DNA from: Spirochaetales bacterium
GTDB lineage: Bacteria > Spirochaetota > Spirochaetia > Treponematales > Treponemataceae
Direction: 5' to 3'
NCBI GenBank assembly: GCA_029098225.1
Contig: JAQXNX010000010.1
Coordinates: forward strand, 62,001 to 126,000
Length of the DNA stretch: 64,000 nt
The notes under the pieces are model-generated. The model was not told the DNA's origin and made no database searches. It worked only from the letters and a program-made list of their open reading frames with translations. How positions within the stretch are numbered: position 1 is the first letter of the stretch; each line of letters starts with the position of its first letter. Below, piece after piece: positions 1 through 64,000 of this stretch. The translations under genes were made by a program, and so were the position numbers.

Positions 1-315
1 TTTTATGACTCCGGCTTAACATCTGTTACGCTTCCGAAAAGCCTTAAAATAATGGAACTCGGAGCTTTTGATGGCAGCGATGAGCTTTCTGAAATAAATA
101 TTCCGGAAGGACTTAACATATATGCATTCTGGCCTGACATACTCAAAGACGAACCGGTAACTTTTGACAGGTTCTTTAGCGGCACAAAGATAGAAGAATC
201 TATTGCACTTCAAAAACTTCTCAGGGAATACAGCACTGTAATACCAGGCGAAGAAGACGAAGAAAAGTTCTATGACTATCTTTTTAATAATGTTGACTAT
301 AATATATTTGACTAA
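1..315 (+). CDS. BspA-like leucine-rich repeat protein, C-terminal part
   Basis: The reading frame is open from the first base, so the gene begins upstream and only the last 104 codons are here. The visible N-terminal stretch carries one and a half repeats of the LRR_5/BspA type (SVTLPKSLKIMELGAFDG, then EINIPEG). These repeats form a solenoid in surface or secreted proteins of Treponema and other host-associated bacteria. The rest is an acidic, non-repeat tail ending in FD. The ATG at 52 is internal to the repeat and is not a start. No anchor or sorting signal is visible in the fragment. Function is presumably adhesion or a surface role, inferred from the family only. Confidence 0.75.
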   Translation, partial: FYDSGLTSVTLPKSLKIMELGAFDGSDELSEINIPEGLNIYAFWPDILKDEPVTFDRFFSGTKIEESIALQKLLREYSTVIPGEEDEEKFYDYLFNNVDYNIFD

Positions 316-419
316 GCTTTAAAAAAGGTATTTTATGCCGGCATTAAAAACATTTTCTTGCCGGCGAATTCAATATGATTTTCCCCACAAATTCAAATTT
401 CTGTGATATACTGAACAAC

Positions 420-1019
420 ATGTCTAAGCCTCTTAGAACAGTTATTATCTGTATTGTCGCAGAAATTTTGAATTTTCTTGCGGCGGATATTTTTTATCAC
501 ACCTTAAAAATCCCTCTATTTTTTGACACCATTTTTACGGTGGCAGTTGTCTTTTACTGCGGGCTTGTGCCGGGCCTTTGCGTTTCAATCGGCTATAATC
601 TTATCAATTCGCTAATCTGGGTTTTGCAGAAGGGAGTTGCAGACCCATTTATCTTTTTTTATACAATCTGCGGAATTCTGATTGTATTTTCAACATGGAT
701 TATTTCGCGCCACAAAGCCGAATTTAAAATTTCGCCGGTGGTTACAATTTTGTATCTTGCCCTCATCGCTTTGATTTCTTCGTTCTGCACAATAATTTCC
801 AGCGGAATCATAGATTACTTTCATTACATTTACTATGACGTGCCCGACATGATGAACCCCATTAAGAGCTTTACAGAATCTTTTGTAAATCATCGCTTCA
901 GCCTGCTTGTTTCATGCATTCTGGCTCAGATTCCAATTTCATTCGCAGACCGCCTTATTGCGACTTTTGCCGGTTATGGAGTTTTCCGTCTTTGCGAGCG
1001 ATTTATTGAGAGAAGATGA
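420..1019 (+). CDS. Multi-pass membrane protein of a two-component operon
   Basis: A hydrophobic protein of 199 residues with about five or six predicted membrane segments (for example IFTVAVVFYCGLVPGLCVSI and a C-terminal ATFAGYGVF stretch). It shares ATGA with the histidine kinase gene, so the two are translationally coupled. Its place suggests it is the sensing or ligand-binding partner of a kinase that has only one membrane helix of its own. The fold resembles ECF S-component-like membrane sensors, but I cannot name a family. Start choice is uncertain: ATG 375 is also in frame. I prefer 420 because TATACT at 405-410 would be a -10 element immediately upstream. No good ribosome binding site is visible for either. 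Confidence 0.65.
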   Translation: MSKPLRTVIICIVAEILNFLAADIFYHTLKIPLFFDTIFTVAVVFYCGLVPGLCVSIGYNLINSLIWVLQKGVADPFIFFYTICGILIVFSTWIISRHKAEFKISPVVTILYLALIALISSFCTIISSGIIDYFHYIYYDVPDMMNPIKSFTESFVNHRFSLLVSCILAQIPISFADRLIATFAGYGVFRLCERFIERR

Positions 1020-1840
1020 TTATGGGCCACACTCAAACTGTTGAAGAACTTGAACGCATAATCGAAAATTACATTACATTTTTTATTGTCTTTGACATTT
1101 TGTTTTTTGTGATGATTTTTATAAGCGTCCTGCTGTTAATCCGTTTTTTTAAATCAAAGAAAAGCTTAAAGGATTCAAACGAATATCTTATTTATACAAT
1201 TCACGGTCAAGAAGAAGAAAGGGCCAGAATCGCACGCGAGCTGCACGACACTATCGCCCAGGACTTGCGTTATTGCCGGAACCTTCTGGAAAAAAGCGAC
1301 GCGGCTTCAAATATAGCAGAGGCTACTGGAATTCTTGAAAAGTCCTTATCTCAGGTTCGGCTCATAAGCTACAATCTTTCGCCGGCCGACATTACTAAAA
1401 AAGACTTAAAGGCAAATCTTGTAAATCTTTGCGCTTCAATGTCTCAAACTTGCAGCGTAAAATTCCGCCTTTCAATGCCAGATGATACAGACACTTCTTT
1501 TCTAGATGAAAATGACATCCTGAACCTTTACCGCATCGTGCAGGAATCTTTTACAAACATCATAAAACATTCAAAGGCCGAAGAAGCGGTAATTTTGATT
1601 CGCAATGCCAGCGAAAATGAAGAAAAAGGCCTTTATATTTTTATAAGCGACGACGGCGTTGGTTTTGACAGCGAGACGGAACTGTATGGCGGCTTTTCAA
1701 ACAACAGCAGGCTTGGCGGCTCAAAGCATTTTGGACTTATAGGAATGGAAAAAAGATGCCAGCTTATAGGCGCAGATTTTTCTGTTTCTTCCGCTTCTGG
1801 TGAAGGAACTCAAATCAGAATTTTTAAACGGGAAAAATAA
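1016..1840 (+). CDS. NarL-type sensor histidine kinase
   Basis: A 274-residue kinase of the HisKA_3/HATPase_c class. One N-terminal membrane helix (about residues 20-44) is followed by the dimerisation H-box ARIARELHDTIAQDL (His near residue 77). The ATP-binding lobe has an N-box (QESFTNIIKHSKAEEA), a G1 motif DDGVGFD and a G2-like motif HFGLIGMEKR. It should autophosphorylate on the H-box histidine and pass phosphate to the response regulator encoded three bases downstream. It lacks a large extracellular sensor domain, so the membrane protein encoded just upstream is the likely input. ATG 1022 is an alternative start. Confidence 0.9.
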   Translation: MIMGHTQTVEELERIIENYITFFIVFDILFFVMIFISVLLLIRFFKSKKSLKDSNEYLIYTIHGQEEERARIARELHDTIAQDLRYCRNLLEKSDAASNIAEATGILEKSLSQVRLISYNLSPADITKKDLKANLVNLCASMSQTCSVKFRLSMPDDTDTSFLDENDILNLYRIVQESFTNIIKHSKAEEAVILIRNASENEEKGLYIFISDDGVGFDSETELYGGFSNNSRLGGSKHFGLIGMEKRCQLIGADFSVSSASGEGTQIRIFKREK

Positions 1841-1843
1841 ACT

Positions 1844-2467
1844 ATGGAGCATGAAGTAACTTTTTTTGTAGTTGAAGACCACACTCTTACAAACAGAGGA
1901 ATCCGCGAGCTAATTCTTGAGCGCAATAAGTATTCCTGTATAGGTTATGCTTTTTCAAAATCAGAATGCCTTGAAAAACTAAACGAGCTTTCTAAAGAAG
2001 AAAAGCTTCCCGACATTCTGATTCTTGATTTGTTTTTAGGAGATGAGAGCGGGCTTGATATTTTGCGTGAAGTAAAGGCAAATCTTTCTTCTGTAAAAGT
2101 GATTGTCTATTCTATGTTTGCAAAGCCTGGAATCGTTTCGCTTGCGCTTGAAGGAGGAGCGGACGGCTTTGTGCTGAAGTCTGCACCAGAGACTGAACTT
2201 TTTGCGGCAATTGAAACAGTACTTAGCGGAGAGACCTATGTTCAGCAGACGCTCGTTTCTCCGCTTTTTACCTATCGCACAATCTTTGACGGTCTTACTC
2301 GCCAGGAGCAAGTTGTATTTAAAAAACTGATTGAGCGAAAGAACCGTTCGCAAATTGCAAAAGAAATGAATATTGTTGAACGTTCGCTTGAAAATTATCT
2401 TTCAAGAATTTATATGAAAACCGGCTGCAAAAATCATGAAGATTTAATCAGGAAGTTTGGCGCGTAA
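1844..2467 (+). CDS. LuxR/NarL-family response regulator
   Basis: Receiver domain (about residues 5-125) with acidic VEDH near the N-terminus, the phospho-acceptor in ILDLFLG (Asp about 62) and the conserved Lys in FVLKSAP. It is joined to a C-terminal helix-turn-helix (about 145-207) with LTRQEQVVFKKL and the recognition region IAKEMNIVERSLENYLSRIYMKTG (in two parts: IAKEMNIVERS and LENYLSRIY). The HTH departs somewhat from the usual LuxR consensus (SLENYLSRIY in place of TVKNHLSNIL) but fits the family. It lies three bases after the kinase and is its cognate partner. Its targets are not evident; autoregulation of the operon is possible. Confidence 0.9.
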   Translation: MEHEVTFFVVEDHTLTNRGIRELILERNKYSCIGYAFSKSECLEKLNELSKEEKLPDILILDLFLGDESGLDILREVKANLSSVKVIVYSMFAKPGIVSLALEGGADGFVLKSAPETELFAAIETVLSGETYVQQTLVSPLFTYRTIFDGLTRQEQVVFKKLIERKNRSQIAKEMNIVERSLENYLSRIYMKTGCKNHEDLIRKFGA

Positions 2468-2598
2468 GACAAGCAATCTGCTCATCGTTTCGCGGAAGCC
2501 TTGTTCCAAGCGAGCCGACTTTTTCAAAGTTCCCGTAGTCGTGCATTTTGATTGTGACAGATGCCTTTGCCAGCAACTCATAAAATGCAGTCTGCTGT
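2466..2598 (-). pseudogene. Remnant of a cyclophilin-like fold protein
   Basis: Reverse-strand reading between an in-frame TAA and the response regulator stop gives a peptide with FYELLAKASVTIKMHDYGN and then KVGSLGTRLPRNDEQI. This matches the conserved core of small cyclophilin-like proteins (PF18050-type: SDYGNMEKVGSLG..LPRND). The usual continuation (GPGDI.LYQGNQIV.FYG) is missing because the frame runs straight into the 3' end of the response regulator gene, and the N-terminus is cut by a stop. It is therefore a gene fragment. Family assignment is from recalled motif similarity. Confidence 0.6.
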
Positions 2599-2770
2599 TA
2601 CAAAAATCCTCTGGTGCAGGAAGCTCTTAAGCAAATTAACATTACTCCGCCGCCAATGGATTTTTACATGTAATCAGTTATGATGCTCTCCATGATGATC
2701 ATTGCAAAAAGCTCTGCGGCTTCGTCAGCGCTTCAATCCTTTGCGCGCTTCGCTTCATATTTAAATGTGC
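2599..2770. other. Decayed intergenic stretch
   Basis: Part of a 400-base gap without an intact gene. A reverse-strand open stretch around 2675-2722 reads EAAELFAMIIMESIIT-like, which looks like the C-terminus of another lost gene. The segment also holds CAATCCTTTGCGCG (2734-2747), which recurs near the right end of the window. I see no intact gene or RNA here. Confidence 0.4.
2734..2747. repeat. Copy of CAATCCTTTGCGCG dispersed repeat
   Basis: The 14-mer CAATCCTTTGCGCG occurs here and again at 63596-63609. In both places it is flanked by G+C-rich sequence with GCGCTTCGC-like words, unlike the A+T-rich surroundings. It is probably the edge of a dispersed intergenic repeat. Confidence 0.5.
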
Positions 2771-2839
2771 TGTCCCGCAGAAAATACTTCTTCTAAATGT
2801 TTTCTGCGGGACACTCAAGGATTCCATACTTTCCTTGAG
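2771..2839. repeat. Two tandem hairpins
   Basis: A perfect 14-bp stem (TGTCCCGCAGAAAA at 2771-2784 pairing with 2800-2813) is followed at once by an 8-bp stem (CTCAAGGA at 2814-2821 with TCCTTGAG at 2832-2839). Neither has a clear T-run, so they are not typical terminators. They sit in the decayed gap downstream of the 2874-3272 gene and could stabilise a 3' end or belong to a palindromic repeat. Confidence 0.6.
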
Positions 2840-2873
2840 CTTATGTCAAAGAACTGTGTCTGGAGAAATCAAA

Positions 2874-3272
2874 TCAGCAGTATTTCTTTAAGTCTTCTAT
2901 AAGTGGACGAACGTATTCCCAGCCGGTTTCTTCAGGCTTCTGACCTAATGGAATTGTAACTGGTCCGAAACAATCATTTTCATCACCTGAAATAAATTCT
3001 CTGTCGTTGAATAATTCAAGGATAAAACCTTCTGAACTTCTTTCATCTCCTAGAATATAAATATTAATTTTATCCCAATTAGTTTTGATTGTAGTTTCTG
3101 CAAACAAATTTATACAGTCGCCTTGTTCTAATACTTTTATCAGTTCTGGGAGACTTCGTTTGTCAAATTGAATGTCGGTTTTATCAATAGTCGAACCACC
3201 ATATATATGTTCTCTACAATAGAGTTTTATCTGAGAACCAGTCTCTTCTGTATTAAATTCAAACTTATTCAT
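2874..3272 (-). CDS. Hypothetical protein, 132 aa
   Basis: I do not recognise this protein. It is acidic and soluble-looking with no signal peptide, begins MNKFEFNTEETGSQ and ends LIEDLKKYC. The start at 3272 is chosen because AGGAGAAAAGA lies just ahead of it. The frame stays open to 3359, but the extra residues have no ribosome binding site and look like non-coding read-through. Composition, isolation and the neighbouring gene of the same size are reminiscent of small immunity-type proteins carried in polymorphic toxin loci. No toxin is visible, so this is only a suggestion. Confidence 0.6.
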   Translation of the reverse strand: MNKFEFNTEETGSQIKLYCREHIYGGSTIDKTDIQFDKRSLPELIKVLEQGDCINLFAETTIKTNWDKINIYILGDERSSEGFILELFNDREFISGDENDCFGPVTIPLGQKPEETGWEYVRPLIEDLKKYC

Positions 3273-3395
3273 TCTTTTCTCCTGCAAAGCTACTTTCTCG
3301 CTCTGAAGTACTGACATTTGTACAACATTTTCCATTGCTTGAATAGCACTCTTGTTCAAGACAACAGTAACTTCAAAGGAATTAAAATAAACAGT

Positions 3396-3761
3396 TTAGT
3401 ACTCAATTATTTCATCGAATTTCTCACATTCTGATTTCGGTACCCATTTCGTCCATTCTTCATATCCCGTATGTTTAAAACCTTTTGGTTCCCATTCAAG
3501 GCTCAAATCACTGGCACCGACAAATAATTGAATTTGTTCTTCCGTTTCTTCGTAATAGTAATATGATTTCCCTTCATATCGAACCATAGGTGTTGATTTA
3601 TATACTCTTTCACATTCAAATCTATCTATAATTTTACTATAGACATTTCCTTTGACTTCAAAACCATCTTTTGGTGTTTTACTAATCAATTCCAATTGTC
3701 CACTGCGCTTAAAGAAACATTTAAATTCAAAATTTTTATATAATGCATAACAATCACTCAT
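3396..3761 (-). CDS. Hypothetical protein, 121 aa
   Basis: Unrecognised, soluble, rich in aromatic and charged residues (for example EGKSYYYYEETEEQ and EWEPKGFKHTGYEEW), ending FDEIIEY. The start at 3761 is preferred over 3776 because GGAAGG lies six bases before it. Its ATG overlaps the TGA of a 22-codon open frame upstream. It is transcribed in the same direction as the 2874-3272 gene, 123 bases apart, and may form an operon with it. Like that gene it resembles a small orphan immunity protein in size and composition, without proof. Confidence 0.6.
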   Translation of the reverse strand: MSDCYALYKNFEFKCFFKRSGQLELISKTPKDGFEVKGNVYSKIIDRFECERVYKSTPMVRYEGKSYYYYEETEEQIQLFVGASDLSLEWEPKGFKHTGYEEWTKWVPKSECEKFDEIIEY

Positions 3762-3984
3762 TTCACTACCTTCCATACATATTTATCGTCGTCAAATACC
3801 CGAACAGCAGCGAGCTTTTCAGGCATACCTCTCTATTGTACCATATTCATTAGAAGGAGTTTTTGTAACTCCATTTCCAACGAATGGAGCTTTTTGAACA
3901 AAGGTAAACGTAAATTCAATTTGCGGATACAAAATGCTGGAAGACATTTCCTGTTTCTTTTTCGTAAGTTACTGCTACTTTCAT
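3758..3984 (-). pseudogene. Chain of tiny overlapping frames; NifX-like start
   Basis: Three short reverse-strand frames overlap here. The first (3984-3916) starts after GAAGG and reads MKVAVTYEKETGNVFQHF before a stop. That opening is typical of the NifX/NafY-type dinitrogenase cofactor family, which normally continues GHTEQFKIY. The second (3947-3819, 42 codons) starts after AGGAA and contains KAPFVGNGVTKTPSNEYG. The third (3826-3758, 22 codons, MPEKLAAVRVFDDD) shares ATGA with the next gene. I read this as a broken NifX-like gene plus unidentified debris. Real small peptides cannot be excluded. Confidence 0.4.
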
Positions 3985-4006
3985 ATTGACCTTCTTTAGC
4001 GCAGAA

Positions 4007-4066
4007 TTGACTAATTAATCGCTAAATGTTAGTATTTGCTAACTTATATAGTTAGTGTTTACTAAC
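4007..4066 (+). promoter_or_regulatory. Promoter with two GTTAGT palindromes
   Basis: TTGACT (4007-4012) and TAGTAT (4030-4035) are 17 bases apart and could be -35 and -10 elements for the ECF operon. GTTAGTATTTGCTAAC (4028-4043) covers the -10, and a perfect GTTAGTGTTTACTAAC (4051-4066) lies over the expected transcript start. The positions suit repression. The same 16-bp palindrome recurs at many promoters in this window. Confidence 0.7.
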
Positions 4067-4087
4067 AACCTTACACAGGAGTTTTTT

Positions 4088-4672
4088 ATGGACGATTCAA
4101 AAAAGCTTAAAGGTAAAGACCTTATTAACATCGGTATTTTTACCGCAATTTATTTTGTAGTAATTATGGCTCTTGCAATGCTGGGCTTTATCCCAATCTT
4201 CATGCCTTCATATTCAATTCTTATGCCTTTACTTGGCGGTATTCCTTTCATGCTCTTTCTTACAAAAGTAAAGAAGTTCGGTATGGTCTGGATTATGACA
4301 ATCATTATGGGACTTCTCATGTGGCTTACAGGAATGTCGTATTACGCTTTTGTAATCGGTATTTTTTCAGGCCTCATTGCAGAATTAATTTTGAAAAAAG
4401 GCGAATACAAGAGCGCAAAATGTGCCGTTCTCTGCCATGCAGTTTTCTGCTTTTGGATTGTAAGTAACTATATTCCGCTTTTCTTCTTTGCTGATAAATA
4501 TTGGTCAACACGTCAGAACTTTGGTCAGGAATATATTGATGCCCTTACAAAAATGTTCCCTAAGTGGATGTTCCCGGTTCATATTGTATTGTGTTTTGGA
4601 TTTGGAATTCTTGGTGGTCTTCTTGGTCGCAAGATCCTCAAGAAACATTTCGCTAAGGCTGGTATTGCATAA
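4088..4672 (+). CDS. MptD-family (Trep_Strep) ECF transporter S component
   Basis: A 194-residue integral membrane protein with about five or six membrane segments, starting MDDSKKLKGKDLINIG and ending in a basic RKILKKHFAKAGIA tail. The opening KDLI..GIFTAIYF and this tail are characteristic of the TIGR02185 family of putative S components. An S component binds the substrate and docks on the T/ATPase module; the substrate of this family is unknown. The start is at 4088 because ACAGGAG precedes it by a proper distance; the frame is open from 4055, across the second operator. It is the first gene of the plus-strand ECF/exporter operon and is homologous to the products of 9132-9737 and 19740-20345. 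Confidence 0.85.
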   Translation: MDDSKKLKGKDLINIGIFTAIYFVVIMALAMLGFIPIFMPSYSILMPLLGGIPFMLFLTKVKKFGMVWIMTIIMGLLMWLTGMSYYAFVIGIFSGLIAELILKKGEYKSAKCAVLCHAVFCFWIVSNYIPLFFFADKYWSTRQNFGQEYIDALTKMFPKWMFPVHIVLCFGFGILGGLLGRKILKKHFAKAGIA

Positions 4673-4673
4673 T

Positions 4674-4744
4674 AAGGAGGGGAAAGACTTCCCCTCGGTG
4701 GCACTTCGTTGCCACCTACCCTTTCTAGCGGGGGACACCCCCGC
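4674..4744 (+). repeat. G+C-rich triple-hairpin insertion between S and T genes
   Basis: AAGGAGG (4674-4680) follows the S-component stop, but no start codon follows at the normal distance. Instead there are three consecutive hairpins: 4679-4694 (GGGGAA/TTCCCC), 4697-4716 (GGTGGCA/TGCCACC) and 4728-4744 (GCGGGGG/CCCCCGC, three-base loop). Composition is far more G+C-rich than the neighbours. It looks like a palindromic repeat that entered between a ribosome binding site and its gene. Confidence 0.65.
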
Positions 4745-4765
4745 AACGCCCCCGCTTTTACAATT

Positions 4766-5491
4766 ATGGAAATCTTAAAATCATCAAATAAAAAATCACT
4801 ATTGGATCCCAGAACAAAACTTATTCTCCTTGTCTTTGTCTCAGTTTTTGTTCTTGGCAATGCAGGTGGAGATTCCGCAGCAGAATTCCGTGTGGCACTA
4901 AATTACCTGCCACTTTTGCTGCTGCTCGCTTGTGGCAAATGGAAGCCGGTTCTGTTTTCAATAATCTTTTATTCATTAGCTTATGCTTTCTCAATGCTGG
5001 TTATGCCCCACTGCAAGGGTCTTTTGAATTTTTTGATTCTTGCAATGTGCGGAATTGTTCTTCGATTCATGCCAGGAATCATGACAGGGATGTATGTTGT
5101 TTCTACAACCACCGTCAGCGAATTCATAGCTGCTATGGAACACATGCATGTGAGTCAAAAAATTACAATTCCTCTGGCTGTTATGTTCCGCTTTTTCCCG
5201 ACAGTTGTAGAAGAGGCTGGTAGCATAAACAAGGCAATGGCTATGCGGGATATTAAGTTCGGCGGCAAAAAAGCTTTACAAATGATTGAATACCGCCTGA
5301 TTCCAATGATGTCCTGCTCTGTAAAAATTGGTCAGGAGCTGAGTGCAGCCTCACTAACACGCGGACTTGGCGGACCTGACAAGCGTACAAATATCTGTAA
5401 AATCGGCTTTGGCTGGTGTGATATTCTGACTTTTATCTGTCTTGGTGGCGGACTTTTATTTGTGATTCTTCGCGCCTGTAAGGTGATTTAA
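4766..5491 (+). CDS. ECF transporter T component (CbiQ/EcfT family)
   Basis: A 241-residue transmembrane coupling protein. Near the N-terminus is LLDPRTKLILLV, the classic opening of EcfT. The C-terminal cytoplasmic half has the two coupling-helix regions that contact the ATPases (INKAMAMRDIKFGG and AASLTRGLGGPDKRT, with the Ala-x-x-x-Arg-Gly pattern). The start at 4766 (MEILKSSNKK) matches the length of the homologue at 19014-19730. A TTG frame from 4709 runs through the hairpin repeat and is not credible. No ribosome binding site is adjacent to the ATG, since the probable one lies about 90 bases upstream beyond the hairpins. Expression may therefore be altered. Confidence 0.85.
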   Translation: MEILKSSNKKSLLDPRTKLILLVFVSVFVLGNAGGDSAAEFRVALNYLPLLLLLACGKWKPVLFSIIFYSLAYAFSMLVMPHCKGLLNFLILAMCGIVLRFMPGIMTGMYVVSTTTVSEFIAAMEHMHVSQKITIPLAVMFRFFPTVVEEAGSINKAMAMRDIKFGGKKALQMIEYRLIPMMSCSVKIGQELSAASLTRGLGGPDKRTNICKIGFGWCDILTFICLGGGLLFVILRACKVI

Positions 5492-7024
5492 ATGATTGAA
5501 TTAAAAAATGTAAGTTTTAAATATTTAAGTGCCGAAGGGGCAGCTGGTGGAATTGATGAAAAGATTTCTAACGGAAGTCTTCGAGGCGTGAATCTTTCTG
5601 TTAATGACGGAGAGTTTGTACTTCTGACCGGCGGCTCCGGCTGTGGAAAGACTACAATTTTGCGGCTCATAAACGGCCTTATTCCAAACTTTTTTGAAGG
5701 CAGTCTTGAAGGTTCGGTTACTGTAGACGGCTTTGATGTTAGTCACGCAGAGCTTTATGACACCGCAAAAAGTGTCAGCACGGTATTCCAAAATCCCCGT
5801 TCTCAGTTTTTTAATGTAGACACCACAAGCGAACTGGCCTTTGCCTGCGAAAATCAGGGAATGGCAGAAAGCGAGATTCTCCGCCGCATTGATAATACTG
5901 TTTCAGAGCTGCATCTTGAGCCCCTGATGAACCGCAGTCTTTTTGATTTAAGTGGCGGCCAGAAACAGAAAATTGCCTGTGCCTCTGTCGCAGTTACAGG
6001 AAATAAAATAATTCTTCTTGATGAACCAAGTGCCAATCTTGATTTAAAAACAATAGATGAACTTGCCGGCCTTCTGAAAAAATGGAAGAGCGAGGGCAAG
6101 ACGATAATTGTCGCCGAACACCGCATTTCATACTTGTGGAATCTTGCCGACCGAACGGTAGTTTTGAAAGAAGGTCAGATTGTACGAGAACTATCACGGG
6201 CTCAGATGGATACGATAAGTGAAGAGGAATTACACGCGCTGGGATTAAGAAGCGCCCGTCAAACAGAAGCAACAAACCGTCATCCCGAACAAAAAGACTG
6301 TCACCCTGAACTTGTTTCAGGGTCTCATTCACAAGAGATGCTGAAACAAGTTCAGCATGACAGTGGAGACACAACCTGTTTCCTCACCCTCCAAAACTTT
6401 CGCTACAAATACAAAAACGGCTACCTGGCCCTCAACATCCCTCAAATGCAAATTCCGGTTGGTAAAATAACCGCCATAACCGGCAACAACGGTGACGGAA
6501 AAACTACCCTGCTCAACTGCCTGTGTGGACTCGGAAGGCGCTCAAAAGGAACTCTTCTCTATCAGGGGAAAGCCTACAATCGTCGCCAGCGACAAAAGCT
6601 CATCTTCCTTGTAATGCAGGATGTAAATCATCAGCTCTTTACAGAAAGTGTACTTGACGAAGTTCTCATCAGCCAGGCAGAAGAAAACGAAGAAGAAGCC
6701 CGCCGCATTCTCGCAACTCTCGACCTCGAACAATTTGCAGACCGACATCCGCAATCCCTTTCCGGCGGCCAGAAACAACGCGTGGCGGTTGCCTCTGCCA
6801 TAGCAAGCGGCCGCGACATCATGCTTTTTGATGAACCAACCAGCGGCCTGGACTATACCCATATGCTGCAAATCGGCGAAATCCTGCGTAGCCTCAAAGC
6901 CCAGGGAAAAACGGTAATCGTAGTTACCCACGACCGTGAGCTCATAAAAGAATGCTGCGATTGTGAAATCTGTCTGCACGATTTTAATCAGATAAATCCG
7001 GCAGAAGGAGGAAAAGATGCCTAA
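5492..7024 (+). CDS. Double ECF ATPase (EcfA-EcfA' in one chain)
   Basis: Two complete ABC ATPase domains in 510 residues. Domain 1: Walker A GGSGCGKTT (47-55), Q-loop QNPRSQF, signature LSGGQKQK (153-160), Walker B IILLDEPSANLD, switch His in VAEHR. Domain 2: Walker A GNNGDGKTT (331-339), signature LSGGQKQR (423-430), Walker B IMLFDEPTSGLD, VVTHD. Together they would form the heterodimeric motor of an ECF importer. The ATG directly follows the T-component stop. The linker (about residues 263-291) is encoded by a palindromic repeat (6300-6362), giving the foreign-looking CHPELVSGS and EMLKQVQHD. The linker location means both domains can still fold. Confidence 0.92.
   Translation: MIELKNVSFKYLSAEGAAGGIDEKISNGSLRGVNLSVNDGEFVLLTGGSGCGKTTILRLINGLIPNFFEGSLEGSVTVDGFDVSHAELYDTAKSVSTVFQNPRSQFFNVDTTSELAFACENQGMAESEILRRIDNTVSELHLEPLMNRSLFDLSGGQKQKIACASVAVTGNKIILLDEPSANLDLKTIDELAGLLKKWKSEGKTIIVAEHRISYLWNLADRTVVLKEGQIVRELSRAQMDTISEEELHALGLRSARQTEATNRHPEQKDCHPELVSGSHSQEMLKQVQHDSGDTTCFLTLQNFRYKYKNGYLALNIPQMQIPVGKITAITGNNGDGKTTLLNCLCGLGRRSKGTLLYQGKAYNRRQRQKLIFLVMQDVNHQLFTESVLDEVLISQAEENEEEARRILATLDLEQFADRHPQSLSGGQKQRVAVASAIASGRDIMLFDEPTSGLDYTHMLQIGEILRSLKAQGKTVIVVTHDRELIKECCDCEICLHDFNQINPAEGGKDA
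6300..6362. repeat. Palindromic repeat inserted in frame in an ECF ATPase
   Basis: Two facing hairpins, ACCCTGAA-CTTG-TTCAGGGT type (6302-6322) and ATGCTGAA-ACAAG-TTCAGCAT (6339-6359), bounded by GTC and GAC. The layout is the same as the intergenic element at 9767-9836, but the stem sequences differ while staying complementary. It is 63 bp, a multiple of three, has no stop in this frame, and translates to the linker between two ATPase domains. Confidence 0.8.
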
Positions 7025-7694
7025 GCTACAATTAAATCCCATTGTCCTTATCATTATAAATATTCTCGCTCCTTCAATGTATATCTTTTTGAATGGCAGC
7101 TTCTTAAAAATCTATCTTGTTATTTTTGCAACAGTTCTTCTGCTTGCAATGGGCTGTTATAAAATCTTTTTGATAACTGCCCTTGTGTATGCAGGGATGG
7201 AAGGAATCATAATGCTTAGCAGTATTTTTCATCCAATAGAATCCTTTGCACTTTTTCTTGTTGTACTGCAGCAGTCAGTTCCATGCTTTGGTCTGGTATT
7301 TGCACTGATGAAAAAATATTCATCCGCAGAATTGCTTTCTTCCCTCGAAACAATGCGTATCCCTCGAACTCTTGTTGTAGCAGTCACAATCACTTTGAAA
7401 TATATTCCAACCTTTGCCCGCGAGTTCAAATATATCCGGGAGTCAATGAGACTGCGCGGCATTCCTTTTACTCTGCGTCGGCCTGTAAAAAGCTTTCAAT
7501 ATTTTGTAGTTCCCCAGCTTTTCCGCTGTGCCGCTCTTTCAGAAGAGGTTACGGCTGCAGGCCTCGTTAAAGGAATTGATGCGCCTATAAAACGCACTTC
7601 ATATTTTGAACAGAAATTCAGGTTTACTGATGCTTTGATTCTTGTCCTCTTTATTGCAGGACTCATCGGAGGTTTTGTATGGTACAAAAAATAA
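7017..7694 (+). CDS. ECF transporter T component (second)
   Basis: A 225-residue membrane protein of the CbiQ/EcfT family, more divergent than the one at 4766 because it lacks the LDPRTK opening. The C-terminal coupling segments are clear: FAREFKYIRESMRLRGIP and SEEVTAAGLVKGIDAP. It overlaps the end of the double ATPase gene by eight bases and has GAAGGAGG just ahead of its ATG, so translation is coupled. It should pair with the next double ATPase (7679-9139) and the S component at 9132. The operon would thus hold two full sets of ECF parts. Confidence 0.85.
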   Translation: MPKLQLNPIVLIIINILAPSMYIFLNGSFLKIYLVIFATVLLLAMGCYKIFLITALVYAGMEGIIMLSSIFHPIESFALFLVVLQQSVPCFGLVFALMKKYSSAELLSSLETMRIPRTLVVAVTITLKYIPTFAREFKYIRESMRLRGIPFTLRRPVKSFQYFVVPQLFRCAALSEEVTAAGLVKGIDAPIKRTSYFEQKFRFTDALILVLFIAGLIGGFVWYKK

Positions 7695-9139
7695 TGAAAG
7701 CCGACAAGCTTTCTTTTGAATATAAAGATTCCAGCGAAGGAATTCATGATATCAATTTTGAAATCAACAAAGGCGAAGTAATTCTGCTTACCGGAAACAG
7801 CGGCTGCGGAAAATCAACTCTGCTTAAATGTTTAAACGGACTGATTCCCGCAATTACTGAAGGCAACTTGTCCGGCGAGCTTTTTATAAATGATAAAAAC
7901 TACAGTACACTAAAAATGCACGAGCTTAACCGCGAAATTGGTTCTGTATTTCAGAATCCCCGCTCGCAGTTTTTCACAGACAATACTACAAGCGAGCTTG
8001 TTTTCCCTATGGAAAATTACGGTTATTCAAAAGAGCAGATGCAGCAAAAGCTCAGCGACCTTGTAAAAACCTTTGGTCTTGAAAAGCTGATGGACAAAAA
8101 CATCTTCCTGCTTTCAAGCGGCGAACGCCAGATGGTAGCCCTGGCCTCTGCCCTCACGATGGATCAAGAGGTCGTTCTTTTTGATGAGCCTTCTGCAAAT
8201 CTTGATTATGGAAATGCAATGAAGCTTGGACAGATTATCAGCTGGCTGAAAGATCGTGGAATTTCTGTAATAATTGCAGACCACCGTTTTTACTATCTGA
8301 ACGGAATTATTGACCGTGTTTTCTTTATGGATAAAGGAAAGCTTAATATTTACGACAGCGAAGAGGCCTTCAAAAAAAGCGGTTATGATACCCGCAGCTT
8401 TAATATTTTTTCACTGGATGTTCCTTTTGTTGAAAAACTCCCTGATTCAGAAAAATCAGTTTGCGCAAGCATAGAAAATGCAGAGTGGAAAAATATTTTG
8501 AAGGATGTAAACCTTCAACTAAAAAAAGGCGAAGTTACTGTTCTTGTGGGAAACAACGGAGCCGGTAAGACAACACTTGCAAAGCTTTTGTGTAAAAGCA
8601 TTAAGCCTGACAGCGGAAGTGTAAAAACAGACGGACTTCCATTCTTCATTATGCAGGATCCGGATTATCAGCTATTTGGCACTTCCGCAGAAAACGAACT
8701 ATCGTTAGTTAGGAAGGATCCTGTAAAAATCAATGAAACTCTTGAATATCTTGGGCTTGCTGAATACAAAGACGCTCATCCATTCGAATTAAGTGGCGGA
8801 CAAAAACAGCGTCTTCAGATTGGTATGGCCATGCTTTGCAACCGCGAGCTGATTGTTTTCGATGAGCCTACCAGCGGTCTTGATGTTGCTTCCATGCAGA
8901 AGGTTTCAAAAGAAGTTATAAGTCTTCGTCAAAATGCTGGAGTTCTTGTAATTTCTCATGACTATGAATTTATCCGCCATGTTGCAGACAGAATTGTCTT
9001 TCTGAATGACGGAAAAATTGAAAAGGATTTTATTTTATCTTCCCAGACTCTCGGGGAGCTGAATGAAATCTTCTTAAAAATGCAAAAAGAATCAGCGGGT
9101 GCTGATCAAATATTTAAAAAGGAGCGTAACTATGCGTAA
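7679..9139 (+). CDS. Double ECF ATPase (second)
   Basis: A 486-residue chain with two ABC ATPase domains. Domain 1 has Walker A GNSGCGKST, QNPRSQF, a signature LSSGERQM in place of the usual LSGGQ, Walker B VVLFDEPSANLD, and IADHR. Domain 2 has GNNGAGKTT, MQDPDYQLF, LSGGQKQR, IVFDEPTSGLD and ISHD. The altered signature of domain 1 (Gly to Ser at the third position) may lower activity at one of the composite ATP sites. The start at 7679 is favoured by GGAGG six bases before it; it overlaps the T gene by 16 bases. It lacks the repeat-derived linker of the paralogue at 5492. Confidence 0.92.
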   Translation: MVQKIMKADKLSFEYKDSSEGIHDINFEINKGEVILLTGNSGCGKSTLLKCLNGLIPAITEGNLSGELFINDKNYSTLKMHELNREIGSVFQNPRSQFFTDNTTSELVFPMENYGYSKEQMQQKLSDLVKTFGLEKLMDKNIFLLSSGERQMVALASALTMDQEVVLFDEPSANLDYGNAMKLGQIISWLKDRGISVIIADHRFYYLNGIIDRVFFMDKGKLNIYDSEEAFKKSGYDTRSFNIFSLDVPFVEKLPDSEKSVCASIENAEWKNILKDVNLQLKKGEVTVLVGNNGAGKTTLAKLLCKSIKPDSGSVKTDGLPFFIMQDPDYQLFGTSAENELSLVRKDPVKINETLEYLGLAEYKDAHPFELSGGQKQRLQIGMAMLCNRELIVFDEPTSGLDVASMQKVSKEVISLRQNAGVLVISHDYEFIRHVADRIVFLNDGKIEKDFILSSQTLGELNEIFLKMQKESAGADQIFKKERNYA

Positions 9140-9737
9140 ACTCAAAATTAAAGATGTAGTAATGACCGCCTTGCTGACGGCATTATATATGGTCTTCTAC
9201 ATGCTTGCCAGCTGTATCACCATGGTACTTGGACAATTCGGTCATGCAATCAGTCCTGGAATCTGCGGATTTTTGACTGGAGCTGTAATGTTCTTTGTTA
9301 CCCGTAAGGTTGGAAAATTCTTTCAGTTTACAATCATGCAGGCAATCTGTATGTTGATTTTCTCTATCATGGGAGCCGGTTATCTTCCATGGCTTATTAC
9401 TTCCATGGTAGCCGCTGTAATTGCAGACTTCATTGCTTCCCGCGAAGAAAAGCCTGCAGTCTGGAAGGTAGCTGTTGCATCTGGTGTATATCATGTTGGA
9501 CAGGCCTGGGGTTCAATTGTACCAAGCTGGTTCTTCCTCGAAAGCTATAAAGCCGAATGGATTGGCCGTGGTCAGACACCAGAAGCTATGGATCAGATGA
9601 TTCGCTTTACATCTGGCTTTATGGGAGTAGTTTCTACCCTGATTGTTTTTGTCCTGGCCTTTGCCGGAGTATTCCTCGGCTGGCTGATTTTAAGAAAGCA
9701 CCTAAAAGAGAATAAAAAAGTAGAACCAAATACATAA
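9132..9737 (+). CDS. MptD-family ECF transporter S component (second)
   Basis: A 201-residue membrane protein starting MRKLKIKDVVMTALLTALY and ending with a basic LRKHLKENKKVEPNT tail, as in the other S components here. About five or six membrane helices, with conserved small-residue helices such as GICGFLTGAVMFF and SIMGAGYLPWLITS. The start at 9132 follows AAGGAG and overlaps the end of the double ATPase gene by eight bases. It closes the ECF part of the operon. The substrate is unknown; operon mates suggest an iron or metallophore-type solute, by inference. Confidence 0.85.
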   Translation: MRKLKIKDVVMTALLTALYMVFYMLASCITMVLGQFGHAISPGICGFLTGAVMFFVTRKVGKFFQFTIMQAICMLIFSIMGAGYLPWLITSMVAAVIADFIASREEKPAVWKVAVASGVYHVGQAWGSIVPSWFFLESYKAEWIGRGQTPEAMDQMIRFTSGFMGVVSTLIVFVLAFAGVFLGWLILRKHLKENKKVEPNT

Positions 9738-9766
9738 TATACCTCCTTAGGGACTGTCAATTTTAC

Positions 9767-9836
9767 GTCATGCTGAACTTGTTTCAGCATCTCATGTATG
9801 TCTGATACAGAGATTCCGAAACAAGTTCGGAATGAC
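9767..9836. repeat. Intergenic palindromic repeat, two facing hairpins
   Basis: GTC, then hairpin ATGCTGAA-CTTGT-TTCAGCAT (9770-9790), CTC, a spacer, GAG, then hairpin ATTCCGAA-ACAAG-TTCGGAAT (about 9812-9832), GAC. It belongs to the same family as the copy embedded in the ATPase gene at 6300-6362. It lies between the ECF genes and the exporter-fold genes in the same operon direction and may act as a weak attenuator or RNA-stability element. Confidence 0.75.
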
Positions 9837-9892
9837 ATTGGCAGCCCCTTTTTGAGGAATACATTGAAACACTGTTTTAATAAGGAGTTACT

Positions 9893-11689
9893 ATGAAACA
9901 AAAATCCAACCTGCCCTTTTTGATTCGTTCAATGGGGCCATTCAAAATCACAATGGTATTCAGCATTATTTTTGCAGCCTTTTCTGCTGTGGAAAATATT
10001 TATGCTTACACCTACGTTTACAAAATTGCCCAGGAGCTTATTCTGAATGCGGACAATATAAAATCTGTAAATGCCGGCCTTCTTGCAGAATATGGCAAAG
10101 GCATTGTCTTTGCCGTATGTGCCGCCTATGGCCTTTACGGCATTTCTCTGCTTTTCTCGCATATCACAGCCTTCAATACAATCATGCGCCTCAAGCGAAA
10201 ACTGATAAAGCATATCGGAACCTTGCCGGGCGGCTTTCATGATTCTAACCCCAGCGGAAGTCTTCGTAAGCTGATTGAAAAAAATACAGACGCAACCGAA
10301 ACCATGATGGCCCATCAGATTCCAAACACAACCATGTCCATCGTGCTGCCTGTTGCCTTTGTTGTTTTTATGTTCCGTTACAGCGTCCTGCTTTCTGTTG
10401 CCTGCCTTATTCCAGTAATCATAGGCTTTGTGCTTTTGATGGCTATTATGATGGGAAACGGCGGCGAGTTTGTTCATAAATATCAGCAGGCTTCAAAAGA
10501 TATGTCTAACGCGGCTGTTGAATATGTGCGCGGGATTCCGGTTATGAAAACCTTTGGTCAGACGGCTGATTCTTTTTCCCGCTACAAAAATGCGGTCAAC
10601 GGCTTTTGTGATTATGTTTACAAATTTGCAATTTCCATGATGACGGCCGACAGTCTTTACAACACTGCCATCAACAGCGTTTTTTACGCTCTGGTTCCAA
10701 CGGCTCTTTTTCTTTTCAATAAGGGCGGAAACACAATGAACTTGATCTGCTCCTTTGTCTTCTTTGCTTCGATTATTCCAATGGAAGTTACGATTCTCAA
10801 GCGCATTATGGGAAACTCTTCTGAATCAATTATTGTTGATGAAGCTATGGAAAGTCTTAAAAAGATTTTAGATGAAAAGCCAATGGAATACAGAGGAAAT
10901 GCAAAGCCTGCAAACTTCACTTTCAATTTTAAGGATGTAAGCTTCCGTTATGCAGAAAATCTTCCGTTTGCTTTGGATGGAATTAATCTTGAAATACCTG
11001 AGGGAAAAACTACAGCTCTAGTGGGAATGTCCGGCGGAGGAAAAAGTACTATTGCTTCTCTGGCGGCCCGCCTCAGGGATGTCACACAAGGCCAGGTTTT
11101 GTTAGGTAGAGTAAACATCAAGGACATCAGTGAAAAAGATTTGAATGATTATATCAGCATTGTATTCCAGGAAAACAGTCTTTTGAAAATGAGCATAGCA
11201 GATAATGTTGCCCTGTATAAACCAGAAGCCAGCCGCGACGAAATTTTACGAGCTCTGCACCTGGCCCAGTGCGATGACATTCTTGAAAAGCTCCCGGATG
11301 GAATTGATACCATGTTCGGCTCAAAGGGAGTTTATCTTTCGGGAGGTGAGATTCAGCGAATTGCGATTGCCCGTGCCATCCTCAAGGATTCTCCTGTAAT
11401 CATTCTTGATGAAGCAACAGCCTTTGCAGATGCAGAAAATGAATATCTGATTCGAAAATCCTTTGAAGAGCTTTTAAAAAACAAAACCGTTATTATGATT
11501 GCCCACCGAATGTCTACCGTTCGCAATGCCGACAAAATCTGCGTTATTGAAAACGGCAAGATTATTGAAGAAGGAAATCATGACAGCCTTATGAAACTGA
11601 AAGGAAAATATAAAAACATGGTCAGCGAATATTCAAAGGCTGTCAGCTGGAAAATCGGAAAAGAACACAAGGAGGCAGTTCATGCTTAG
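9893..11689 (+). CDS. ABC exporter-fold half-transporter, IrtA/YbtP-like
   Basis: A 598-residue half-transporter: a six-helix membrane domain (about 15-310) followed by an ATPase domain with Walker A GMSGGGKST, signature YLSGGEIQR, Walker B ILDEATAFADAENE and switch IAHRMS. The AFADAENE D-loop and the membrane-domain word FSHITAFNT recall YbtP/IrtA-type proteins. Those have an exporter fold but import ferric siderophores. GGAGTT precedes the ATG. It overlaps the next half-transporter gene by eight bases, so the two form a heterodimer. Co-transcription with ECF genes and the fusion at 15727-19005 imply that they work with the ECF module. Confidence 0.88.
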   Translation: MKQKSNLPFLIRSMGPFKITMVFSIIFAAFSAVENIYAYTYVYKIAQELILNADNIKSVNAGLLAEYGKGIVFAVCAAYGLYGISLLFSHITAFNTIMRLKRKLIKHIGTLPGGFHDSNPSGSLRKLIEKNTDATETMMAHQIPNTTMSIVLPVAFVVFMFRYSVLLSVACLIPVIIGFVLLMAIMMGNGGEFVHKYQQASKDMSNAAVEYVRGIPVMKTFGQTADSFSRYKNAVNGFCDYVYKFAISMMTADSLYNTAINSVFYALVPTALFLFNKGGNTMNLICSFVFFASIIPMEVTILKRIMGNSSESIIVDEAMESLKKILDEKPMEYRGNAKPANFTFNFKDVSFRYAENLPFALDGINLEIPEGKTTALVGMSGGGKSTIASLAARLRDVTQGQVLLGRVNIKDISEKDLNDYISIVFQENSLLKMSIADNVALYKPEASRDEILRALHLAQCDDILEKLPDGIDTMFGSKGVYLSGGEIQRIAIARAILKDSPVIILDEATAFADAENEYLIRKSFEELLKNKTVIMIAHRMSTVRNADKICVIENGKIIEEGNHDSLMKLKGKYKNMVSEYSKAVSWKIGKEHKEAVHA

Positions 11690-13400
11690 TATATTAAAAA
11701 CTCTTACAAGAAACGGCCGCCGTGCAATTTATAAATCTTCAGTCTGGCTTGCAATTTTCCAGATTGTGGCAATGCTGCCTTTGATTTTGATTTATCAGAC
11801 AATAAGCAAGATGTTCGCTGCCGGTACTAGTGGGAATAAAATTGATGTTTCTTATCTTGTGCTTTTTGGAATCGGAACTCTCCTTGTTCTTGCCCTGTAT
11901 TTTGCCTATAGAAAAATGTACAAGGAAAAATATCTTTCAGCCTCTAAAGAAAATCTAACCTTAAGAATGGGAGTAGCCGACAAGCTTCGCCGTCTGCCCG
12001 AGAGCTTCCTTTCCAAGCATGATTTGAGTGACCTCACTTCTACAATCATGGATGATATCGGAATTATCGAAGGCGTTCTTGCAAATCAGCTGACAGAGTT
12101 TATCGGCGGATTTATTGGAATTGGTGTAACAGTTATCGCTCTCTTTTTTGTGAATGTAAAGATGACTCTTGCCTTGTTTTCTGTACTTCCTCTTGCCGCT
12201 CTTGCAATGGCTCTCTGCGATCCTATTTCAGGAGGAACTCATCAGAAAAATCGAAACTTAAAACTTGCTATTACAGACGGCATTCAGGAATATCTGGAAA
12301 ACATAAAGGTTCTTAAAGCTTCGGGAAACATTGCAAAATATCAGAAGGGGCTTGAAAAGAAAATGAAACGCCTCGTTCCAAATCTTGTCCTTTTTGAGTT
12401 TCTTTCTGGTATGAGTGTTTCAACAGCCTACAATGTTCTCAGAATGGGAATTGGTGTAGTTGCGATTGTGGGCGCCCGCCTGCTTGTTACAGGGGAAATC
12501 AGTGCAGCGGTTTACATTATTTTCATGCTTTTTTCTGTCTGGGTTTATGAACCTCTTTCTTACACATGCGAACATCTTGGTGCTGTTATTGCTTCTAAGG
12601 TGGCTTCAAGAAGAATTAAAAACATCAGAGACTATCCAGAACAATCTGGTTCTGCTGAGGTTGAAGCAAAGAATTATGATATTGAGTTTAAGGATGTGAG
12701 TTTCTCTTACAACAAAAATGATAAGCCTGTTTTACAGAACGTTTCCTTTACCGCAAAGCAGGGAGAATACACAGCCCTTGTTGGTGCTTCAGGAAGTGGT
12801 AAATCTACAATCTGCCGTCTTGCAGCTCGCTTCTGGGATAATGATTCAGGCGAAATTTTAGCAGGCGGTCAGAATATAAAAAATGTCGCACCGGAAAATC
12901 TTTTTAAGTTATTTTCAATTGTATTCCAGGATGTAACACTTTTTAATGATACAATCTACAACAATATTCTGATTGGTAATAAAAATGCCAGCCGCGAGGA
13001 AGTTTTGAAAGCAGCTGAAATGGCTCAGTGTATGCCATTTATCGAAAAACTTCCTGATGGAATTGATACAGTTCTTGGAGAAAACGGACATACCCTAAGT
13101 GGTGGTGAACGTCAGAGACTTTCAATTGCGCGGGCACTTCTAAAAGATGCTCCAATAGTTCTTCTTGATGAAAGTACCGCCTCAATTGACCCTGAAACAG
13201 AAACAAAGATTCAGAACGCAATTGAAAAACTAACTAACGGTCGTACGGTTTTAATGATTGCACACCGCTTGCGTTCAATCGTAAATTGCGACAGAATTAT
13301 TGTACTGGATGAAGGAAAAGTTGTCGGTAACGGCACCCATGATGAACTGATGAAGAATTGCGAAGTTTATAAAAAACTATATAATCTTCAGATGGAATAA
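11682..13400 (+). CDS. ABC exporter-fold half-transporter, IrtB/YbtQ-like partner
   Basis: 572 residues: six-helix membrane domain, then an ATPase with Walker A GASGSGKST, signature LSGGERQR, Walker B LLDESTASIDPETE (Ser replaces the common Ala after Glu) and IAHRLR. The catalytic Glu is present. It partners the product of 9893-11689, whose gene overlaps its start by eight bases. The direction of transport is not proven by sequence. Import is favoured by similarity of the partner to siderophore importers and by linkage to ECF parts; drug export is the alternative. Confidence 0.88.
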   Translation: MLSILKTLTRNGRRAIYKSSVWLAIFQIVAMLPLILIYQTISKMFAAGTSGNKIDVSYLVLFGIGTLLVLALYFAYRKMYKEKYLSASKENLTLRMGVADKLRRLPESFLSKHDLSDLTSTIMDDIGIIEGVLANQLTEFIGGFIGIGVTVIALFFVNVKMTLALFSVLPLAALAMALCDPISGGTHQKNRNLKLAITDGIQEYLENIKVLKASGNIAKYQKGLEKKMKRLVPNLVLFEFLSGMSVSTAYNVLRMGIGVVAIVGARLLVTGEISAAVYIIFMLFSVWVYEPLSYTCEHLGAVIASKVASRRIKNIRDYPEQSGSAEVEAKNYDIEFKDVSFSYNKNDKPVLQNVSFTAKQGEYTALVGASGSGKSTICRLAARFWDNDSGEILAGGQNIKNVAPENLFKLFSIVFQDVTLFNDTIYNNILIGNKNASREEVLKAAEMAQCMPFIEKLPDGIDTVLGENGHTLSGGERQRLSIARALLKDAPIVLLDESTASIDPETETKIQNAIEKLTNGRTVLMIAHRLRSIVNCDRIIVLDEGKVVGNGTHDELMKNCEVYKKLYNLQME

Positions 13401-13408
13401 AATAAATA

Positions 13409-13435
13409 CGGTGGTTGAGCTTGTCGAAACCACCG
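13409..13435. repeat. Hairpin with GAGCTTGTCGA core
   Basis: CGGTGGTT-GAGCTTGTCGA-AACCACCG. The same 11-base core with a different but again self-complementary stem occurs at 27209-27233. It sits between the half-transporter stop and the TetR start. A TTG-initiated extension of the TetR frame runs through it and is probably not used. Confidence 0.75.
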
Positions 13436-13453
13436 CAAAACACGGAATGTTTT

Positions 13454-14089
13454 ATGGCACAAAGAATTATTGGAGTTTCAAAAAGACTTATAGACACTGC
13501 GGGCGAAGAGTTCTTAAAAAACGGATTTGAGAACTCTTCAGTCCGCACAATCGCCCAAAAAGCCCAGACTTCTCCGCGTGCCATTTATACCCGCTTTGAA
13601 AATAAAGAAGCCCTCTTCGAAGCGGTAATAAATCCAGCATATTCAGATTTTATGGAGCTCTTCAAAAATGACAAAATAATTTACTGGGAAAACGCAGAAA
13701 AAGGCCGCCTCCCCGAAAAGCCGGAAGAATACTACATAAAATATCTGGACTTTGCCTATAAGCACAAAAAACAATTCCAGCTTCTGCTTACCTGCGCAAA
13801 AGGCAGTCGCTACGAAAGCTTTACAGAAAAGCTTGCCCAGCTGGATCTTGATTATCTGCAGACTCACCTGCCCCGCGTTCTAAGTAATCAGAAAGATTTT
13901 TCAACTGATTTGCTTAAAAACTGGGGCATCAGCGACTCTTCCCGCAAACTCTTTTTCGAAAGCATAACTTTTTCTTTTTACCAAAATCTTTTCATTCCTT
14001 TTATCAAAGAAATGACTTTTGAAGATGCTAAGGATTATATAATCAAGCTTACACAATTCTATTCTGCAGGAATCACGACGATGAAATAA
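13454..14089 (+). CDS. TetR-family transcriptional regulator
   Basis: 211 residues. The N-terminal DNA-binding domain reads DTAGEEFLKNGFENSSVRT then IAQKAQTSPRAIYTRFENKE, the standard TetR helix-turn-helix. The C-terminal domain is ligand-binding and unassigned. The start at 13454 (MAQRIIGV) is chosen over an upstream TTG inside a hairpin repeat. It is the last gene of the plus operon and its 3' end overlaps the convergent half-transporter gene by 17 bases. It lies between the two operons that carry GTTAGTNNNNACTAAC operators. It is the closest candidate for the protein that binds them, but no motif links the two. Confidence 0.85.
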   Translation: MAQRIIGVSKRLIDTAGEEFLKNGFENSSVRTIAQKAQTSPRAIYTRFENKEALFEAVINPAYSDFMELFKNDKIIYWENAEKGRLPEKPEEYYIKYLDFAYKHKKQFQLLLTCAKGSRYESFTEKLAQLDLDYLQTHLPRVLSNQKDFSTDLLKNWGISDSSRKLFFESITFSFYQNLFIPFIKEMTFEDAKDYIIKLTQFYSAGITTMK

Positions 14090-15734
14090 TTCCATTCTCT
14101 ACTTTGTAAACTGCATCGGCATTTTTGATTGTATTCAATCTGTGGGCAATTACAAGCAGCGTTTTTCCTGCACAAAGCTCATCTATCGCTTCCTGAATAT
14201 AAGACTCATTATCGGCATCAACGCTGGCTGTTGCTTCATCAAGAATTATAATCGGAGAATCTTTCAAAATACATCTGGCAATAGAAATACGTTGAGCCTC
14301 ACCGCCAGAGAGACTTGCTCCACCCTCACCTATTACAGTATCAATTCCAAAGGGCAGTTTTTCAATGAAGTCCATACAGCGGGCTTTTTTAAGGCACTCC
14401 AAAACTTCTTCCCTGGTGGCAGACGGCTTTCCCATTCTCACATTGTTATAAATTGTATCTTTAAACAAATAGACTCTCTGAAATACAACAGAGATTTTAT
14501 CCATCAGATTATTCAAAGGTACATTTCGAATATCACAACTGCGTATTAAAATGCTGCCTTCTTTAATATCCCAGAATCTTGTAAGAAGATTTGCAATTGT
14601 ACTCTTTCCACCTCCAGACGGACCAATTAAAGCAGCCATTGTTTTCTGAGGAATCTTGAACGAAACGTTTTTAAGAACAGCTTCTTCTTCATATGAAAAA
14701 GTAACATTTCTATATTCAATTTCCGGCACTCCCTCTGGACACTTTTCAGGAATCTTTTCTGTATCAACTTCATCCAGTAATTTCAGATTAAATAATTCTT
14801 CCATCCTGTTCAAACTGCTGTTCATAACGGCAATTCTTGTAACCTGAAGATAAAGATTTCTTACAGGCCGGAAAACTCCAAATGAAAAAACACTGATTCC
14901 AAGAGTCTTAAATAAATCAATTTCTCCGCCTTTATAGAGGAAAAGGCCAAGCACCACAAGAGCTGCAATTCCTATAATATTTATTGATTCTATAATTCTC
15001 AAACCTGGAGTTACTTTTTTTTCAAGATCAATACATTTATCTTTTGTATTAATAAATGCTTTATCCAACTGATTTGATTCTGAATCAAGCATATTATAAG
15101 ATTTTATGACACTCATTCCTTCTATATATTCCAGCACATGTTCAGAAAGTTCTTCATTTACCTGCTGCATATTGTCAGCTTCTTTCTGCTCGTTTTTCAT
15201 ACAGATATTTCCGGCAACAATAATTAAAAGCGTTACAAGTAAAGTCAGAACGCCAAGATAAGGATGAAGTAAAAACATAAAAACAAGAGTCAAAGCCTGA
15301 GAGCCAGCATCTGCTGCAAAATCTGCAATCATATTCATACAGTTGCTTTCCACATATTGCATATCATTTGAAAGAACTGTACTGATTTTTCCAATATTTC
15401 CGTCAGAAAAAAATCCCATAGGAAGCTTTTTGAGTCTGTCGCCGAGCTTTATTCGAAGAGAGGCAAAAACTTCATAACCCGCTATAGACTGGAATCTGTC
15501 TGCAAGGTATCTGAATAAAACCTGCCCCAGCAGACAAAGAATTAAGATTCCTCCAATCATCCAGACCTTTCTATAATTCATTGTTTTCTGGAACAATTCT
15601 TTGATTACAAAAAGGCTCATCATATATGGAAAATAAGTAAAGAAGGAATTCAAAAATGAAAAGAGATAGGCAATTCTGATTTTACCTTTGTACTTGTCTG
15701 CAAGCTTAATAATTCTGCGAATCTGTTTAAGCAT
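14073..15734 (-). CDS. ABC exporter-fold half-transporter
   Basis: 553 residues: a six-helix membrane domain and an ATPase with Walker A GPSGGGKST, signature LSGGEAQR, Walker B ILDEATASVDADNE and IAHRLN. It is the last gene of the minus-strand operon, overlaps the end of the fused ECF/exporter gene by eight bases, and must pair with the exporter half in that fusion. It resembles the IrtB/YbtQ-type partner and the product of 11682-13400. The C-terminus is short, ending soon after the ATPase core (VENGIISSS). Confidence 0.88.
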   Translation of the reverse strand: MLKQIRRIIKLADKYKGKIRIAYLFSFLNSFFTYFPYMMSLFVIKELFQKTMNYRKVWMIGGILILCLLGQVLFRYLADRFQSIAGYEVFASLRIKLGDRLKKLPMGFFSDGNIGKISTVLSNDMQYVESNCMNMIADFAADAGSQALTLVFMFLLHPYLGVLTLLVTLLIIVAGNICMKNEQKEADNMQQVNEELSEHVLEYIEGMSVIKSYNMLDSESNQLDKAFINTKDKCIDLEKKVTPGLRIIESINIIGIAALVVLGLFLYKGGEIDLFKTLGISVFSFGVFRPVRNLYLQVTRIAVMNSSLNRMEELFNLKLLDEVDTEKIPEKCPEGVPEIEYRNVTFSYEEEAVLKNVSFKIPQKTMAALIGPSGGGKSTIANLLTRFWDIKEGSILIRSCDIRNVPLNNLMDKISVVFQRVYLFKDTIYNNVRMGKPSATREEVLECLKKARCMDFIEKLPFGIDTVIGEGGASLSGGEAQRISIARCILKDSPIIILDEATASVDADNESYIQEAIDELCAGKTLLVIAHRLNTIKNADAVYKVENGIISSS

Positions 15735-18700
15735 TTTTTCCTCCCTTTTTTGATTTTGCTCTGTTGTCTATTTCCCAATTATCTGCATTAACAGAAAGCT
15801 TATAGAGTTTCTTAAAATACTCACTATTTTTCATAATTTGCTTTGCAGAGCCTTCTTCAACGACGCGACCATCTTTCAGCAGAACAATTCTGTCCACATT
15901 TTTCAAAGCACTTAATTTATGGGCAATGACAATTACTGTTTTATTTTCGATGATTTTTTCGATTGCCTGATTTATCTTTTCTTCATTTTCAAGATCGATA
16001 GAAGAAGTCGCTTCATCTAAAATGATAATTGGCGCATTCTTCAAAATTGCCCGAGCAAGTGCAATTCTTTGTCTCTCTCCACCTGAAAGTCTTTTTCCGG
16101 CATCACCAGCTTTTGCCATATAACCACCGGGAAGCTTCTGTATAAACTCATTGCAGGAAGCAATGGCCGCTGCCTCTTTTACCTCATCATCACTTGCAGA
16201 AGGTTTTCCTATTCTGATATTTTCCATAATGCTTCTGTTGAAAAGGAAAACTTCCTGAGAGACAAAAGAGATTTCGCAGTTCAGGGCATTTAAACTAAGG
16301 TCAGTAATATTTTTTCTTCCCACAGTAATAAGACCGCCATCCGCATCATATTGATGGGCAATAAGTCGGGCAATTGTTGATTTGCCGCTTCCAGATTCCC
16401 CTACAATGGCCGTCATCTCACCGCCCTTTGCAGTAAAACTTACATCTTTTAATACTTCTTTATCTTTATATGAAAAATGAACATTTTTGAAAGTGATTTC
16501 TGTACTATCAGATTTCGCACCTTCAGCCACTTTTGAAAAATCATCTGTACCTTCCTTCAATGGAGTTCTGTCCAAAACTCTTTCAAGAGCTTGAATCTTA
16601 TAATTCACCTGTGTCATGGAAGCAAGAAAAGAAAGAGCCCTTAATAGATTTCCTCCGGTTGCAAGTGAAAGACATATAATCAAAATTAATTCAGCAAGTG
16701 TAGCCTGCCCGCTCATAACAGCAAGAGAGCCAAGAGGCAGGGTAAATAAAAGCATATTCGGAAGCAGGCTTGTATAAAGAGCAATCCAAGGCCAGCAGAC
16801 TTTATACCAGATAAGGCTCAGCTTTTTATAATTCAAAACGCCGGCTTCATAGTTTTTATAGGATTCATCCTGATAATTAAATACCTTTACAACTTCCATT
16901 CCATTTATGAATTCGATAATCGAATTGTTCATTCTTTTGGCAGCAGCAAAATAACCGCCCATTCTCTCAGTTCCATCTTTATACATTTTTGTCATGCATT
17001 TTAAGCCGATTGGAATTACGATTATTGAAGTGAGGGCTAAAAGCCAGTTTATCTGAAACATAAACACAATTACGATTACCGAAACAAGAAGATTCGAAAG
17101 TCCTTCAGGAATAGCATGAGCAAGAATGATTTCTATACTTTCAATATCATCTGTAAATATTTTTTTTAAAGCTCCGGTTCCAATCTGTCTGATTGTTCCT
17201 AACGACTGTTTGTTTAGTTTTTCCTTCAACTGGATTCTGATTTCTTTTAAGGTGTTAAAGGCTGCTATATGAGAAAACGAAAGCCCCTGAGTATACAGAA
17301 AAACATTAAGAAGACCGCCTCCAAGAATTCCACCCAAAAGGATTGCAAGATTTTTCAAACTGAACGAAAGTCCATTAAGCAGACCGTCAGTTATTTTGTA
17401 AATTGAAAGATAAGGAAGTATGCTTGCCAGAACACCAAATACCATACAAAGAATTGAGGCATAAAAATATTTTTTATATTTGCCCATGCGGTTTATCAGG
17501 CGAACAATTGAAGAAGAATTGTCTCGTTTTTGTGTAAAGGCCTGGTCACTCTCTGTTGTAAAAAAATACTTTACTTTTTCAATTCCTTCTTTATCCAGCG
17601 GATAAGCAGAAACAAGACGGCCTCGTTCAAGATGTACAACATAGTCGCAGCAGTTTAAGATAAGCTCCAAATCATGGGTTATAATTACAGAAGCTTCAAC
17701 TTGTGAATCTGTTTCTTTTACTAATTTGGAAAATCTTTGCATTCCTTCATAGTCGAGTCCGCTTGTAGGTTCATCATAATAAATGACTTTTTTGCCGGAA
17801 CAGAGAGCCGAAGCAATTGCAACTCTTTGCTTCTGACCTCCGGAAAGTGAAGAGGGGTGTCTGTCTTTAAAACCTTCTATACCAAGTTTTTTGAGAACTT
17901 CACAGGCCTCTTCATCGCTTACCTTACTGTTCAGTTTTAATTCTTCGAGAACCGAATCACGGAAAAGCTGATGATTTACATCCTGCATTACCATAAAACT
18001 TTTTTCAGCCCGCTGTTTATCACTCAAAATCTCATTATCCAGGGCAATTGTTCCATTTGATTTTAGGGTGCCGCACAAAGCTTCAGCCAGAGTACTTTTT
18101 CCTGTTCCGTTATCACCTATAAAAGCAATCACACTTTTTTTAGGAAGCTTTAAATCATCAATATCAAGAATTGTTGAGGTTCCTCTCTGGCAGGATAAAT
18201 CGCTTATTGAAATTGCACTTTCAAAATGGCTGGCAGAAATTGGTTCGGCAGTAATTGAATTAAGATTTGTCGTTCTAAGTCCTAGCTTATGTAATTCTTC
18301 TTCGCTAAGCTCTTTCATTTCTTCATTCGTAAATTCTCTTTCAATTTTTCCATCATTTAAATAAATAAAACGGTCTGCAAGTTCCATCAAAAAGTAAAGG
18401 CGATGTTCAGAAACAATAATTGTTTTTCCTTCCTGCTTTAATTTTGTAAGAATTTGCTGAAGGCGATTTATTGCTTTTTTATCAAGATTTGAAGTAGGTT
18501 CGTCCATTACAAAAATGTCAGGCCTCGCTGTATAAACTGAGCCGCAGGCAATCTGCTGTTTTTCGCCACCGGAAAGTTCAAAAAGGCTTCTGCCAAGCAG
18601 CGGGCGAATTTGAAAATCATTCACTGTACCTTCCAGCTGTGCCTTCATTTTTTCTTTACTCATGTTTTGATTTTCACAGCCAAAAACAAGCTCACTTGTC

Positions 18701-19005
18701 GTATCAATATGAAAAAACTGGCTTTTAGGATTCTGAAAAACAGAACCAACAAGTGTAGAGATTTTAGAAATTGGCTCTCTTGGAACATCTATATCATTAA
18801 TAAAAACATGACCTTCCATATCACCTTCATAAAAGTGAGGTGCAAGTCCATTTATGATTCTTGTGAAAGTTGTTTTACCGCAGCCACTTTTTCCACAAAG
18901 AACAACAAACTCTCCATCATTAATTGTAAGATTAATATGTTCAAGACCGTTTTTCTGTCTGGCTTTTCCCGAATAAGAAAAAGAGACGTCTTCAATTTTT
19001 ATCAT
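15727..19005 (-). CDS. Fusion: double ECF ATPase plus ABC exporter-fold half-transporter
   Basis: One uninterrupted 1092-codon frame with three ABC ATPase domains. NBD1: GKSGCGKTT (38-46), LSGGEKQQ (144-151), VMDEPTSNLD, SEHR. NBD2: GDNGTGKST (297-305), LSGGQKQR (387-394), YYDEPTSGLD, THD. A linker of about 480-505 leads to a membrane domain (about 508-790) containing FSHIAAFNT. NBD3 then has GESGSGKST (869-877), LSGGERQR (973-980), ILDEATSSIDLENE. In the plus-strand operon the same functions are separate genes. No internal start with a ribosome binding site is visible at the junction (near MGKYKKYF). The fusion physically joins an ECF motor to an exporter-fold half, so both must act at one membrane site. 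Confidence 0.92.
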   Translation of the reverse strand: MIKIEDVSFSYSGKARQKNGLEHINLTINDGEFVVLCGKSGCGKTTFTRIINGLAPHFYEGDMEGHVFINDIDVPREPISKISTLVGSVFQNPKSQFFHIDTTSELVFGCENQNMSKEKMKAQLEGTVNDFQIRPLLGRSLFELSGGEKQQIACGSVYTARPDIFVMDEPTSNLDKKAINRLQQILTKLKQEGKTIIVSEHRLYFLMELADRFIYLNDGKIEREFTNEEMKELSEEELHKLGLRTTNLNSITAEPISASHFESAISISDLSCQRGTSTILDIDDLKLPKKSVIAFIGDNGTGKSTLAEALCGTLKSNGTIALDNEILSDKQRAEKSFMVMQDVNHQLFRDSVLEELKLNSKVSDEEACEVLKKLGIEGFKDRHPSSLSGGQKQRVAIASALCSGKKVIYYDEPTSGLDYEGMQRFSKLVKETDSQVEASVIITHDLELILNCCDYVVHLERGRLVSAYPLDKEGIEKVKYFFTTESDQAFTQKRDNSSSIVRLINRMGKYKKYFYASILCMVFGVLASILPYLSIYKITDGLLNGLSFSLKNLAILLGGILGGGLLNVFLYTQGLSFSHIAAFNTLKEIRIQLKEKLNKQSLGTIRQIGTGALKKIFTDDIESIEIILAHAIPEGLSNLLVSVIVIVFMFQINWLLALTSIIVIPIGLKCMTKMYKDGTERMGGYFAAAKRMNNSIIEFINGMEVVKVFNYQDESYKNYEAGVLNYKKLSLIWYKVCWPWIALYTSLLPNMLLFTLPLGSLAVMSGQATLAELILIICLSLATGGNLLRALSFLASMTQVNYKIQALERVLDRTPLKEGTDDFSKVAEGAKSDSTEITFKNVHFSYKDKEVLKDVSFTAKGGEMTAIVGESGSGKSTIARLIAHQYDADGGLITVGRKNITDLSLNALNCEISFVSQEVFLFNRSIMENIRIGKPSASDDEVKEAAAIASCNEFIQKLPGGYMAKAGDAGKRLSGGERQRIALARAILKNAPIIILDEATSSIDLENEEKINQAIEKIIENKTVIVIAHKLSALKNVDRIVLLKDGRVVEEGSAKQIMKNSEYFKKLYKLSVNADNWEIDNRAKSKKGGKNA

Positions 19006-19013
19006 TTAAAACC

Positions 19014-19730
19014 TCACTGAAATTTTATAAGGCTTATTACTACAAATCCAAGAAATGAAAAAAGAATAAGATAATCACTGATCTTCATTTTGACTGTTGA
19101 ATAGCAGCTTCTCTTTTTGTTGCTGTCTAAGCCACGAGCCATTGCCGAAGATGCAAGCTCTTCCATCAGTGACATAGAACTGAATAACAAGGGAACCAGA
19201 ATATATTCAATTGTCTGAGCCGGCTTCAACAAAAGATTTTTTAAATCAAATTTTATGCCGCGAAAAAGCATAGCCTTTTTTATACTTTCCCATTCATCTG
19301 ATACAGTAGGCATAAAGCGAATCATTACGATAAAGGGAATTACAAAAGTCATTGGCAGATGCATTTTCTGAAAAGCAGAAATCAAATCTGCCATTTTTGT
19401 AGTTTTTGTAAAAAGGGCAAGGGCCATTAAAACGGGGCATATAACTTTTATCATGACCATAATTGCAGCGCATATCATAGTAAGCGAAGATGTATTTCCA
19501 CTTATAATTATTCCATTAAAGATAAGAAGTACAATTGAACAGCCTGTAAGCCATTTTACTGCCGTAAAACCATCGCCTTCTAAAAAAATAAGAACCCCCA
19601 GAAAAACAATACAGATTATAGCTGACAGAACATCAAGGTTATTAAGTGAGAAAACCATTGATGCCATCAAGATAGCAAGTTTAGTTCTGGGGTCAAGCTT
19701 TAAGATAGAATTAGTATTATCAGAAAACAT
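19014..19730 (-). CDS. ECF transporter T component
   Basis: 238 residues with the EcfT opening ILKLDPRTKLAILMASM, hydrophobic helices, and the coupling regions WESIKKAMLFRGIKFD and LASSAMARGLDSNKKRS (Ala-Arg-Gly). It lies eight bases before the fused ATPase/exporter gene and nine bases after the S-component gene of the minus-strand operon. It is homologous to the product of 4766-5491. It couples the S component to the ATPase domains at the N-terminus of the fusion protein. Confidence 0.88.
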   Translation of the reverse strand: MFSDNTNSILKLDPRTKLAILMASMVFSLNNLDVLSAIICIVFLGVLIFLEGDGFTAVKWLTGCSIVLLIFNGIIISGNTSSLTMICAAIMVMIKVICPVLMALALFTKTTKMADLISAFQKMHLPMTFVIPFIVMIRFMPTVSDEWESIKKAMLFRGIKFDLKNLLLKPAQTIEYILVPLLFSSMSLMEELASSAMARGLDSNKKRSCYSTVKMKISDYLILFSFLGFVVISLIKFQ

Positions 19731-19739
19731 TTTTAAATG

Positions 19740-20345
19740 TTACACAATGTCTGCTTTTTCAAAATGCTTTTTAATAAGCTTAGAACCAATAAAGGCTCCT
19801 ATGATTCCACCAAGAAGGGCACAGCCTATAACCATAATCCATGACCACCATGGAGAAAGAAGTTTTACCATTCCGTCTGCGAACGCACCACCAGCTCTCT
19901 TCTGTAAATTTGCAATATAAGCGTCCTTTGCAAAAAAGATTCTTATGAAGTTAGCGGCAGTTCCAATATTAAAGAAAACATAAGAAATTGCGTACCACAA
20001 TTTTGATTTGTATCTTCCGATTAAAATACAGATTTCTGCAAGTACAGCTGAAATCACACAAACAGAAAATGCAATCGGATTAAACCCAGTTGAAATACAG
20101 GCAAAGAGCAATTCAATAATAAGTGCTGCACCAAATTTTCTGACTTTTGTTACGCTTAATAAATAAATTGAACCTAAAAGAATTCCAAGAATACATGGAC
20201 ACAAAACATAAAGAATTGGAACTGTTCCAACAACCATCATAATACCAAGAACGGCAATTAAATAAATTGCGGCAAAAGCTCCTGCAAAAATCAAATCTTT
20301 AACAGTTAACTTTTTTGAATTACTTTTTTCGACAATGTCACTCAT
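19740..20345 (-). CDS. MptD-family ECF transporter S component (third)
   Basis: 201 residues, starting MSDIVEKSNSKKLTVKDLIF and ending GSKLIKKHFEKADIV. The KDLIFAGAFAAIYL opening and IKKHF tail closely match the product of 4088-4672, so the two operons share a common ancestor. About five or six membrane helices. It is the first gene of the minus-strand operon, preceded by AAAGGAAA and by three operator palindromes. The substrate is unknown; in ECF systems it is set by this subunit. Confidence 0.86.
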   Translation of the reverse strand: MSDIVEKSNSKKLTVKDLIFAGAFAAIYLIAVLGIMMVVGTVPILYVLCPCILGILLGSIYLLSVTKVRKFGAALIIELLFACISTGFNPIAFSVCVISAVLAEICILIGRYKSKLWYAISYVFFNIGTAANFIRIFFAKDAYIANLQKRAGGAFADGMVKLLSPWWSWIMVIGCALLGGIIGAFIGSKLIKKHFEKADIV

Positions 20346-20358
20346 TTTTATTTCCTTT

Positions 20359-20475
20359 GTTAGTTTTTACTAACTCGTGTAATATAATAAAGACAAAATA
20401 TTTTGTCAATATTTTCAGTTAGTCTTGACTAACCTATAAATCTAGTATATTATACAATTGTTAGTTTCAACTAAC
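20359..20475 (-). promoter_or_regulatory. Promoter region with three perfect GTTAGT palindromes
   Basis: Perfect palindromic half-sites GTTAGT/ACTAAC with four-base spacers lie at 20359-20374, 20418-20433 and 20460-20475. On the minus strand TTGACA (20409-20404) and TATATT (20386-20381) are 17 bases apart and form a good promoter for the S-component gene. One operator falls just downstream of the expected start and one just upstream of the -35. A second possible -10 (TATAAT) is at 20454-20449. Confidence 0.75.
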
Positions 20476-20533
20476 AGTATGTCGTATACTTTTTGCTCTT
20501 ATAAATTTAATAAAGTTTGTTGTTAATCTACTT

Positions 20534-20567
20534 AAAGAGCCGTCAGGTTGCCAACTGACGGCTCTTT
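20534..20567 (-). terminator. Intrinsic terminator after the exonuclease gene
   Basis: The stem AAAGAGCCGTCAG pairs with CTGACGGCTCTTT around a short loop. It lies a few bases beyond the stop codon of the exonuclease gene. On the plus strand it is followed by CTTTTATATT, and on the minus strand the 3' arm itself ends in TTT, so it may work in both directions. Confidence 0.7.
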
Positions 20568-20571
20568 TCTT

Positions 20572-21195
20572 TTATATTCTTTCGAGTTTTAATCCGCACT
20601 TTTTAAGAAGTTCTTCTACAGTTCGACAGCCTTTTTTCTGAGCAGCAAGATTTACAATAAGGCCGCAGGTTCTTGAATCTTCCAGTGCATCGTGAGCAAG
20701 GTATTCTATTCCGAATTTCTGGCCAAGAAAAGTTAATGCATGTTTTTCCAGCTCTGGCCAGACTTTTTTAGAAAGTTGAAGAGAACAAAAATATTCATAA
20801 CCAGGCAGCTTATGATGATAATAATTACAGGCATCCCAGATTACACTCATATCGAATTTTGCATTATGAGCTACCAGAGGAAGGCCCGGAGTCTTTTCAA
20901 TAAAAGGAATAATTTTTTGATCCCAGACTTCAGGAAACTTAGGACAATCTTTTACATCTGCATAAGTAAGGTGATGAATCTTCTCTATCCATTCCTGAAC
21001 AAAATAATCTGAAGGAGGACAAATACGTTCATAGATATTATCAGCTTCCCTACCATTTATATAACGAACCAGCCCAACAGAAATTGCACTGCTCCCATAC
21101 TGATTTGCAGTTTCAAAATCTATAGCAATATAATCCAGACTTTTTGCCGGCTCCGGCTCATCATCAAATAAAGAAAGCTGAAAACTATCAGACAT
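20572..21195 (-). CDS. DEDDh 3'-5' exonuclease (DnaQ/RNase T-like)
   Basis: 207 residues. Exo I motif IDFETA (Asp and Glu ligands), Exo II region VAHNAKFDMSV, Exo III HDALEDSRTC with the His and Asp of the DEDDh class. This is the fold of the DNA polymerase III epsilon proofreading subunit, but the protein is short and lacks the polymerase-binding C-terminus. A stand-alone repair or RNA-processing exonuclease is more likely. The N-terminal SLFDDEPEP resembles a beta-clamp binding tail placed at the wrong end, which may be chance. It is 12 bases downstream of the PyrKD fusion gene, probably in one transcript. Confidence 0.85.
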   Translation of the reverse strand: MSDSFQLSLFDDEPEPAKSLDYIAIDFETANQYGSSAISVGLVRYINGREADNIYERICPPSDYFVQEWIEKIHHLTYADVKDCPKFPEVWDQKIIPFIEKTPGLPLVAHNAKFDMSVIWDACNYYHHKLPGYEYFCSLQLSKKVWPELEKHALTFLGQKFGIEYLAHDALEDSRTCGLIVNLAAQKKGCRTVEELLKKCGLKLERI

Positions 21196-21207
21196 ACGAA
21201 TCTCCTC

Positions 21208-23097
21208 TTATTTCATCATTGCATGTAAATCTGCAAAACGGCCTTTTTCATCTGTGTGGGCTTTATTGTGACGGGCAACCTGGGCAATTCCACGCATTTC
21301 AGCAAGGTTATGATATCCGTGACTCTTCATAAAAGCACGCAGCCCATTTTGAATATCAATAGCAACATTTGGATTTGTAAACTTTGCCTGCCCTATTTCT
21401 ACAGCACTTGCTCCAGCCATAATAAACTCTACTGCATCCTGCCAGGTACAAATTCCTCCAATGCCAACAACCGGCACTCTCTGCTCTGGAGGCAGCTTAT
21501 TAATTTCCTGAACTACATCATAAACAATTCGAAGAGCCAGAGGCTTCAAACCCGGACCAGAATATCCTGCATGAACATTATTAAAGAAAGGCTTTCCTTT
21601 ATCAATATCAATTGCAACTCCGTGAATCATATTAATTAAACTGATTGCATCTGCACCGGCTTTAATGCAGGCAATTGCAATAGGACGGTTATCAGCGGCA
21701 TTTGGAGAAAGCTTTACCATAAGTGGCTTTTTGGTAACCGCACGGACAGCAGAAACACAATAGAAGGCTGTGTCTGCGCTCATTCCCCAGGCAAGACCAG
21801 CCGCCTTAATATTTGGGCAGCTGATATTAAGCTCTATCATGTCACAATCAGTTTTATCCAGAAGCTTTGCACCTTCCACATAAGACTCAATATCACTTCC
21901 TGCAAGATTTGTGATTACGACAGGGCCAAGGCCAATCATTCCGGGAAGAAGATTCTCTATGTAATAAGGAATCCCCGGATTTTGAAGACCAATAGAATTC
22001 ATATTTCCGCCGGCAACCTCAAGACTGCGCTCACCGTGATTTCCCTCGCGAGGCTCAAGCGTCACTCCCTTTGAAACAATTCCGCCCCAGGCAGCCACAT
22101 CACTTACGCCGCGGAAGTTCTGACCAAAGGCAAAGGTTCCGCCGCTTGCAATTGTAGGATTTTTGAAATGAACACCGGCAATGTCGACACTCAGGTCCGG
22201 TTCTTCATTTGCAGCAAGGGGCTGGCGGCGAGGCGTTGGCGGGTCAAATATGACTTCACTAGCATCAAAGACAGGCCCATCCTTACAGCAGCGCTTAAGA
22301 CCTTTTGTAGTCTCAATCGTACAGCCAAGACAGGCACCAAGACCGCAGAGCATTCTGTGCTCCATGCTGATGTAACATTTAATTCCAAGCTCGGCGGCCA
22401 GCTTTTGTACATAGACCAGAGCCGGAGTCGGACCGCAGGCAAGAATCAGCTCGTAGCCGGCAGTCTGCACAGCTTCTTTTGTAAGGGCACAGGGCAGCAT
22501 ACCGCAACGCCCGCAGGAGCCGTCATCGGTGGTAATCTCAAGCCGGTTTGCATGAACTCTTTCCAATCCGTATGAGCCGGACTTAAATGCGGCATAAAAA
22601 TCATAAGAGCCGTCCGGAAGACTTGATGCAAGATTTGCAACAGGCGCAACTCCAATTCCTCCCCCAACAATACAGATTTTTGTCTGCCCCTTATTTTTCT
22701 CTGCAAGTTCCCGGCACTCTTCCAAAGGCCAGGGAGTTCCAAGCGGTCCTATTACAGAAATATCATCCCAAAGAGTCATGTGACAAAGTTCGCTTGTTCC
22801 ACGACCTTTTTCAAGAATCATAAACTGAACAAGAACTATCTTTTTCCCCTCGTTGCTGGTCCACTCTTCGGAATGATAAACGCTGATGGGTCTGTTATAG
22901 TGAACAGCTGATTTAGCACTTCGAATAAGATAAAACTGGCCGGGCTGTGGAACAGCCTGATTTGGCCGCTCAAGCTCTATCGTTGTTTGTAAAAGATAAA
23001 CATTGGGCTGGCCTTCAATCTTTTCCAGCCGCTCAACCTTTGTCTTTCCAAAAAACTGTAAGCCTTTTCCACTCTCATCAATCTCTGCTAAATCCAT
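21208..23097 (-). CDS. pyrD: PyrK-PyrD fusion: NAD-linked dihydroorotate dehydrogenase
   Basis: 629 residues joining two usually separate subunits. Residues 1-280 form the PyrK-type electron-transfer part: an FAD region with YNRPISVY, an NAD region with CIVGGGIGVAPV, and the [2Fe-2S] cysteines in MLCGLGACLGCTIE and the following RCCKDGP. Residues from about 310 form the class 1B PyrD barrel, with ASGGTFAFG, the catalytic cysteine in NISCPN, and the FMN-phosphate region GIGGICTWQDAVEFI plus GASAVEIG. It oxidises dihydroorotate to orotate in pyrimidine synthesis with NAD. Class 1B enzymes normally assemble as PyrD2-PyrK2, so the fusion fixes a 1:1 ratio. pyrF lies separately at 59268. Confidence 0.92.
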   Translation of the reverse strand: MDLAEIDESGKGLQFFGKTKVERLEKIEGQPNVYLLQTTIELERPNQAVPQPGQFYLIRSAKSAVHYNRPISVYHSEEWTSNEGKKIVLVQFMILEKGRGTSELCHMTLWDDISVIGPLGTPWPLEECRELAEKNKGQTKICIVGGGIGVAPVANLASSLPDGSYDFYAAFKSGSYGLERVHANRLEITTDDGSCGRCGMLPCALTKEAVQTAGYELILACGPTPALVYVQKLAAELGIKCYISMEHRMLCGLGACLGCTIETTKGLKRCCKDGPVFDASEVIFDPPTPRRQPLAANEEPDLSVDIAGVHFKNPTIASGGTFAFGQNFRGVSDVAAWGGIVSKGVTLEPREGNHGERSLEVAGGNMNSIGLQNPGIPYYIENLLPGMIGLGPVVITNLAGSDIESYVEGAKLLDKTDCDMIELNISCPNIKAAGLAWGMSADTAFYCVSAVRAVTKKPLMVKLSPNAADNRPIAIACIKAGADAISLINMIHGVAIDIDKGKPFFNNVHAGYSGPGLKPLALRIVYDVVQEINKLPPEQRVPVVGIGGICTWQDAVEFIMAGASAVEIGQAKFTNPNVAIDIQNGLRAFMKSHGYHNLAEMRGIAQVARHNKAHTDEKGRFADLHAMMK

Positions 23098-23130
23098 AAC
23101 TGTTCACCTTCCATATTTTAATCCAGATAT

Positions 23131-24453
23131 TTATCCGCGAAAGAGGATGTTGTTTACAACTCCTTCGAGGTATTCCTCGCGGCCTGAACCTGGATCAGAT
23201 GGCTTTTTCATTTCTGCGGCACGGGCAGCAAGCTCTTCAAGAGTTGTCTGCTTGTCGCGAATCTTCTTACCAATTCCGCTTTCAAAGCTTGAATACTTTT
23301 CTTTGATAAAGCCGTCAATTCTTCCGTCCTCAATAATTTCGGCCGCCTTAATAAGTCCAAGGGCAAAAGTATCCATTCCCATGATGTAAGCATGGAACAT
23401 ATCTTCAAAAGTATTTGAAGGACGGCGGTTCTTTGAGTCAAAGTTGAAGCCGCCTGTAAGTCCGCCAGCCTTGAGAACTTCGTACATGGCGAGAGTTGCG
23501 TCGTAAACATTCCAAGGGAAGTTATCTGTATCCCAACCAAGAATTGGATTTCCCTGGTTAGCATCTACAGAACCAAGCATTCCGTTTATGCGGCTGATGC
23601 AAAGCTCGTGCTGGAAGGTGTGATTTGCAAGACTCGCGTGGTTTGCTTCGATATTCAACTTAAAGTCTTTATCAAGGCCATACTGACGGAGGAAGCCGAT
23701 TGCAGTTGCAGCATCAAAATCATACTGATGGCTCATCGGCTCCTTTGGCTTAGGCTCGATGTAGAAGTCTCCCTTAAAGCCGATTGAGCGTCCATAATCA
23801 ACAGCCATGTGCATGAGGTTAGCAATGTTTTCCTGTTCAAGTTTTACGTCGGTATTAAGAAGAGTTTCATAACCCTCGCGGCCACCCCAGAATACATAAC
23901 CGCGGCCATCAAGCTTTACAGTAATCTCAAGAGCCTTCTTTACCTGAGCAGCAGCAAAGCAGTAAACATCAGCAGAGTTTGTAGAGCCTGCACCGTTCAT
24001 AAAGCGAGGGTTACCGAACATGTTTGCAGTTCCCCAGAGACACTTAATGTCAGTTCCCTTTGTTTTTTCGAGGATATAATCTGAAATTTCGTCCAGGCGT
24101 TTGTTTGTTACGTTGATGTCATTCGGATCTTCCGGAACAAGGTCAACATCATGCCAGCAGTAATATTTGATACCAAGCTTCTTCATAAACTCAATACCGG
24201 CATCTACCTTTGCCTTTGCGTGCTCCATAGTTCCCGGAGTCTGGCCAAAAGACTTATCTGCTGTGCCTGAACCGAACATATCAACTCCATTTGCGCCAAG
24301 GTTATGCCACCAGGCCATTGCAAAAGGAAGATGTTCGCTCATCTTTTTTCCCATGATAGTCAATTCAGGATTGTAATACTTGAATGCCCATGGATTTTTG
24401 CTATCTTTTCCTTCAAATTTGATTTGAGGGATGTTCTTAAAAAACTCGCTCAT
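23131..24453 (-). CDS. xylA: Xylose isomerase
   Basis: 440 residues, full length for the class II enzyme. It interconverts D-xylose and D-xylulose in the cytosol with two divalent metal ions. Family landmarks are the N-terminal [20 protein letters not shown], the catalytic His in [12 protein letters not shown], the metal-ligand region [36 protein letters not shown] and [23 protein letters not shown] precedes the ATG. No xylulokinase or xylose transporter is adjacent, which is unusual. The upstream operators suggest metal-responsive or other global control rather than a local xylose repressor. Confidence 0.97.
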
Positions 24454-24478
24454 TTTGAGCCTCCTGTCTTTTTATTTT

Positions 24479-24519
24479 GTTAGCTTCGCCTAACTTTATA
24501 ATAGTTAGTATATACTAAC
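24479..24519 (-). promoter_or_regulatory. xylA promoter with two GTTAGT palindromes
   Basis: GTTAGCTTCGCCTAAC (24479-24494, one mismatch between arms) and the fully palindromic GTTAGTATATACTAAC (24504-24519) lie 26-66 bases before the xylA start. On the minus strand the perfect copy sits between a TTGTTA-like -35 and a TATAAA -10, so a bound protein would block RNA polymerase. Confidence 0.65.
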
Positions 24520-24577
24520 AAGATAAAAAAAGGAATAGCCCAAATCAATTTGCTAAACTGAAATATTAATCGTTAAA

Positions 24578-25546
24578 TCAGAAACCTATTCTTCTAATCT
24601 CTTCAACAAGATTTCTTCCGTAGACTTCACAACCAAAGCAGTTCGGATGGAGATTGTCTAAGAAATATTCTGAAAGATGTGGAACCATTTTCATTCCGTC
24701 AACGATGCGGACATTTTTATACTGGCCGGCAATCTTTTTTACTTTTTCACAGAAAGCCATAAGAGTTGGAAGCCCTTCTACAGAATCACCTCTCCAGATT
24801 GGCGAAATACAAAGAACAGGAATTTCCTTGCCATAGATTTCTATCAAAGTCTTGTAATATTCTTCAACCTTGGTCATATCTTTATCGCCATACTGATTTG
24901 TTCCAAGGGCAACTATAATCTTATCCGGATTATAACCTTCCATTCTCATCAGGGAACCTTTATCATAAATATAGCCGCCGATTCCCTGGTTGATGATGTC
25001 ATAATTCAAGAGTCTGTTAGCGACACTAACATAGGTACATGATGATCTTAACGGACCGTAGCCCTGAGTGATTGAATCTCCAAGCCACAAAACCTTTTCG
25101 CCTTTAACAGCAGGTTCCAATTTTGCATCTATCGAAAAATTTCTGATTAAAACTGTTGCGTCTGCAGGAAGATAAATCACTACATTTTTTTTGCCTTCCG
25201 GGAGCTCCCATTCTATGGTGCCGGTATCCATGAGGTCTTTTACATATTTTATCCCGGTTACAAGACCATCTACTGTGATTTCAAAGGAATCAGGAGACCC
25301 CTTCCAAATAATTTTATACTCAAAAGAAAGCTTGCGGGCTTCCGTGGTAAACTCAAGTGTTTTTGAAGTTGATGCAGTACAGCGTTCATACCAGAAATCA
25401 AAGGCTGTTTTAAAATATTCAATCTGCTTTTTGGAATACTGAAAGGCCTGAATATATCCGTCTTCCCTTTCCTCAAATTCGTAAGCGCCAAAATAAATCT
25501 TTTTTAATTCTTCATTTGTCAAAATCATTTCTGCATTCTCCCCCAT
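24578..25546 (-). CDS. SGNH/GDSL hydrolase, probable carbohydrate esterase
   Basis: 322 residues in two parts: an N-terminal beta-sandwich-like region (to about 140) and an SGNH esterase domain. Block I is WLGDSITQGYG (catalytic Ser), block II NQGIGGY, block III ALGTNQYG and block V DNLHPN (Asp/His). This arrangement is typical of sugar deacetylases such as family 2-like acetylxylan esterases. No signal peptide is seen, so it would act on imported acetylated oligosaccharides. Its gene lies upstream of xylA on the same strand, which suits xylan use. ATG 25528 (MILTNEEL) has the better-placed ribosome binding site (GGGGGAG) and may be the true start. Confidence 0.85.
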   Translation of the reverse strand: MGENAEMILTNEELKKIYFGAYEFEEREDGYIQAFQYSKKQIEYFKTAFDFWYERCTASTSKTLEFTTEARKLSFEYKIIWKGSPDSFEITVDGLVTGIKYVKDLMDTGTIEWELPEGKKNVVIYLPADATVLIRNFSIDAKLEPAVKGEKVLWLGDSITQGYGPLRSSCTYVSVANRLLNYDIINQGIGGYIYDKGSLMRMEGYNPDKIIVALGTNQYGDKDMTKVEEYYKTLIEIYGKEIPVLCISPIWRGDSVEGLPTLMAFCEKVKKIAGQYKNVRIVDGMKMVPHLSEYFLDNLHPNCFGCEVYGRNLVEEIRRIGF

Positions 25547-25603
25547 ATCTCTTTTAATAAAATTATAGTTACCGGCGGAAGATTTGACAAGTTTTGCTGC
25601 TAT

Positions 25604-26206
25604 TTATTTCCTTACACACTCCGCATACATTAAATCAATGCGACCGGGAACTACTTGGCTTGCGGTGATTTTCCAGCCATTGCTTTCTATGAAAGTTTTG
25701 AATTCTCCGGCAGTCCACTGATGAGCAAAATGGATTCCCACAAGCCTGAGGATTTTTGCCCATAGGTTTTCCTTTTTCGCTGCAGAACGATGAATAAAAG
25801 TCGGGCAGATAAGAAGACCGCCATCTACAAGCACACGGTTAATTTCCGACAAAACCTTTTCCGGATTCGGAACTACGTGAAGTGCGTTTGCAATAATCAC
25901 AACGTCAAAAAACTTGTCTTCATAATGAAGGTCGCTGGCATCGGCAATTTCAAATACAACGTTAGAAGGTACTTTTCCTTTCTTTGCCTGCTCTATCATC
26001 TCCGGAGAGAAATCTGTCGCAACAATTCTTTCTGCCGACCAGGCAACATTTTTAGCAATAAGTCCCGGCCCGGTTGCCAGCTCAAGAACCTTCTTCCCCA
26101 TTACTGCATCAGCAATATGTGAATACATATAATCATAAATATTTTTCTGCGACTTCATCGCCAGTGAATAAATTGGTGCAAATCTATCCCAGATTGTTTT
26201 ACTCAT
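25604..26206 (-). CDS. Class I SAM-dependent methyltransferase
   Basis: 200 residues with the SAM-binding motif VLELATGPGLIAKN, acidic ATDFSPEM, the next strand DASDLHYEDKFFDVVI and post-motif LSEINRVLVDGGLL. This is the Methyltransf_11/UbiE-like pattern. The substrate is unknown. It starts ten bases after the stop of the DUF6796-like gene and ends the operon that begins with the PacL-like gene at 29611. The link to metal export is only positional. Confidence 0.85.
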   Translation of the reverse strand: MSKTIWDRFAPIYSLAMKSQKNIYDYMYSHIADAVMGKKVLELATGPGLIAKNVAWSAERIVATDFSPEMIEQAKKGKVPSNVVFEIADASDLHYEDKFFDVVIIANALHVVPNPEKVLSEINRVLVDGGLLICPTFIHRSAAKKENLWAKILRLVGIHFAHQWTAGEFKTFIESNGWKITASQVVPGRIDLMYAECVRK

Positions 26207-26215
26207 AAAAGACTC

Positions 26216-26875
26216 CTAAAGCAGATTCAGCATTCCAATCAGTCCAAACATTCCAAGGCCAAGACTCGGCATTATGATTCCCGGTAAATCCTGAAACTTT
26301 ACCGGGTTTATTTTACGACAAGTAATTCCAAAAATCAGGAAAACAAGAGGATTCAAAATCACGCAGATTTTCGGGACATCAAGCACCCCTTCCACAATCG
26401 CAATAATCACCGTAACTGTTGGTGCCAGCAAACTAATGTAGCCGGTAATAAATGGCACGGCAACCTGTTTGTAAATCTTTTCCAAAATATCATCGGCAAT
26501 CTCCAGACTTCCACGTTTCATAGCACCCTTGTAAATCAGAGCCTGAAGGCAGCAAAGAGAATGAATCAGGATTCCTGCAAAAGAACCGAAATAACCGAAG
26601 CCCAGTGTGAGATAACCTAGTACCGGCCGAACTGCTGCAATCTGCATTCCAAGGGAATAAAAGCCAAGACAAACAAGAGCATCGCCAATAAGCGCAAGAG
26701 CAATAGACCAGCCGAATCTCCAGTCTGCCATTTTCGTCCAGTTGCTGTCGATGTTTTTTGAAGTACCAAGCTTCTGATTCCCACGCCCCTTCAAATCAAA
26801 AAGTATGTCACCAGTAGCACAAAGCAGTCCGCCGGCAAGTCCTAAACATGAAAATACAAAATACAAATTATTCAT
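26216..26875 (-). CDS. DUF6796-like integral membrane protein
   Basis: 219 residues with about six hydrophobic segments, for example FSCLGLAGGLLCATGDILFD at the N-terminus and LGLGMFGLIGMLNLL at the C-terminus. I recognise the pattern (early GD.LFDLKG, central LG.L.L.FG) as that of DUF6796-type proteins, whose function is unknown. It lies between the methyltransferase and the HMA-like gene with gaps of nine and one bases, so it belongs to the same transcript. The domain name is from memory and less certain than the membrane topology. Confidence 0.65.
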   Translation of the reverse strand: MNNLYFVFSCLGLAGGLLCATGDILFDLKGRGNQKLGTSKNIDSNWTKMADWRFGWSIALALIGDALVCLGFYSLGMQIAAVRPVLGYLTLGFGYFGSFAGILIHSLCCLQALIYKGAMKRGSLEIADDILEKIYKQVAVPFITGYISLLAPTVTVIIAIVEGVLDVPKICVILNPLVFLIFGITCRKINPVKFQDLPGIIMPSLGLGMFGLIGMLNLL

Positions 26876-26876
26876 T

Positions 26877-27200
26877 TTATTTCCTCATTTTTTCAACTTG
26901 TAATTTTATTTCCGCAATTCCAGCAAGAATATCAGTTTTTTTCTTTGGCGTATAAAAGCGGATTTTGGGTTCTATTTTTAGAAGAAGAGGCAGAAGCGGC
27001 TTGAGTGTATCGGGATTTACAGAGGCTTCTGGATATATTGCCAGAATGCTCGCTGTGCTTTCCTTATAGGTGATTTCTGCCTGAGGGCAGATTATGCGTA
27101 CAACTTCGAGGGCAGCATTTCTGATGTCTGTGTCGCGGAGAACGGGGTCGCGGAATCGCAGGCGACCGGGAAAATAATTATAAGTCATAACTCGGTTCAT
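26877..27200 (-). CDS. HMA-like small protein
   Basis: 107 residues starting MNRVMTYNYFPGRLRFRDP. The PGRLRFR word followed by a ferredoxin-like alternation matches the HMA_2-type domain. It resembles the N-terminus of the P-type ATPase encoded next door (HSIPGRIRIRYD). There is no CxxC metal-binding pair. It is probably a soluble partner or decoy of the ATPase's own regulatory domain. The start is unclear: ATG 27188 is an alternative, and both are close behind a hairpin repeat. Confidence 0.7.
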   Translation of the reverse strand: MNRVMTYNYFPGRLRFRDPVLRDTDIRNAALEVVRIICPQAEITYKESTASILAIYPEASVNPDTLKPLLPLLLKIEPKIRFYTPKKKTDILAGIAEIKLQVEKMRK

Positions 27201-27208
27201 CTCCGTAA

Positions 27209-27233
27209 GGTCATTTCGACAAGCTCAATGACC
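27209..27233. repeat. Hairpin repeat forming the 3' end of the P-ATPase gene
   Basis: GGTCATT-TCGACAAGCTC-AATGACC. On the minus strand the core reads GAGCTTGTCGA as at 13409-13435, with different arms. The last codons of the ATPase gene (RSLSLSK) and its TGA lie inside the element. Confidence 0.8.
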
Positions 27234-29340
27234 GGTTATCCAGCACCGGCTTCATGGCATTTACGCTGAAGGCAACGGTTGAAGCGTTATGCAGGATTGC
27301 AGCCATAGAAGGCGAAATAATTCCGAACAAGCCCAGCACCATAAAGCTTGTGTTTACCGCAACTATGCCACGATTATTTGTGTCGATTTTTTCGATAAGT
27401 CTTGTGCCAAGAAGTCGGGTTTTGTACAAGCCTTCCAAGCCGTCCTCGCTGGAAAGAATTATGTCTGCTGTCTCGCCGGTAATATCTGCACAGTCACCCA
27501 TGGCAATTCCTGTGTCGGCAGCGGCGAGAGCTGGAGCATCGTTTATTCCATCGCCAATCATGATTACTTTATGGCCCAGGCGCTTTTGTTCTTCTATATA
27601 TTTAAATTTATCTTCCGGCAAAGCACGCGAAATATAGTGGTCGATTTTTGTGATTTTTGCGGCATTGCGGGCGGCACCTTCGTCATCACCGGTAATCATT
27701 ACACAATTTTTGACACCACTCTGGTGAAGCTTTTTGATGATTGCAGGAGCATTTTTTCTTACGGGATCATTAATTGCAAAAATGCCAATCAGCTCTTTTT
27801 CTTCTGCAAGATACAAAAGTGATTCGCCATTTTCTATTGCTTCCTTCTGGATCTTCTCAAGTCCTTCCGGCTCTTTTACTTTTTCATCATCAAAAATAAA
27901 ATGCCGGCTACCGATAGTTAGTTTCTTACCATGCAGTTTTGTTGCAATTCCGTGAGCCACAATGTATTCAACCTTTGCATGCTCTTCCGGATGAAGGAGG
28001 CCACGCTCGCTTGCTGCATGAACCACCGCTGTTGCGATAGGATGAGCAAAGTGTTCTTCTAGACAGGCCGCAAGAGCAAGCACTTCATTTTCTTCCCGAC
28101 CGCCAAAAGTCATTATGCGGGACAACTGCGGTGTAGCTGCCGTCAAAGTTCCAGTCTTATCAAAAACAACTGTATCTGCCAGAGAGGCTTCTTCCAGGAA
28201 CTTTCCGCCTTTTACGATTATTCCGTTTTCAGCCGCTTCCTTCATTGCACTCAAAACAGCAATAGGAGAAGCAAGTTTCATGGCACAGGAATAGTCAACC
28301 ATCAGAGTTGCCATAACTTTTGTCATATTGCCGGTTGCAAGGAAAACAGCAAGAGAAAGCAGGAAGTTATATTTCACAAGAGAATCAGCCAGATGCTCAG
28401 AGCGAACCTGAGAGGAAACCTTAAGTGACTGCGAATTATCTATCATTGTAAGAATATTCTGAACCTTTGTCTGACTTCCAGTTGCACGGACTTCAATAAA
28501 AAGCTCACCTTCCTGAACAACAGTGCCGGCAAATACAGAAGCTCCCTCCCGCTTTTCAACCGCAAGAGGCTCCCCGGTAATTGACGCCTGATTTACAAGC
28601 CCTTCACCGCGAATAACTTCACCATCTACAGGAATTACACTTCCGGTACGTACCGCAACCAGATCCCCTTTTTTCACAAAGGAAAGCGGCACAGATTTTT
28701 CTACAGTCTCACCCTTTTCATTTTTAGTAACCAGCTGCACCTGATTATTCTGGGAAAGCAGTCGATTAGCAAGATCGGAATAAGATTTCTTTTTTGTAAA
28801 GTCTTCGATTGTGTCACCGATATTCAGCAGGAAATTGATATTTGAAGCTGTCTTTGTATCGCCTGTAATAAGTGCCATGGAAATTGCGGCAGCATCAAGC
28901 ACTTCAGATTTAAAGATATTACCTGTCGCAACCTGCTCCACGCCCTTCAAAATACGTGGCCCTAGCGACCAGACTCGTAAAGCAAGTCTTACCGGTAGCG
29001 GCAATATCTGTTTAAAGTAATGCCAGGCTGTCATACAGGCAAGATCAAAAAGAAGACTTTCTTCTTCCTGTGGCTCTTCAACAGTCTCCAGCATTTCCTG
29101 ATTTTTCAGATATTTGTCTGAAAGCGCCATGAAATAGGCACGTATGTGTTTTTCGGATAATTGTTTTGTATCGTAATAAATGAGGAAGGAAGCAGTCGTG
29201 TAGTTCACAGAAACATCTGTCATTCCTTCCTGAACAGAAAGCAGACTGTGTGCAAGGGCAGCCTGTCGCTTAGAAATTTTTGATTTATCATAGCGGATTC
29301 GGATCCGCCCTGGAATTGAGTGTCTTATAATGAAATCCAT
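27211..29340 (-). CDS. P1B-type metal-transporting ATPase
   Basis: 709 residues. N-terminal HMA_2-like domain (HSIPGRIRIRYDKS, about 1-75) without CxxC, then membrane helices, the actuator motif ITGEPLAV, phosphorylation site DKTGTL, ATP-binding HP motif (EEHFAHPIA) and hinge GDGINDAPAL. The ion-site helix reads DYSCAMKLASP where copper pumps have CPC. An SC motif of this kind recalls mycobacterial CtpC-type pumps linked to manganese or zinc. It should export a transition metal from the cytosol. The last residues come from a palindromic repeat. Two GTTAGT-type operators precede the operon. Confidence 0.92.
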   Translation of the reverse strand: MDFIIRHSIPGRIRIRYDKSKISKRQAALAHSLLSVQEGMTDVSVNYTTASFLIYYDTKQLSEKHIRAYFMALSDKYLKNQEMLETVEEPQEEESLLFDLACMTAWHYFKQILPLPVRLALRVWSLGPRILKGVEQVATGNIFKSEVLDAAAISMALITGDTKTASNINFLLNIGDTIEDFTKKKSYSDLANRLLSQNNQVQLVTKNEKGETVEKSVPLSFVKKGDLVAVRTGSVIPVDGEVIRGEGLVNQASITGEPLAVEKREGASVFAGTVVQEGELFIEVRATGSQTKVQNILTMIDNSQSLKVSSQVRSEHLADSLVKYNFLLSLAVFLATGNMTKVMATLMVDYSCAMKLASPIAVLSAMKEAAENGIIVKGGKFLEEASLADTVVFDKTGTLTAATPQLSRIMTFGGREENEVLALAACLEEHFAHPIATAVVHAASERGLLHPEEHAKVEYIVAHGIATKLHGKKLTIGSRHFIFDDEKVKEPEGLEKIQKEAIENGESLLYLAEEKELIGIFAINDPVRKNAPAIIKKLHQSGVKNCVMITGDDEGAARNAAKITKIDHYISRALPEDKFKYIEEQKRLGHKVIMIGDGINDAPALAAADTGIAMGDCADITGETADIILSSEDGLEGLYKTRLLGTRLIEKIDTNNRGIVAVNTSFMVLGLFGIISPSMAAILHNASTVAFSVNAMKPVLDNRSLSLSK

Positions 29341-29360
29341 ATTACACTTCTTTGAAAAGA

Positions 29361-29409
29361 TTGTCGGGTCAAGCCCGACAATGACAATTAATGCCCGACA
29401 ATGACAACT
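29361..29409. repeat. TTGTCGGG hairpin repeat with partial duplication
   Basis: TTGTCGGG-TCAAG-CCCGACAA (29361-29381) followed by ATGACAATTA and a second partial copy GCCCGACAATGACAAC (29393-29408). This is a third palindromic repeat type. It lies in the gap between the small membrane protein and the P-ATPase within one operon, and its right end touches the stop of the upstream gene. Confidence 0.75.
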
Positions 29410-29611
29410 AGGCCTTTGCTTCCTGTTCTGCCTTTACGTCCTCGGCATCTTCTTTGATTGTTTCAAAGTATTCTTTAGCATCATCCTTGAGCTGAAGTCC
29501 GCCTGCAACAAGCTTGGCACAGCCCTTTCTGAAGGTATCTGTCTTAATCAAAGCGGCAGCTGCAAGACCTGCAACTACTCCCCACAAAAATTTCTTTCCA
29601 CCATCTGTCAT
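29408..29611 (-). CDS. Small DUF6110/PacL-like membrane protein
   Basis: 67 residues: one glycine/alanine-rich membrane helix (FLWGVVAGLAAAALI, about 9-23) and a charged amphipathic tail with LVAGGLQLKDDAKEYFETI then an acidic end. It resembles the mycobacterial PacL scaffolds (DUF1490), which have the same helix-plus-tail plan and stabilise and assist P-type metal ATPases. Here it is the first gene of the P-ATPase operon, preceded by AGGAGG. The DUF6110 name is from memory; the PacL parallel is an inference from layout and pattern. Confidence 0.7.
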   Translation of the reverse strand: MTDGGKKFLWGVVAGLAAAALIKTDTFRKGCAKLVAGGLQLKDDAKEYFETIKEDAEDVKAEQEAKA

Positions 29612-29648
29612 AATTTCCTCCTGAGTTTGCAGTCGGCATGTTTTACAT

Positions 29649-29810
29649 ATTAGGCTGTACTAACTCTATAGTTTGTTTTAACTAACAATACCACTAAATA
29701 AAGTTATTTGCAACTAACGTTTTGAGCGAAAAGTGTTAAAAGTTTAGCGTCTTTTGGTAGAACCGGTAAAAACAGCAATATAAAATCTTTTACAGTTAGT
29801 TTTATCTAAC
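29649..29810. promoter_or_regulatory. Divergent promoter region with three GTTAGT-like palindromes
   Basis: ATTAGGCTGTACTAAC (29649-29664) and GTTTGTTTTAACTAAC (29671-29686) lie on the P-ATPase side, and GTTAGTTTTATCTAAC (29795-29810) lies 23 bases before the MMPL start. Each departs from the consensus by one or two positions. A lone half-site CTAAC occurs near 29714. The gap of about 220 bases separates two divergent transcripts that would be co-regulated. Confidence 0.6.
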
Positions 29811-29833
29811 TTTATTTCCTTATGGAGGATTTT

Positions 29834-32176
29834 ATGAAAGTCTCAAAAATCAATAAGTTTTTCCGTAGAATCGGCGAAGCGCAGATTAAACACCGAAAGC
29901 TTTGTCTGATTATTCTTTTTGCAGTTACACTCGTATGTCTTTCCGGAATGCGCAATTTCCGTTCAGAAAGCTCTAACAGCGACTGGATTGTAAATGGCAG
30001 CGAAATCAAAAAGAACTCTGACCATTTTAAGGAAGTTTTTGGTAACGACCAGTATGTTCTTGTTCTGGTTCAGGCAGATGATGTTTTTGCACCTGATGTT
30101 CTTAATATGATTGACCGACTTGGAGAACGGCTCGAAACAGAAGTTCCTTTTGCAGATAAGGTTACTTCCCTTACAACGGTTTCCATCCCGATTGGCGACG
30201 AAGAAGGCTTTGAAGTAAAAAGCCCTTTCAACGACGGAATCCCAACTGATGCCCACGAGCTTGCAGAAAAGAAAGCTTTTATTCTGAGCCGCGAGTCCAT
30301 CGTAAATAACCTTGTTTCCGACAACGCCAAAGAATGCTGGATTTCCTTAAAACTTAATCCTTTCAAAAACGAAAGCGAGGATGTTTCAGCCGTAGGTCAT
30401 GCCGCAGAAAAGGTTATTATGAGCGAGGAGTTCAAAAGTGACCGCTGGACACTCATGCCAATCGGAAGCGCCTACACCACTGCCGAAAAGGAAGATGTTC
30501 TCACAAAGGATTTTGCTTCCCGAATCGCACTTGGCTTCTTAGTTATGCTGATTTGTCTTATCATTTTTGCACGATCTGTTTCCGGTGTAATTGTTCCATT
30601 TATGGCAACCCTTTTTGGAATCGGTACCGTCCTTGGTTTTACAGGTCTTATAAACGTTCCCGCCGATTCTGATATGATGACTCTTCCTGTTCTTTTGGGA
30701 ATGGCACTTTCAATCGGATACGCCCTCCACTACATCAACGCATTTAAAATGCACTTCCGCCAGACCGGTAAAAGAAAGGAATCTGTAATTGAAGCTGTTG
30801 GCGAAACCGGCTGGCCAATTTTGTTCACCGTAATTACCACTGCAGTATCACTTCTTTCCTTCCTCTTTGCAAACATCCGCCCTATGATCTGGCTTGGTGC
30901 AGTTGCATCAACAGTTGTCATCATGGTTTATCTTTATGTAGTAATTTTGATTCCAATTTTCCTCAGCTTTGGAAAAGATAAAAAGCCGGCACTTGCAGAA
31001 ACAAAAGGCGCAACAAAGGCAGACCTGACATTTGAAAACATTGGTAAAAAAATTGTAAAACGCAGCAAGCTCGTAACTCTTCTTTCTATGCTTGTGATTG
31101 TTTTATGTATTCCAGGCCTTCTCAAAATGGAAGTAAACATGGACTATTTAAAGTTCATGGGAAATAAAGTTCCTTTTGTTCAGCGAATCGAAAAAATCCT
31201 TGAAACAAAGCTCGGTAACATTTACAGCTATGACGTTATGATTGAGTTTGATGAAGAGGATGCTTTTAAAGACCCTGAAAACATGCTTGCCCTTGATAAA
31301 CTTGAACAGGACCTTGGAAAGCTTCAGATGACAAAAATCACAAACGGAAAACCTCGAGTAAGAAGTATTACAAGACAGGTAAAGGAAATGTACCGTGTTC
31401 TCAATGGTGATGACCCGGCATATTACACAATTCCAGAAGAACAGGATATGCTTACCCAACTGCTCTTCTTCTATGAGATTTCAAACAGCGAAGCTCTTTT
31501 TGATGAACTTTCCGAAAGCTACAATGCCGTTTATGCCCACGTAGAAATTTCTGATTACAATGCAAACCTGATTGTTGAGGATATTACCGCCGCAGAAGAA
31601 GCAGCAAAAAAATACTTCCCGACTGCCCATGTTGCAGTTGTAGGAACTATTGCCGAAAACGCCGCTATGAACGAAACGGTTGTAAAGAGCGAGCTTAAAT
31701 CCTTTGGAGCTTCATTCATCATGATTGCCATTCTTCTGATAATCGTATTTGCAAGCATCAGAACAGGCCTTATTGCAATGATTCCAAATCTTGCGCCGGT
31801 TCTTCTGATTGGTGCGATTATGGGTTATTTCCACATGGCTCTTGATGAACTCACAATGATGATTATGCCTATGATTTTAGGAATTGCAGTTGATGATACG
31901 ATTCACTTCTCCAATCACATTAAGGCAAAGCTTGAAACAGGTAGAAGCTATGCAGACGCAGTTATAGAAAGCTTCCGCGAAATCGGAAAAACAATGGGAA
32001 CTACAACCTTCATTTTGTGTGCAATGTTCCTCATGTACTGCTTCAGCCCGATTACGGCAATGTTCAGAATCGGTCTTCTTTCGATGATAGGTTTAGGCTC
32101 TGCCCTTATTGCAGACTATACCCTCACCCCAGCGTTGATTTATCTCACAAAGCCACTGGGAAAGAAGTATAACTAG
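29834..32176 (+). CDS. MMPL/RND-superfamily exporter
   Basis: 780 residues with the two-fold RND plan: a first helix, a large periplasmic loop, five helices with sterol-sensing-like PVLLGMALSIGYALHYINAF, then a repeat half ending in MILGIAVDDTIHFSNHIKAK. These two motifs carry the proton-relay region. Such proteins move lipids or other hydrophobic molecules using the proton gradient. The start at 29834 (MKVSKINKFF) is set by GGAGG seven bases upstream; ATG 29822 overlaps that site. It is a paralogue of the 46455-48809 product (MKVTKINDWF start) but has different operators and no LolA-like or barrel partner. Confidence 0.9.
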   Translation: MKVSKINKFFRRIGEAQIKHRKLCLIILFAVTLVCLSGMRNFRSESSNSDWIVNGSEIKKNSDHFKEVFGNDQYVLVLVQADDVFAPDVLNMIDRLGERLETEVPFADKVTSLTTVSIPIGDEEGFEVKSPFNDGIPTDAHELAEKKAFILSRESIVNNLVSDNAKECWISLKLNPFKNESEDVSAVGHAAEKVIMSEEFKSDRWTLMPIGSAYTTAEKEDVLTKDFASRIALGFLVMLICLIIFARSVSGVIVPFMATLFGIGTVLGFTGLINVPADSDMMTLPVLLGMALSIGYALHYINAFKMHFRQTGKRKESVIEAVGETGWPILFTVITTAVSLLSFLFANIRPMIWLGAVASTVVIMVYLYVVILIPIFLSFGKDKKPALAETKGATKADLTFENIGKKIVKRSKLVTLLSMLVIVLCIPGLLKMEVNMDYLKFMGNKVPFVQRIEKILETKLGNIYSYDVMIEFDEEDAFKDPENMLALDKLEQDLGKLQMTKITNGKPRVRSITRQVKEMYRVLNGDDPAYYTIPEEQDMLTQLLFFYEISNSEALFDELSESYNAVYAHVEISDYNANLIVEDITAAEEAAKKYFPTAHVAVVGTIAENAAMNETVVKSELKSFGASFIMIAILLIIVFASIRTGLIAMIPNLAPVLLIGAIMGYFHMALDELTMMIMPMILGIAVDDTIHFSNHIKAKLETGRSYADAVIESFREIGKTMGTTTFILCAMFLMYCFSPITAMFRIGLLSMIGLGSALIADYTLTPALIYLTKPLGKKYN

Positions 32177-32184
32177 CCGACCTT

Positions 32185-32200
32185 GTTATTCTAAACTAAC
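32185..32200 (+). promoter_or_regulatory. GTTAGT-like palindrome before the AraC gene
   Basis: GTTATTCTAAACTAAC differs at one position of the left arm from GTTAGT and lies 23 bases before the AraC start, in the 46-base gap after the MMPL gene. Confidence 0.45.
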
Positions 32201-32222
32201 AATGTTATGATAGTCTTATCCT

Positions 32223-33176
32223 ATGAGTATAAATAAAAATGTAGTCGTTCAGGGTAAGGCTATCAAACTTGAGCTTAACGGAAGCGGTTCCCTCTCAAAC
32301 TCCTTTGGTAAACTGAATTTGGAAAAAACAAAAAATCGTGAAAACATAACTTATCACAGCTGGAATGTGCAGGTCCAGAAAACAACCTTTGCCGAAGAAA
32401 AAGACAATTGCGGCCGGGATGAGATTCAGATAATGTTCAATCTGAGTCAGGATATCAGATGGGCTTATTCCTTTCACACAGGCAGCGAGACAGTTGAAAT
32501 GTCCAGGGGTGAAGTGTGTGTTTTCAGAAACAATAATTATGCCACAGCAATGACTTACCAGGCCGGCGCAAATTTTGTTTTCAAAAACCTTCAGATGCCA
32601 ACAACATATTTCCAAGAGTTGCTTTCAAAATATTTTACAGATCAGAATATCACAAGACTCAAAGAACACTTTCTATCCCACGTTACAAAAACTACGATTA
32701 CACCAGAAATGTTCCGCGTACTTTCTGAAATAGATACAGCCGACCGTTTTAAGGAATATGAAGGCGTTTACACCGAAGGCAAAATGATAGAGCTCACTGC
32801 CCTGGTACTTTACGGAATTGCCTATCACAAAACAGATGAAATTAAACGTCTGCCCCAGCCAAGCAAAGATGATGTTGAACGCATAGAAGTCCTACGAGAA
32901 AAAATCCAGCGCACCCCCGCACTTGAATACGATGCCCAGACTGTTGCCGATCAGCTTGGAATGAGCATCAGTAAATTAAACAGAGTCTTCCGCACAATGT
33001 ACGCCACTTCCCTGCACTCTTACGTTCAGGACAAACGGCTCGAATATGCAGCCCGCCTTCTGCAGGAAAATGACCTTCCGATTTCCCAGGCAGCTCAACT
33101 GTCAGGCTACACTAACATGAGTCATTTTTCAAAATCTTTTGTTAAGAAATTTGGTGTGCTGCCTAAGGATTACTAA
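32223..33176 (+). CDS. AraC-family regulator, PchR/YbtA-like layout
   Basis: 317 residues. A large N-terminal ligand domain (1-210) precedes the paired helix-turn-helices: VADQLGMSISKLNRVFRTMY and then PISQAAQLSGYTNMSHFSKSF, ending FGVLPKDY. Overall length, the FNLSQDIRWAYSF region and the context next to a siderophore-type importer resemble PchR/YbtA-type activators that sense ferric siderophores. This comparison is an inference. Neighbours are the MMPL exporter upstream (46-base gap) and the convergent FecE-like gene downstream. It could activate the FecBCD/nitrogenase-like operon or the ECF operons. Confidence 0.85.
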   Translation: MSINKNVVVQGKAIKLELNGSGSLSNSFGKLNLEKTKNRENITYHSWNVQVQKTTFAEEKDNCGRDEIQIMFNLSQDIRWAYSFHTGSETVEMSRGEVCVFRNNNYATAMTYQAGANFVFKNLQMPTTYFQELLSKYFTDQNITRLKEHFLSHVTKTTITPEMFRVLSEIDTADRFKEYEGVYTEGKMIELTALVLYGIAYHKTDEIKRLPQPSKDDVERIEVLREKIQRTPALEYDAQTVADQLGMSISKLNRVFRTMYATSLHSYVQDKRLEYAARLLQENDLPISQAAQLSGYTNMSHFSKSFVKKFGVLPKDY

Positions 33177-33193
33177 TTTTTCCTGCAAGAAAA

Positions 33194-33985
33194 TTATATA
33201 ACATAAAGGGGTTCCACACTGCGATAATGTCGGTTTTCAAAATCAAAGTCGTTTATATGAACCTGCACATTAAAGGTACGACGCATATTTTCTTCATTTA
33301 TGATATCGTCTGTCATTCCAAAAAGTGCATTATCATTTTTATTTAAAATCAAAGCTTTTGTACCAATCTTCATTGCATGGGCCGGAAAATGTGTATTTAC
33401 GATGGCAGAAATATTTTTTTCCAGGGCAAGCTTTTCAATTATGTTTAAAATTATAAGCTGATTTTTAAAATCGAGATTTGATTCAGGTTCATCAAGTACA
33501 AGCATTTGTGGATTGGCAGTGAGAGCACGTGCAATTAAAACCATCTGCAGTTCTCCTCCACTCATCTGTGTACAAAGCTTATCTTTCAACCAGGTGATTC
33601 CACAGGTCTCCATAGCTTCAAGAGCAAGTTTTTCATCCTCTTTTGTAGGCTGCGAAAAAGTACCAAGATGCGCACTTCGTCCCATTGTAACCATATCCAG
33701 AGCACTAAAAGAAAAAACAGAATTTTTTGCCTGAGGTACATAAGCAACCTTTTTCCAGAATTCCCGGTTTGGAATATGACTTATATTTTTACCGTCAAGA
33801 AGCGTTTCTCCTGTATGCCATTTCTGTAAACCCATCATACATTTGAGTAAAGTAGTTTTTCCAACGCCATTAGAACCAAGCACACAAAGAATTTCTCCAT
33901 TACTCAAATCAAAGTTTATATTATTAAGAATCCGGCGGCTCCCATAAGAGAAGCTGCCGTTTTTTACCTGAAAGGTCATGCCCAA
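33194..33985 (-). CDS. FecE-type ABC transporter ATPase
   Basis: 263 residues: Walker A GSNGVGKTT, signature MSGGELQM (in place of LSGGQ), Walker B MLVLDEPESNLD and switch His in VNTHFP. It energises the permease encoded just upstream, with which it overlaps by ten bases. The family imports iron-siderophores, haem, cobalamin or other tetrapyrroles. It is the last gene of the nitrogenase-like/importer operon. Confidence 0.92.
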   Translation of the reverse strand: MGMTFQVKNGSFSYGSRRILNNINFDLSNGEILCVLGSNGVGKTTLLKCMMGLQKWHTGETLLDGKNISHIPNREFWKKVAYVPQAKNSVFSFSALDMVTMGRSAHLGTFSQPTKEDEKLALEAMETCGITWLKDKLCTQMSGGELQMVLIARALTANPQMLVLDEPESNLDFKNQLIILNIIEKLALEKNISAIVNTHFPAHAMKIGTKALILNKNDNALFGMTDDIINEENMRRTFNVQVHINDFDFENRHYRSVEPLYVI

Positions 33986-34992
33986 ACTCCTCCAGTTTTT
34001 CTGAGTAAACTGATGAATACTGGTGCACCTATAATTGCAGTTAAAATCGAAATTGGGATTTCTGCAGAAGATGCACTTCGTGCAAAGGTATCTATAATCA
34101 TCATAAAAACTGCTCCAAATGAAATACTTAATGGTACAACAGTCTTATTATTACTTCCTAAAAGCATTCTTGAAATATGCGGGATAAGTAAGCCGACCCA
34201 GCCTACCTGACCGCACATAGAAATAACAGATGCTGTAATAAGTGACGATGCAACTATTATAAATAATCTGAGTGCTTTAATATTCAAGCCCATAGATTTT
34301 GCTTCATCTTCATTCAGCGAAAGAATGTTTATTCTCCATTTCAATGCGTAGATGATTCCACAGCCCAAAACAATAAAAGGCAGTCCGAATAAAAGACTTT
34401 TATAAGTTACTGTAGACATGCTCCCCATAAGCCAGTAGGTAATGGAAGGAAGTTCATCTTCAGGATCGGCCATGTATTTTACGATAGAAACCATTGCCTG
34501 AAAAAGCGACGATATTACCATTCCAGAAAGAATAATCATGATTATAGACGACTTTCCCTTTATGCGGCTTATTTCATAGGTTAGAAAACAGGAAAGAAGT
34601 CCAAAGCAAAGTGCCAGAAGTTGAATTCCTATAAGATTCCAGTGAAACATCATTGCAAGTACAGCTCCAAAAGAAGCTCCGCTTGCAACACCAAGTGTAT
34701 CGGGAGTTGCTAAAGGATTTGAAAACAGACCCTGAAAAGCAGCTCCGGAACATGCAAGTCCCGCTCCCGCAGCAAGTGCAAGTATAATTCTTGGAAGCCT
34801 TACTTTAAACACAACAGTATTTGCCATAACATCCCGAGTGACACCTGTAATTGAGTCAGCAAAAGCCCTTAAAATCTGAAGTGGAGATAAGCTGTATCTT
34901 CCGATTCCAAGACAAATAAGAGCTGTAAGCGGAATCAATAAAAAGGAAATCAGGATAAAAAGTGTCTGAACTTTTTTATTGTTGATTACCAT
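33976..34992 (-). CDS. FecCD-type ABC transporter permease
   Basis: 338 residues with about nine or ten helices. Family landmarks are VFKVRLPRIILALAAGAGLA near the N-terminus, LATPDTLGVASGASFGA, and the ATPase-contact loop CGQVGWVGLLIPHISRMLLG. It is the membrane channel for the binding proteins encoded at 35008 and perhaps 39539. It starts 15 bases after the binding-protein gene. Confidence 0.93.
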   Translation of the reverse strand: MVINNKKVQTLFILISFLLIPLTALICLGIGRYSLSPLQILRAFADSITGVTRDVMANTVVFKVRLPRIILALAAGAGLACSGAAFQGLFSNPLATPDTLGVASGASFGAVLAMMFHWNLIGIQLLALCFGLLSCFLTYEISRIKGKSSIIMIILSGMVISSLFQAMVSIVKYMADPEDELPSITYWLMGSMSTVTYKSLLFGLPFIVLGCGIIYALKWRINILSLNEDEAKSMGLNIKALRLFIIVASSLITASVISMCGQVGWVGLLIPHISRMLLGSNNKTVVPLSISFGAVFMMIIDTFARSASSAEIPISILTAIIGAPVFISLLRKTGGVWA

Positions 34993-35007
34993 TATTGATT
35001 CCTGTTT

Positions 35008-36114
35008 TTAATTTGTTTTACCAGATGCGGCTCGAGACGGATTATAGATAGTCTGAATATCCTCAGGTGTTAAATCTACGTTGTAATATTTCTTATAATA
35101 TTCTTTTATATTTTTATCCATGTCGATATCGCTGAACAATTCAGGCTGAATCTTTGTTGCAAGCCACTGAATAACAAGAGGAGTATCGCTTGCAGGCGGG
35201 AACCAGCGGTACATTCCAAGAGGGAATTTATAAACCTTTCCTTCTTGAACAGCCTTTACCAGAGACCAGTCTGCCCCATCAATCTTATTTTCAAGCAAAT
35301 CTTCTGCAAGGCGGGGACTAAAGTTTGTAATAAAAATCATATCAGGATTCCACTGGTAAACCTGCTCCATATTGATTTTTCCCTGTCCCTTAAAATCAGC
35401 TGCTACGTTAATTCCTCCGGCAGTTCCAATCCAGTATTCGCTGAAGAATGTACTTCCTGCTGCAGTCATATTTGAATCATCATAATTAAAGAGAATAAGA
35501 ACACGAGGCTTTTGTGAATCATCAAGCTTATTTACACGCTCAAGAATTTCATTCTGAACCTTGCGTCCTTCTGCAATAATTTTATCAGCTCTACCTGTAT
35601 CTCCAAAAATCTGACCCAAAAGGTTAATCCAGTCCGCATAGGTTTCTACAGAATTATAGCCCGAAAGTGTAACAGAAAAACCTATAGCAGGAATTCCCGC
35701 ATTTTCATAAACCTGACGCTCTTCTTCATTCGAAGCAGAATAAAAAACAACATCCGGCTTAAGCTTTAAAAGCTCTTCTACATTGATTGCCCCGTTTTGA
35801 ACAAAAGAAGAATCTATCTTTGTTACTTCCGGATAAACTGTTGCCAGATAAGAATTTTTTGCAGCAGCCATTGATGATGGATACATTCCCACAAGCCTTT
35901 CTGTGGATCCCATATACATACAGTAAACAGAAGCAAGAGGAAGAATAGAACCAATTACAATTCTGTTTAGCTCTGCAGGAATTACAACTTCTCTTCCTGT
36001 ATGATCAATTATTGTACGTGTAGCAGGAGCTGTAGAAGCAGTCTGCTTTTTAGTACATCCGGCAAAATTGAAAATCATACTCAAGGCAAATATTGCCAGC
36101 AATGATTTTTTCAT
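35008..36114 (-). CDS. Iron-siderophore-type solute-binding lipoprotein
   Basis: 368 residues with a lipoprotein signal ending FAGC (lipidated Cys20) followed by TKKQTAS. The PF01497 fold is recognised by RTIIDHTGREVVIPAELNRI, INVEELLKLKPDVVFY and WNPDMIFITNF. It would deliver a chelated metal or tetrapyrrole to the FecCD/FecE pair encoded downstream. It is about 45-50% alike by eye to the divergent product of 39539-40651. An 88-base gap with a weak hairpin separates it from the nitrogenase-like gene upstream. Confidence 0.92.
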   Translation of the reverse strand: MKKSLLAIFALSMIFNFAGCTKKQTASTAPATRTIIDHTGREVVIPAELNRIVIGSILPLASVYCMYMGSTERLVGMYPSSMAAAKNSYLATVYPEVTKIDSSFVQNGAINVEELLKLKPDVVFYSASNEEERQVYENAGIPAIGFSVTLSGYNSVETYADWINLLGQIFGDTGRADKIIAEGRKVQNEILERVNKLDDSQKPRVLILFNYDDSNMTAAGSTFFSEYWIGTAGGINVAADFKGQGKINMEQVYQWNPDMIFITNFSPRLAEDLLENKIDGADWSLVKAVQEGKVYKFPLGMYRWFPPASDTPLVIQWLATKIQPELFSDIDMDKNIKEYYKKYYNVDLTPEDIQTIYNPSRAASGKTN

Positions 36115-36202
36115 AATAAAACTCCTTTTAACCCGAGGGGACCAGATAAGCTCCCCTAAGGCACCTTTATGATTTTGCTCTCTACCAGGATTTTTGCAGA
36201 GA

Positions 36203-37378
36203 TTAGTTTCCAGAAATTACGCTCTTAACAAAATCTGAAAATTCCTTTGAAATAAACCTGACCGGCTTATCCCAGTAAACTTTACTTGATACTGCAACAT
36301 GAGGAAGAGCATAAAACTCTATTCCATTGTCTTTTGTATTCTCTGTAATTAATTGCTCAACTAAAGGATCTGCAACAATCTTCTGATATTTTCCACTGTT
36401 CAAAAGTTCACGCAGATGTTTTTCATCTTTTACAATTACATCACCATCGCGCATAAGCTCTTTTGTTGCATCAAACATTATTCCGACTGTTGTATTTTCT
36501 TTTTTTAATCCAAGGGCTTCAAAGTATTCACGGATTGTATTTGCTATAACCTGCTCACCTGCTATAAATATTTTTTTATCTGTAATATTGGTAAGCGGTT
36601 TTGGATTAAAGGAAAACTTTTCCGGCTGGATTTTCGCAAGAATCTGCATACCCATGAGCATTGGAGTTCCAGTAACAAATGGAATTCCATATTTTTCTTT
36701 CATAAAAACAGCGGTATCATAACCACTCTGTGAAACAACAACATTTAGTCTGGATTTCACAGAATTCTTGAACTGCTCAAAAGTACAGCCCATTGTAAAA
36801 CAGCAGTTTACTTTTATTCCATTGTCTTCAAAAAGCTTTACAAAATCCGAAGCATTTGGCCCCTTTGCAAAATCAAGGGGAGTCATTCCAAGAATATTTA
36901 TTCCGTCATTCTTTTCTTCTTCACGGATTTTCAAAGGGCAAACCTTTTTCATAAGACTTATGATTGCAGCATTAATACCCTTTCCATAATAAGCAAGTCC
37001 TCGCGTAGAAAGACCAATAGAAGGAAGTCCGGTAACAGTTTCAATTTCAGCAGCCAGACCTTCAAAATCTGTACCAATTACCATTGGAACAGGACTTCCA
37101 AGAAGCGCTATAAAATTCGGTTTTATACTTTCAGCAGCTTTCTTGATTCTCTCAACAAGAAGATTATCATTTCCTAAAATCGCATCCATATGGCGCAAAC
37201 CAGAACAATAAACAGCAGTATGTGAACCAAGCCAGCGAGGCTCATCATAACCCGTATAATTTCCTGTACAGCCTGCAGCATCGTGAATAACAATCATGCC
37301 GCCAAGTTCAAATAAAGCCGAGGCTGCACCAGAATAATCTGGTGCAAGAGGCGGAAGCATAATACAAAGTTTACTCAT
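36203..37378 (-). CDS. Nitrogenase component 1-like protein (NifD/K family), short
   Basis: 391 residues. The opening LPPLAPDYSGAASALFELGG and VIHDAAGCTGNYTGYDEPRW give one Cys at the position of the conserved P-cluster Cys. The third position is non-cysteine (LLGSPVPMVIGTDF), and no clear cofactor Cys/His pair is visible. It is shorter than NifD or NifK. This fits the group of nitrogenase-like proteins that do not fix nitrogen and act on other substrates such as tetrapyrroles or sulfur compounds. It shares ATGA with the other component-1 gene and should form a heteromer with it. Confidence 0.85.
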   Translation of the reverse strand: MSKLCIMLPPLAPDYSGAASALFELGGMIVIHDAAGCTGNYTGYDEPRWLGSHTAVYCSGLRHMDAILGNDNLLVERIKKAAESIKPNFIALLGSPVPMVIGTDFEGLAAEIETVTGLPSIGLSTRGLAYYGKGINAAIISLMKKVCPLKIREEEKNDGINILGMTPLDFAKGPNASDFVKLFEDNGIKVNCCFTMGCTFEQFKNSVKSRLNVVVSQSGYDTAVFMKEKYGIPFVTGTPMLMGMQILAKIQPEKFSFNPKPLTNITDKKIFIAGEQVIANTIREYFEALGLKKENTTVGIMFDATKELMRDGDVIVKDEKHLRELLNSGKYQKIVADPLVEQLITENTKDNGIEFYALPHVAVSSKVYWDKPVRFISKEFSDFVKSVISGN

Positions 37379-38640
37379 ACAATCAGCTTAGCCCCCGAAA
37401 TAATTTTATTTACATCGGTTTTATGGGTAACCGCATATTCCATTTTTTTCATAAGCTCTTCAATTCCCCAAAAGCCATAAAGATATTCATCTTCCATCAG
37501 ATCAACAACATGCTCAGACTCTGTAAGATATCCGCCTGAAAAACCTATACAAAGACACTCAGGCATTTTGTTTTCCATTTTTATGCTGTCCGGATGAAGG
37601 GCGGAAATAATTTTTATGTCAGGATTTTTTTCAAGCAGCCACATGCACTTTTCTTTTTCAAAAGCACTTATGTCATCACAGAAAATCATCTTAACATTAA
37701 AACCATATTCAACTAAAACTTTAGCAAGAGAAAAAGGCTTTAAAACAGACTGATAATCAATTACAAGAGGTGTATCACCGGAAACTTCTTTTGCATGTTT
37801 GATAGAAGCAATTGCAGAGGCCTTATAACCTGAATAATCAGAAAATTTTACTCCAAGATTTTTTTGCAGGCTTTGATAGTAAGCTTCTATTTCTTCTGGA
37901 TCATAAGTATTAAAGGACAACTGATAAGGAATACCTGCAAGTTTTTCCATTCTTTCTGCAGCCATTTTTGCACAGGGATGAAGCACAAGATTCAGACTGC
38001 TCTGCCCCATACTCATAAAATCATCAAAGCTGGAGCAGCGTCCGGCATGTTTGATTTTATAACCCTGTTCCTGAAGAAGAGTATAAAGCTCACAATCTTC
38101 TTTTATGTACGCATTATTTCCAATCATGTTGATTTGCTGCAGCTTGGGAAGCTTCTTATCGAACAGATGATACATAGAAAGCTGTAAGCCAACTGCAGGT
38201 GGAATTTTTGTATCAGCCTTAAATGGATTCATATGAGCCGTTACAAAATTTACATCAGGATACATCTGTGAAAGTTCTGCATTTAATGATTCATGATCTG
38301 TTCCAAGTAAATCATCGAGGCAGGAAACAAAAATAAAAAGAAGCTTTGGTTGTTTTTCAAGAAATTCAAAAAGCTCTGTCACTGCATCCGGAATAAGGTT
38401 TTCATAATTTCCAGAAACAATATCAGCTTCATCAATATAAAGATAATGAATTCTGTCTTTTATTCCATTGATGATTCCGCCCAACGCTCCATGACGACCA
38501 CAGGCAAAAGGACACACAAAAAGCATACGGCTTTCCGGAATTAAAGCAGCGACTCTTATTACACCCCAGCCTCCATGAGCAGGAGAAACATATTGCAGAG
38601 TTTTTTCAAAAGAAGGACAGGCTGTCTTACACTCACACAT
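37375..38640 (-). CDS. Nitrogenase component 1-like protein, partner subunit
   Basis: 421 residues from the start at 38640, which follows GGAGG and overlaps the NifH-like stop by eight bases. The frame is open further upstream, but those 59 extra residues are the NifH gene read out of frame. Cysteines that could hold a cluster are in [19 protein letters not shown] and [10 protein letters not shown], a pattern unlike classical NifD/NifK. The component-1 fold is seen in the repeated Rossmann-like blocks. It would take electrons from the NifH-like reductase. The substrate is unknown. Confidence 0.82.
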
Positions 38641-39391
38641 TACATGCCTCCAGAACTTTTTCTGCCAGCTGCATATATACTCCAGACATTTCGCTTTCCG
38701 GATAAGCTTCGACAACAGTTTTCCCCCGATTTTCAGCAAGCTGCACAAGTCCATCACGCGGAACCACCTGAACAATTTTTCCGCCAATTTCATCAAGTGC
38801 TTTTTGAACAACTTCAACTTCGTTTTCTACATTTCTTGAATTAAGGATTACTCCAGCATATTTTGCATAACCGCGGTTTCCGAAATTTTTAATGGCACTT
38901 ACAATATTCGAAGCAGCATACAAGGCCATCATTTCTCCACTTGTTACAATGAAGACAAAATCTGCATAGCCATTACGAATAGGCATGGCAAAACCACCAC
39001 AAACAACATCTCCCAGAACATCGTACAAAACTACATCGGGCTTATAAATTTCGTATGCCTTCAATTCTTCAAGTTTTTCAAAGGCTGTAATAATGCCGCG
39101 CCCTGCGCAACCTATTCCCGGAGTTGGCCCACCAGCTTCTACACAAAGAACACCGTTATAGCCTTCATAGACTAAATCTGAAAGCTTAATTTCATCCAAT
39201 TTTTTTGTACGCAAAATTTCGAGAACAGAGGGTATTTTCTTTCCCCTACAAAGATTTTTCACAGAATCTGATTTAGGATCACAGCCTATCTGCATTACCT
39301 TAAGACCTTTTTTGCTTAGAGCAGCAGAAAGGTTTGCTGTCGTAGTGGATTTACCGATTCCACCTTTTCCATAAATAGCTACTTTTATCAA
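38633..39391 (-). CDS. NifH-like [4Fe-4S] ATPase reductase
   Basis: 252 residues, close to true NifH length. P-loop [15 protein letters not shown], switch I-type DPKSDSV, and both cluster cysteines: GIGCAGRGI (about Cys97) and [12 protein letters not shown] (about Cys132). It should form a homodimer bridging one [4Fe-4S] cluster and pass electrons to component 1 with ATP hydrolysis. The start is TTG at 39391, with AGGAAA upstream; no ATG is available, and the N-terminus [11 protein letters not shown] matches the family. It is the first gene of an operon that runs into FecBCD genes. Confidence 0.92.
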
Positions 39392-39405
39392 TGCAATTTC
39401 CTATT

Positions 39406-39523
39406 GTTAGTTTTTACTAACATTTATTAAAGTTAGACAAAACTAACAATAATTATTAAAAAAGTCAACACTTTTCATCCTTGACAAGTAAAGCCAAAAA
39501 CTTTATTGTTAGTCTCTACTAAC
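39406..39523. promoter_or_regulatory. Divergent promoters with three GTTAGT palindromes
   Basis: Perfect arms at 39406-39421 and 39508-39523, one mismatch at 39432-39447 (GTTAGACAAAACTAAC). Towards the binding-protein gene: TTGACA (39481-39486), 17 bases, TATTGT (39504-39509), with the operator starting on the last bases of the -10. Towards the NifH-like gene: TTGACT (39468-39463) and an operator over the -10 position. The arrangement implies repression in both directions. Confidence 0.75.
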
Positions 39524-39538
39524 TTACAAGGAGTTTTT

Positions 39539-40651
39539 ATGAAAAATAATATTATAAAAACAACAGGCTTAATTCTTTGCTTCACATTTTTGATGACAGC
39601 CTGTACAAAAAAAACTGAACAGAAACCTGTTACAGAAACAAGAACTATTGTTGATCAGGTTGGACACACTGTTGTACTTCCCAAAGAAGTAAATCGTGTT
39701 GTTATAGCATCTGTATGGCCCCTTGCTTCTGCCTACTGCCTTATGTTTGGCACAGATAAGCTTGTAGGACTCGATCCTGCAATCATCAGTGCTGCAGAAA
39801 ATTCTATGCTTATAAAAGTGGCTCCAGATATTGTAAAAATCGAAAGCGGCTTCAGCAAGAATGGAAGCCTCAATGCAGAAGAGCTTTTAAAACTTAAACC
39901 AGATGTAGTTCTTTATGCAACCGGTGTAATGGAAGATTATGATATCGCTACACAGGCCGGTATTCCTGCTGTTGGTTTTAGTCTTAGTGTAAAAGATTTT
40001 AATGCAGTAGAAACTATTTTTACCTGGATGGATTTGCTTGCCGAAGTTATGGGAACATCTTATGACACAAGTGAATATATTGAATATGCAGATAAAATGC
40101 AGAAAATGATTGCCGAAAGACTTTCTGGCTTAAGTGAAGAAGAAAAGCCGGCAGCAATGATTATTCACCGTTATAGTGACACCACCCTTCAGATTCCGGG
40201 AACAGGAACCTGGGGCGATTACTGGATTACTGCATCGGGAGCAAGAAACGTTGCAAACGAAAATAAAGGCACTCCTCAGGTTACTGTTGAAGAAGTTTAC
40301 CGCTGGAATCCTGATCGTATTTATATTACAAACTTCAGCGACGCAATTCCGGAAGATTTATATAATAACACTTTCCAGAATTATGACTGGTCAAATATTC
40401 GTGCTGTAAAAGAAAAAAATGTTTATAAGATGCCACTTGGAATTTACCGCTGGTATGTAACAAATACAGATTCACCGCTTACCCTTCTCTGGCTTGCAAA
40501 GGAGCATCATCCAGATTTATTTGCAGATATTGATGTAAACCAGGAGATAAAAGAATTCTATAAAAAATTCTATAAAATCAATTTAAGCGATGCAGATATC
40601 CAGCAGATTTATACACCAAAACGTGAAGCTGCCGGAGGAATCAAAAAATAA
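39539..40651 (+). CDS. Iron-siderophore-type solute-binding lipoprotein (second)
   Basis: 370 residues with lipobox MTAC (lipidated Cys22) and TKKTEQK. The PF01497 fold shows RTIVDQVGHTVVLPKEVNRV, LNAEELLKLKPDVVLY and WNPDRIYITNF. It starts at 39539 after AAGGAG, immediately behind a GTTAGT operator. It is paralogous to the 35008-36114 product but stands alone and divergent, so it probably uses the same permease and ATPase while broadening substrate choice. Confidence 0.92.
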   Translation: MKNNIIKTTGLILCFTFLMTACTKKTEQKPVTETRTIVDQVGHTVVLPKEVNRVVIASVWPLASAYCLMFGTDKLVGLDPAIISAAENSMLIKVAPDIVKIESGFSKNGSLNAEELLKLKPDVVLYATGVMEDYDIATQAGIPAVGFSLSVKDFNAVETIFTWMDLLAEVMGTSYDTSEYIEYADKMQKMIAERLSGLSEEEKPAAMIIHRYSDTTLQIPGTGTWGDYWITASGARNVANENKGTPQVTVEEVYRWNPDRIYITNFSDAIPEDLYNNTFQNYDWSNIRAVKEKNVYKMPLGIYRWYVTNTDSPLTLLWLAKEHHPDLFADIDVNQEIKEFYKKFYKINLSDADIQQIYTPKREAAGGIKK

Positions 40652-40695
40652 CAGATTTAACTATATAAAATTTTAAGTCCACTTTTTTTGCTTTT

Positions 40696-40774
40696 GGGAT
40701 AAGAAACTCCAGTTTATACCTCCTATATAGACTCCACCTTTAAGACTGAAGTTTCTTATCCCGTCTTTTTATTT
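40696..40774 (+). terminator. Terminator with 13-bp stem and long loop
   Basis: GGGATAAGAAACT (40696-40708) pairs with AGTTTCTTATCCC (40750-40762) around a loop of about 41 bases, followed by GTCTTTTTATTTT. It ends the plus-strand binding-protein transcript. The loop is unusually long for a terminator. Confidence 0.7.
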
Positions 40775-41575
40775 TCTAATACTCTTCGGCGCAGTCGGGT
40801 CAAAAGGCCTTCCAGGCTTACTCACCGCCGATTCATCAATATGAGCAAAAAGCTTAGACATATCTGTGCGAATTCCACTGTGACCGGTGCAGACAATTCT
40901 TACGCCGGAGCTTGTAATTTTATCCCGCAGCCTTATAAGAGACTTTTTATTCAGGGCCGGGTTCTGGGTAAAAAACTCAAAGAGACTGTAACCGCCGTTT
41001 TCGTTTACCGCAAGACAATCTCCGCTGAATAAAATCTTATCATCAATGATATAGCAGACGTGGCCAACCGTGTGACCCATCACTTCAAAAACTTCAATTT
41101 TAATTCCGTCGATATTCAAGACCTGTCCGTCGCTCACAGTCTTATAACCATCGCGAAGCCTTGCAGGGGTCATAAGCGGAATCCCCATTTTAATCATACG
41201 GCAGACATGCCCATCAAAATAATTTTCCTCGCCCTTACCGATATACACTTGCGCATTCGGGTAAAGATATTTTTTATTAGTCCTGTCCACTCCTCCAACA
41301 TGGTCAACATCTGAATGAGTAAGCAAAAGAGTTTTTATTGTCCGAGGATCTATCCCGATTTTTTCAAACTCTTTTTCAATTCCCTTAAAAACAAGATGCC
41401 CTGCATCAATCGCAATGGTCACACCGTTTTTCGTATAAAACCAGAGGTTTACATCATCCTCTTTAATGCAGCTTATCCCGTCCTCGTAGATACCCGTCTG
41501 AGCCGGATGCAACATCCGCTTTCCATACATTGTAAACCGTTTAAGCTTACAATCAAAAAAATACATGAACTTCAT
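40769..41575 (-). CDS. Metallo-beta-lactamase-fold hydrolase
   Basis: 268 residues with the metal-binding motif LTHSDVDHVGG (a variant of HxHxDH with Ser-Asp in place of His, HSDVDH), VMGHTVGHVC, SGDCLAVNE and CTGHSG. The closest layout by eye is the lactonase/glyoxalase II-like group. The variant first motif (H-x-D-x-D-H) is also used by AHL-lactonases and relatives. The substrate is unknown. GAGG lies before the ATG, and a weak GTTAGT-like site is 16 bases upstream. Confidence 0.85.
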   Translation of the reverse strand: MKFMYFFDCKLKRFTMYGKRMLHPAQTGIYEDGISCIKEDDVNLWFYTKNGVTIAIDAGHLVFKGIEKEFEKIGIDPRTIKTLLLTHSDVDHVGGVDRTNKKYLYPNAQVYIGKGEENYFDGHVCRMIKMGIPLMTPARLRDGYKTVSDGQVLNIDGIKIEVFEVMGHTVGHVCYIIDDKILFSGDCLAVNENGGYSLFEFFTQNPALNKKSLIRLRDKITSSGVRIVCTGHSGIRTDMSKLFAHIDESAVSKPGRPFDPTAPKSIRK

Positions 41576-41590
41576 TTTTAGACCTCGCTT

Positions 41591-41606
41591 GTTAGTCTTA
41601 TCTTAC
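41591..41606 (-). promoter_or_regulatory. Weak GTTAGT-like site before the metallo-hydrolase gene
   Basis: GTTAGTCTTATCTTAC has an intact left arm and two mismatches in the right arm, 16 bases before the start codon. It may be a low-affinity site or chance. Confidence 0.35.
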
Positions 41607-41647
41607 AATGAAGCTTGACTGTACACTTCTAAAAATCTGCTTTTTTA

Positions 41648-42367
41648 TTATTGAGATTTCTGACTTTCCAAAACCTTTGTTACGCTTATTCCGGTTAGCT
41701 TTCGGCATACATCAGAAAAATGTGAAGGCGAAGAAAAACCTGCATCCATAGAAGCATCAGTTAATGAACGGTCCTTCATAACCTCACGCCAGACGTATTC
41801 AAACTGCCGCATAAGAAGATAGCTTTTAAGCGCGATACCGGTTTCGTTTTTAAATAGATGAGTAAGATAACTTTCTGAATAGGAGTATTTTTTTGCAAGC
41901 TCACTGACCCGGTCACCCAGGTGCTTAAAGTCATCAATATTTTTAAGAAGCTGCAAAATGCGCTCGTCCAGATTCAATTTAGAAAGCTGAACCTGGCCTG
42001 CAAAATCAAATATAGTTTTTTTAATGTTATCTTCGGTGAGCTTTGCCTTATCAAAATCTGCATGAGAAAAATTAACCGCCACAGCCGCCTGCCCCTTCAA
42101 AAACTTCTCTCGTAGAACTTCCGAAAAATGCGAGGTTGGATCAACAAAAAGAAAGAAAGCAATTTCGCCGTCCGGTGCTTTATGCTCAATATCATTTTCA
42201 AGAATTATAACATTACCACAAAGCTCTTTGCCACTAACCGACAACCGCAAATCACCGTTACCAAAAAAAACATGGAGCATATTATGATGATGAACAAGCG
42301 TTTCTTTATAAGTCGGAACAACGATGATATATGTTTTTTCAAAATAAAGTTTAAAATGCTCGCGCAC
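41648..42367 (-). CDS. AraC-family regulator
   Basis: 239 residues. An N-terminal cupin-like sensing domain (HHHNMLHVFFGNGDLRLSV) is followed by two helix-turn-helices: VSELAKKYSYSESYLTHLF and SLTDASMDAGFSSPSHFSDV. The start is GTG at 42367, sharing TAGTG with the stop of the ATC-hydrolase-like gene, so translation is coupled. It ends the PadR-HEAT-ATC hydrolase operon. The ligand and targets are unknown. Confidence 0.87.
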   Translation of the reverse strand: MREHFKLYFEKTYIIVVPTYKETLVHHHNMLHVFFGNGDLRLSVSGKELCGNVIILENDIEHKAPDGEIAFFLFVDPTSHFSEVLREKFLKGQAAVAVNFSHADFDKAKLTEDNIKKTIFDFAGQVQLSKLNLDERILQLLKNIDDFKHLGDRVSELAKKYSYSESYLTHLFKNETGIALKSYLLMRQFEYVWREVMKDRSLTDASMDAGFSSPSHFSDVCRKLTGISVTKVLESQKSQ

Positions 42368-43005
42368 TACTTTTCCAGCTCCATCTTAAAATCACAAAGC
42401 TCGTCACCGGCGCCAATTGTTTTAGTTCTTGTAAACTTAAGGCCCGGCAAATTTCCGTAAGAATGAATATCGTTTTCACAAAACAAGACATTCAATTCCG
42501 GACAGCCGGCCTCTGTAAGATAGGTATGAAAAGGACACTGGGTGATATCCATGCGGAAACAGTCTTTCTCTTTCGGATAAAACACATTCTTAAAACCCGC
42601 ACTTTCGCCGAACATTTTGTGACTCACAGAATCCCACATGCTAAGAAAGAATTTTTTAAAGCCTGGAATATGGCAGCACTTTGAAAGCATTCTACCCGTT
42701 TTGTCTGATTTTTCTGCCATAACTTTTTTCATAATTTCATAGGCAGCCTTTTCATCAACTTGCTTCATTGCAAGATAAATCGCCGCTGCCGGGAAAATAA
42801 AGGAATCAGTGTGAGCACTTACCCCTTTTGGCAAATCCGTGTGAGATGCATACATTTCAAATAAACGCTTTTCTGCATCAACCCAGATTTTTTTAACATC
42901 AGAAGAAGAAAATCTTTTTTCCATTTCTGTCTTAAAGATTTGTTTGCTTTTGATTACTTTGCAAACTTTTTTGTTCAATTCATTTTTTTGATTTTCGGTA
43001 AGCAT
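42367..43005 (-). CDS. ATC-hydrolase-like protein
   Basis: 212 residues resembling the L-2-amino-thiazoline-4-carboxylate hydrolase family (PF14196). The C-terminal block DIHSYGNLPGLKFTRTKTI and GAGDELCDFKME is distinctive, and cysteines occur in SKCCHIPG and ITQCPFHTY. True ATC hydrolases open a thiazoline ring on the way to cysteine. Many relatives have unknown substrates. It is the third gene of a PadR-controlled operon. Confidence 0.75.
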   Translation of the reverse strand: MLTENQKNELNKKVCKVIKSKQIFKTEMEKRFSSSDVKKIWVDAEKRLFEMYASHTDLPKGVSAHTDSFIFPAAAIYLAMKQVDEKAAYEIMKKVMAEKSDKTGRMLSKCCHIPGFKKFFLSMWDSVSHKMFGESAGFKNVFYPKEKDCFRMDITQCPFHTYLTEAGCPELNVLFCENDIHSYGNLPGLKFTRTKTIGAGDELCDFKMELEK

Positions 43006-43023
43006 TTATATTCTCCGTATTGT

Positions 43024-43039
43024 GTTAGCATTCACTAAT
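43024..43039 (-). promoter_or_regulatory. Weak GTTAGT-like site before the ATC-hydrolase-like gene
   Basis: GTTAGCATTCACTAAT, two mismatches, fills the gap between the HEAT gene stop (43040) and the next start (43005). It could drive or repress an internal promoter. Confidence 0.35.
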
Positions 43040-43672
43040 TCATTCTTTTGAATTCATAAAGGCTTTGATTGCCCCCTTCGCATGAATTTTCACGACCCGA
43101 TTCGTATCAGTTTCCGAAATTTTTGTAAGAAGCTCAATGTAAGGTTTAACAAGAGCCGGTTTTCGTTTTCCAAGAACTCTGAAAATTTCAGGAGACTCCA
43201 TCCTCACCTTTTCGTCCGGATCTCTAAGAAGTTCTGCAAAACTTTCCATGTGGCCGGTGTAAATATCCGGAGTGTTTGTTGCGATGTTTTCTGAAGCCCA
43301 GATAAAATTCAACCTGACGTTCGCAGCCTCGTCTTTTGCAAAAGAAAATAAATCATTCCAGTATGGCTTTATCAGGCTAAAGTCTGCCCGACCAATTCTT
43401 CCCAATGCATTGAGGGCACGCTCGCGAAGCAAAAAATCGGGACTGTCCAAAAATGCAGCAATCGAAGGAACATAAGAAGCAATTTCACACGGCCAATTCA
43501 GCCCCATCTCACCCAGAAGCCACAAAACCTTTGCCTGAATTTTTTGAGAATCCGATTTCAGGAGGACAGCAACTCGCGGAATACTTTGCTTCCATTCTGC
43601 TTTATTTTTTGTAAGCCCGCCGAGTTTCTTATATAATTCAGCATCGCTTAATTCCTCATTACCATAATTCAT
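43040..43672 (-). CDS. HEAT-repeat protein
   Basis: 210 residues of alpha-helical repeats, for example AFLDSPDFLLRERALNALGR and LLRDPDEKVRMESPEIFRV. These are the patterns of HEAT/armadillo scaffolds of the DNA alkylation repair (AlkD)-like type. The catalytic residues of AlkD cannot be assigned by eye. It shares ATGA with the PadR gene, so it is co-translated. A protein-protein scaffold or a DNA-binding protein are both possible. Confidence 0.75.
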   Translation of the reverse strand: MNYGNEELSDAELYKKLGGLTKNKAEWKQSIPRVAVLLKSDSQKIQAKVLWLLGEMGLNWPCEIASYVPSIAAFLDSPDFLLRERALNALGRIGRADFSLIKPYWNDLFSFAKDEAANVRLNFIWASENIATNTPDIYTGHMESFAELLRDPDEKVRMESPEIFRVLGKRKPALVKPYIELLTKISETDTNRVVKIHAKGAIKAFMNSKE

Positions 43673-44175
43673 ATTTTTCTCAGAGTTTCCTTTTCCATCT
43701 GAATTATCTGAATCATTCTGTCAATTGCACAGATATCGATATAAGGAAGCTTTGCTGCAAGCATCTGATCCCTGTGTTCAATTGTTCCTTGTTCATACTC
43801 ATCAAGAATAGCAGCTCTCTTTTTCTTTTCAGCATCCAGTTCTTTTTTTGTAAGGACCTTCGAATACATAACCGCAAGACAAAACCAAACTGAATCAAAA
43901 TCAACCCGCTCAAAAAGTGCACAGATAGCAGCTTTCAATTCAAGTCGACCGGCTTTTGTCAGGCGATATACAGCCTTGTTTTCTGCCCTGCCTGTATCTT
44001 CAATGAAACCTTTTTGTTCCAGCCGCAGACAAGTTTCGTAAAGAGTTGTCGCCCCAATCGGATGCCAGTACTGCATGTTCATGGCATCAATCATTTTGAG
44101 CATGTCGTAAGCATTCATTTCACCCTGCAAAAGCATTCCGCAAATTACTATTGAAGTTTTAGACAACATAACCAT
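43669..44175 (-). CDS. PadR-family transcriptional regulator
   Basis: 168 residues from ATG 44175 (or 44169). Winged helix with MLKMIDAMNMQYWHPIGATT and LRLEQKGFIED, then a C-terminal dimerisation coil (KKELDAEKKKRAAILDEYEQ). The frame is open to 44211, but that part overlaps the promoter and a perfect 18-bp palindrome, so the shorter protein is right. If transcription starts near 44176, the message would be almost leaderless. It likely represses its own operon (HEAT, ATC-hydrolase-like, AraC). Confidence 0.82.
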   Translation of the reverse strand: MVMLSKTSIVICGMLLQGEMNAYDMLKMIDAMNMQYWHPIGATTLYETCLRLEQKGFIEDTGRAENKAVYRLTKAGRLELKAAICALFERVDFDSVWFCLAVMYSKVLTKKELDAEKKKRAAILDEYEQGTIEHRDQMLAAKLPYIDICAIDRMIQIIQMEKETLRKI

Positions 44176-44182
44176 TGAGACG

Positions 44183-44211
44183 AATTTACTACGTATACGT
44201 AGTATTGTCAA
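44183..44211 (-). promoter_or_regulatory. PadR operon promoter with 18-bp palindromic operator
   Basis: On the minus strand TTGACA (44211-44206) and TAAATT (44188-44183) are 17 bases apart. TACTACGTATACGTAGTA (44187-44204), a perfect palindrome, fills the spacer. PadR proteins typically bind such dyads, so this is probably the autoregulatory site. Confidence 0.8.
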
Positions 44212-44229
44212 GCGAAAAATTTATTTTCC

Positions 44230-45660
44230 TTAGAAACTGAATTTCGCATTCAAACAGATACTGCTTAAATCTTTATATGCTCCGTACTTTCCATCGCGAT
44301 CTGGTCCCGGAATAAATATGAAAGCTTTTAAACCAAGAACAATCTGATCGGAAAGACTGTATTTTACTGAAGGAGAAAGCATGCTGTCAAAATCATTAAA
44401 TCCTATGAGTCCGGAAAAACCAAGCTCAAGAGTTTCGTTTACAAGAGATTTTGAAATGCTCAAAGTAGCGCCATGCTGATAAACTTCTTTACGATCAAGT
44501 GCTTCAAGTTCTCCAAAAACTGCATCACAATAATATTGGGCAGTGATTGTCCAGCCGCTTGGCATCCAGTCTATACCTGCGAGAGCAGAAAGCTGATTTC
44601 TTTGTTCAGAAAAATTTACTTTTTCTGGTTCAATCGTTTTTCCGGAACTTATTGATTCCTTTGTCGCTTTTTGAGAAGCTTTAATTTTTTCTTCAATTAT
44701 TTTTTCAGACTTTTTTTGAAAGTATCTTTGAGGAAAAAAAGCTGATTCCAAACGAAGAACTGTTTCTCCTATCGGGAGAGCTGCATCTGCACCAACCATT
44801 GCCATCCGCTCATACTTTCCTCCAACAGTCAAACCATTTGGCATTGCAGTTGCTGGATTTCCCGGAACAAGTGGTGCTCCAAATGTAATTGAATAGTCGA
44901 GTAAAGGAGTGTCGTCCCAACCATAAAAGCCGTAAAGCGATACATCAAGTAAAGAAAAATATCCCGAAAGTTTTAGGCCATATTCGCCATTCCAAATTGC
45001 CAGCTCAGGTCTTTCAAATTGACTGATTGATACAGGGATTACAATTTTCTTATTAAGCGCTTCAATTGGAAACTCTACAGTTGCCGGAACTATGAATTTT
45101 CTTAGAGAATTACCTTCATCCAGCGGAAGAGCAGCTGGTGTAAAAAATGGAATCCAGTATGCATCTGCAGTAAACTGATTTCCGCTTAAAGAAAGTCGGA
45201 TTGCATCTACTGCAAGCTTTGAATCATCTCCTGTCATTGCGGCAAGGCTGCTCATATCCGATGGACACAAAACATTTGTAATGTCAATTCCGTCTGCCTT
45301 ACCCCAGGCTGCTTTCTGGCGGCCTATGCGGAGTCCCCAGAAGGCTTCTGTGTAATCCAGCCAGAGTTCTCCAAGGGAAAGATTAAAGCCATTTGAAAGA
45401 TTTCCGCCTGAAAAATTTACTGCATCGTAAGAAAAAGTCGCTTCGGCATATGCCGAGCTGTTTCCATAATATGCGTCAAGCTTTCCTGTAAAGTTAGTTG
45501 TGCCTAAACTGAGTTTACCTGCACTTTTGTCGCTATCTGTCCAGGGAGCACCAACTCCCCAGAGTGATTCAATATCTCCGGAAAACTCAGCTCCGCCTTC
45601 GGCTGTTAGCAGGCTGGTAGCGAGAAGACCGAGTATTGTTATTAAAATTATTTTTTTCAT
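44230..45660 (-). CDS. Outer-membrane barrel protein (DUF1302-like)
   Basis: 476 residues with a cleavable signal (MKKIILITILGLLATSLLTA) and alternating amphipathic strands ending in a terminal aromatic (SICLNAKFSF), as in outer-membrane barrels. LGELWLDYTEAFWGLRIGRQ and KAAWGKADGIDITN recall DUF1302-type porins found with RND/MMPL exporters. A charged coil near 320-350 is probably a loop. It is the third gene of the MMPL operon, its ATG overlapping the LolA-like gene by four bases. Confidence 0.75.
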   Translation of the reverse strand: MKKIILITILGLLATSLLTAEGGAEFSGDIESLWGVGAPWTDSDKSAGKLSLGTTNFTGKLDAYYGNSSAYAEATFSYDAVNFSGGNLSNGFNLSLGELWLDYTEAFWGLRIGRQKAAWGKADGIDITNVLCPSDMSSLAAMTGDDSKLAVDAIRLSLSGNQFTADAYWIPFFTPAALPLDEGNSLRKFIVPATVEFPIEALNKKIVIPVSISQFERPELAIWNGEYGLKLSGYFSLLDVSLYGFYGWDDTPLLDYSITFGAPLVPGNPATAMPNGLTVGGKYERMAMVGADAALPIGETVLRLESAFFPQRYFQKKSEKIIEEKIKASQKATKESISSGKTIEPEKVNFSEQRNQLSALAGIDWMPSGWTITAQYYCDAVFGELEALDRKEVYQHGATLSISKSLVNETLELGFSGLIGFNDFDSMLSPSVKYSLSDQIVLGLKAFIFIPGPDRDGKYGAYKDLSSICLNAKFSF

Positions 45661-46442
45661 CTTATGCGTCCCTTCTCAAGCGCTGCTACTGTGAACAAGG
45701 AATCATCAATATCTCCCTCGTCATACTGAATATTTTTGCTTTCGATGAGCGACCAGGTTCCTGACTGAACATTTTCCATCTTCATTTTCTGAGCAGTTGT
45801 AAAGCCTTTAATTGTTGTAAAGTCTGTGCAGGTAAGAACGCGGTGGAGTGTATCCTGACGATCGTAGAATTCGCACTTGCGGAGAATATAATCATCCTTG
45901 CCAATATAGCTGATGAACCGAGGATCTTTTTCTGTATGTGCTTTACTTATGCATTCAACCTTGTAACAGATAACTCCATCAACTGATTCTTCTCCAAGAA
46001 GATTATAATCGTACTTGTTGAGACTGCGGTCTCCCATATCCTGGTAGGTGAAGTCTGTTCCCATAAAGCTGCCTTCACTTTCGCTTCCGCTGCTTGCAAT
46101 ACGACGGGTCTTTTTCATTGCAGGCATATAAAGCCAGTTGTCGGAATCTTTGTCGTCTTCTTCATAATCAAAAGTAAGATATCCTGTTCCGGCAACATCC
46201 TTTGGGGTAGTAAAAACAATTACGCTTTTTTCTACATCGCCGTAATCCTTACTCTTCATAATGACTTCACGGATTCGGTCCGAACCTTTCTTTGAATGAA
46301 TTGTGAGAGTTGCAGTTGAAGAGGAAGTTTTAGGTTCAGCAACTTCATCTGCTTTTTTCATGATGTCATAACCTGTGAGACTCTGAGCGAAAAGAGCTCC
46401 GGCAATTAAAAGTGTCGAAAATGTAGTAATAAGTTTTTTCAT
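45657..46442 (-). CDS. LolA-like periplasmic lipoprotein-sorting protein
   Basis: 261 residues with signal MKKLITTFSTLLIAGALFAQ and then LTGYDIMKKADEVAEPK. The core matches the outer-membrane lipoprotein-sorting family (DUF4292/LolA-like): IVFTTPKDVAGTGYLTFDY, WLYMPAMKKTRRIASS, SFMGTDFTYQDMG, CYKVECISK. In such operons it is thought to carry lipid or lipoprotein from the RND pump across the periplasm. It lies 12 bases after the MMPL gene and overlaps the barrel gene. Confidence 0.85.
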   Translation of the reverse strand: MKKLITTFSTLLIAGALFAQSLTGYDIMKKADEVAEPKTSSSTATLTIHSKKGSDRIREVIMKSKDYGDVEKSVIVFTTPKDVAGTGYLTFDYEEDDKDSDNWLYMPAMKKTRRIASSGSESEGSFMGTDFTYQDMGDRSLNKYDYNLLGEESVDGVICYKVECISKAHTEKDPRFISYIGKDDYILRKCEFYDRQDTLHRVLTCTDFTTIKGFTTAQKMKMENVQSGTWSLIESKNIQYDEGDIDDSLFTVAALEKGRIR

Positions 46443-46454
46443 AATGTATCTCCT

Positions 46455-48809
46455 TTATTTTTTTTCACGGCCAAAAGGCTTAGTTATAAACAACAGTACC
46501 GGTGTCAATGTGTAGTCGGCAATCAAAGCGCTGCCGAGGCCCACGATTGAAAGCCAGCCGATATTTACGAGAACTGTCATTGTACTTGTAAGGAAGATTC
46601 CGAACATTGCGCAGAGGATGACTGTTGTCATAATCATTGTTTTTCCGATTTCACGGTATGAATTCAAAACTGCCGAACGGTAGTTTCCTGTAAGCTCGTA
46701 ATGATATTTGATATGATTTGTAAAGTGAATTGTATCATCAACCGCAATACCAAGAATCATAGGCATAATCATTGCTGTTATCATATCCAGGTTTACAGCT
46801 GCATATCCCATAATTCCACCGATAATAACAATTGGCGCAACGTTTGGAATCATTGCTATAAAGCCTGTACGGAAAGAGGTAAAGGCAAGAATTAAGAGGA
46901 TCAGAATTACCAGCAGCGAAGTTCCAATCGAGCGGATTGAACCTCGAACCAGCTTACCATTCATCTGTGCATACTGAACAACCTCACCTACTACACCGGC
47001 ATTCGATGCATCAGGGAAAAGCTCTGCACACCATTTTTTTACATCTTCAAGATTACGTACAATTTCCTCTCCATCATAACCGGAAAGTTCAATATGAAGG
47101 TAGCCGGCCTTAAAATCTTCACTGACATAATCGTAAAGGTCGCTTCCACCAGAAATCTCGTAAAGGAACATTTCCTGACTTACAAGATCCTGATCATCAG
47201 GAATAACATAAGCTGCCGGATCGTCACCATTCAATGTGCGGTTCATCTCCTTAACAACTTTAGTTACAGAAGAAACTCGTGGCTTACCATTAGAAACCTT
47301 TGTAGAACTCAGAGTACCAATTCGGGCTGCCATTTCATCCATATTCTTAAGAACCTGAGGATTTTTAAGGGCATCTTCTTCCTGATACTCAACAAGAACT
47401 TCATAGCTGTACTGGCTTCCAAGCTGACTGCGGGTAATTTCCATGAGGCGGTGAATGTAAGGTGTTCGCTCACCCATCATGTCGGCATAATTCATATTTA
47501 CCTTGATTTTGAACATGCCGGGAATTACTGCAACCATAACTGCGGCACCAACTACAACTGTAATCCACTTTTTATTGAGAATTGATTTTCCCATTGCCTC
47601 TACACGGAGATCAGAGCTTGTTGAACCCTCATTTTTTACAAAGTCCGGGTCAGGCTCCTGATCTTTTCCAAAGCTGTAAAGACAAGGAAGCAGGATGATT
47701 TCAAAAACGAAAACTGCAAAAACGGCAGCAGCGGTAATTCCTCCAACCCAGCGCATTGGTCTGATGTTTGCAGAAAGGAAGGAAAGCATACCTGCCATTG
47801 TTGTGACTACCGTAAAAAACAAAGCCCAGCCGGAATCACGGATTCCCATAACAATTGATTCTTTGCGCTGGCCTGTCTTTCTAAAATACATCTTAAAGCT
47901 GTTGATGTAGTGAACTGCATAACCTACGGCAAGTGCCATAGAAAGCAAAACAGTTACAAGAATCATTGTGTTATTACCTTTGATATTCATCCAGGCTGAA
48001 GCACCAAGCGTTGTACAAAGGGCTCCGAGAGTTGCAATTGAAGGAACTACAACACCACGCAAAGAGCGAATAAATACAATCAGGAAGATAAGCATTACGA
48101 TAAAGCCTAAAGCGATTCGGCTTACACACTGCCATACAATTGCCTTTTCCTCTTCATATTCTGTGTAAGAAAGTCCTGCCGGGCGGATTTCCCATTTGTC
48201 TGATTTATATTTAGGGTCATTAAAGATTGCCATTGCCGGTGGAGCAATTTTGTTCATTGCCTGATCAAGGTTTTCTGAGTACTGCTCAAGATTTACGATA
48301 AGCCAGGTTTCTGTACAGTCATCATTAACAAGATTGTTTACAATGGACTCGCGGCTCATAATAAAAGCCTTTTTTTCTGCCAGCTCTGCCGGGTCAGAAG
48401 GAACACCATCCTCAAAAGGGCTTGTTACTTCAAAGCCGTCTTCTGTACCAATAGGAAGCGAAAGCTCCATTAAAGAGGTTATGCTTCCTGCATAAGGAAC
48501 ATTATTCAAAAGGTCATCCCCAAGCTCGTCTATCATCTGCAAAACTTCAGGATCAAAAACGTCTTTTGCCTTGATGTGAGCCAGAAGACTGTCTGTTGAA
48601 CCAAAAATACTTTCAAAGTGATCCTGGTTTACTTTAGTTGTTTCCCAGTCATCAAACCAGTCTTCTTCGCCATTATCGAGCTTAAGACGTGGAAGACCGA
48701 GGCTGCAAACTACTGTTAGAATTAATAAACCGATAAGGAAGCCCCATCGATGCTTTACTTCAAAACGGCCGAATTTCTCAAACCAGTCGTTAATCTTTGT
48801 TACTTTCAC
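46455..48809 (-). CDS. MMPL/RND-superfamily exporter (second)
   Basis: 784 residues. RND plan as in the 29834 paralogue, with VLLSMALAVGYAVHYINSFK and IMPMILGIAVDDTIHFTNH. The start is GTG at 48809: AAGGAG lies seven bases before it and the resulting N-terminus MKVTKINDWFEKFG aligns with the paralogue's MKVSKINKFFRRIG. The ATG at 48839 has no ribosome binding site and lies in a repeat. With the LolA-like and barrel proteins it would form a lipid or glycolipid export route. It is controlled by the TetR protein encoded divergently. Confidence 0.9.
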   Translation of the reverse strand: MKVTKINDWFEKFGRFEVKHRWGFLIGLLILTVVCSLGLPRLKLDNGEEDWFDDWETTKVNQDHFESIFGSTDSLLAHIKAKDVFDPEVLQMIDELGDDLLNNVPYAGSITSLMELSLPIGTEDGFEVTSPFEDGVPSDPAELAEKKAFIMSRESIVNNLVNDDCTETWLIVNLEQYSENLDQAMNKIAPPAMAIFNDPKYKSDKWEIRPAGLSYTEYEEEKAIVWQCVSRIALGFIVMLIFLIVFIRSLRGVVVPSIATLGALCTTLGASAWMNIKGNNTMILVTVLLSMALAVGYAVHYINSFKMYFRKTGQRKESIVMGIRDSGWALFFTVVTTMAGMLSFLSANIRPMRWVGGITAAAVFAVFVFEIILLPCLYSFGKDQEPDPDFVKNEGSTSSDLRVEAMGKSILNKKWITVVVGAAVMVAVIPGMFKIKVNMNYADMMGERTPYIHRLMEITRSQLGSQYSYEVLVEYQEEDALKNPQVLKNMDEMAARIGTLSSTKVSNGKPRVSSVTKVVKEMNRTLNGDDPAAYVIPDDQDLVSQEMFLYEISGGSDLYDYVSEDFKAGYLHIELSGYDGEEIVRNLEDVKKWCAELFPDASNAGVVGEVVQYAQMNGKLVRGSIRSIGTSLLVILILLILAFTSFRTGFIAMIPNVAPIVIIGGIMGYAAVNLDMITAMIMPMILGIAVDDTIHFTNHIKYHYELTGNYRSAVLNSYREIGKTMIMTTVILCAMFGIFLTSTMTVLVNIGWLSIVGLGSALIADYTLTPVLLFITKPFGREKK

Positions 48810-48831
48810 AATATTCTCCTTAAAATACACC

Positions 48832-48874
48832 GTCATCACGAGAGCCGGCGAATCATTCCATTTCTCGCAATAAC
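48832..48874. repeat. Degenerate palindromic repeat
   Basis: GTCATCACGAGAGCC, then CGAATCATTCC, then TTTCTCGCAATAAC resembles the widespread GTCATTGCGAG...CGAAGCAATCC intergenic repeat with its inverted end. Arms CGAGA/TCTCG can pair. The copy is decayed. Confidence 0.45.
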
Positions 48875-48883
48875 ATTGTTTTA

Positions 48884-48973
48884 GATAACACTGTTATCTG
48901 ATAACACCGTTATCTTATGATAACAGTGTTATCTTGTCAATAGAATTTGGTGAATTTTGATAACATTGTTATC
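48884..48973. promoter_or_regulatory. Four GATAACANTGTTATC operators between divergent genes
   Basis: 15-bp palindromes lie at 48884-48898, 48900-48914, 48919-48933 and 48959-48973. A degenerate fifth (AATAACATTGTTTTA) is at 48869-48883. The minus-strand promoter for the MMPL operon has TTGACA (48940-48935) and TAAGAT (48917-48912) with one operator in the spacer and one over the -10. The plus-strand promoter for the TetR gene has TTGACA (48981-48986) and TAAAAT (49005-49010). Autoregulated TetR repression is the natural reading. Confidence 0.88.
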
Positions 48974-49051
48974 TTTTTTATTGACAAGAATCCATTTTTA
49001 AGCCTAAAATGCAAGTATCATCCCGAATTTTGTTCGAGGAAATGGAAAAAT

Positions 49052-49687
49052 ATGAGCGATGCATCCGCAGAAACAAAAAAGAAAATTCTCGATAGTGCTA
49101 TGGCTGAATTCCTTGAAAAAGGGTTTATGAATGCCTCTTTACGTACAATTGCCGCAAACGCAGGCCTTACAACCGGCGCAATGTATCGTCATTTTAAAGA
49201 CAAGGATGCTCTTTTCTGCGCTCTTGTAGACGAGGCAATAGAAGTAACGACAAAAACTGTTATGATGGCAGATTCTTCTCATCATCTTGATTTAGAAAAT
49301 ATTGTTTCAGAAGAGCATTTTGAAAAAGAAGCAGAACAGACAAATGGTCTTTTGAATTATATTTTTGATAATTTTGATGCTTTTACCTTACTGCTTACAA
49401 AAGCAGCAGGAAGCACACATGAACATTTTCAGGAAGAAATCTGCGAACTATATACAAAAAACTGCGAACAAACCTTCAACTGGATGTACAAAAATCAGAT
49501 TTCCACAAAAAAAATCGATAAGATGACAGTACACTTTATTGCATCAACTGTTATAAATGCCTTTGTAGAAATAATCACCCACAAAATGACAAAGAAGGCT
49601 GCATTCCAATATATTGAAAATATCGAAGAATTTACACGCTATGGTATGATGCACATGATGGGAATTCCGTGCGAGCATGGTGAATAA
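49052..49687 (+). CDS. TetR-family repressor of the MMPL operon
   Basis: 211 residues. DNA-binding domain: ILDSAMAEFLEKGFMNASLR then TIAANAGLTTGAMYRHFKDK, an exact TetR pattern. The C-terminal ligand domain is unassigned. The start at 49052 (MSDASAETKKK) follows GAGGAAA; the frame open from 48947 crosses the promoter and an operator. It faces the MMPL-LolA-barrel operon across four palindromes and is their probable ligand. Confidence 0.9.
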   Translation: MSDASAETKKKILDSAMAEFLEKGFMNASLRTIAANAGLTTGAMYRHFKDKDALFCALVDEAIEVTTKTVMMADSSHHLDLENIVSEEHFEKEAEQTNGLLNYIFDNFDAFTLLLTKAAGSTHEHFQEEICELYTKNCEQTFNWMYKNQISTKKIDKMTVHFIASTVINAFVEIITHKMTKKAAFQYIENIEEFTRYGMMHMMGIPCEHGE

Positions 49688-49714
49688 AGCAGTCATCCGT
49701 AACGCCTGATTATT

Positions 49715-50494
49715 TTACCCCAGCGCAACATCCAGAATCATCATCAAAGCAAAGCCCAGCATAAAGGCAATTGTTCCCCAGTCAGAATGTTCTCCCTCTG
49801 ACATTTCCGGAACAAGCTCTTCTACCACAACATAAATCATGGCACCGGCCGCAAAGCTTAAGAAATATGGAAGAACCGGCATAACAAGGCTCGCAAGAAG
49901 AATTGTCAAAAATCCGGCTACAGGCTCAACAACCCCGGAAAGAACTCCATACCAGCAGGCCTTCCCTTTTGACAAGCCTCTCGAATGAAGCGGCATGGAA
50001 ATAATCGCCCCCTCAGGAAAATTCTGAATCGCAATTCCAAGGGCAAGACTGAGAGCACCTGCCTCAGTAATCTGTGCAGAACCAGAAGCCCAGCCAGCAT
50101 ACAAAATACCTACAGCCATGCCCTCAGGAATATTATGAAGGGTGACAGCGAGCACCATCATTGTAGTTTTCTGTAATTTTGATTTCACGCCTTCCTGAGT
50201 TTCATCAAGGTGCATGTGAGGAACAGTCTTATCCAGAATCAAAAGAAATATCATTCCAAGGCAAAAGCCTACGGCCGCCGGAATAAAGGCAAGCCGGCCA
50301 CGATCGCTGGACATCTCCATAGAAGGAATGAGAAGGCTCCAGACAGAAGCGGCAACCATAACGCCAGCTGCAAAACCCGAAAGGATTTTTTGAATACGGG
50401 TATTCAGTTCTTTTTTCATAAAGAAAACAAGAGCTGAACCAAGTGCTGTTCCTAAAAAAGGAATTAAAAGGCCTTTAGCTATTATGTAAGTCAT
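49715..50494 (-). CDS. ZIP-family metal transporter
   Basis: 259 residues and about eight helices. The two metal-site helices are present: LHNIPEGMAVGI and IQNFPEGAIISM, with a short His-containing loop (VPHMHLDE) between helices 3 and 4. ZIP proteins bring zinc, iron or manganese into the cytosol; the ZupT-like subgroup is broad. No metal-responsive operator of the GTTAGT type is seen upstream. It is convergent with the TetR gene. Confidence 0.9.
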   Translation of the reverse strand: MTYIIAKGLLIPFLGTALGSALVFFMKKELNTRIQKILSGFAAGVMVAASVWSLLIPSMEMSSDRGRLAFIPAAVGFCLGMIFLLILDKTVPHMHLDETQEGVKSKLQKTTMMVLAVTLHNIPEGMAVGILYAGWASGSAQITEAGALSLALGIAIQNFPEGAIISMPLHSRGLSKGKACWYGVLSGVVEPVAGFLTILLASLVMPVLPYFLSFAAGAMIYVVVEELVPEMSEGEHSDWGTIAFMLGFALMMILDVALG

Positions 50495-50573
50495 AACTAA
50501 TATTATAACACCTTATAGTTTTTTATGCATCCATACAGAATCATACCAGCGCTTTATTTTTTTTCTGCTTTCT

Positions 50574-52148
50574 TTATCCAAAAATTTCTGTTGTTTTAAG
50601 CCATTCTGCAACAGCAGTTGCTTCCTTATCAAGCTCGCGATCGTCTTCTACAAAAGCGCTCATCTTACGAACTTCGTCGTGAACCTTTTTTGTGAATGGA
50701 GCAAAATCATCCTTTCCTGCAAGATCAACTGCCTGCATTGCAGCAAGAAGATGTGTTGCAAACTGAAGGAATACAAGCTCAATCTGCTCTGCCCATTTGC
50801 GTGCAGAAATTGTACCCATAGAAACCTTATCCTGATTGAGTGCTTCTGTTGGAGCACTTGTAAGTGAAACCGGGAAGCAGTAAGTTGCAACTTCACCACG
50901 GATAGCAGAGATTGTAATCTGGGCTGCCTTAAAGCCAAGACGCAAACCTGCACGCGGATGATCAGCTGGAGTAAATGGAATAAGGTTTTCTGTAAGTCCG
51001 TTGAACTTTCCGTCGATGATAACTTCTGCCTGTTTGTCGCTGAGGTCAGCAATATTTGCAAGAGCAGTTCTCATGTAGTCGCAGGCTGCACAGATGTGTC
51101 CGCCGTAGAAGTTACCTGTATTGTAAAGACGTCCTGCTTCAATATCTACAAGAGGATTGTCGTTAGCTGAGTTTAACTCTTCTGTAATCAGGTCACGGGC
51201 AAAGCGGAGTGTATCGCGGTAAACGCCGGTAATCTGAGGAGCACAGCGGATTGAATAACGATCCTGAATTTTATTTGTCTGAGCAACAAAACCTTTTCCG
51301 TTAAGCTTTTCAATCTGATTATTCAGGAAGTCTTCGTAACGCCAAACACGCTTTGAATCCTTTATGATGTTATAAACGTAAGCAGCAGATTCGCACTGTC
51401 CCTTATGATTTTTTATTTCACTTACTTTTGCAACAAAAGGAGTGTCTTTTCCACGGGTAATTTCTGAAGTTACTGCTGTAAGGAAGTCTGAAATTTTTGC
51501 AAGGCGTTCTGCCTTTTTCCATGCAAGAGAAGCAACGGCAGTCATAACTGATGTACCGTTCATAATTGCAAGACCTTCCTTTGCTTCAATTGGAAGAGGC
51601 TCAATTCCTTCTGCCTTGAAAGCTTCCATTGTAGGAACAATCTTTCCCTTATAGTAAACCTCGCGCTGTCCCATAATAACCGCGCCAAGATAAGAAAGCG
51701 GTGTAAGATCGCCGGAAGCTCCAACTGAACCAAGCTGTGGAATTACAGGAATAATGTCTTTATTAAGAAGAGTTACCATCATGCGGGCAAGCTCTGGACG
51801 GATTGCCGAATGACCGCCCTTTACGTTTCCGTTCAAGCGGGCAAGAACAACAGCACGCGCAGTTTCGTGATCAAACTTTGGGCCAAGTCCAATTCCGTGA
51901 TATGTACAGATAACACGCTGAAGCTCACCGGCTTTTTCTACACTAATCTGATTATGACAACTATCTCCAAAATCTGTTGTTACACCATAAGTTGGAACAC
52001 CGGTTGCAATGTAGTCTTCAAGAAATTTGCGGCTTTTTTCCAGAGTCTCCCAAAAAGCTTTGTCTTCCGGAAGCTTTACTTCTTCTCCCTTCAAGGCAAC
52101 ATCACAAACATCTTCAATAGTTAAATCATTTCCACAAATTGTTTTCAT
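50574..52148 (-). CDS. hutH: Aromatic amino acid lyase, probable histidine ammonia-lyase
   Basis: 524 residues from ATG 52148, chosen for GGAAGG five bases upstream. The MIO cofactor tripeptide Ala-Ser-Gly is in GSVGASGDLTPLSYLG, with YGVTTDFGD and NDNPLVD as further family landmarks. The enzyme removes ammonia from histidine to give urocanate. The selectivity pair aligned to Ser-His of HutH reads Tyr-His here (CTYHGIGLG). The His favours histidine as substrate, but the Tyr leaves room for another aromatic amino acid. No hutU, hutI or other hut gene is adjacent. Confidence 0.85.
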   Translation of the reverse strand: MKTICGNDLTIEDVCDVALKGEEVKLPEDKAFWETLEKSRKFLEDYIATGVPTYGVTTDFGDSCHNQISVEKAGELQRVICTYHGIGLGPKFDHETARAVVLARLNGNVKGGHSAIRPELARMMVTLLNKDIIPVIPQLGSVGASGDLTPLSYLGAVIMGQREVYYKGKIVPTMEAFKAEGIEPLPIEAKEGLAIMNGTSVMTAVASLAWKKAERLAKISDFLTAVTSEITRGKDTPFVAKVSEIKNHKGQCESAAYVYNIIKDSKRVWRYEDFLNNQIEKLNGKGFVAQTNKIQDRYSIRCAPQITGVYRDTLRFARDLITEELNSANDNPLVDIEAGRLYNTGNFYGGHICAACDYMRTALANIADLSDKQAEVIIDGKFNGLTENLIPFTPADHPRAGLRLGFKAAQITISAIRGEVATYCFPVSLTSAPTEALNQDKVSMGTISARKWAEQIELVFLQFATHLLAAMQAVDLAGKDDFAPFTKKVHDEVRKMSAFVEDDRELDKEATAVAEWLKTTEIFG

Positions 52149-52260
52149 ATTTTCCTTCCAATTCTTGTACACTAATATACAAAAAAATGCTTTATTATTC
52201 CATTAATGCTAAAAATTTTTTACGGAAATCTGGCTGGCAAAATAAATAAATGGCTGATAA

Positions 52261-55200
52261 TTAAATGAAATAACTCTTCATCTGGCCTTTTCCTTTTACT
52301 TCAACATCTACAATAGAACTGTAGCTAAATTCATCTTTTGTCTGTTCATAAGTTGACTGAGAAACATGTATCCTCATTGCTTCTCCTGTACTTTCCATTC
52401 GGCTTGCAACGTTTACAGTATCGCCCCAGATATCATAAATAAACTTAGATTTTCCAATTACACCTGCAACTACATTTCCTGTATTAATTCCTAGACGTAT
52501 ATGCACCTGAACCTTTGAAGCTTTATTAAACTCTTCAACATCTTTAATTAAGCCCTGTGCATATTTTACCATCTTAGCAGCACCGCCATTATCGCGTTCA
52601 TCAGTAAGGCCGGTAGCAGCCATATATGCATCTCCGATTGTTTTAATTTTTTCAATTCCTTCTTCTCGCGCACGTTCGTCAAATTTTGTTATCATTGAAT
52701 TAAGCATTGTAACAACTTCTTCAGCAGACATTCCATCGCTCATTTTTGTAAAACCGACAATATCTGTAAACAAAACTGTTACGTTAGGATAATTTTTAGC
52801 AATTATTCTATCCGGATGTTCAGTAAGCTCTGCAGCAACTTCAGAAGGCAAAATATTCAAAAGAAGTTTTTCGGCCTTTTCGTTTGCAAGCTTCAAATCC
52901 CGAGTTCTTTCTTCAACCTTGTTTTCAAGCTCAATCTGATATTTACGCATATTTCTGATTTTATTCCAGATTATTAAAGCTATTACAGCAATTACAAAAA
53001 TTCCAATAACTATCCAGAACCAGGCAAGCTGCCAGATATATGGTTTCTTAATAATAGTAATTGGTGCCGAAGGTTCACTTTGAACTTCATCTCCATTTTG
53101 AGACTTAACTGTAAATTCATAAGTACCTGGCTTTAAGTTTGTATAAGATACATTTCGCAAATTTGACCATTGTGAATAATCCTGTTCAAAGCCGCTAAGC
53201 TTATAACAGAAAGTCATCTGTTCAGAAGAAATAAAGCTTAATCCGGTAAATTTAATACTCAAACGTTTTGCAGAAGGAGGAATTATAATTTTTCCTCCAT
53301 TAAAATCGTATTTTTGAGAATCAATAGAATATTCCTGAATTTCAATTTTTGGTGCAACCTGATTCTTTCCGGATTTTACAGGGTCGTAAACTGCAAAACC
53401 ATCTATTAAGGTAAACCAGATTCTTCCTAAAGCATCTTGAGTAGAAACTGAAGTTGAAGTTACACCACCGGTAATTAATCCATCCGAATTACCATACTGC
53501 TTTACAGTTAAAACATCGCCGCTGCCAGAAATAACATTTTCCATATCTTCCAGCGAAACAGATATTACACCTTTATTGCTTGTCATCCAGACTGTCTGAG
53601 TATAATCACAAATCATCTGGAAAATTCCATCACTTCCAAGTCCATTCGAAGAATTTAAATTCTGGAAAGAATCTACATATTCAATATATTTTGAAATTCC
53701 TGTTCCTGTAGTAATCCAGATTTCATTATTTAAAGTCGAAATTTTAAATATTACGTTTCCGGCAAGTCCATCATTCGAAGTATAATGTTTTACTATCTGC
53801 CTGTCTTTTAAAACATAAATTCCACCGCCGTCTGTTCCAACCCAAATCTGTCCCAAGGAATCTTCATAAAGAGCCATAATAAATTCATTTTCAAAGCCAT
53901 TGGCTCTCTGAATATTTGTAATTTTTCCATTGGAATCTATAATTGATAGACCTTGTGTTGTTCCAACGTAAAAATCGCCGGTTGTTGTTTTAATTGCAAC
54001 CCGACATTTTAATCCAACAAGTCCATCATCAACTGTCCAGCAGAAAATTTTATCATCAGGCGTAACCAGAATTTGACTGGTAGCAGCATAACAGGAAATT
54101 AAAAGTTCATTATCTGCAGTCATCCCAATATGTCTTACTCGTGAACCTTTACAATATTCTGTAATTTTATTTTCTACGAATGCATTATCCTTATAACAAT
54201 AAACACCATCATCAGCACCAATCCAGGTAACATTACGAAGCTTGTCTTCACAAATTGCATTAACAGCAATAGGCATTGTAATTGTACGGAATTTTCCCTG
54301 ACTCATTTTTTCAATTCCACCGCGATTATATCCAATCCAGATGTTTCCTTCTCTATCCTGGAAAATCTCGTTTATATAGTCATCAGAAATTCCGTTGCGC
54401 TTATCGTAATATGTATACAAACCGTTATGAATAATTGTAATTCCACTGTCACCTGCAAACCAGTAATCACCATTTGTATCCTGAATAATAGAATTTATGA
54501 CAGTTCCATCTGTATGATCATGGCCAACATCAAAAACAGTTTCTTCAGTATCTTTAATTCGTACTGCATAATGTGGTGCTACACCAAACCAGAAAGCACC
54601 ACTTTTATCTTGAGTAACTTCATTTACCGAAGGATTATTGATTTTTGTAATTCCTTTAAAACGTTCTATTTTTTTATTTGAATAAACAAAAAGATCATTT
54701 TCTATAGCTGTAGAAATCCAGATTCTTCCTGCTGTATCGCAAAAAAGTTTAGATACCTGGATAGTTTCCTGCCCAAGCTCTTCCAGACCTTCCGGTACAA
54801 TAAATTCATGAGAAGGTGTAAAATAACACAATCCTGAAGCAGTTCCAAACCATATGTTATGATCCAAATCTTCGCAAATTGCACGAACTGAATTATGTGG
54901 AAGTCCGTTATCTGTTGTATATTTTATAAGTTCACCATTTTTCTGAAAACAGGTAACACCTTCATCATTATGGCCAACCCAAAGATTTTCTTTACTATCC
55001 TGAAAAATAGAACGAACAGCTGTAAAATCATATTTTGCATCCAGAGTTCGTGTGAAATTTACAAATTCAACACCATCAAAACGCACAAGACCATCATAAG
55101 TTCCTATGTATATATACCCTTTCTGATCCTGAACAAGGGCAGTTATGGTCATTCCCGGAAGCCCGTCTGCTGTAGTCCATTTGCGGCTTACAAAATCATT

Positions 55201-55308
55201 TAAAAAACCCTGATCTACATTTCCTTTAGCTGCTGTTTGAGAAAATACAGAAAACATTCCGGCACAAAAAAAGAATCCGGCACACAATAAAGAAACAAAT
55301 CTCTTCAT
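52261..55308 (-). CDS. Reg_prop propeller receptor with class III adenylate cyclase
   Basis: 1015 residues from ATG 55308 (GGAGGAG upstream). Signal peptide (MKRFVSLLCAGFFF...SVFSQ), then about a dozen two-component-regulator propeller repeats such as GLPHNSVRAICEDLDHNIWF. A Y_Y_Y domain (SIKFTGLSFISSEQMTFCYK), one membrane helix (AWFWIVIGIFVIAVIALII), a coiled coil and a C-terminal cyclase follow. Cyclase motifs: VLFTDIVGFTKMS (metal Asp), KIKTIGDAYMA (Lys for adenine), YDIWGDTVNVASRM. The periplasmic sensor of hybrid histidine kinases is here wired to cAMP synthesis. It stands alone between hutH and tRNA-Cys. Confidence 0.92.
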   Translation of the reverse strand: MKRFVSLLCAGFFFCAGMFSVFSQTAAKGNVDQGFLNDFVSRKWTTADGLPGMTITALVQDQKGYIYIGTYDGLVRFDGVEFVNFTRTLDAKYDFTAVRSIFQDSKENLWVGHNDEGVTCFQKNGELIKYTTDNGLPHNSVRAICEDLDHNIWFGTASGLCYFTPSHEFIVPEGLEELGQETIQVSKLFCDTAGRIWISTAIENDLFVYSNKKIERFKGITKINNPSVNEVTQDKSGAFWFGVAPHYAVRIKDTEETVFDVGHDHTDGTVINSIIQDTNGDYWFAGDSGITIIHNGLYTYYDKRNGISDDYINEIFQDREGNIWIGYNRGGIEKMSQGKFRTITMPIAVNAICEDKLRNVTWIGADDGVYCYKDNAFVENKITEYCKGSRVRHIGMTADNELLISCYAATSQILVTPDDKIFCWTVDDGLVGLKCRVAIKTTTGDFYVGTTQGLSIIDSNGKITNIQRANGFENEFIMALYEDSLGQIWVGTDGGGIYVLKDRQIVKHYTSNDGLAGNVIFKISTLNNEIWITTGTGISKYIEYVDSFQNLNSSNGLGSDGIFQMICDYTQTVWMTSNKGVISVSLEDMENVISGSGDVLTVKQYGNSDGLITGGVTSTSVSTQDALGRIWFTLIDGFAVYDPVKSGKNQVAPKIEIQEYSIDSQKYDFNGGKIIIPPSAKRLSIKFTGLSFISSEQMTFCYKLSGFEQDYSQWSNLRNVSYTNLKPGTYEFTVKSQNGDEVQSEPSAPITIIKKPYIWQLAWFWIVIGIFVIAVIALIIWNKIRNMRKYQIELENKVEERTRDLKLANEKAEKLLLNILPSEVAAELTEHPDRIIAKNYPNVTVLFTDIVGFTKMSDGMSAEEVVTMLNSMITKFDERAREEGIEKIKTIGDAYMAATGLTDERDNGGAAKMVKYAQGLIKDVEEFNKASKVQVHIRLGINTGNVVAGVIGKSKFIYDIWGDTVNVASRMESTGEAMRIHVSQSTYEQTKDEFSYSSIVDVEVKGKGQMKSYFI

Positions 55309-55368
55309 AACTCCTCCAAAAGACATAATGTTTCATTTTATTTCTGTATTTTTTAAATAAATTTTTTT

Positions 55369-55398
55369 AAAAAAAAAGGGAGTAGAAGAACTACTCCC
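55369..55398 (-). terminator. Intrinsic terminator of tRNA-Cys
   Basis: On the minus strand GGGAGTAG-TTCTT-CTACTCCC (stem 55398-55391 with 55385-55378) is followed by a run of nine T (55377-55369). It starts seven bases beyond the 3' end of the tRNA. Confidence 0.9.
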
Positions 55399-55405
55399 AA
55401 AGTAG

Positions 55406-55477
55406 AGGTGTGGATAGGAGTCGAACCTACCAATGACGGTTTTGCAGACCGATCCCTTACCGCTTGGGTACCACACC
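55406..55477 (-). tRNA. tRNA-Cys (GCA)
   Basis: Cloverleaf on the minus strand: acceptor GGTGTGG/CCACACC (55477-55471 with 55413-55407), discriminator U at 55406 as expected for tRNA-Cys, anticodon stem CGGT/ACCG with loop CTGCAAA, anticodon GCA (55445-55443), and TTCGACT in the T-loop (GGTTCGACTCC). CCA is not encoded. A strong terminator follows. Confidence 0.95.
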
Positions 55478-55639
55478 ATGTTCGGATAATATAGCAGATA
55501 AATAAAAATATGTCTAGATATTCATATTCTCTGTAATCTTCATATATTCAGTCCACAGTCACTCATGAAAGTTTTATTGTTTTCCGATAATTTATACTAT
55601 ACAATATTTTATATATCCTAAATCGTTTTTGGAGGAAAA

Positions 55640-57130
55640 ATGTTATTAAAAATCTTGGAAAAAATTGATGATTTTGTGTGGGGTGTTCCTACAATCATCC
55701 TTATTCTTGCCACGGGATTACTTCTTACAATCCGTTGCCGTGGAATTCAGTTTACAAAAACAGGACGCGCATTCAAGCAGATTTTCAAAAAGAATGATGC
55801 TGAAGGAGAACTTTCTGGTTTCTCTGCTTTATGTACAGCTTTATCTGCAACAATCGGTACAGGAAACATTGTCGGAGTTGCTACTGCTGTTTTAGGTGGT
55901 GGTCCTGGAGCTCTCTTCTGGATGTGGATTGCAGCAATTCTTGGAACCGCAACAAAATATTCAGAATGTATGCTTGCAATTAAATACCGCGAAGTAAAGC
56001 CAGATGGACACATTCTTGGAGGTCCTTTCTATACTATCGAAAAAGGTATGAAAGAACGAACCGGCTGGAGCTGGAAATGGCTCGCAATTATTTTTGCAGT
56101 TTTTGGTGTACTTGCTGGACTTTTAGGTATTGGAACAATGACTCAGGTAAATGGAATTACAGACGCCGTTAATGGAGTATTTGATCCAAATTCAACAAAC
56201 GTAGCATTTACAATTGGAGAAAGAGCATATACATGGTCAACAGTAATTGCAGGTGCATTAGTAACAATTTTCGCAGCACTTGTAATAATTGGCGGTCTTA
56301 AGCGTATTTCTAAAGTTGCAGAAAAAGTCGTTCCTTCTATGGCATTTATTTATGTATTCCTTGGAATTTCTGTAATTATAATGAATGCAACAAAAATCCC
56401 TGCAGCCTTTGTTTTAATTTTCAAATCTGCATTCGGATTTTCTGCTGTAACAGCCGGTGTTGCTGGATATATTATTAAGATGATTCTTGATTCAATGCGT
56501 AAAGGTATTGCCCGAGGTATTTTCTCTAACGAAGCCGGACTTGGTTCTGCTCCTATTGCTGCAGCTCCAGTTCAGACAAATGAGCCGGTTGAACAGGGTC
56601 TTGTAAATATGACAGGAACTATAATTGATACTTTGATTATCTGTACAATGACAGGACTTGCTATAGTACTCGCATTCTATGGAGATATTATTGCTCCAGG
56701 TGGAATGGTTTACGAAATGAAAGATAACGTTCTTACACTTGTTCCAAAATGGAATGGCGGTCTTGAAGGCTCTCAGCTCACTGCAGCTGCATTCTCCAGA
56801 GTTTTGGGTGGAGATAATAAATCTGTAAAATTCCTTCTTATGGTTTGTCTCGCATTCTTTGCATTTACAACAATTCTTGGATGGGATTATTATTCAGAAA
56901 AATGTCTTGAATATCTTACAAACGGAAAAATGAAGCTTGTTTTGATTTTCAGAATTCTGTTTATTATTGTTGTTGCAATTGGTCCTTACTTCAAAGTTGA
57001 AGAAGTATTTAAGATTGCCGACATTACAAACGGATTAATGGCAATTCCAAACTGTATTTCTTTAATCTTCCTTAGCGGAGTTGTTGCAAGAGAAACCAAA
57101 AAATACTTTGAAAAATTCCCAAAGCTGTAA
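55640..57130 (+). CDS. AGCS-family sodium:alanine/glycine symporter
   Basis: 496 residues and about eleven helices. Signature regions GFSALCTALSATIGTGNIVG, ATKYSECMLAIKYRE, GGPFYTIEKGM and RGIFSNEAGLGSAPIAAA identify the AGCS family, which imports alanine or glycine with sodium. TTGGAGGAAAA precedes the ATG. It is a single-gene unit ending at a hairpin (57145-57169) and a stronger terminator (57186-57220). Confidence 0.95.
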   Translation: MLLKILEKIDDFVWGVPTIILILATGLLLTIRCRGIQFTKTGRAFKQIFKKNDAEGELSGFSALCTALSATIGTGNIVGVATAVLGGGPGALFWMWIAAILGTATKYSECMLAIKYREVKPDGHILGGPFYTIEKGMKERTGWSWKWLAIIFAVFGVLAGLLGIGTMTQVNGITDAVNGVFDPNSTNVAFTIGERAYTWSTVIAGALVTIFAALVIIGGLKRISKVAEKVVPSMAFIYVFLGISVIIMNATKIPAAFVLIFKSAFGFSAVTAGVAGYIIKMILDSMRKGIARGIFSNEAGLGSAPIAAAPVQTNEPVEQGLVNMTGTIIDTLIICTMTGLAIVLAFYGDIIAPGGMVYEMKDNVLTLVPKWNGGLEGSQLTAAAFSRVLGGDNKSVKFLLMVCLAFFAFTTILGWDYYSEKCLEYLTNGKMKLVLIFRILFIIVVAIGPYFKVEEVFKIADITNGLMAIPNCISLIFLSGVVARETKKYFEKFPKL

Positions 57131-57185
57131 TTTAGTATTAAAAAGTGGTGAATAAAAATTATTCACCACCGATTATATTTTCATA

Positions 57186-57220
57186 AAAGACGGAATTTAC
57201 ACTTTATAAATTCCGTCTTT
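57186..57220. terminator. Bidirectional terminator overlapping the EAL gene stop
   Basis: A 14-bp perfect stem (57186-57199 with 57207-57220, seven-base loop). It is followed by TATTTTTT on the plus strand and TTTTATG on the minus strand. The stop codon of the EAL gene (57199-57197) and its last codons are inside the hairpin, so it ends both the AGCS and EAL transcripts. A second weaker hairpin (57145-57155 with 57159-57169) lies just upstream on the AGCS side. Confidence 0.8.
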
Positions 57221-59131
57221 TATTTTTTGAATAAGTTCTTCTTTCTTCATCGGTTTTCCAAACAAATATCCCTGCAAACGTTCACAACCAATTTCTTTTA
57301 AGAAATTAAATGCTTCATCTGTTTCCACACCTTCTGTTAAAGTCTGCATTCCCAATTCATTTGCAAGAGAAACTATACTTTTTAAAACCTTTTTTGCCTT
57401 TTGATTTCCCGAAAAATTAGACAGGAATTTCATGTCTATTTTCATCATATCAAAATCATATTCCTTAAGAACATTTAAGCCTGAATATCCTGAGCCAAAA
57501 TCATCAAGCCAAAGCGCATAACCTGCACTTCGGAATTTACGCATAGCTTCCTGAAGCTTTCCATCATTTTCTGTAAGAGCACTTTCTGTAATTTCTACAT
57601 GAACATATTTTCTTTCAATTCCATATTTTAAAAGGCAGGACTCAACCTCATTAGACAAATCAAGTATATCAAAATCCATACGAGAAAAATTCAGTGAAAT
57701 AGGAATAACAACATTTCCGTCCTGAATATCTTTTTTAATATCACGACAAACCTGCTCGACAATATATATATCAAGCTTATGAATCTGGTGATATTCTTCC
57801 AGAGTTTGAATAAAATCTACCGGAGACAAAAAGCCATGTTTTGGATCATCCCATCTTGCAAGAGCCTCCGCACCACATAATTTTCCGCTTAATGTATCTA
57901 TAACCGGCTGGTAATAACATTTTATGTAGCCATTTGAAATTGCGTCATCAATGTTATTAATTATATACTGCTTTTTATAAAAATCCTTAGACATTGAATT
58001 ATCATATTCACAATAGCTCTTTGTATAATGCTTTTTTATAGAATAACAGGCATATCGTGCATGATCACAGGCAACAATAGGAAGACAATCTCTATCTTCA
58101 GGTCTGTATGCACCAGTTTTTAAACACATTTTAATTTCGCTGTCTTTATTAATAATAATTTCTTCAAGCTTTTTCAGCTTAGACATGTAATCTTTATCAC
58201 TTGTTAAAATTGCAAAATTATCATTTGAAAAATAAGCAACTATTGAACCTTTAAAAATCTTTTCAATAGTTTGCGCAAAGGCACGTAAAAATTCATTTCC
58301 ATCCAGAAAGCCATATTTCTCATTAAAGTTTTTAAAATTTTCAATATCAAGAAATAAATAAATAAGCTCTCTAATATCTACTTTTGGATTCTGCATTAAC
58401 GACACAGCCTGACTTCTAAAATACTGCATATTTGCAATACCGGTTACTTCATCACTTATAGAAAGCTTTGTAAGAATACTGTTTGTATGTTCTATCTGTT
58501 CGTCATTTTTTGCTTCCTTTATTCTCTGATGAAACGAATTTGAAGAAGCCATTAAAATTGCAATCCAGATTATAAAAAGATTTACCTGCGTAGCATAAGT
58601 TGCCGGAACTTTTCTTGTACATAATGCATAAAAAATGCAGAATGAAATACTTAAAAAAGCAATTGAATAAATCGGGCGCCAGATTAAAAAGCAGAATACA
58701 AAAATTACCATTGTCATTAAAGTAATAAATTGTTCGCCTTTTATATAATCAAGATAAGAAATATAAATTCCAAAAATAATACAAACAAAAGAAAAGAACG
58801 TATGTATAATTTTTCCAAGAATCAGATTCGGCTTTTTATCTATATTATTAAAAAAATAAATGGAATAACATAACATAATTATTCCGGTAACAAGCAGAGT
58901 AATATACGAGCCTATGTGAGAAAACATCCATTGGGCAGAACGGATAGTTTCTCCGGTATAGTGATTAAAAAGAACGCTGGAAATCATAAAAATTTCCAGA
59001 CAAATAATTACACTTGAAAGATAAATAGCAGATTTAGCATTTGAACGGTCTAAATATTTTTCTACATATTCACTATATTTTTCTAAGCCAAGAAATCGCT
59101 TAAATTTTTCCAGTTTACTCATATATATCAT
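57197..59131 (-). CDS. Membrane EAL phosphodiesterase with degenerate GGDEF domain
   Basis: 644 residues: about six N-terminal membrane helices (to about 205), a GGDEF-like domain (about 225-370) whose active site reads YFSNDNFAIL in place of GGDEF, and an EAL domain (about 385-640). The EAL domain keeps GAEALARWDDP, the Asn in LNFSRM, ITESALTEND, LDDFGSGYSG, KIDMKF and EGVET. It should hydrolyse cyclic di-GMP to pGpG, while the GGDEF part is regulatory at most. ATG 59122 (MSKLEKF) is an alternative start. It is monocistronic. Confidence 0.92.
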   Translation of the reverse strand: MIYMSKLEKFKRFLGLEKYSEYVEKYLDRSNAKSAIYLSSVIICLEIFMISSVLFNHYTGETIRSAQWMFSHIGSYITLLVTGIIMLCYSIYFFNNIDKKPNLILGKIIHTFFSFVCIIFGIYISYLDYIKGEQFITLMTMVIFVFCFLIWRPIYSIAFLSISFCIFYALCTRKVPATYATQVNLFIIWIAILMASSNSFHQRIKEAKNDEQIEHTNSILTKLSISDEVTGIANMQYFRSQAVSLMQNPKVDIRELIYLFLDIENFKNFNEKYGFLDGNEFLRAFAQTIEKIFKGSIVAYFSNDNFAILTSDKDYMSKLKKLEEIIINKDSEIKMCLKTGAYRPEDRDCLPIVACDHARYACYSIKKHYTKSYCEYDNSMSKDFYKKQYIINNIDDAISNGYIKCYYQPVIDTLSGKLCGAEALARWDDPKHGFLSPVDFIQTLEEYHQIHKLDIYIVEQVCRDIKKDIQDGNVVIPISLNFSRMDFDILDLSNEVESCLLKYGIERKYVHVEITESALTENDGKLQEAMRKFRSAGYALWLDDFGSGYSGLNVLKEYDFDMMKIDMKFLSNFSGNQKAKKVLKSIVSLANELGMQTLTEGVETDEAFNFLKEIGCERLQGYLFGKPMKKEELIQKIKDGIYKV

Positions 59132-59267
59132 TATAAAATAGTTTTTCTGAAAGTAAAATTTTATTTAAAAAATTTATTTTTATTAAAATTCAAATAATAA
59201 GCATGCTTTCCTCTCATTCTCCTCTTATCCACTTTACTAAGCGTCTTATCTGGAATATTATAAGCCT

Positions 59268-60206
59268 ATGATGACAAAACATAATATGCAGAAATTGCAG
59301 GAACTTTCTATTGAATATGGGCCTCTTTGTGTTGGCTTAGATACAGATCCTTCTTATATTCCGGAAAATATTTTAAAAAATTATGAATCGCCGGCTAAAG
59401 CAGTGCTTGCTTACAATAAGGTAATTATCGACCGTGTTGTTAAAGACAAATCAGCCTGCTGCTTTAAGATTCAAATAGCCTACTATGAAGCAATGGGCCT
59501 TGAAGGAATGAAAGTTTACAGCGAAACCTTAAATTATGTACGTTCAAGTGGTTTAATTGCTATTTCTGATATTAAACGCGGAGATATTGGTGCAACTTCA
59601 GATGCATATGCAAAAGCTCATTTTACCGGAGATTTTGAAACAGATATTATTACAATTAATCCATACATGGGTTTTGACACCTTACAGCCTTTTACTAAAT
59701 TCAGCACTCCAGAACTTGGAGGAAAAGGAGCCTTTGTTCTTTTATGTACAAGCAACCCTGGAATGACTGATATAGAACATCAAAAATTAACTAACGGTAG
59801 TTTGTTACTTGAAAGAGTCGGAGATGAAATTGAAAGAATTGGCAAGCAGTGGCGTGATGAATGTGCTGACTACAAAAATCAAACATGTGGAATTTTTGGA
59901 GCAGTAGTTGGTGCAACTCAGGAACAGGATGCACGCTATCTTCGAGATAAATATGCAGACACACTTTTCTTAATACCTGGTTATGGAGCACAGGGAGGTG
60001 CTGCACGAATAGCTGCAACACTTTTAGATAAAGCTGGAGGTGTAGTAAATTCTAGCCGAGGAATTTTGTGTGCCTGGAAAAAAGATGAAAAGCTTTCTGC
60101 AGCACGCGAAAATTCTTCGCTTACACTTGCAGACATTGCAGATTCAGCAGCTAGAGCAAGCCTTTTTAGTAAAGAAGATTTAATCTCTGCAAAAAAAGCG
60201 CTTTAA
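59268..60206 (+). CDS. pyrF: Orotidine 5'-phosphate decarboxylase
   Basis: 312 residues, the size of the long (type 2) PyrF. Substrate and catalytic motifs: LCVGLDTDPS, ACCFKIQIAYYEA, catalytic ISDIKRGDIGATSDAYA, VVGATQEQDA, and phosphate-binding FLIPGYGAQGG. It makes UMP from OMP, the last step of pyrimidine synthesis. The PyrKD fusion that feeds this step lies 36 kb away. Two tandem ATG codons (59268, 59271) are possible starts, and no strong ribosome binding site is seen. Confidence 0.95.
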   Translation: MMTKHNMQKLQELSIEYGPLCVGLDTDPSYIPENILKNYESPAKAVLAYNKVIIDRVVKDKSACCFKIQIAYYEAMGLEGMKVYSETLNYVRSSGLIAISDIKRGDIGATSDAYAKAHFTGDFETDIITINPYMGFDTLQPFTKFSTPELGGKGAFVLLCTSNPGMTDIEHQKLTNGSLLLERVGDEIERIGKQWRDECADYKNQTCGIFGAVVGATQEQDARYLRDKYADTLFLIPGYGAQGGAARIAATLLDKAGGVVNSSRGILCAWKKDEKLSAARENSSLTLADIADSAARASLFSKEDLISAKKAL

Positions 60207-60223
60207 TTAAAATTTTCGGGTAA

Positions 60224-61051
60224 TTAAATAACAAGCACCTTTTCTCTTAAAAATTCAGCAATTCCGTCATTGTTGTTGTCTTTTGGCGTTATAAAATCAG
60301 CTGCTTTTTTTATTGCCTCTAAGCCGTTACACATTGCAACACCATAACCTGCCATCTTAATAAGACTTTCATCATTCATGCTGTCGCCAAAGCCCATAGC
60401 TTTTTCAACTCCAAAGCCTAAAGATTCACACAACCATTTTACAGCTTCTCCCTTTCCGCAATTTGGAGGAAGAATTTCCAGAAAATATGGCTTGCTTGTA
60501 AAAATTACGGCACGCTCTTTAAACTCATCACGAAGAATTTTCTGCAGCTTAAGAAGCTCTTCTGGTTCACCGGGAACAAGCATTTTTGTAAAACCGGTTT
60601 TTAAAAAATTTTCGTAATCATCAACCTTAGCCCCTTTTAGTCCGCATAAATCAACATCAAGCTTGGTCCACTTTGTTTCTTCGCGATAATAAATTGTATC
60701 AGGAGTATAAACTTCGCTGCGTAATCCAAAGCTTTCTGCAATTTCATTAGCACGCAAAAGAATTTCCGGTTCAACCTTTTTACAGAAAATCTGCTGACGT
60801 TTATGTAAATCAAAAATTGAACAGCCGTTAATGGCAATTAAATAGCGACCCGTTTCCATTCCGGCAATTTCCAGGCGCCTAACGAACGGTAGTATAGCGT
60901 CTTCGGCACGGCCTGAACATAAAACAATATATATTCCACGCCTTGCACATTCTCTAAGAGCTTCTACATTTTTATCTGTAATTTCACGCTTATCATTTAA
61001 AAGAGTATCATCTAAATCAAATGCAATCAGTTTAACATCAAGCTTCTGCAT
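60224..61051 (-). CDS. Cof-type HAD-IIB phosphatase
   Basis: 275 residues: motif I AFDLDDTLLNDKRE, motif II CSGR, conserved Lys region (FTSKPYFLEILPPNCGKGEA), motif III GFGDSMNDESLI. These are the landmarks of the Cof/YidA group, which dephosphorylates sugar phosphates, flavin or pyridoxal phosphates. The substrate is not assignable. Its ATG overlaps the stop of the VanY gene by one base (TAATG), so translation is coupled. Confidence 0.92.
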   Translation of the reverse strand: MQKLDVKLIAFDLDDTLLNDKREITDKNVEALRECARRGIYIVLCSGRAEDAILPFVRRLEIAGMETGRYLIAINGCSIFDLHKRQQIFCKKVEPEILLRANEIAESFGLRSEVYTPDTIYYREETKWTKLDVDLCGLKGAKVDDYENFLKTGFTKMLVPGEPEELLKLQKILRDEFKERAVIFTSKPYFLEILPPNCGKGEAVKWLCESLGFGVEKAMGFGDSMNDESLIKMAGYGVAMCNGLEAIKKAADFITPKDNNNDGIAEFLREKVLVI

Positions 61052-61917
61052 TAGTTTTCATTTTCCCAGGCATCAATAAATTCAAGCATGAACTGCTGAA
61101 TATTTCCAAACCATTTTTTCTGGAACTCGCAGGCAGTTTTACCAATATATCTAAAATGCCAGCACTCCCACATATAACCTGTTACATCTTCATATTCTTT
61201 TGGAAAACTTAAAGACCATCCATATTCAGCTGCATGCTCGTAAACCCATTTACCCATTTTTGTATCGCCCCAGTCATCGGTAATTGAACCAAAATCTACG
61301 GCAACACCCAGCTGATGCTGGCTTGTACCAGGACGAGCACTGTAACGCTCAGCAAGTTCAACACCATCCTGAGCTACATATCGATTAAATAAGCCTTCCT
61401 GATATTTATACGATCGATAGGTTGAACTAACCATAAGTTTAATTCCATCAGCTAAAGCTCCACGCGAAAGCTCTTCCAAAGCTGCATAAGCTTCCGGACG
61501 CAAAGACAAATCGTTACGGCTTACATTCCATAAATCATTATTTTTTACAGGCATTAAATCTTTAGGAACATAATCAGAAGAAACATTGTGCTTTTTATCT
61601 ATTAAATAATAAAGAGATAAATCATCTGCACGGAAAGTTTTCTGTTCATCTAAGACCTTATGAAGATCTGCAAGAAATTCTTCCGGATTACCGTTTGGAA
61701 TTGCTGCCTTACAGCGGTCAGTCATTTTCATTAAAACACGATTTAATTTTTCAATTTCCGGATTAACAGTTTTTGCAGCCGGTTCATTCACAGCAGGTTT
61801 TGCAGTTTCGTCAGTCACAGAAATCTGTTTGCCTTTATCAGACTTTGCACAGGCAGAAAAACCAATCATAATAAATGTACAAAAAAACACTAAAGCTTTA
61901 ACAATTTTTTTATTCAT
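61051..61917 (-). CDS. VanY-type D-alanyl-D-alanine carboxypeptidase lipoprotein
   Basis: 288 residues with a lipoprotein signal ending FSAC (Cys23). The peptidase M15B domain has SSTYRSYKYQEGLF, the zinc motif GTSQHQLGVAVDFG (His and Asp ligands) and the third ligand in MWECWHFRYIG. It trims terminal D-alanine from peptidoglycan stem peptides in the periplasm. The linker of about 60 residues after the lipid anchor is charged. It is in an operon with the HAD gene. Confidence 0.92.
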   Translation of the reverse strand: MNKKIVKALVFFCTFIMIGFSACAKSDKGKQISVTDETAKPAVNEPAAKTVNPEIEKLNRVLMKMTDRCKAAIPNGNPEEFLADLHKVLDEQKTFRADDLSLYYLIDKKHNVSSDYVPKDLMPVKNNDLWNVSRNDLSLRPEAYAALEELSRGALADGIKLMVSSTYRSYKYQEGLFNRYVAQDGVELAERYSARPGTSQHQLGVAVDFGSITDDWGDTKMGKWVYEHAAEYGWSLSFPKEYEDVTGYMWECWHFRYIGKTACEFQKKWFGNIQQFMLEFIDAWENEN

Positions 61918-61950
61918 AAAAATATCCCCAAAAAAGCATTATTTAAAAAA

Positions 61951-63432
61951 TTAACCAATTAAAGATTTTTGTTTTTTACTTACAGGCTCGCAGGTTAAAT
62001 CTACGCCAAGCTTTTTGAAAATTTTTCTATCCACTTCGCTAAGCATAACACTTGTATGAACCTGACAACCTTTTAAGTTAGGAAGCTGTTCAATTGCAAG
62101 CTGACAATTTTTATCGGTTTTAGAAAGCATTGCAAGAGCAACTAAAACCTCATCAGTATGCAGGCGAGGATTGTTTCCACTTAAATAAGTAACCTTCATT
62201 TTCTGAATAGGTTCAATCATTTCTTTTGGAATAAGCTTTAATTTATGATCAAGACCTGCAAGATGTTTTGTTGCATTAAGAATAAGAGCAGCCGAAGTTC
62301 CCAGTAAATCAGAAGTTTCAGAAGTAATAATAGTTCCGTCTGCAAGTTCAATTGCAGCACTTGGAAGACCAGATTTTGCAGCGCGCTCTTTAGCAGCAAC
62401 AGTTACTTTTCTGTCGTCAGTTGTAACATTAGCCTGCTTCATCAAAAGTTCAATTTTATTTACTTCTTCTTCGCTTGCATCGCCTTCTATCAAACGATTC
62501 AATGTAATATAGTAGCGGCGGATTATTTCCTGATTGCTGGCATAACGGCAGGCCTCATCATCATAAATACAAAGCCCGGCCATATTAACACCCATGTCTG
62601 TAGGTGACTTATAAGGATTACTGCCATAAATGCCTTTAAAAATTGCATCAAGCACAGGGAAAATTTCTATATCACGATTATAATTTACAGTAGTTTTTCC
62701 ATAAGCCTCCAGATGCCACGGGTCAATCATATTTACATCATTCAAATCGGCAGTAGCAGCTTCGTAAGCCAGATTAACAGGATGTTTTAACGGAAGGTTC
62801 CAGATAGGAAAGGTTTCAAATTTTGCATAACCAGCTTTAATTCCACGCTTATTTTCATGATAAAGCTGACTCAAACAGGTAGCCATTTTTCCACTTCCAG
62901 GACCAGGAGCTGTAACAACAACAAGCGGCCGAGAAGTTTCTATGTAATCATTTTTTCCATATCCCTCGTCGCTGTCTATTAAAGCAACGTTAGACGGATA
63001 ACCTGGAATAGTATAATGATAGTAGGCCTTAATGCCCATTTTCTTTAATTTTGCACGGAATAATTTTGCTGCTTCCTGACCGGTATAATGAGTAATAACC
63101 ACACTACCGACCATTAATCCACGATTCTGAAATTCATCACGCAGACGAAGAACATCCTTGTCATAAGTAATACCCAGATCGCTTCGAATTTTGTTTTTTT
63201 CAATATCAACAGCACTGATTACAATAACAATTTCTGCAACATCTGCAAGCTGCATCAACATGCGTAATTTACTGTCGGGCTGGAATCCTGGGAGAACTCG
63301 AGAAGCATGGTAATCATCAAAAAGCTTACCACCGAATTCAAGATAAAGTTTATCGCCAAATTTAGCGATCCGTTCTTTAATATGTTCTGATTGAATTTTT
63401 AAATATTTTTCATTATCAAATCCGTTTTTCAT
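61951..63432 (-). CDS. DUF1846 family protein
   Basis: 493 residues, full length for the family. Opening GFDNEKYLKIQSEHIKERI, then YLEFGGKLFDDYHASRVLPG, a nucleotide-binding-like VVTAPGPGSGKMATCLSQLY, and GSNPYKSPTDMGVNMAG. Structures of DUF1846 members show a P-loop-containing fold. The biochemical role is unknown. It lies 33 bases upstream of the VanY gene on the same strand. Confidence 0.92.
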   Translation of the reverse strand: MKNGFDNEKYLKIQSEHIKERIAKFGDKLYLEFGGKLFDDYHASRVLPGFQPDSKLRMLMQLADVAEIVIVISAVDIEKNKIRSDLGITYDKDVLRLRDEFQNRGLMVGSVVITHYTGQEAAKLFRAKLKKMGIKAYYHYTIPGYPSNVALIDSDEGYGKNDYIETSRPLVVVTAPGPGSGKMATCLSQLYHENKRGIKAGYAKFETFPIWNLPLKHPVNLAYEAATADLNDVNMIDPWHLEAYGKTTVNYNRDIEIFPVLDAIFKGIYGSNPYKSPTDMGVNMAGLCIYDDEACRYASNQEIIRRYYITLNRLIEGDASEEEVNKIELLMKQANVTTDDRKVTVAAKERAAKSGLPSAAIELADGTIITSETSDLLGTSAALILNATKHLAGLDHKLKLIPKEMIEPIQKMKVTYLSGNNPRLHTDEVLVALAMLSKTDKNCQLAIEQLPNLKGCQVHTSVMLSEVDRKIFKKLGVDLTCEPVSKKQKSLIG

Positions 63433-63502
63433 AACGGAATTTAATTATATTGGATTTTCCAAAAAATCACAATAATTATTTAAATAATAAAAAGCAGGCG
63501 CA

Positions 63503-63610
63503 TTTTTGCTGACGCAAAAACCAGGCTTTCCGCGCTTCGCCGACTAACCGCGGCTCATCCCTCCGCAAAGCTCCGGGACGCCTCCGGCGGCGCTCCAATC
63601 CTTTGCGCGG
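63503..63610. repeat. G+C-rich intergenic repeat element
   Basis: Starts with hairpin TTTTTGC-TGAC-GCAAAAA (63503-63520), continues with CGCGCTTCGC and CCTCCGGCGGCG, and ends CAATCCTTTGCGCG (63596-63609), shared with 2734-2747. It is much richer in G+C than the flanks and has no open frame of note. It lies in the 247-base gap between the DUF1846 gene and hisB. Confidence 0.6.
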
Positions 63611-63648
63611 TTATAAAAATAAAAGGCCGCTCAACTGAGCAGCCTTTG
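63606..63648 (-). terminator. Intrinsic terminator of hisB
   Basis: On the minus strand AAAGGCTGCTCA-GT-TGAGCGGCCTTT forms a stem with one mismatch and is followed by TTATTTTTATAA. It is 32 bases beyond the hisB stop. Confidence 0.75.
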
Positions 63649-63679
63649 TAAATAATTAATACTTTATTTGCAGTAATGT

Positions 63680-64000
63680 TTATGCAATCACGCCTTTAGT
63701 ACTTGGAATTGCTCCATTTCGGCGGGAGTCAATTTCTACTGCAGCACGAATTGCGCGGCTTACAGCCTTAAAGCTTGCTTCAATTTTGTGGTGGTCGCTG
63801 CGACCGCGAATTACATCTATATGTAAATTGCACTGAGCGCTGTTAGTAAAGCCCTGCCAGAAGTCTTCAAAACAATCTGTCTGGAAAGAACCTTCTTTTC
63901 CATTCTGAATGCTTACAAGAGGAGCTCCTGTTAGTAAAGAATTACAAACAAGAAAAGGTCTTCCGCCAAAATCTACTGCAGCCTGCGCAAGAGTTTCGTC
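63680..64000 (-). CDS. hisB: Imidazoleglycerol-phosphate dehydratase, C-terminal part
   Basis: The last 106 codons and stop, read from the right edge; the N-terminus lies outside the window. Landmarks are DETLAQAAVDFGGRPFLV at the start of the fragment, GSFQTDCFEDFW, and the metal-binding RGRSDHHKIEASFKAVSRAI, with the typical end RNGAIPSTKGVIA. The enzyme converts imidazoleglycerol phosphate to imidazoleacetol phosphate in histidine synthesis. This and histidine ammonia-lyase suggest both synthesis and breakdown of histidine in one organism. Confidence 0.95.
   Translation of the reverse strand, partial: DETLAQAAVDFGGRPFLVCNSLLTGAPLVSIQNGKEGSFQTDCFEDFWQGFTNSAQCNLHIDVIRGRSDHHKIEASFKAVSRAIRAAVEIDSRRNGAIPSTKGVIA

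Follow-up and report, generated by a model that had tools for sequence, protein, structure and literature searches.

In-frame palindromic repeats of unrelated families at a probably permissive interdomain linker of a putative ECF-type ATPase in rumen Treponema

A mobile-looking palindromic repeat of 62 bp lies in frame within the gene for a double ABC ATPase, at the linker between its two ABC domains. This CGTC-type palindrome was very probably inserted at a flexible linker and tolerated there, and the linker is best seen as a permissive site of high turnover. A CGTC-type head-to-head dimer would have entered the fused ATPase gene between the two domains, its one stop-free frame coinciding with the gene frame, so that 21 residues would be translated in a disordered loop and tolerated. 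In sister species the same linker has repeatedly acquired, exchanged, or lost palindromes, which belong to three or more unrelated families, and because of this repeated change it may be regarded as a docking site rather than a single captured functional part. We infer insertion as an event, the near-neutrality of the element, and a machinery that copies it.

The window analyzed is a 64,000-nucleotide stretch of one contig of a Spirochaetales bacterium, whose genome comprises 3.05 Mb in 33 contigs. Features are listed in Table 1. The open reading frame (ORF) that hosts the repeat was assigned to an ECF-type transporter as its fused ATPase, based on its two ABC ATPase domains and on neighboring membrane-protein genes of the CbiQ/T-component and Trep_Strep/S-component types (Pfam). 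Relatives carrying an orthologue are rumen Treponema, such as T. bryantii NK4A124, and metagenome-assembled genomes (MAGs), including UBA1233, UBA4267, and RUG13457.

Table 1. Coordinates of the host gene, its paralogues, and the repeats in the window
Feature	Position	Strand	Basis or details
Double ABC ATPase, putatively ECF type, fused, 510 aa; host of the repeat	5492..7024	+	ORF list; Pfam ABC_tran twice
In-frame palindrome: two CGTC-type half-elements joined head to head	6300..6361	+	Residues 270-290; first codon starts at 6299
Left half	6300..6326	+	Tag TGTC (from 6299), 8-bp stem ACCCTGAA/TTCAGGGT, loop CTTGT, tail CTC; read CHPELVSGS
Right half, inverted	6335..6361	-	Stem ATGCTGAA/TTCAGCAT, loop ACAAG (+ strand spelling); read EMLKQVQHD on + strand
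Shortened third half-element CGTCATCCCGAAC, just upstream of the dimer	6278..6290	+	In frame within NRHPEQ
Paralogous double ATPase without the repeat	7679..9139	+	No core match in window scan
Intergenic copy of the same family, 3' of the second Trep_Strep gene, other spacer	9766..9837	+	Arm match, fold, core scan
Double ATPase fused to ABC exporter (L020), linker without the repeat	15727..19005	-	Linker comparison
Repeat D copy at the beginning of the T-component ORF; encodes SGGHPRNAPA	4731..4752	+	GGGGACACCCCCGCAACGCCCC

The element (GTCACCCTGAACTTGTTTCAGGGTCTC-ATTCACAA-GAGATGCTGAAACAAGTTCAGCATGAC) consists of two perfect 8-bp hairpins face to face, jointly forming one longer palindrome that reaches out to positions 6297 to 6364. 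Its arms were 87% complementary, and none of 200 shuffles was equally stable (fold z score, -8.25). A sequence-only reading had described a two-hairpin repeat at 6300 that adds residues without a stop, shares its family with an intergenic copy, and is missing from the paralogue at 7679 and the fusion at 15727; all of this was borne out. One frame is open per strand, and the sole stop-free frame of the plus strand is the one used by the gene, giving the 21-aa peptide CHPELVSGS-HSQ-EMLKQVQHD. The right arm matched the copy at 9767 by 97%, and that copy had a fold z score of -6.64 (positions 9765 to 9838). The core CTGAACTTGTTTCAG had three exact matches in the window, two of them inside the element, and a half-core with two mismatches was found at 9816. 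A 102-aa short ORF over the intergenic copy was treated as spurious, like other short ORFs across such copies. The shortened half-element upstream of the dimer was not present in orthologues L010 and L026.

The AlphaFold2 model (44 sequences; mean pLDDT, 86; pTM, 0.83) gave pLDDT values above 85 for most of both ABC domains and below 50 for residues 261 to 277 and 286 to 293, with a short helix at residues 280 to 286. The repeat-encoded residues are thus predicted to sit in a disordered, flexible interdomain linker.

Pattern searches placed this family (family A) at about a dozen places in the source genome, and a reversed-pattern control yielded 0 matches at one mismatch. Anatomy was compared in 123 half-elements taken from loci in the source genome and in relatives, mainly G099 and G127. 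The tag (TGTC in 48, CGTC in 44), the 8-bp stem, and the loop CTTGT (106 of 123) were constant features; stem pair 1 was AT in 118 halves and pair 2 was TA in 101, the window's left half having C-G at the latter. Pairs 2 (TA/CG), 3 (GC/CG/TA), and 5 (TA/CG) changed on both sides together. Tags pointed outward in the dimers at 6300 to 6361 and 9766 and in most sampled G127 dimers. CGTC repetitive extragenic palindromes (REPs) are defined by a terminal CGTC (or TGTC/CCTC) tag, an 8- to 9-bp stem whose first two pairs are A-T, a 4- to 5-nt loop, an unpaired tail that is mostly CCA, and mostly head-to-head dimers (heterodimers) (PMC3733652). By tag, covarying stem, 5-nt loop, and dimer orientation, the element at 6300 to 6361 is classed from its sequence as a CGTC-type REP with a different tail, the unpaired tail of the halves being CTA, CTT, or CTC, and CCA in just 2 of 123. 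An Rfam scan of the element region returned no match. The RAYT-type transposase domain Y1_Tnp was absent from 11 of 16 genomes tested, including the source genome and the copy-rich G127 and G099; RAYT was rejected as the mover of the family, since it is absent from the source genome and its presence in the genomes tested does not track copy number.

Orthologues of the host gene were found in about 30 of 200 surveyed genomes of the genus, mostly MAGs. Between the conserved GLR(S/T) motif and the NFRYKY strand, the linker ranged from 23 to 90 residues. It carried family A in the source genome (G000) and in G003, G191, G188, G099, and G219, with a half-element in G154; family B (GGGTCAAGCCC...GGGCTTGACCCGGG) in G009, G217, G005, and G213; and family C (GGTGGTTGAG...TTTCGACAGGCTCAACCACC) in G115, G171, and G207, decayed in G025 and as a half in G096. 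All of these elements were in frame, and most genomes with a family B or C linker contain that family in multiple copies. The remaining linkers, about half, held no recognizable element. A mechanical scan found core matches in 14 of 29 orthologue linkers versus 0.03 expected from shuffles and none in the 39 kb of domain sequence making up the rest of the same ORFs. No element was present in the linkers of 12 other double-ATPase loci, mostly paralogues, and linkers of Lachnospiraceae and other outgroups were short and free of repeat-like peptides.

Palindromes were also found compounded with one another. The 89-residue linker of the G005 orthologue (L015) contains a tandem half-element array (SPSVSSAD-type repeats) between two family B halves, an apparent repeat expansion inside the protein. 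In G009, two contigs (C35 and C42) have cores of families A and B in alternation at spacings of ~35 to 40 bp (A-B-A, B-A-B), so that a palindrome of one family nests in or abuts one of another. In the window, family C cores occur at 13415 to 13429 and 27214 to 27228; the former falls on the called TTG start of a TetR-like ORF, the true start of which is therefore probably downstream.

Most sampled family A copies were intergenic. In-frame copies in the source genome, counted from pattern matches, also included halves in asparagine synthetase B (AsnB) and an alpha/beta hydrolase, at places where the solved homologues (1CT9 and PA2218) have gaps. In G127, which has an ATPase linker matching the one in T. 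bryantii NK4A124, family A halves are in frame in genes for an RlmKL-type methyltransferase, a radical-SAM protein, and a WYL regulator. Across 24 AsnB orthologues, two loops were hit repeatedly by families A and C and repeat D; the loops had 3 and 4 core matches to families A to C, against 0 in the remainder of the ORFs, and the second loop is a plain 17 residues in most other species. The AsnB interdomain linker contains a further in-frame copy of the repeat D sequence (GGGGACACCCCCGCAACGCCCC, as in the T-component ORF) in both G000 and G213. The ATPase linker and the two AsnB loops may be true hotspots, a proposal we put forward tentatively, at which unrelated families insert and replace one another in frame, either because resident palindromes are preferred as targets or by way of short-tract recombination; linker evolution driven by repeats would then be fast.

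The number of origins was examined on a tree from codons with the linker masked; resolution of this gene tree is partial, and recombination may have blurred it. A single clade was rejected for each family (p-AU, 1.6e-5 for A, 1.1e-4 for B, and 2e-68 for C). Linker state required at least 11 changes on the tree; occupied versus empty required only 4. Junctions and tree together suggest at least five or six separate origins at the linker, possibly about ten. No clean pair of filled and empty sites displayed a target duplication. A rough Poisson estimate of 0.004 to 1.1 occupancies expected in 28 genomes is a guide only, because its inputs (4 to 20 internal copies per genome; 2 to 100% of coding sequence permissive) were assumed.

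Rather than many fresh insertions, recurrent occupancy might mainly reflect a few old ones, handed down or moved by short-tract recombination and accompanied by nested replacement. This route, which is compatible with tolerated insertion at a permissive linker, is a real possibility, if somewhat short of an even one. The four occupancy changes agree with it, as do the junctions TNRWLSS, common to G115, G171, and G025, and TNVGNKDLRVKPEDD, common to G009 and G213, which indicate some sharing by descent. So does AsnB of G191 (L317) and G127 (L319), in which an identical element lies inside a tract of ~110 nt that is nearly identical (including 94 nt with no difference) and runs some 45 nt into the flanks of genes otherwise 17% divergent; the tract looks like a recent movement between species by short-tract transfer. 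The rejection of whole families as clades and the reading frame of family C, which in the G207 linker differs from that of G115-type linkers, argue against this route.

A role at the RNA level, in which mRNA hairpins between the domain-coding parts pause translation or set cleavage or stability and the peptide is a by-product, was judged unlikely. Family stems covary, the element folds strongly, and strong folding is common to unrelated families (e.g., L009 and L011); however, about half of the orthologues lack an element and fold weakly at the same place, most copies lie between genes, and the covariation belongs to the element as such rather than to the ATPase site.

The sequence-only reading had also called the repeat domesticated as a linker. 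A repeat peptide captured once and since maintained by selection, either on linker length or for an interaction, is very unlikely, even though the element of G000 differs from that of G003 and G191 at 1 of 62 sites, compared with 16% in the flanks and gene (dS, ~0.95), which makes it more conserved between these genomes than every other window of the gene. Taken alone, this near-identity suggests constraint; as proof it was set aside, because AsnB shows a like pattern in which the flanks are included, which points to recent transfer. The same dimer and spacer occurred nowhere else within three mismatches in 19 genomes, save two cousins with spacer CATGCAGAAGAG. Given the AsnB tract and this distribution, recent spread of the element, rather than constraint at the ATPase site, appears to be the simpler reading. 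The range of linker lengths, content unrelated between species, sister genomes without the element, and rejection of families A, B, and C as single clades also weigh against domestication. Repeat-free orthologues lacked the repeat-encoded residues (e.g., the T. bryantii linker, SARHTQTKKRFSIQNDNNSLTLK), so that the check proposed with that reading does not refute the in-frame insertion; sister-species linkers are empty or filled by unrelated palindromes, so that neither sequence nor length is conserved, and the term domesticated was dropped. A chance palindrome in the gene was effectively refuted by the multicopy family, the reversed-pattern controls near 0, and the fold of the element.

With tolerated insertion at a permissive linker, the range of in-frame palindromic repeats, known best from Rickettsia, widens to rumen Treponema; the many sister genomes allow gain, loss, and replacement of repeat-encoded peptide to be traced at single sites. 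It now becomes testable, in species that can be cultured such as T. bryantii, whether insertions of this kind are tolerated junk or serve protein evolution as raw material, and the linker offers a good case of repeats repeatedly supplying new peptide to permissive protein loops. No papers were found on REPs specifically of Treponema.

Among the closest known systems are the CGTC REPs, which share with this family the TGTC/CGTC tag, a stem starting A-T then T-A, the loop length, and head-to-head heterodimers; they list Spirochaetes among their hosts (Di Nocera et al. 2013, PMC3733652), have no dedicated transposase, and place some copies within ORFs (PMC3733652). The tail differs, as does the recurrence of unrelated families at one linker across a genus, for which recB of two Xanthomonas species, with different REPs at about the same site, is a similar case (PMC3733652). 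REPIN/RAYT systems (GTAG REPs) likewise have two inverted hairpins resembling one unit; unlike these, the Treponema element has no GTAG tag, and neither the source genome nor most copy-rich relatives encode a Y1 transposase. The parallel with Rickettsia palindromic elements (RPEs) drawn from the sequence holds by description: in both, conserved proteins have gained a translated, in-frame palindrome that homologues lack (PMC10969869), and RPE-4 and RPE-6 have been assigned to the CGTC superfamily (PMC3733652). The element is shorter, 62 bp versus about 150 bp for RPEs in the review (PMC10969869), and its host is a rumen spirochete rather than an intracellular Rickettsia. In-frame palindromic repeats are already known; what is new is the recurrence of unrelated families at the same site, with one reported precedent in Xanthomonas recB.

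Follow-up and report, generated by a model that had tools for sequence, protein, structure and literature searches.

The operon described here, in a rumen Treponema, is probably a fez-type (ferrosome) cluster that would be made in iron shortage and would pump Fe(II) into a compartment. It lies on the minus strand of the window, meaning the whole stretch of 64,000 nucleotides that was analysed, and its genes are read in the order small membrane protein, ATPase, HMA_2-like protein, DUF6796 protein, methyltransferase and SGNH protein. The three core reading frames share one strand and are tightly spaced: a 67-aa single-helix membrane protein of the DUF6110/YtxH type (29408..29611, FezA-like), a 709-aa P1B6-type ATPase (27211..29340, FezB-like) and a 107-aa HMA_2-like protein with no transmembrane segment (26877..27200), the conserved third gene in Treponema. 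An earlier note on this DNA had placed and described a small gene, an SC-motif ATPase and an HMA-like protein in this way, and reading frames, motifs and Pfam matches agree with it. The DUF6796 membrane protein (26216..26875, minus strand) and the SAM methyltransferase (25604..26206, minus strand) are probably co-transcribed and fall outside the conserved core, the latter being found near the cluster in several, not all, close relatives. These two genes and the SGNH gene were considered as parts of the system and dropped, since their place next to the pump is not conserved among relatives. On the other side, an MMPL-family transporter (29822..32176, plus strand) diverges from behind the same operator region, and it is also found near the cluster in loci L061-L063.

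The ATPase carries an HMA_2 domain at its N-terminus, VDYSCAMK in TM4, the DKTGT and EEHFAHP motifs, and LHN in TM6. The SC pair in TM4 is what we take to be the mark of the P1B6 subgroup, and the full signature, SC in TM4 together with HN in TM6, is present in the window ATPase. A scan of species genomes with the pump alignment gave at least 591 confirmed candidates, and the best 80 of these, which are the closest matches to the window pump and not a sample of all P1B6 pumps, have HN in 80/80 and SC in 79/80 cases, the exception (L162) having CC. They come from Treponema, Deferribacteraceae/Mucispirillum, Clostridia, Desulfovibrionaceae, Synergistaceae and a few other groups. FezB is likewise said to be a P1B6 pump, and the gene order expected of a fez cluster, in which the gene for a small membrane protein directly adjoins that of a P1B6 ATPase, is present here.

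The small gene occurs in 18 of 59 genomes of relatives (19 rows, own genome included), and it is therefore a real gene rather than a chance reading frame. In Pfam, its product matches YtxH best (E 1.4e-5) and DUF6110 (PF19605) next (E 0.0052; 17.3 bits against a cut-off of 26 bits), both below the curated cut-offs, while the same profile search gave no match to DUF1490 (PF07371) at E<=1. The picture becomes clearer across the 88 aligned members of the small-protein family, the window protein among them. At E<=1, DUF6110 matches 84 of these (best 1.9e-41), YtxH 30 and, weakly, DUF1490 21 (best 1.7e-5), the relation between DUF6110 and DUF1490 being assessed by such sequence-to-profile match counts. 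A GxxxG motif, GVVAG in the window protein, lies in the first 60 residues of 87/88 members and is followed in the window protein by an amphipathic acidic tail. The structure model of the 67-aa protein (two helices, pLDDT 69, pTM 0.34) is too weak to build on. Judged by its sequence, the small protein is DUF6110-like and a distant relative of PacL without the metal-binding tail of the latter.

The earlier note had likened this protein to the PacL scaffolds of mycobacteria, and the plan it described is retained as far as the DUF6110 type and the weak DUF1490 similarity are concerned; profile similarity between the families does exist. A PacL-type role in metal tolerance or efflux finds no support, because the metal-binding motif is missing, the pump has SC rather than CPC and the regulon is of an iron-starvation type. 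Such a role would make the small protein the scaffold of a Zn/Cd/Mn exporter in an effluxosome, as PacL1 is for CtpC, and this reading is improbable: it draws on the DUF6110-DUF1490 similarity, found here and in a passage of the 2022 PacL paper (PMC9374683), and on the resemblance of the GxxxG motif to transmembrane glycines of PacL described in part of a 2026 paper (PMC13043812), but it meets a protein in which the C-terminal His/Asp motif of PacL is absent (the tail ends in EDVKAEQEAKA, and only 1/88 members has two or more His within the last 20 residues), a pump with SC and not CPC and an operon that shares its regulon with feoB and flavodoxin. The regulon, set out below, is what places a Zn/Cd/Mn effluxosome behind the iron reading.

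Pump and small gene are almost always found together. Among the genomes of relatives (18 genomes, 19 rows), the orthologous ATPase adjoins the small gene in 17/19 rows; in the other two, the gene stands at a contig end (G013) or the pump has been lost (G025). The loss in G025 (L072, 6436-6908) is a deletion of ~2.2 kb that starts inside the small gene and stops close to the end of the pump gene, taking the tail of the former and nearly the whole of the latter and leaving the HMA_2-like gene in place. A small gene lies upstream of the pump in 77 of the best 80 related loci, and in the other three (L095, L113, L140) the contig breaks off at the start of the pump gene or close to it. A DUF6110 search of 392 genomes of the phylum matched 34 genomes (35 rows), 12/392 above the cut-off, and in all 20 spirochaetal loci that were fetched (20 of the 35 rows) the pump is directly downstream; some of the weak rows among the other 15, in long frames, look like chance matches. 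The co-occurrence with this ATPase subgroup proposed in the earlier note is thus borne out, and within the testable loci the small gene lacks its pump only in G025, where one deletion affects both. That the two proteins act together is strongly supported by this co-occurrence. It also bears on the view that the 67-aa protein is a generic YtxH-like stress protein which lies beside the pump by chance; YtxH is indeed its best Pfam match, but the near-obligate pairing with P1B6 ATPases and the excess of DUF6110 over YtxH matches in the family make this very improbable, and it was set aside on the pairing counts.

As a proteobacterial example, on an Azospirillum plasmid (L220), an HMA2 protein, a YtxH protein and a P-type ATPase with a P1B6-like pump sequence stand in one cluster, and on a Deinococcus plasmid (L221), a DUF6110 gene and a P1B6-like ATPase are found near transposases. 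Two rumen MAGs labelled Deltaproteobacteria (L102, 79% identity) and Fibrobacter (L104, 67%) resemble Treponema so closely that they have probably been misbinned.

The third core gene is retained in those loci of relatives in which the sequence continues past the pump, with the exception of L069, a locus of another family. The start sites of orthologues suggest that the true start of the 107-aa frame lies ~4 codons downstream. Its product gives a confident model (pLDDT 90.9) that has no significant match in a Foldseek search of the PDB (best E 0.071), and its family assignment therefore rests on the Pfam HMA_2 match. Neither a DUF4405 match nor a transmembrane segment was found in it, so that it is not a FezC-type cytochrome. 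A separate HMA_2-like frame downstream of the pump is present in 19 of the best 80 loci, none of them clostridial. In a Desulfovibrionaceae locus (L146, 8093-8587), the protein of the third gene joins HMA_2 to a hydrophobic C-terminus with two His, possibly a FezC-like cytochrome part; no plasmid homologues of this protein were found.

Evidence for a link to iron comes from the promoter. A palindrome, GTTAGT-N4-ACTAAC, lies upstream of the small gene and of its close orthologues, and in the divergent promoter region between the small gene and the MMPL gene the candidate operator GTTAGTNNNNACTAAC is present in four copies (29649..29810; 1-2 mismatches). Further candidate operators occur three times at 39406..39523, between a NifH/NifDK-like and FecCD operon (minus strand) and a Peripla_BP_2 gene (plus strand); three times, all perfect, at 20359..20475, before a Trep_Strep/CbiQ/ABC operon (minus strand); twice at 24479..24519, before an operon of a 440-aa protein, a DHODB-like protein and RNase_T (minus strand); and twice at 4028..4066, before another Trep_Strep/CbiQ/ABC operon (plus strand). 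The promoters at 4028, 20359, 24479 and 39406 are thus candidates for membership in the same regulon as the pump operon. Within the window, 22 sites match with <=2 mismatches where 1.24 would be expected, and 0/100 shuffles reached this number. At <=1 mismatch, the own genome has 56 sites against 11 for a reversed control, and the 14 perfect sites among the matches listed all fall within C10:31923-101523, a 70-kb stretch containing the operon. G003 shows a similar enrichment (66 sites against 15 in the control). The genome-wide excess is slight in G015 (14 against 12) and G011 (7 against 5), and no enrichment was found in G032 (6 against 19) or G031 (3 against 7); in the divergent Treponema clade, the palindromes are weaker or different.

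The genes behind these sites include FeoB, flavodoxin, AraC with paired ABC transporters, ECF/ABC systems and FecCD with a periplasmic binding protein (PBP), as well as MATE/Mntp (manganese) and enolase. Three one-mismatch operator copies precede feoA-feoB-dtxR. One DtxR-type gene is present per genome in 5/5 genomes, and in the own genome (G000) as in G003 it follows feoA-feoB, with operators upstream; a Fur homologue is present too. In G003, the pump operon and flavodoxin diverge around two perfect operators with feoA-feoB-dtxR adjacent, and in T. bryantii (G015) the pump operon, flavodoxin, FeoB and DtxR share one contig with operators. Flavodoxin and Feo together are a textbook signature of iron shortage (for C. 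difficile, PMC6311696, in part). The regulon is, as far as its gene content tells, of the iron-starvation type, and the operator common to feoB, flavodoxin and feoAB-dtxR places the pump operon in it. Among clostridial and other late-listed relatives, a Fur box (<=3 mismatches) lies upstream in 12/56 cases, the control being 4.7% of shuffles of all 76 upstream regions, a modest enrichment.

The same region has other noteworthy features. An apparent iron-regulon island of ~70 kb, made up of window positions 1-39523 and G000:C10:31923-62000 (L192, L193), has the palindrome in many of its promoters and contains FeoB, flavodoxin, and several ABC and ECF systems. NifH/NifDK-like genes form one operon with FecCD, an ABC ATPase and a binding protein (33194-39391, minus strand; 39506-40651, plus strand), and the same operator precedes it, linking a nitrogenase-like system to iron-type uptake. 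The two Trep_Strep/CbiQ/ABC (ECF-like) operons (4055-14089, plus strand; 14073-20345, minus strand) include paired ABC exporter-type subunits, and one of them encodes a 1092-aa protein with three ABC domains.

The direction of this regulation also speaks to the possibility that the pump works in the cell membrane, expelling Fe(II) when iron is in excess, with no organelle involved. P1B pumps export, and the iron context of the operon would suit such a task; yet an operon that shares its operators with uptake systems and flavodoxin is predicted to be expressed when iron is short, the opposite of what a pump against iron excess would need, and the operon parallels fezAB, which is Fur-repressed according to the part of the C. 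difficile work available. We consider simple efflux of this kind unlikely.

The preferred reading, a fez-type cluster, can be outlined as follows. The FezA-like protein would gather copies of the FezB-like pump through its GxxxG helix and amphipathic tail, and the gathered pumps would form a membrane patch or vesicle, into which the pump would move Fe(II) from the cytoplasm. The scaffold action, the transport into a compartment and the formation of an organelle are modelled on ferrosome and PacL work; iron as the substrate, expression in iron shortage and a regulator of DtxR type are suggested by the regulon and the neighbouring genes. As a guess, the HMA_2-like third protein might dock on the HMA_2 end of the pump or hand over iron. 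In iron shortage the operon would be expressed alongside feoB, flavodoxin and siderophore-type transporters, allowing the cell to bank iron once it returns, and the likely switch would be a DtxR-type repressor acting at GTTAGT-N4-ACTAAC. Points against this reading are the uneven enrichment of the site among genomes, the other palindromes of the divergent Treponema clade, the Fur homologue, the Fur boxes before only 12/56 clostridial and other late-listed loci, the operators before Mntp and enolase, and a third protein that is no FezC-type cytochrome and has no significant PDB match.

Part of this was in print before. The relation of DUF6110 to DUF1490, the lack of a metal-binding motif in DUF6110 proteins and their typical encoding with P1B6 pumps are stated in a passage of the 2022 PacL paper (PMC9374683), and a section of the 2026 paper names DUF6110 proteins PacL-like (PMC13043812). 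The link outside mycobacteria that the earlier note raised as a point of interest is, as far as DUF6110 and P1B6 pumps are concerned, not new. In the literature searched, we found no report of a ferrosome or fez cluster in Treponema and no paper joining the effluxosome and PacL (PacL1/DUF6110/DUF1490) to the ferrosome and FezA, and the available text of the two PacL papers (PMC9374683, PMC13043812) does not contain the word ferrosome; this is weak evidence, because most subscription papers, both primary ferrosome papers included, lay outside that search. The two literatures appear to study relatives without cross-naming. We tentatively suggest that FezA-type ferrosome proteins and PacL effluxosome proteins may form one superfamily of one-helix scaffolds gathering P1B pumps into membrane platforms, of which storage organelles and efflux platforms would be two outcomes of one assembly principle, and Treponema the spirochaete case under a DtxR-type iron switch. 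If the ferrosome reading is true, spirochaetes, the rumen species T. bryantii and T. socranskii (loci L098 and L105) among them, would have iron-storage organelles too. The conserved GxxxG helix would then offer one testable set of residues for FezA and PacL, and the operator palindrome a ready list of Treponema genes that are probably iron-controlled.

Desulfovibrio magneticus reportedly has fezABC, a three-gene form with a P1B6 pump, and six-gene clusters are said to exist also; the Treponema operon shares the number of three genes with the former, and differs in a third protein that is a soluble HMA_2 protein only. FezC, by contrast, belongs to ferrosomes and is homologous to DUF4405, according to an excerpt (PMC10979944). 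The FezC-type cytochrome is accessory and not defining for a fez cluster, because FezA and FezB are named as those needed for ferrosomes in C. difficile, where they are repressed by Fur (PMC12574912, in the part available). The genes of C. difficile fezAB are CD630_05910-05920 in an available portion of one study (PMC11651100), and a table of iron-regulated genes in an iron/Fur study gives the pair positive values and the labels 'ATPase' and 'Hypothetical protein' (PMC6311696, in part). Compared by description rather than by sequence, that pair and the Treponema operon have in common a gene for a small hypothetical or membrane protein joined to an ATPase gene and, as far as the regulon predicts it for Treponema, repression by iron, whereas Treponema has in addition the HMA_2-like third gene and a regulator that looks DtxR-type, not Fur. 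With PacL1-3 and their partners CtpC, CtpV and CtpG, as far as the available parts of the two PacL papers describe them (PMC9374683, PMC13043812), the Treponema proteins share a single transmembrane helix with a small-residue motif, a charged tail and an operon with a P1B ATPase; unlike PacL, the Treponema protein has neither the metal-binding motif nor a DUF1490 match of its own, and its pump is of the P1B6 (SC) type in an iron regulon, not CtpC-like with CPC. The small protein appears to belong with the DUF6110 family, which 84 of the 88 relatives match, the window protein itself scoring below the cut-off.
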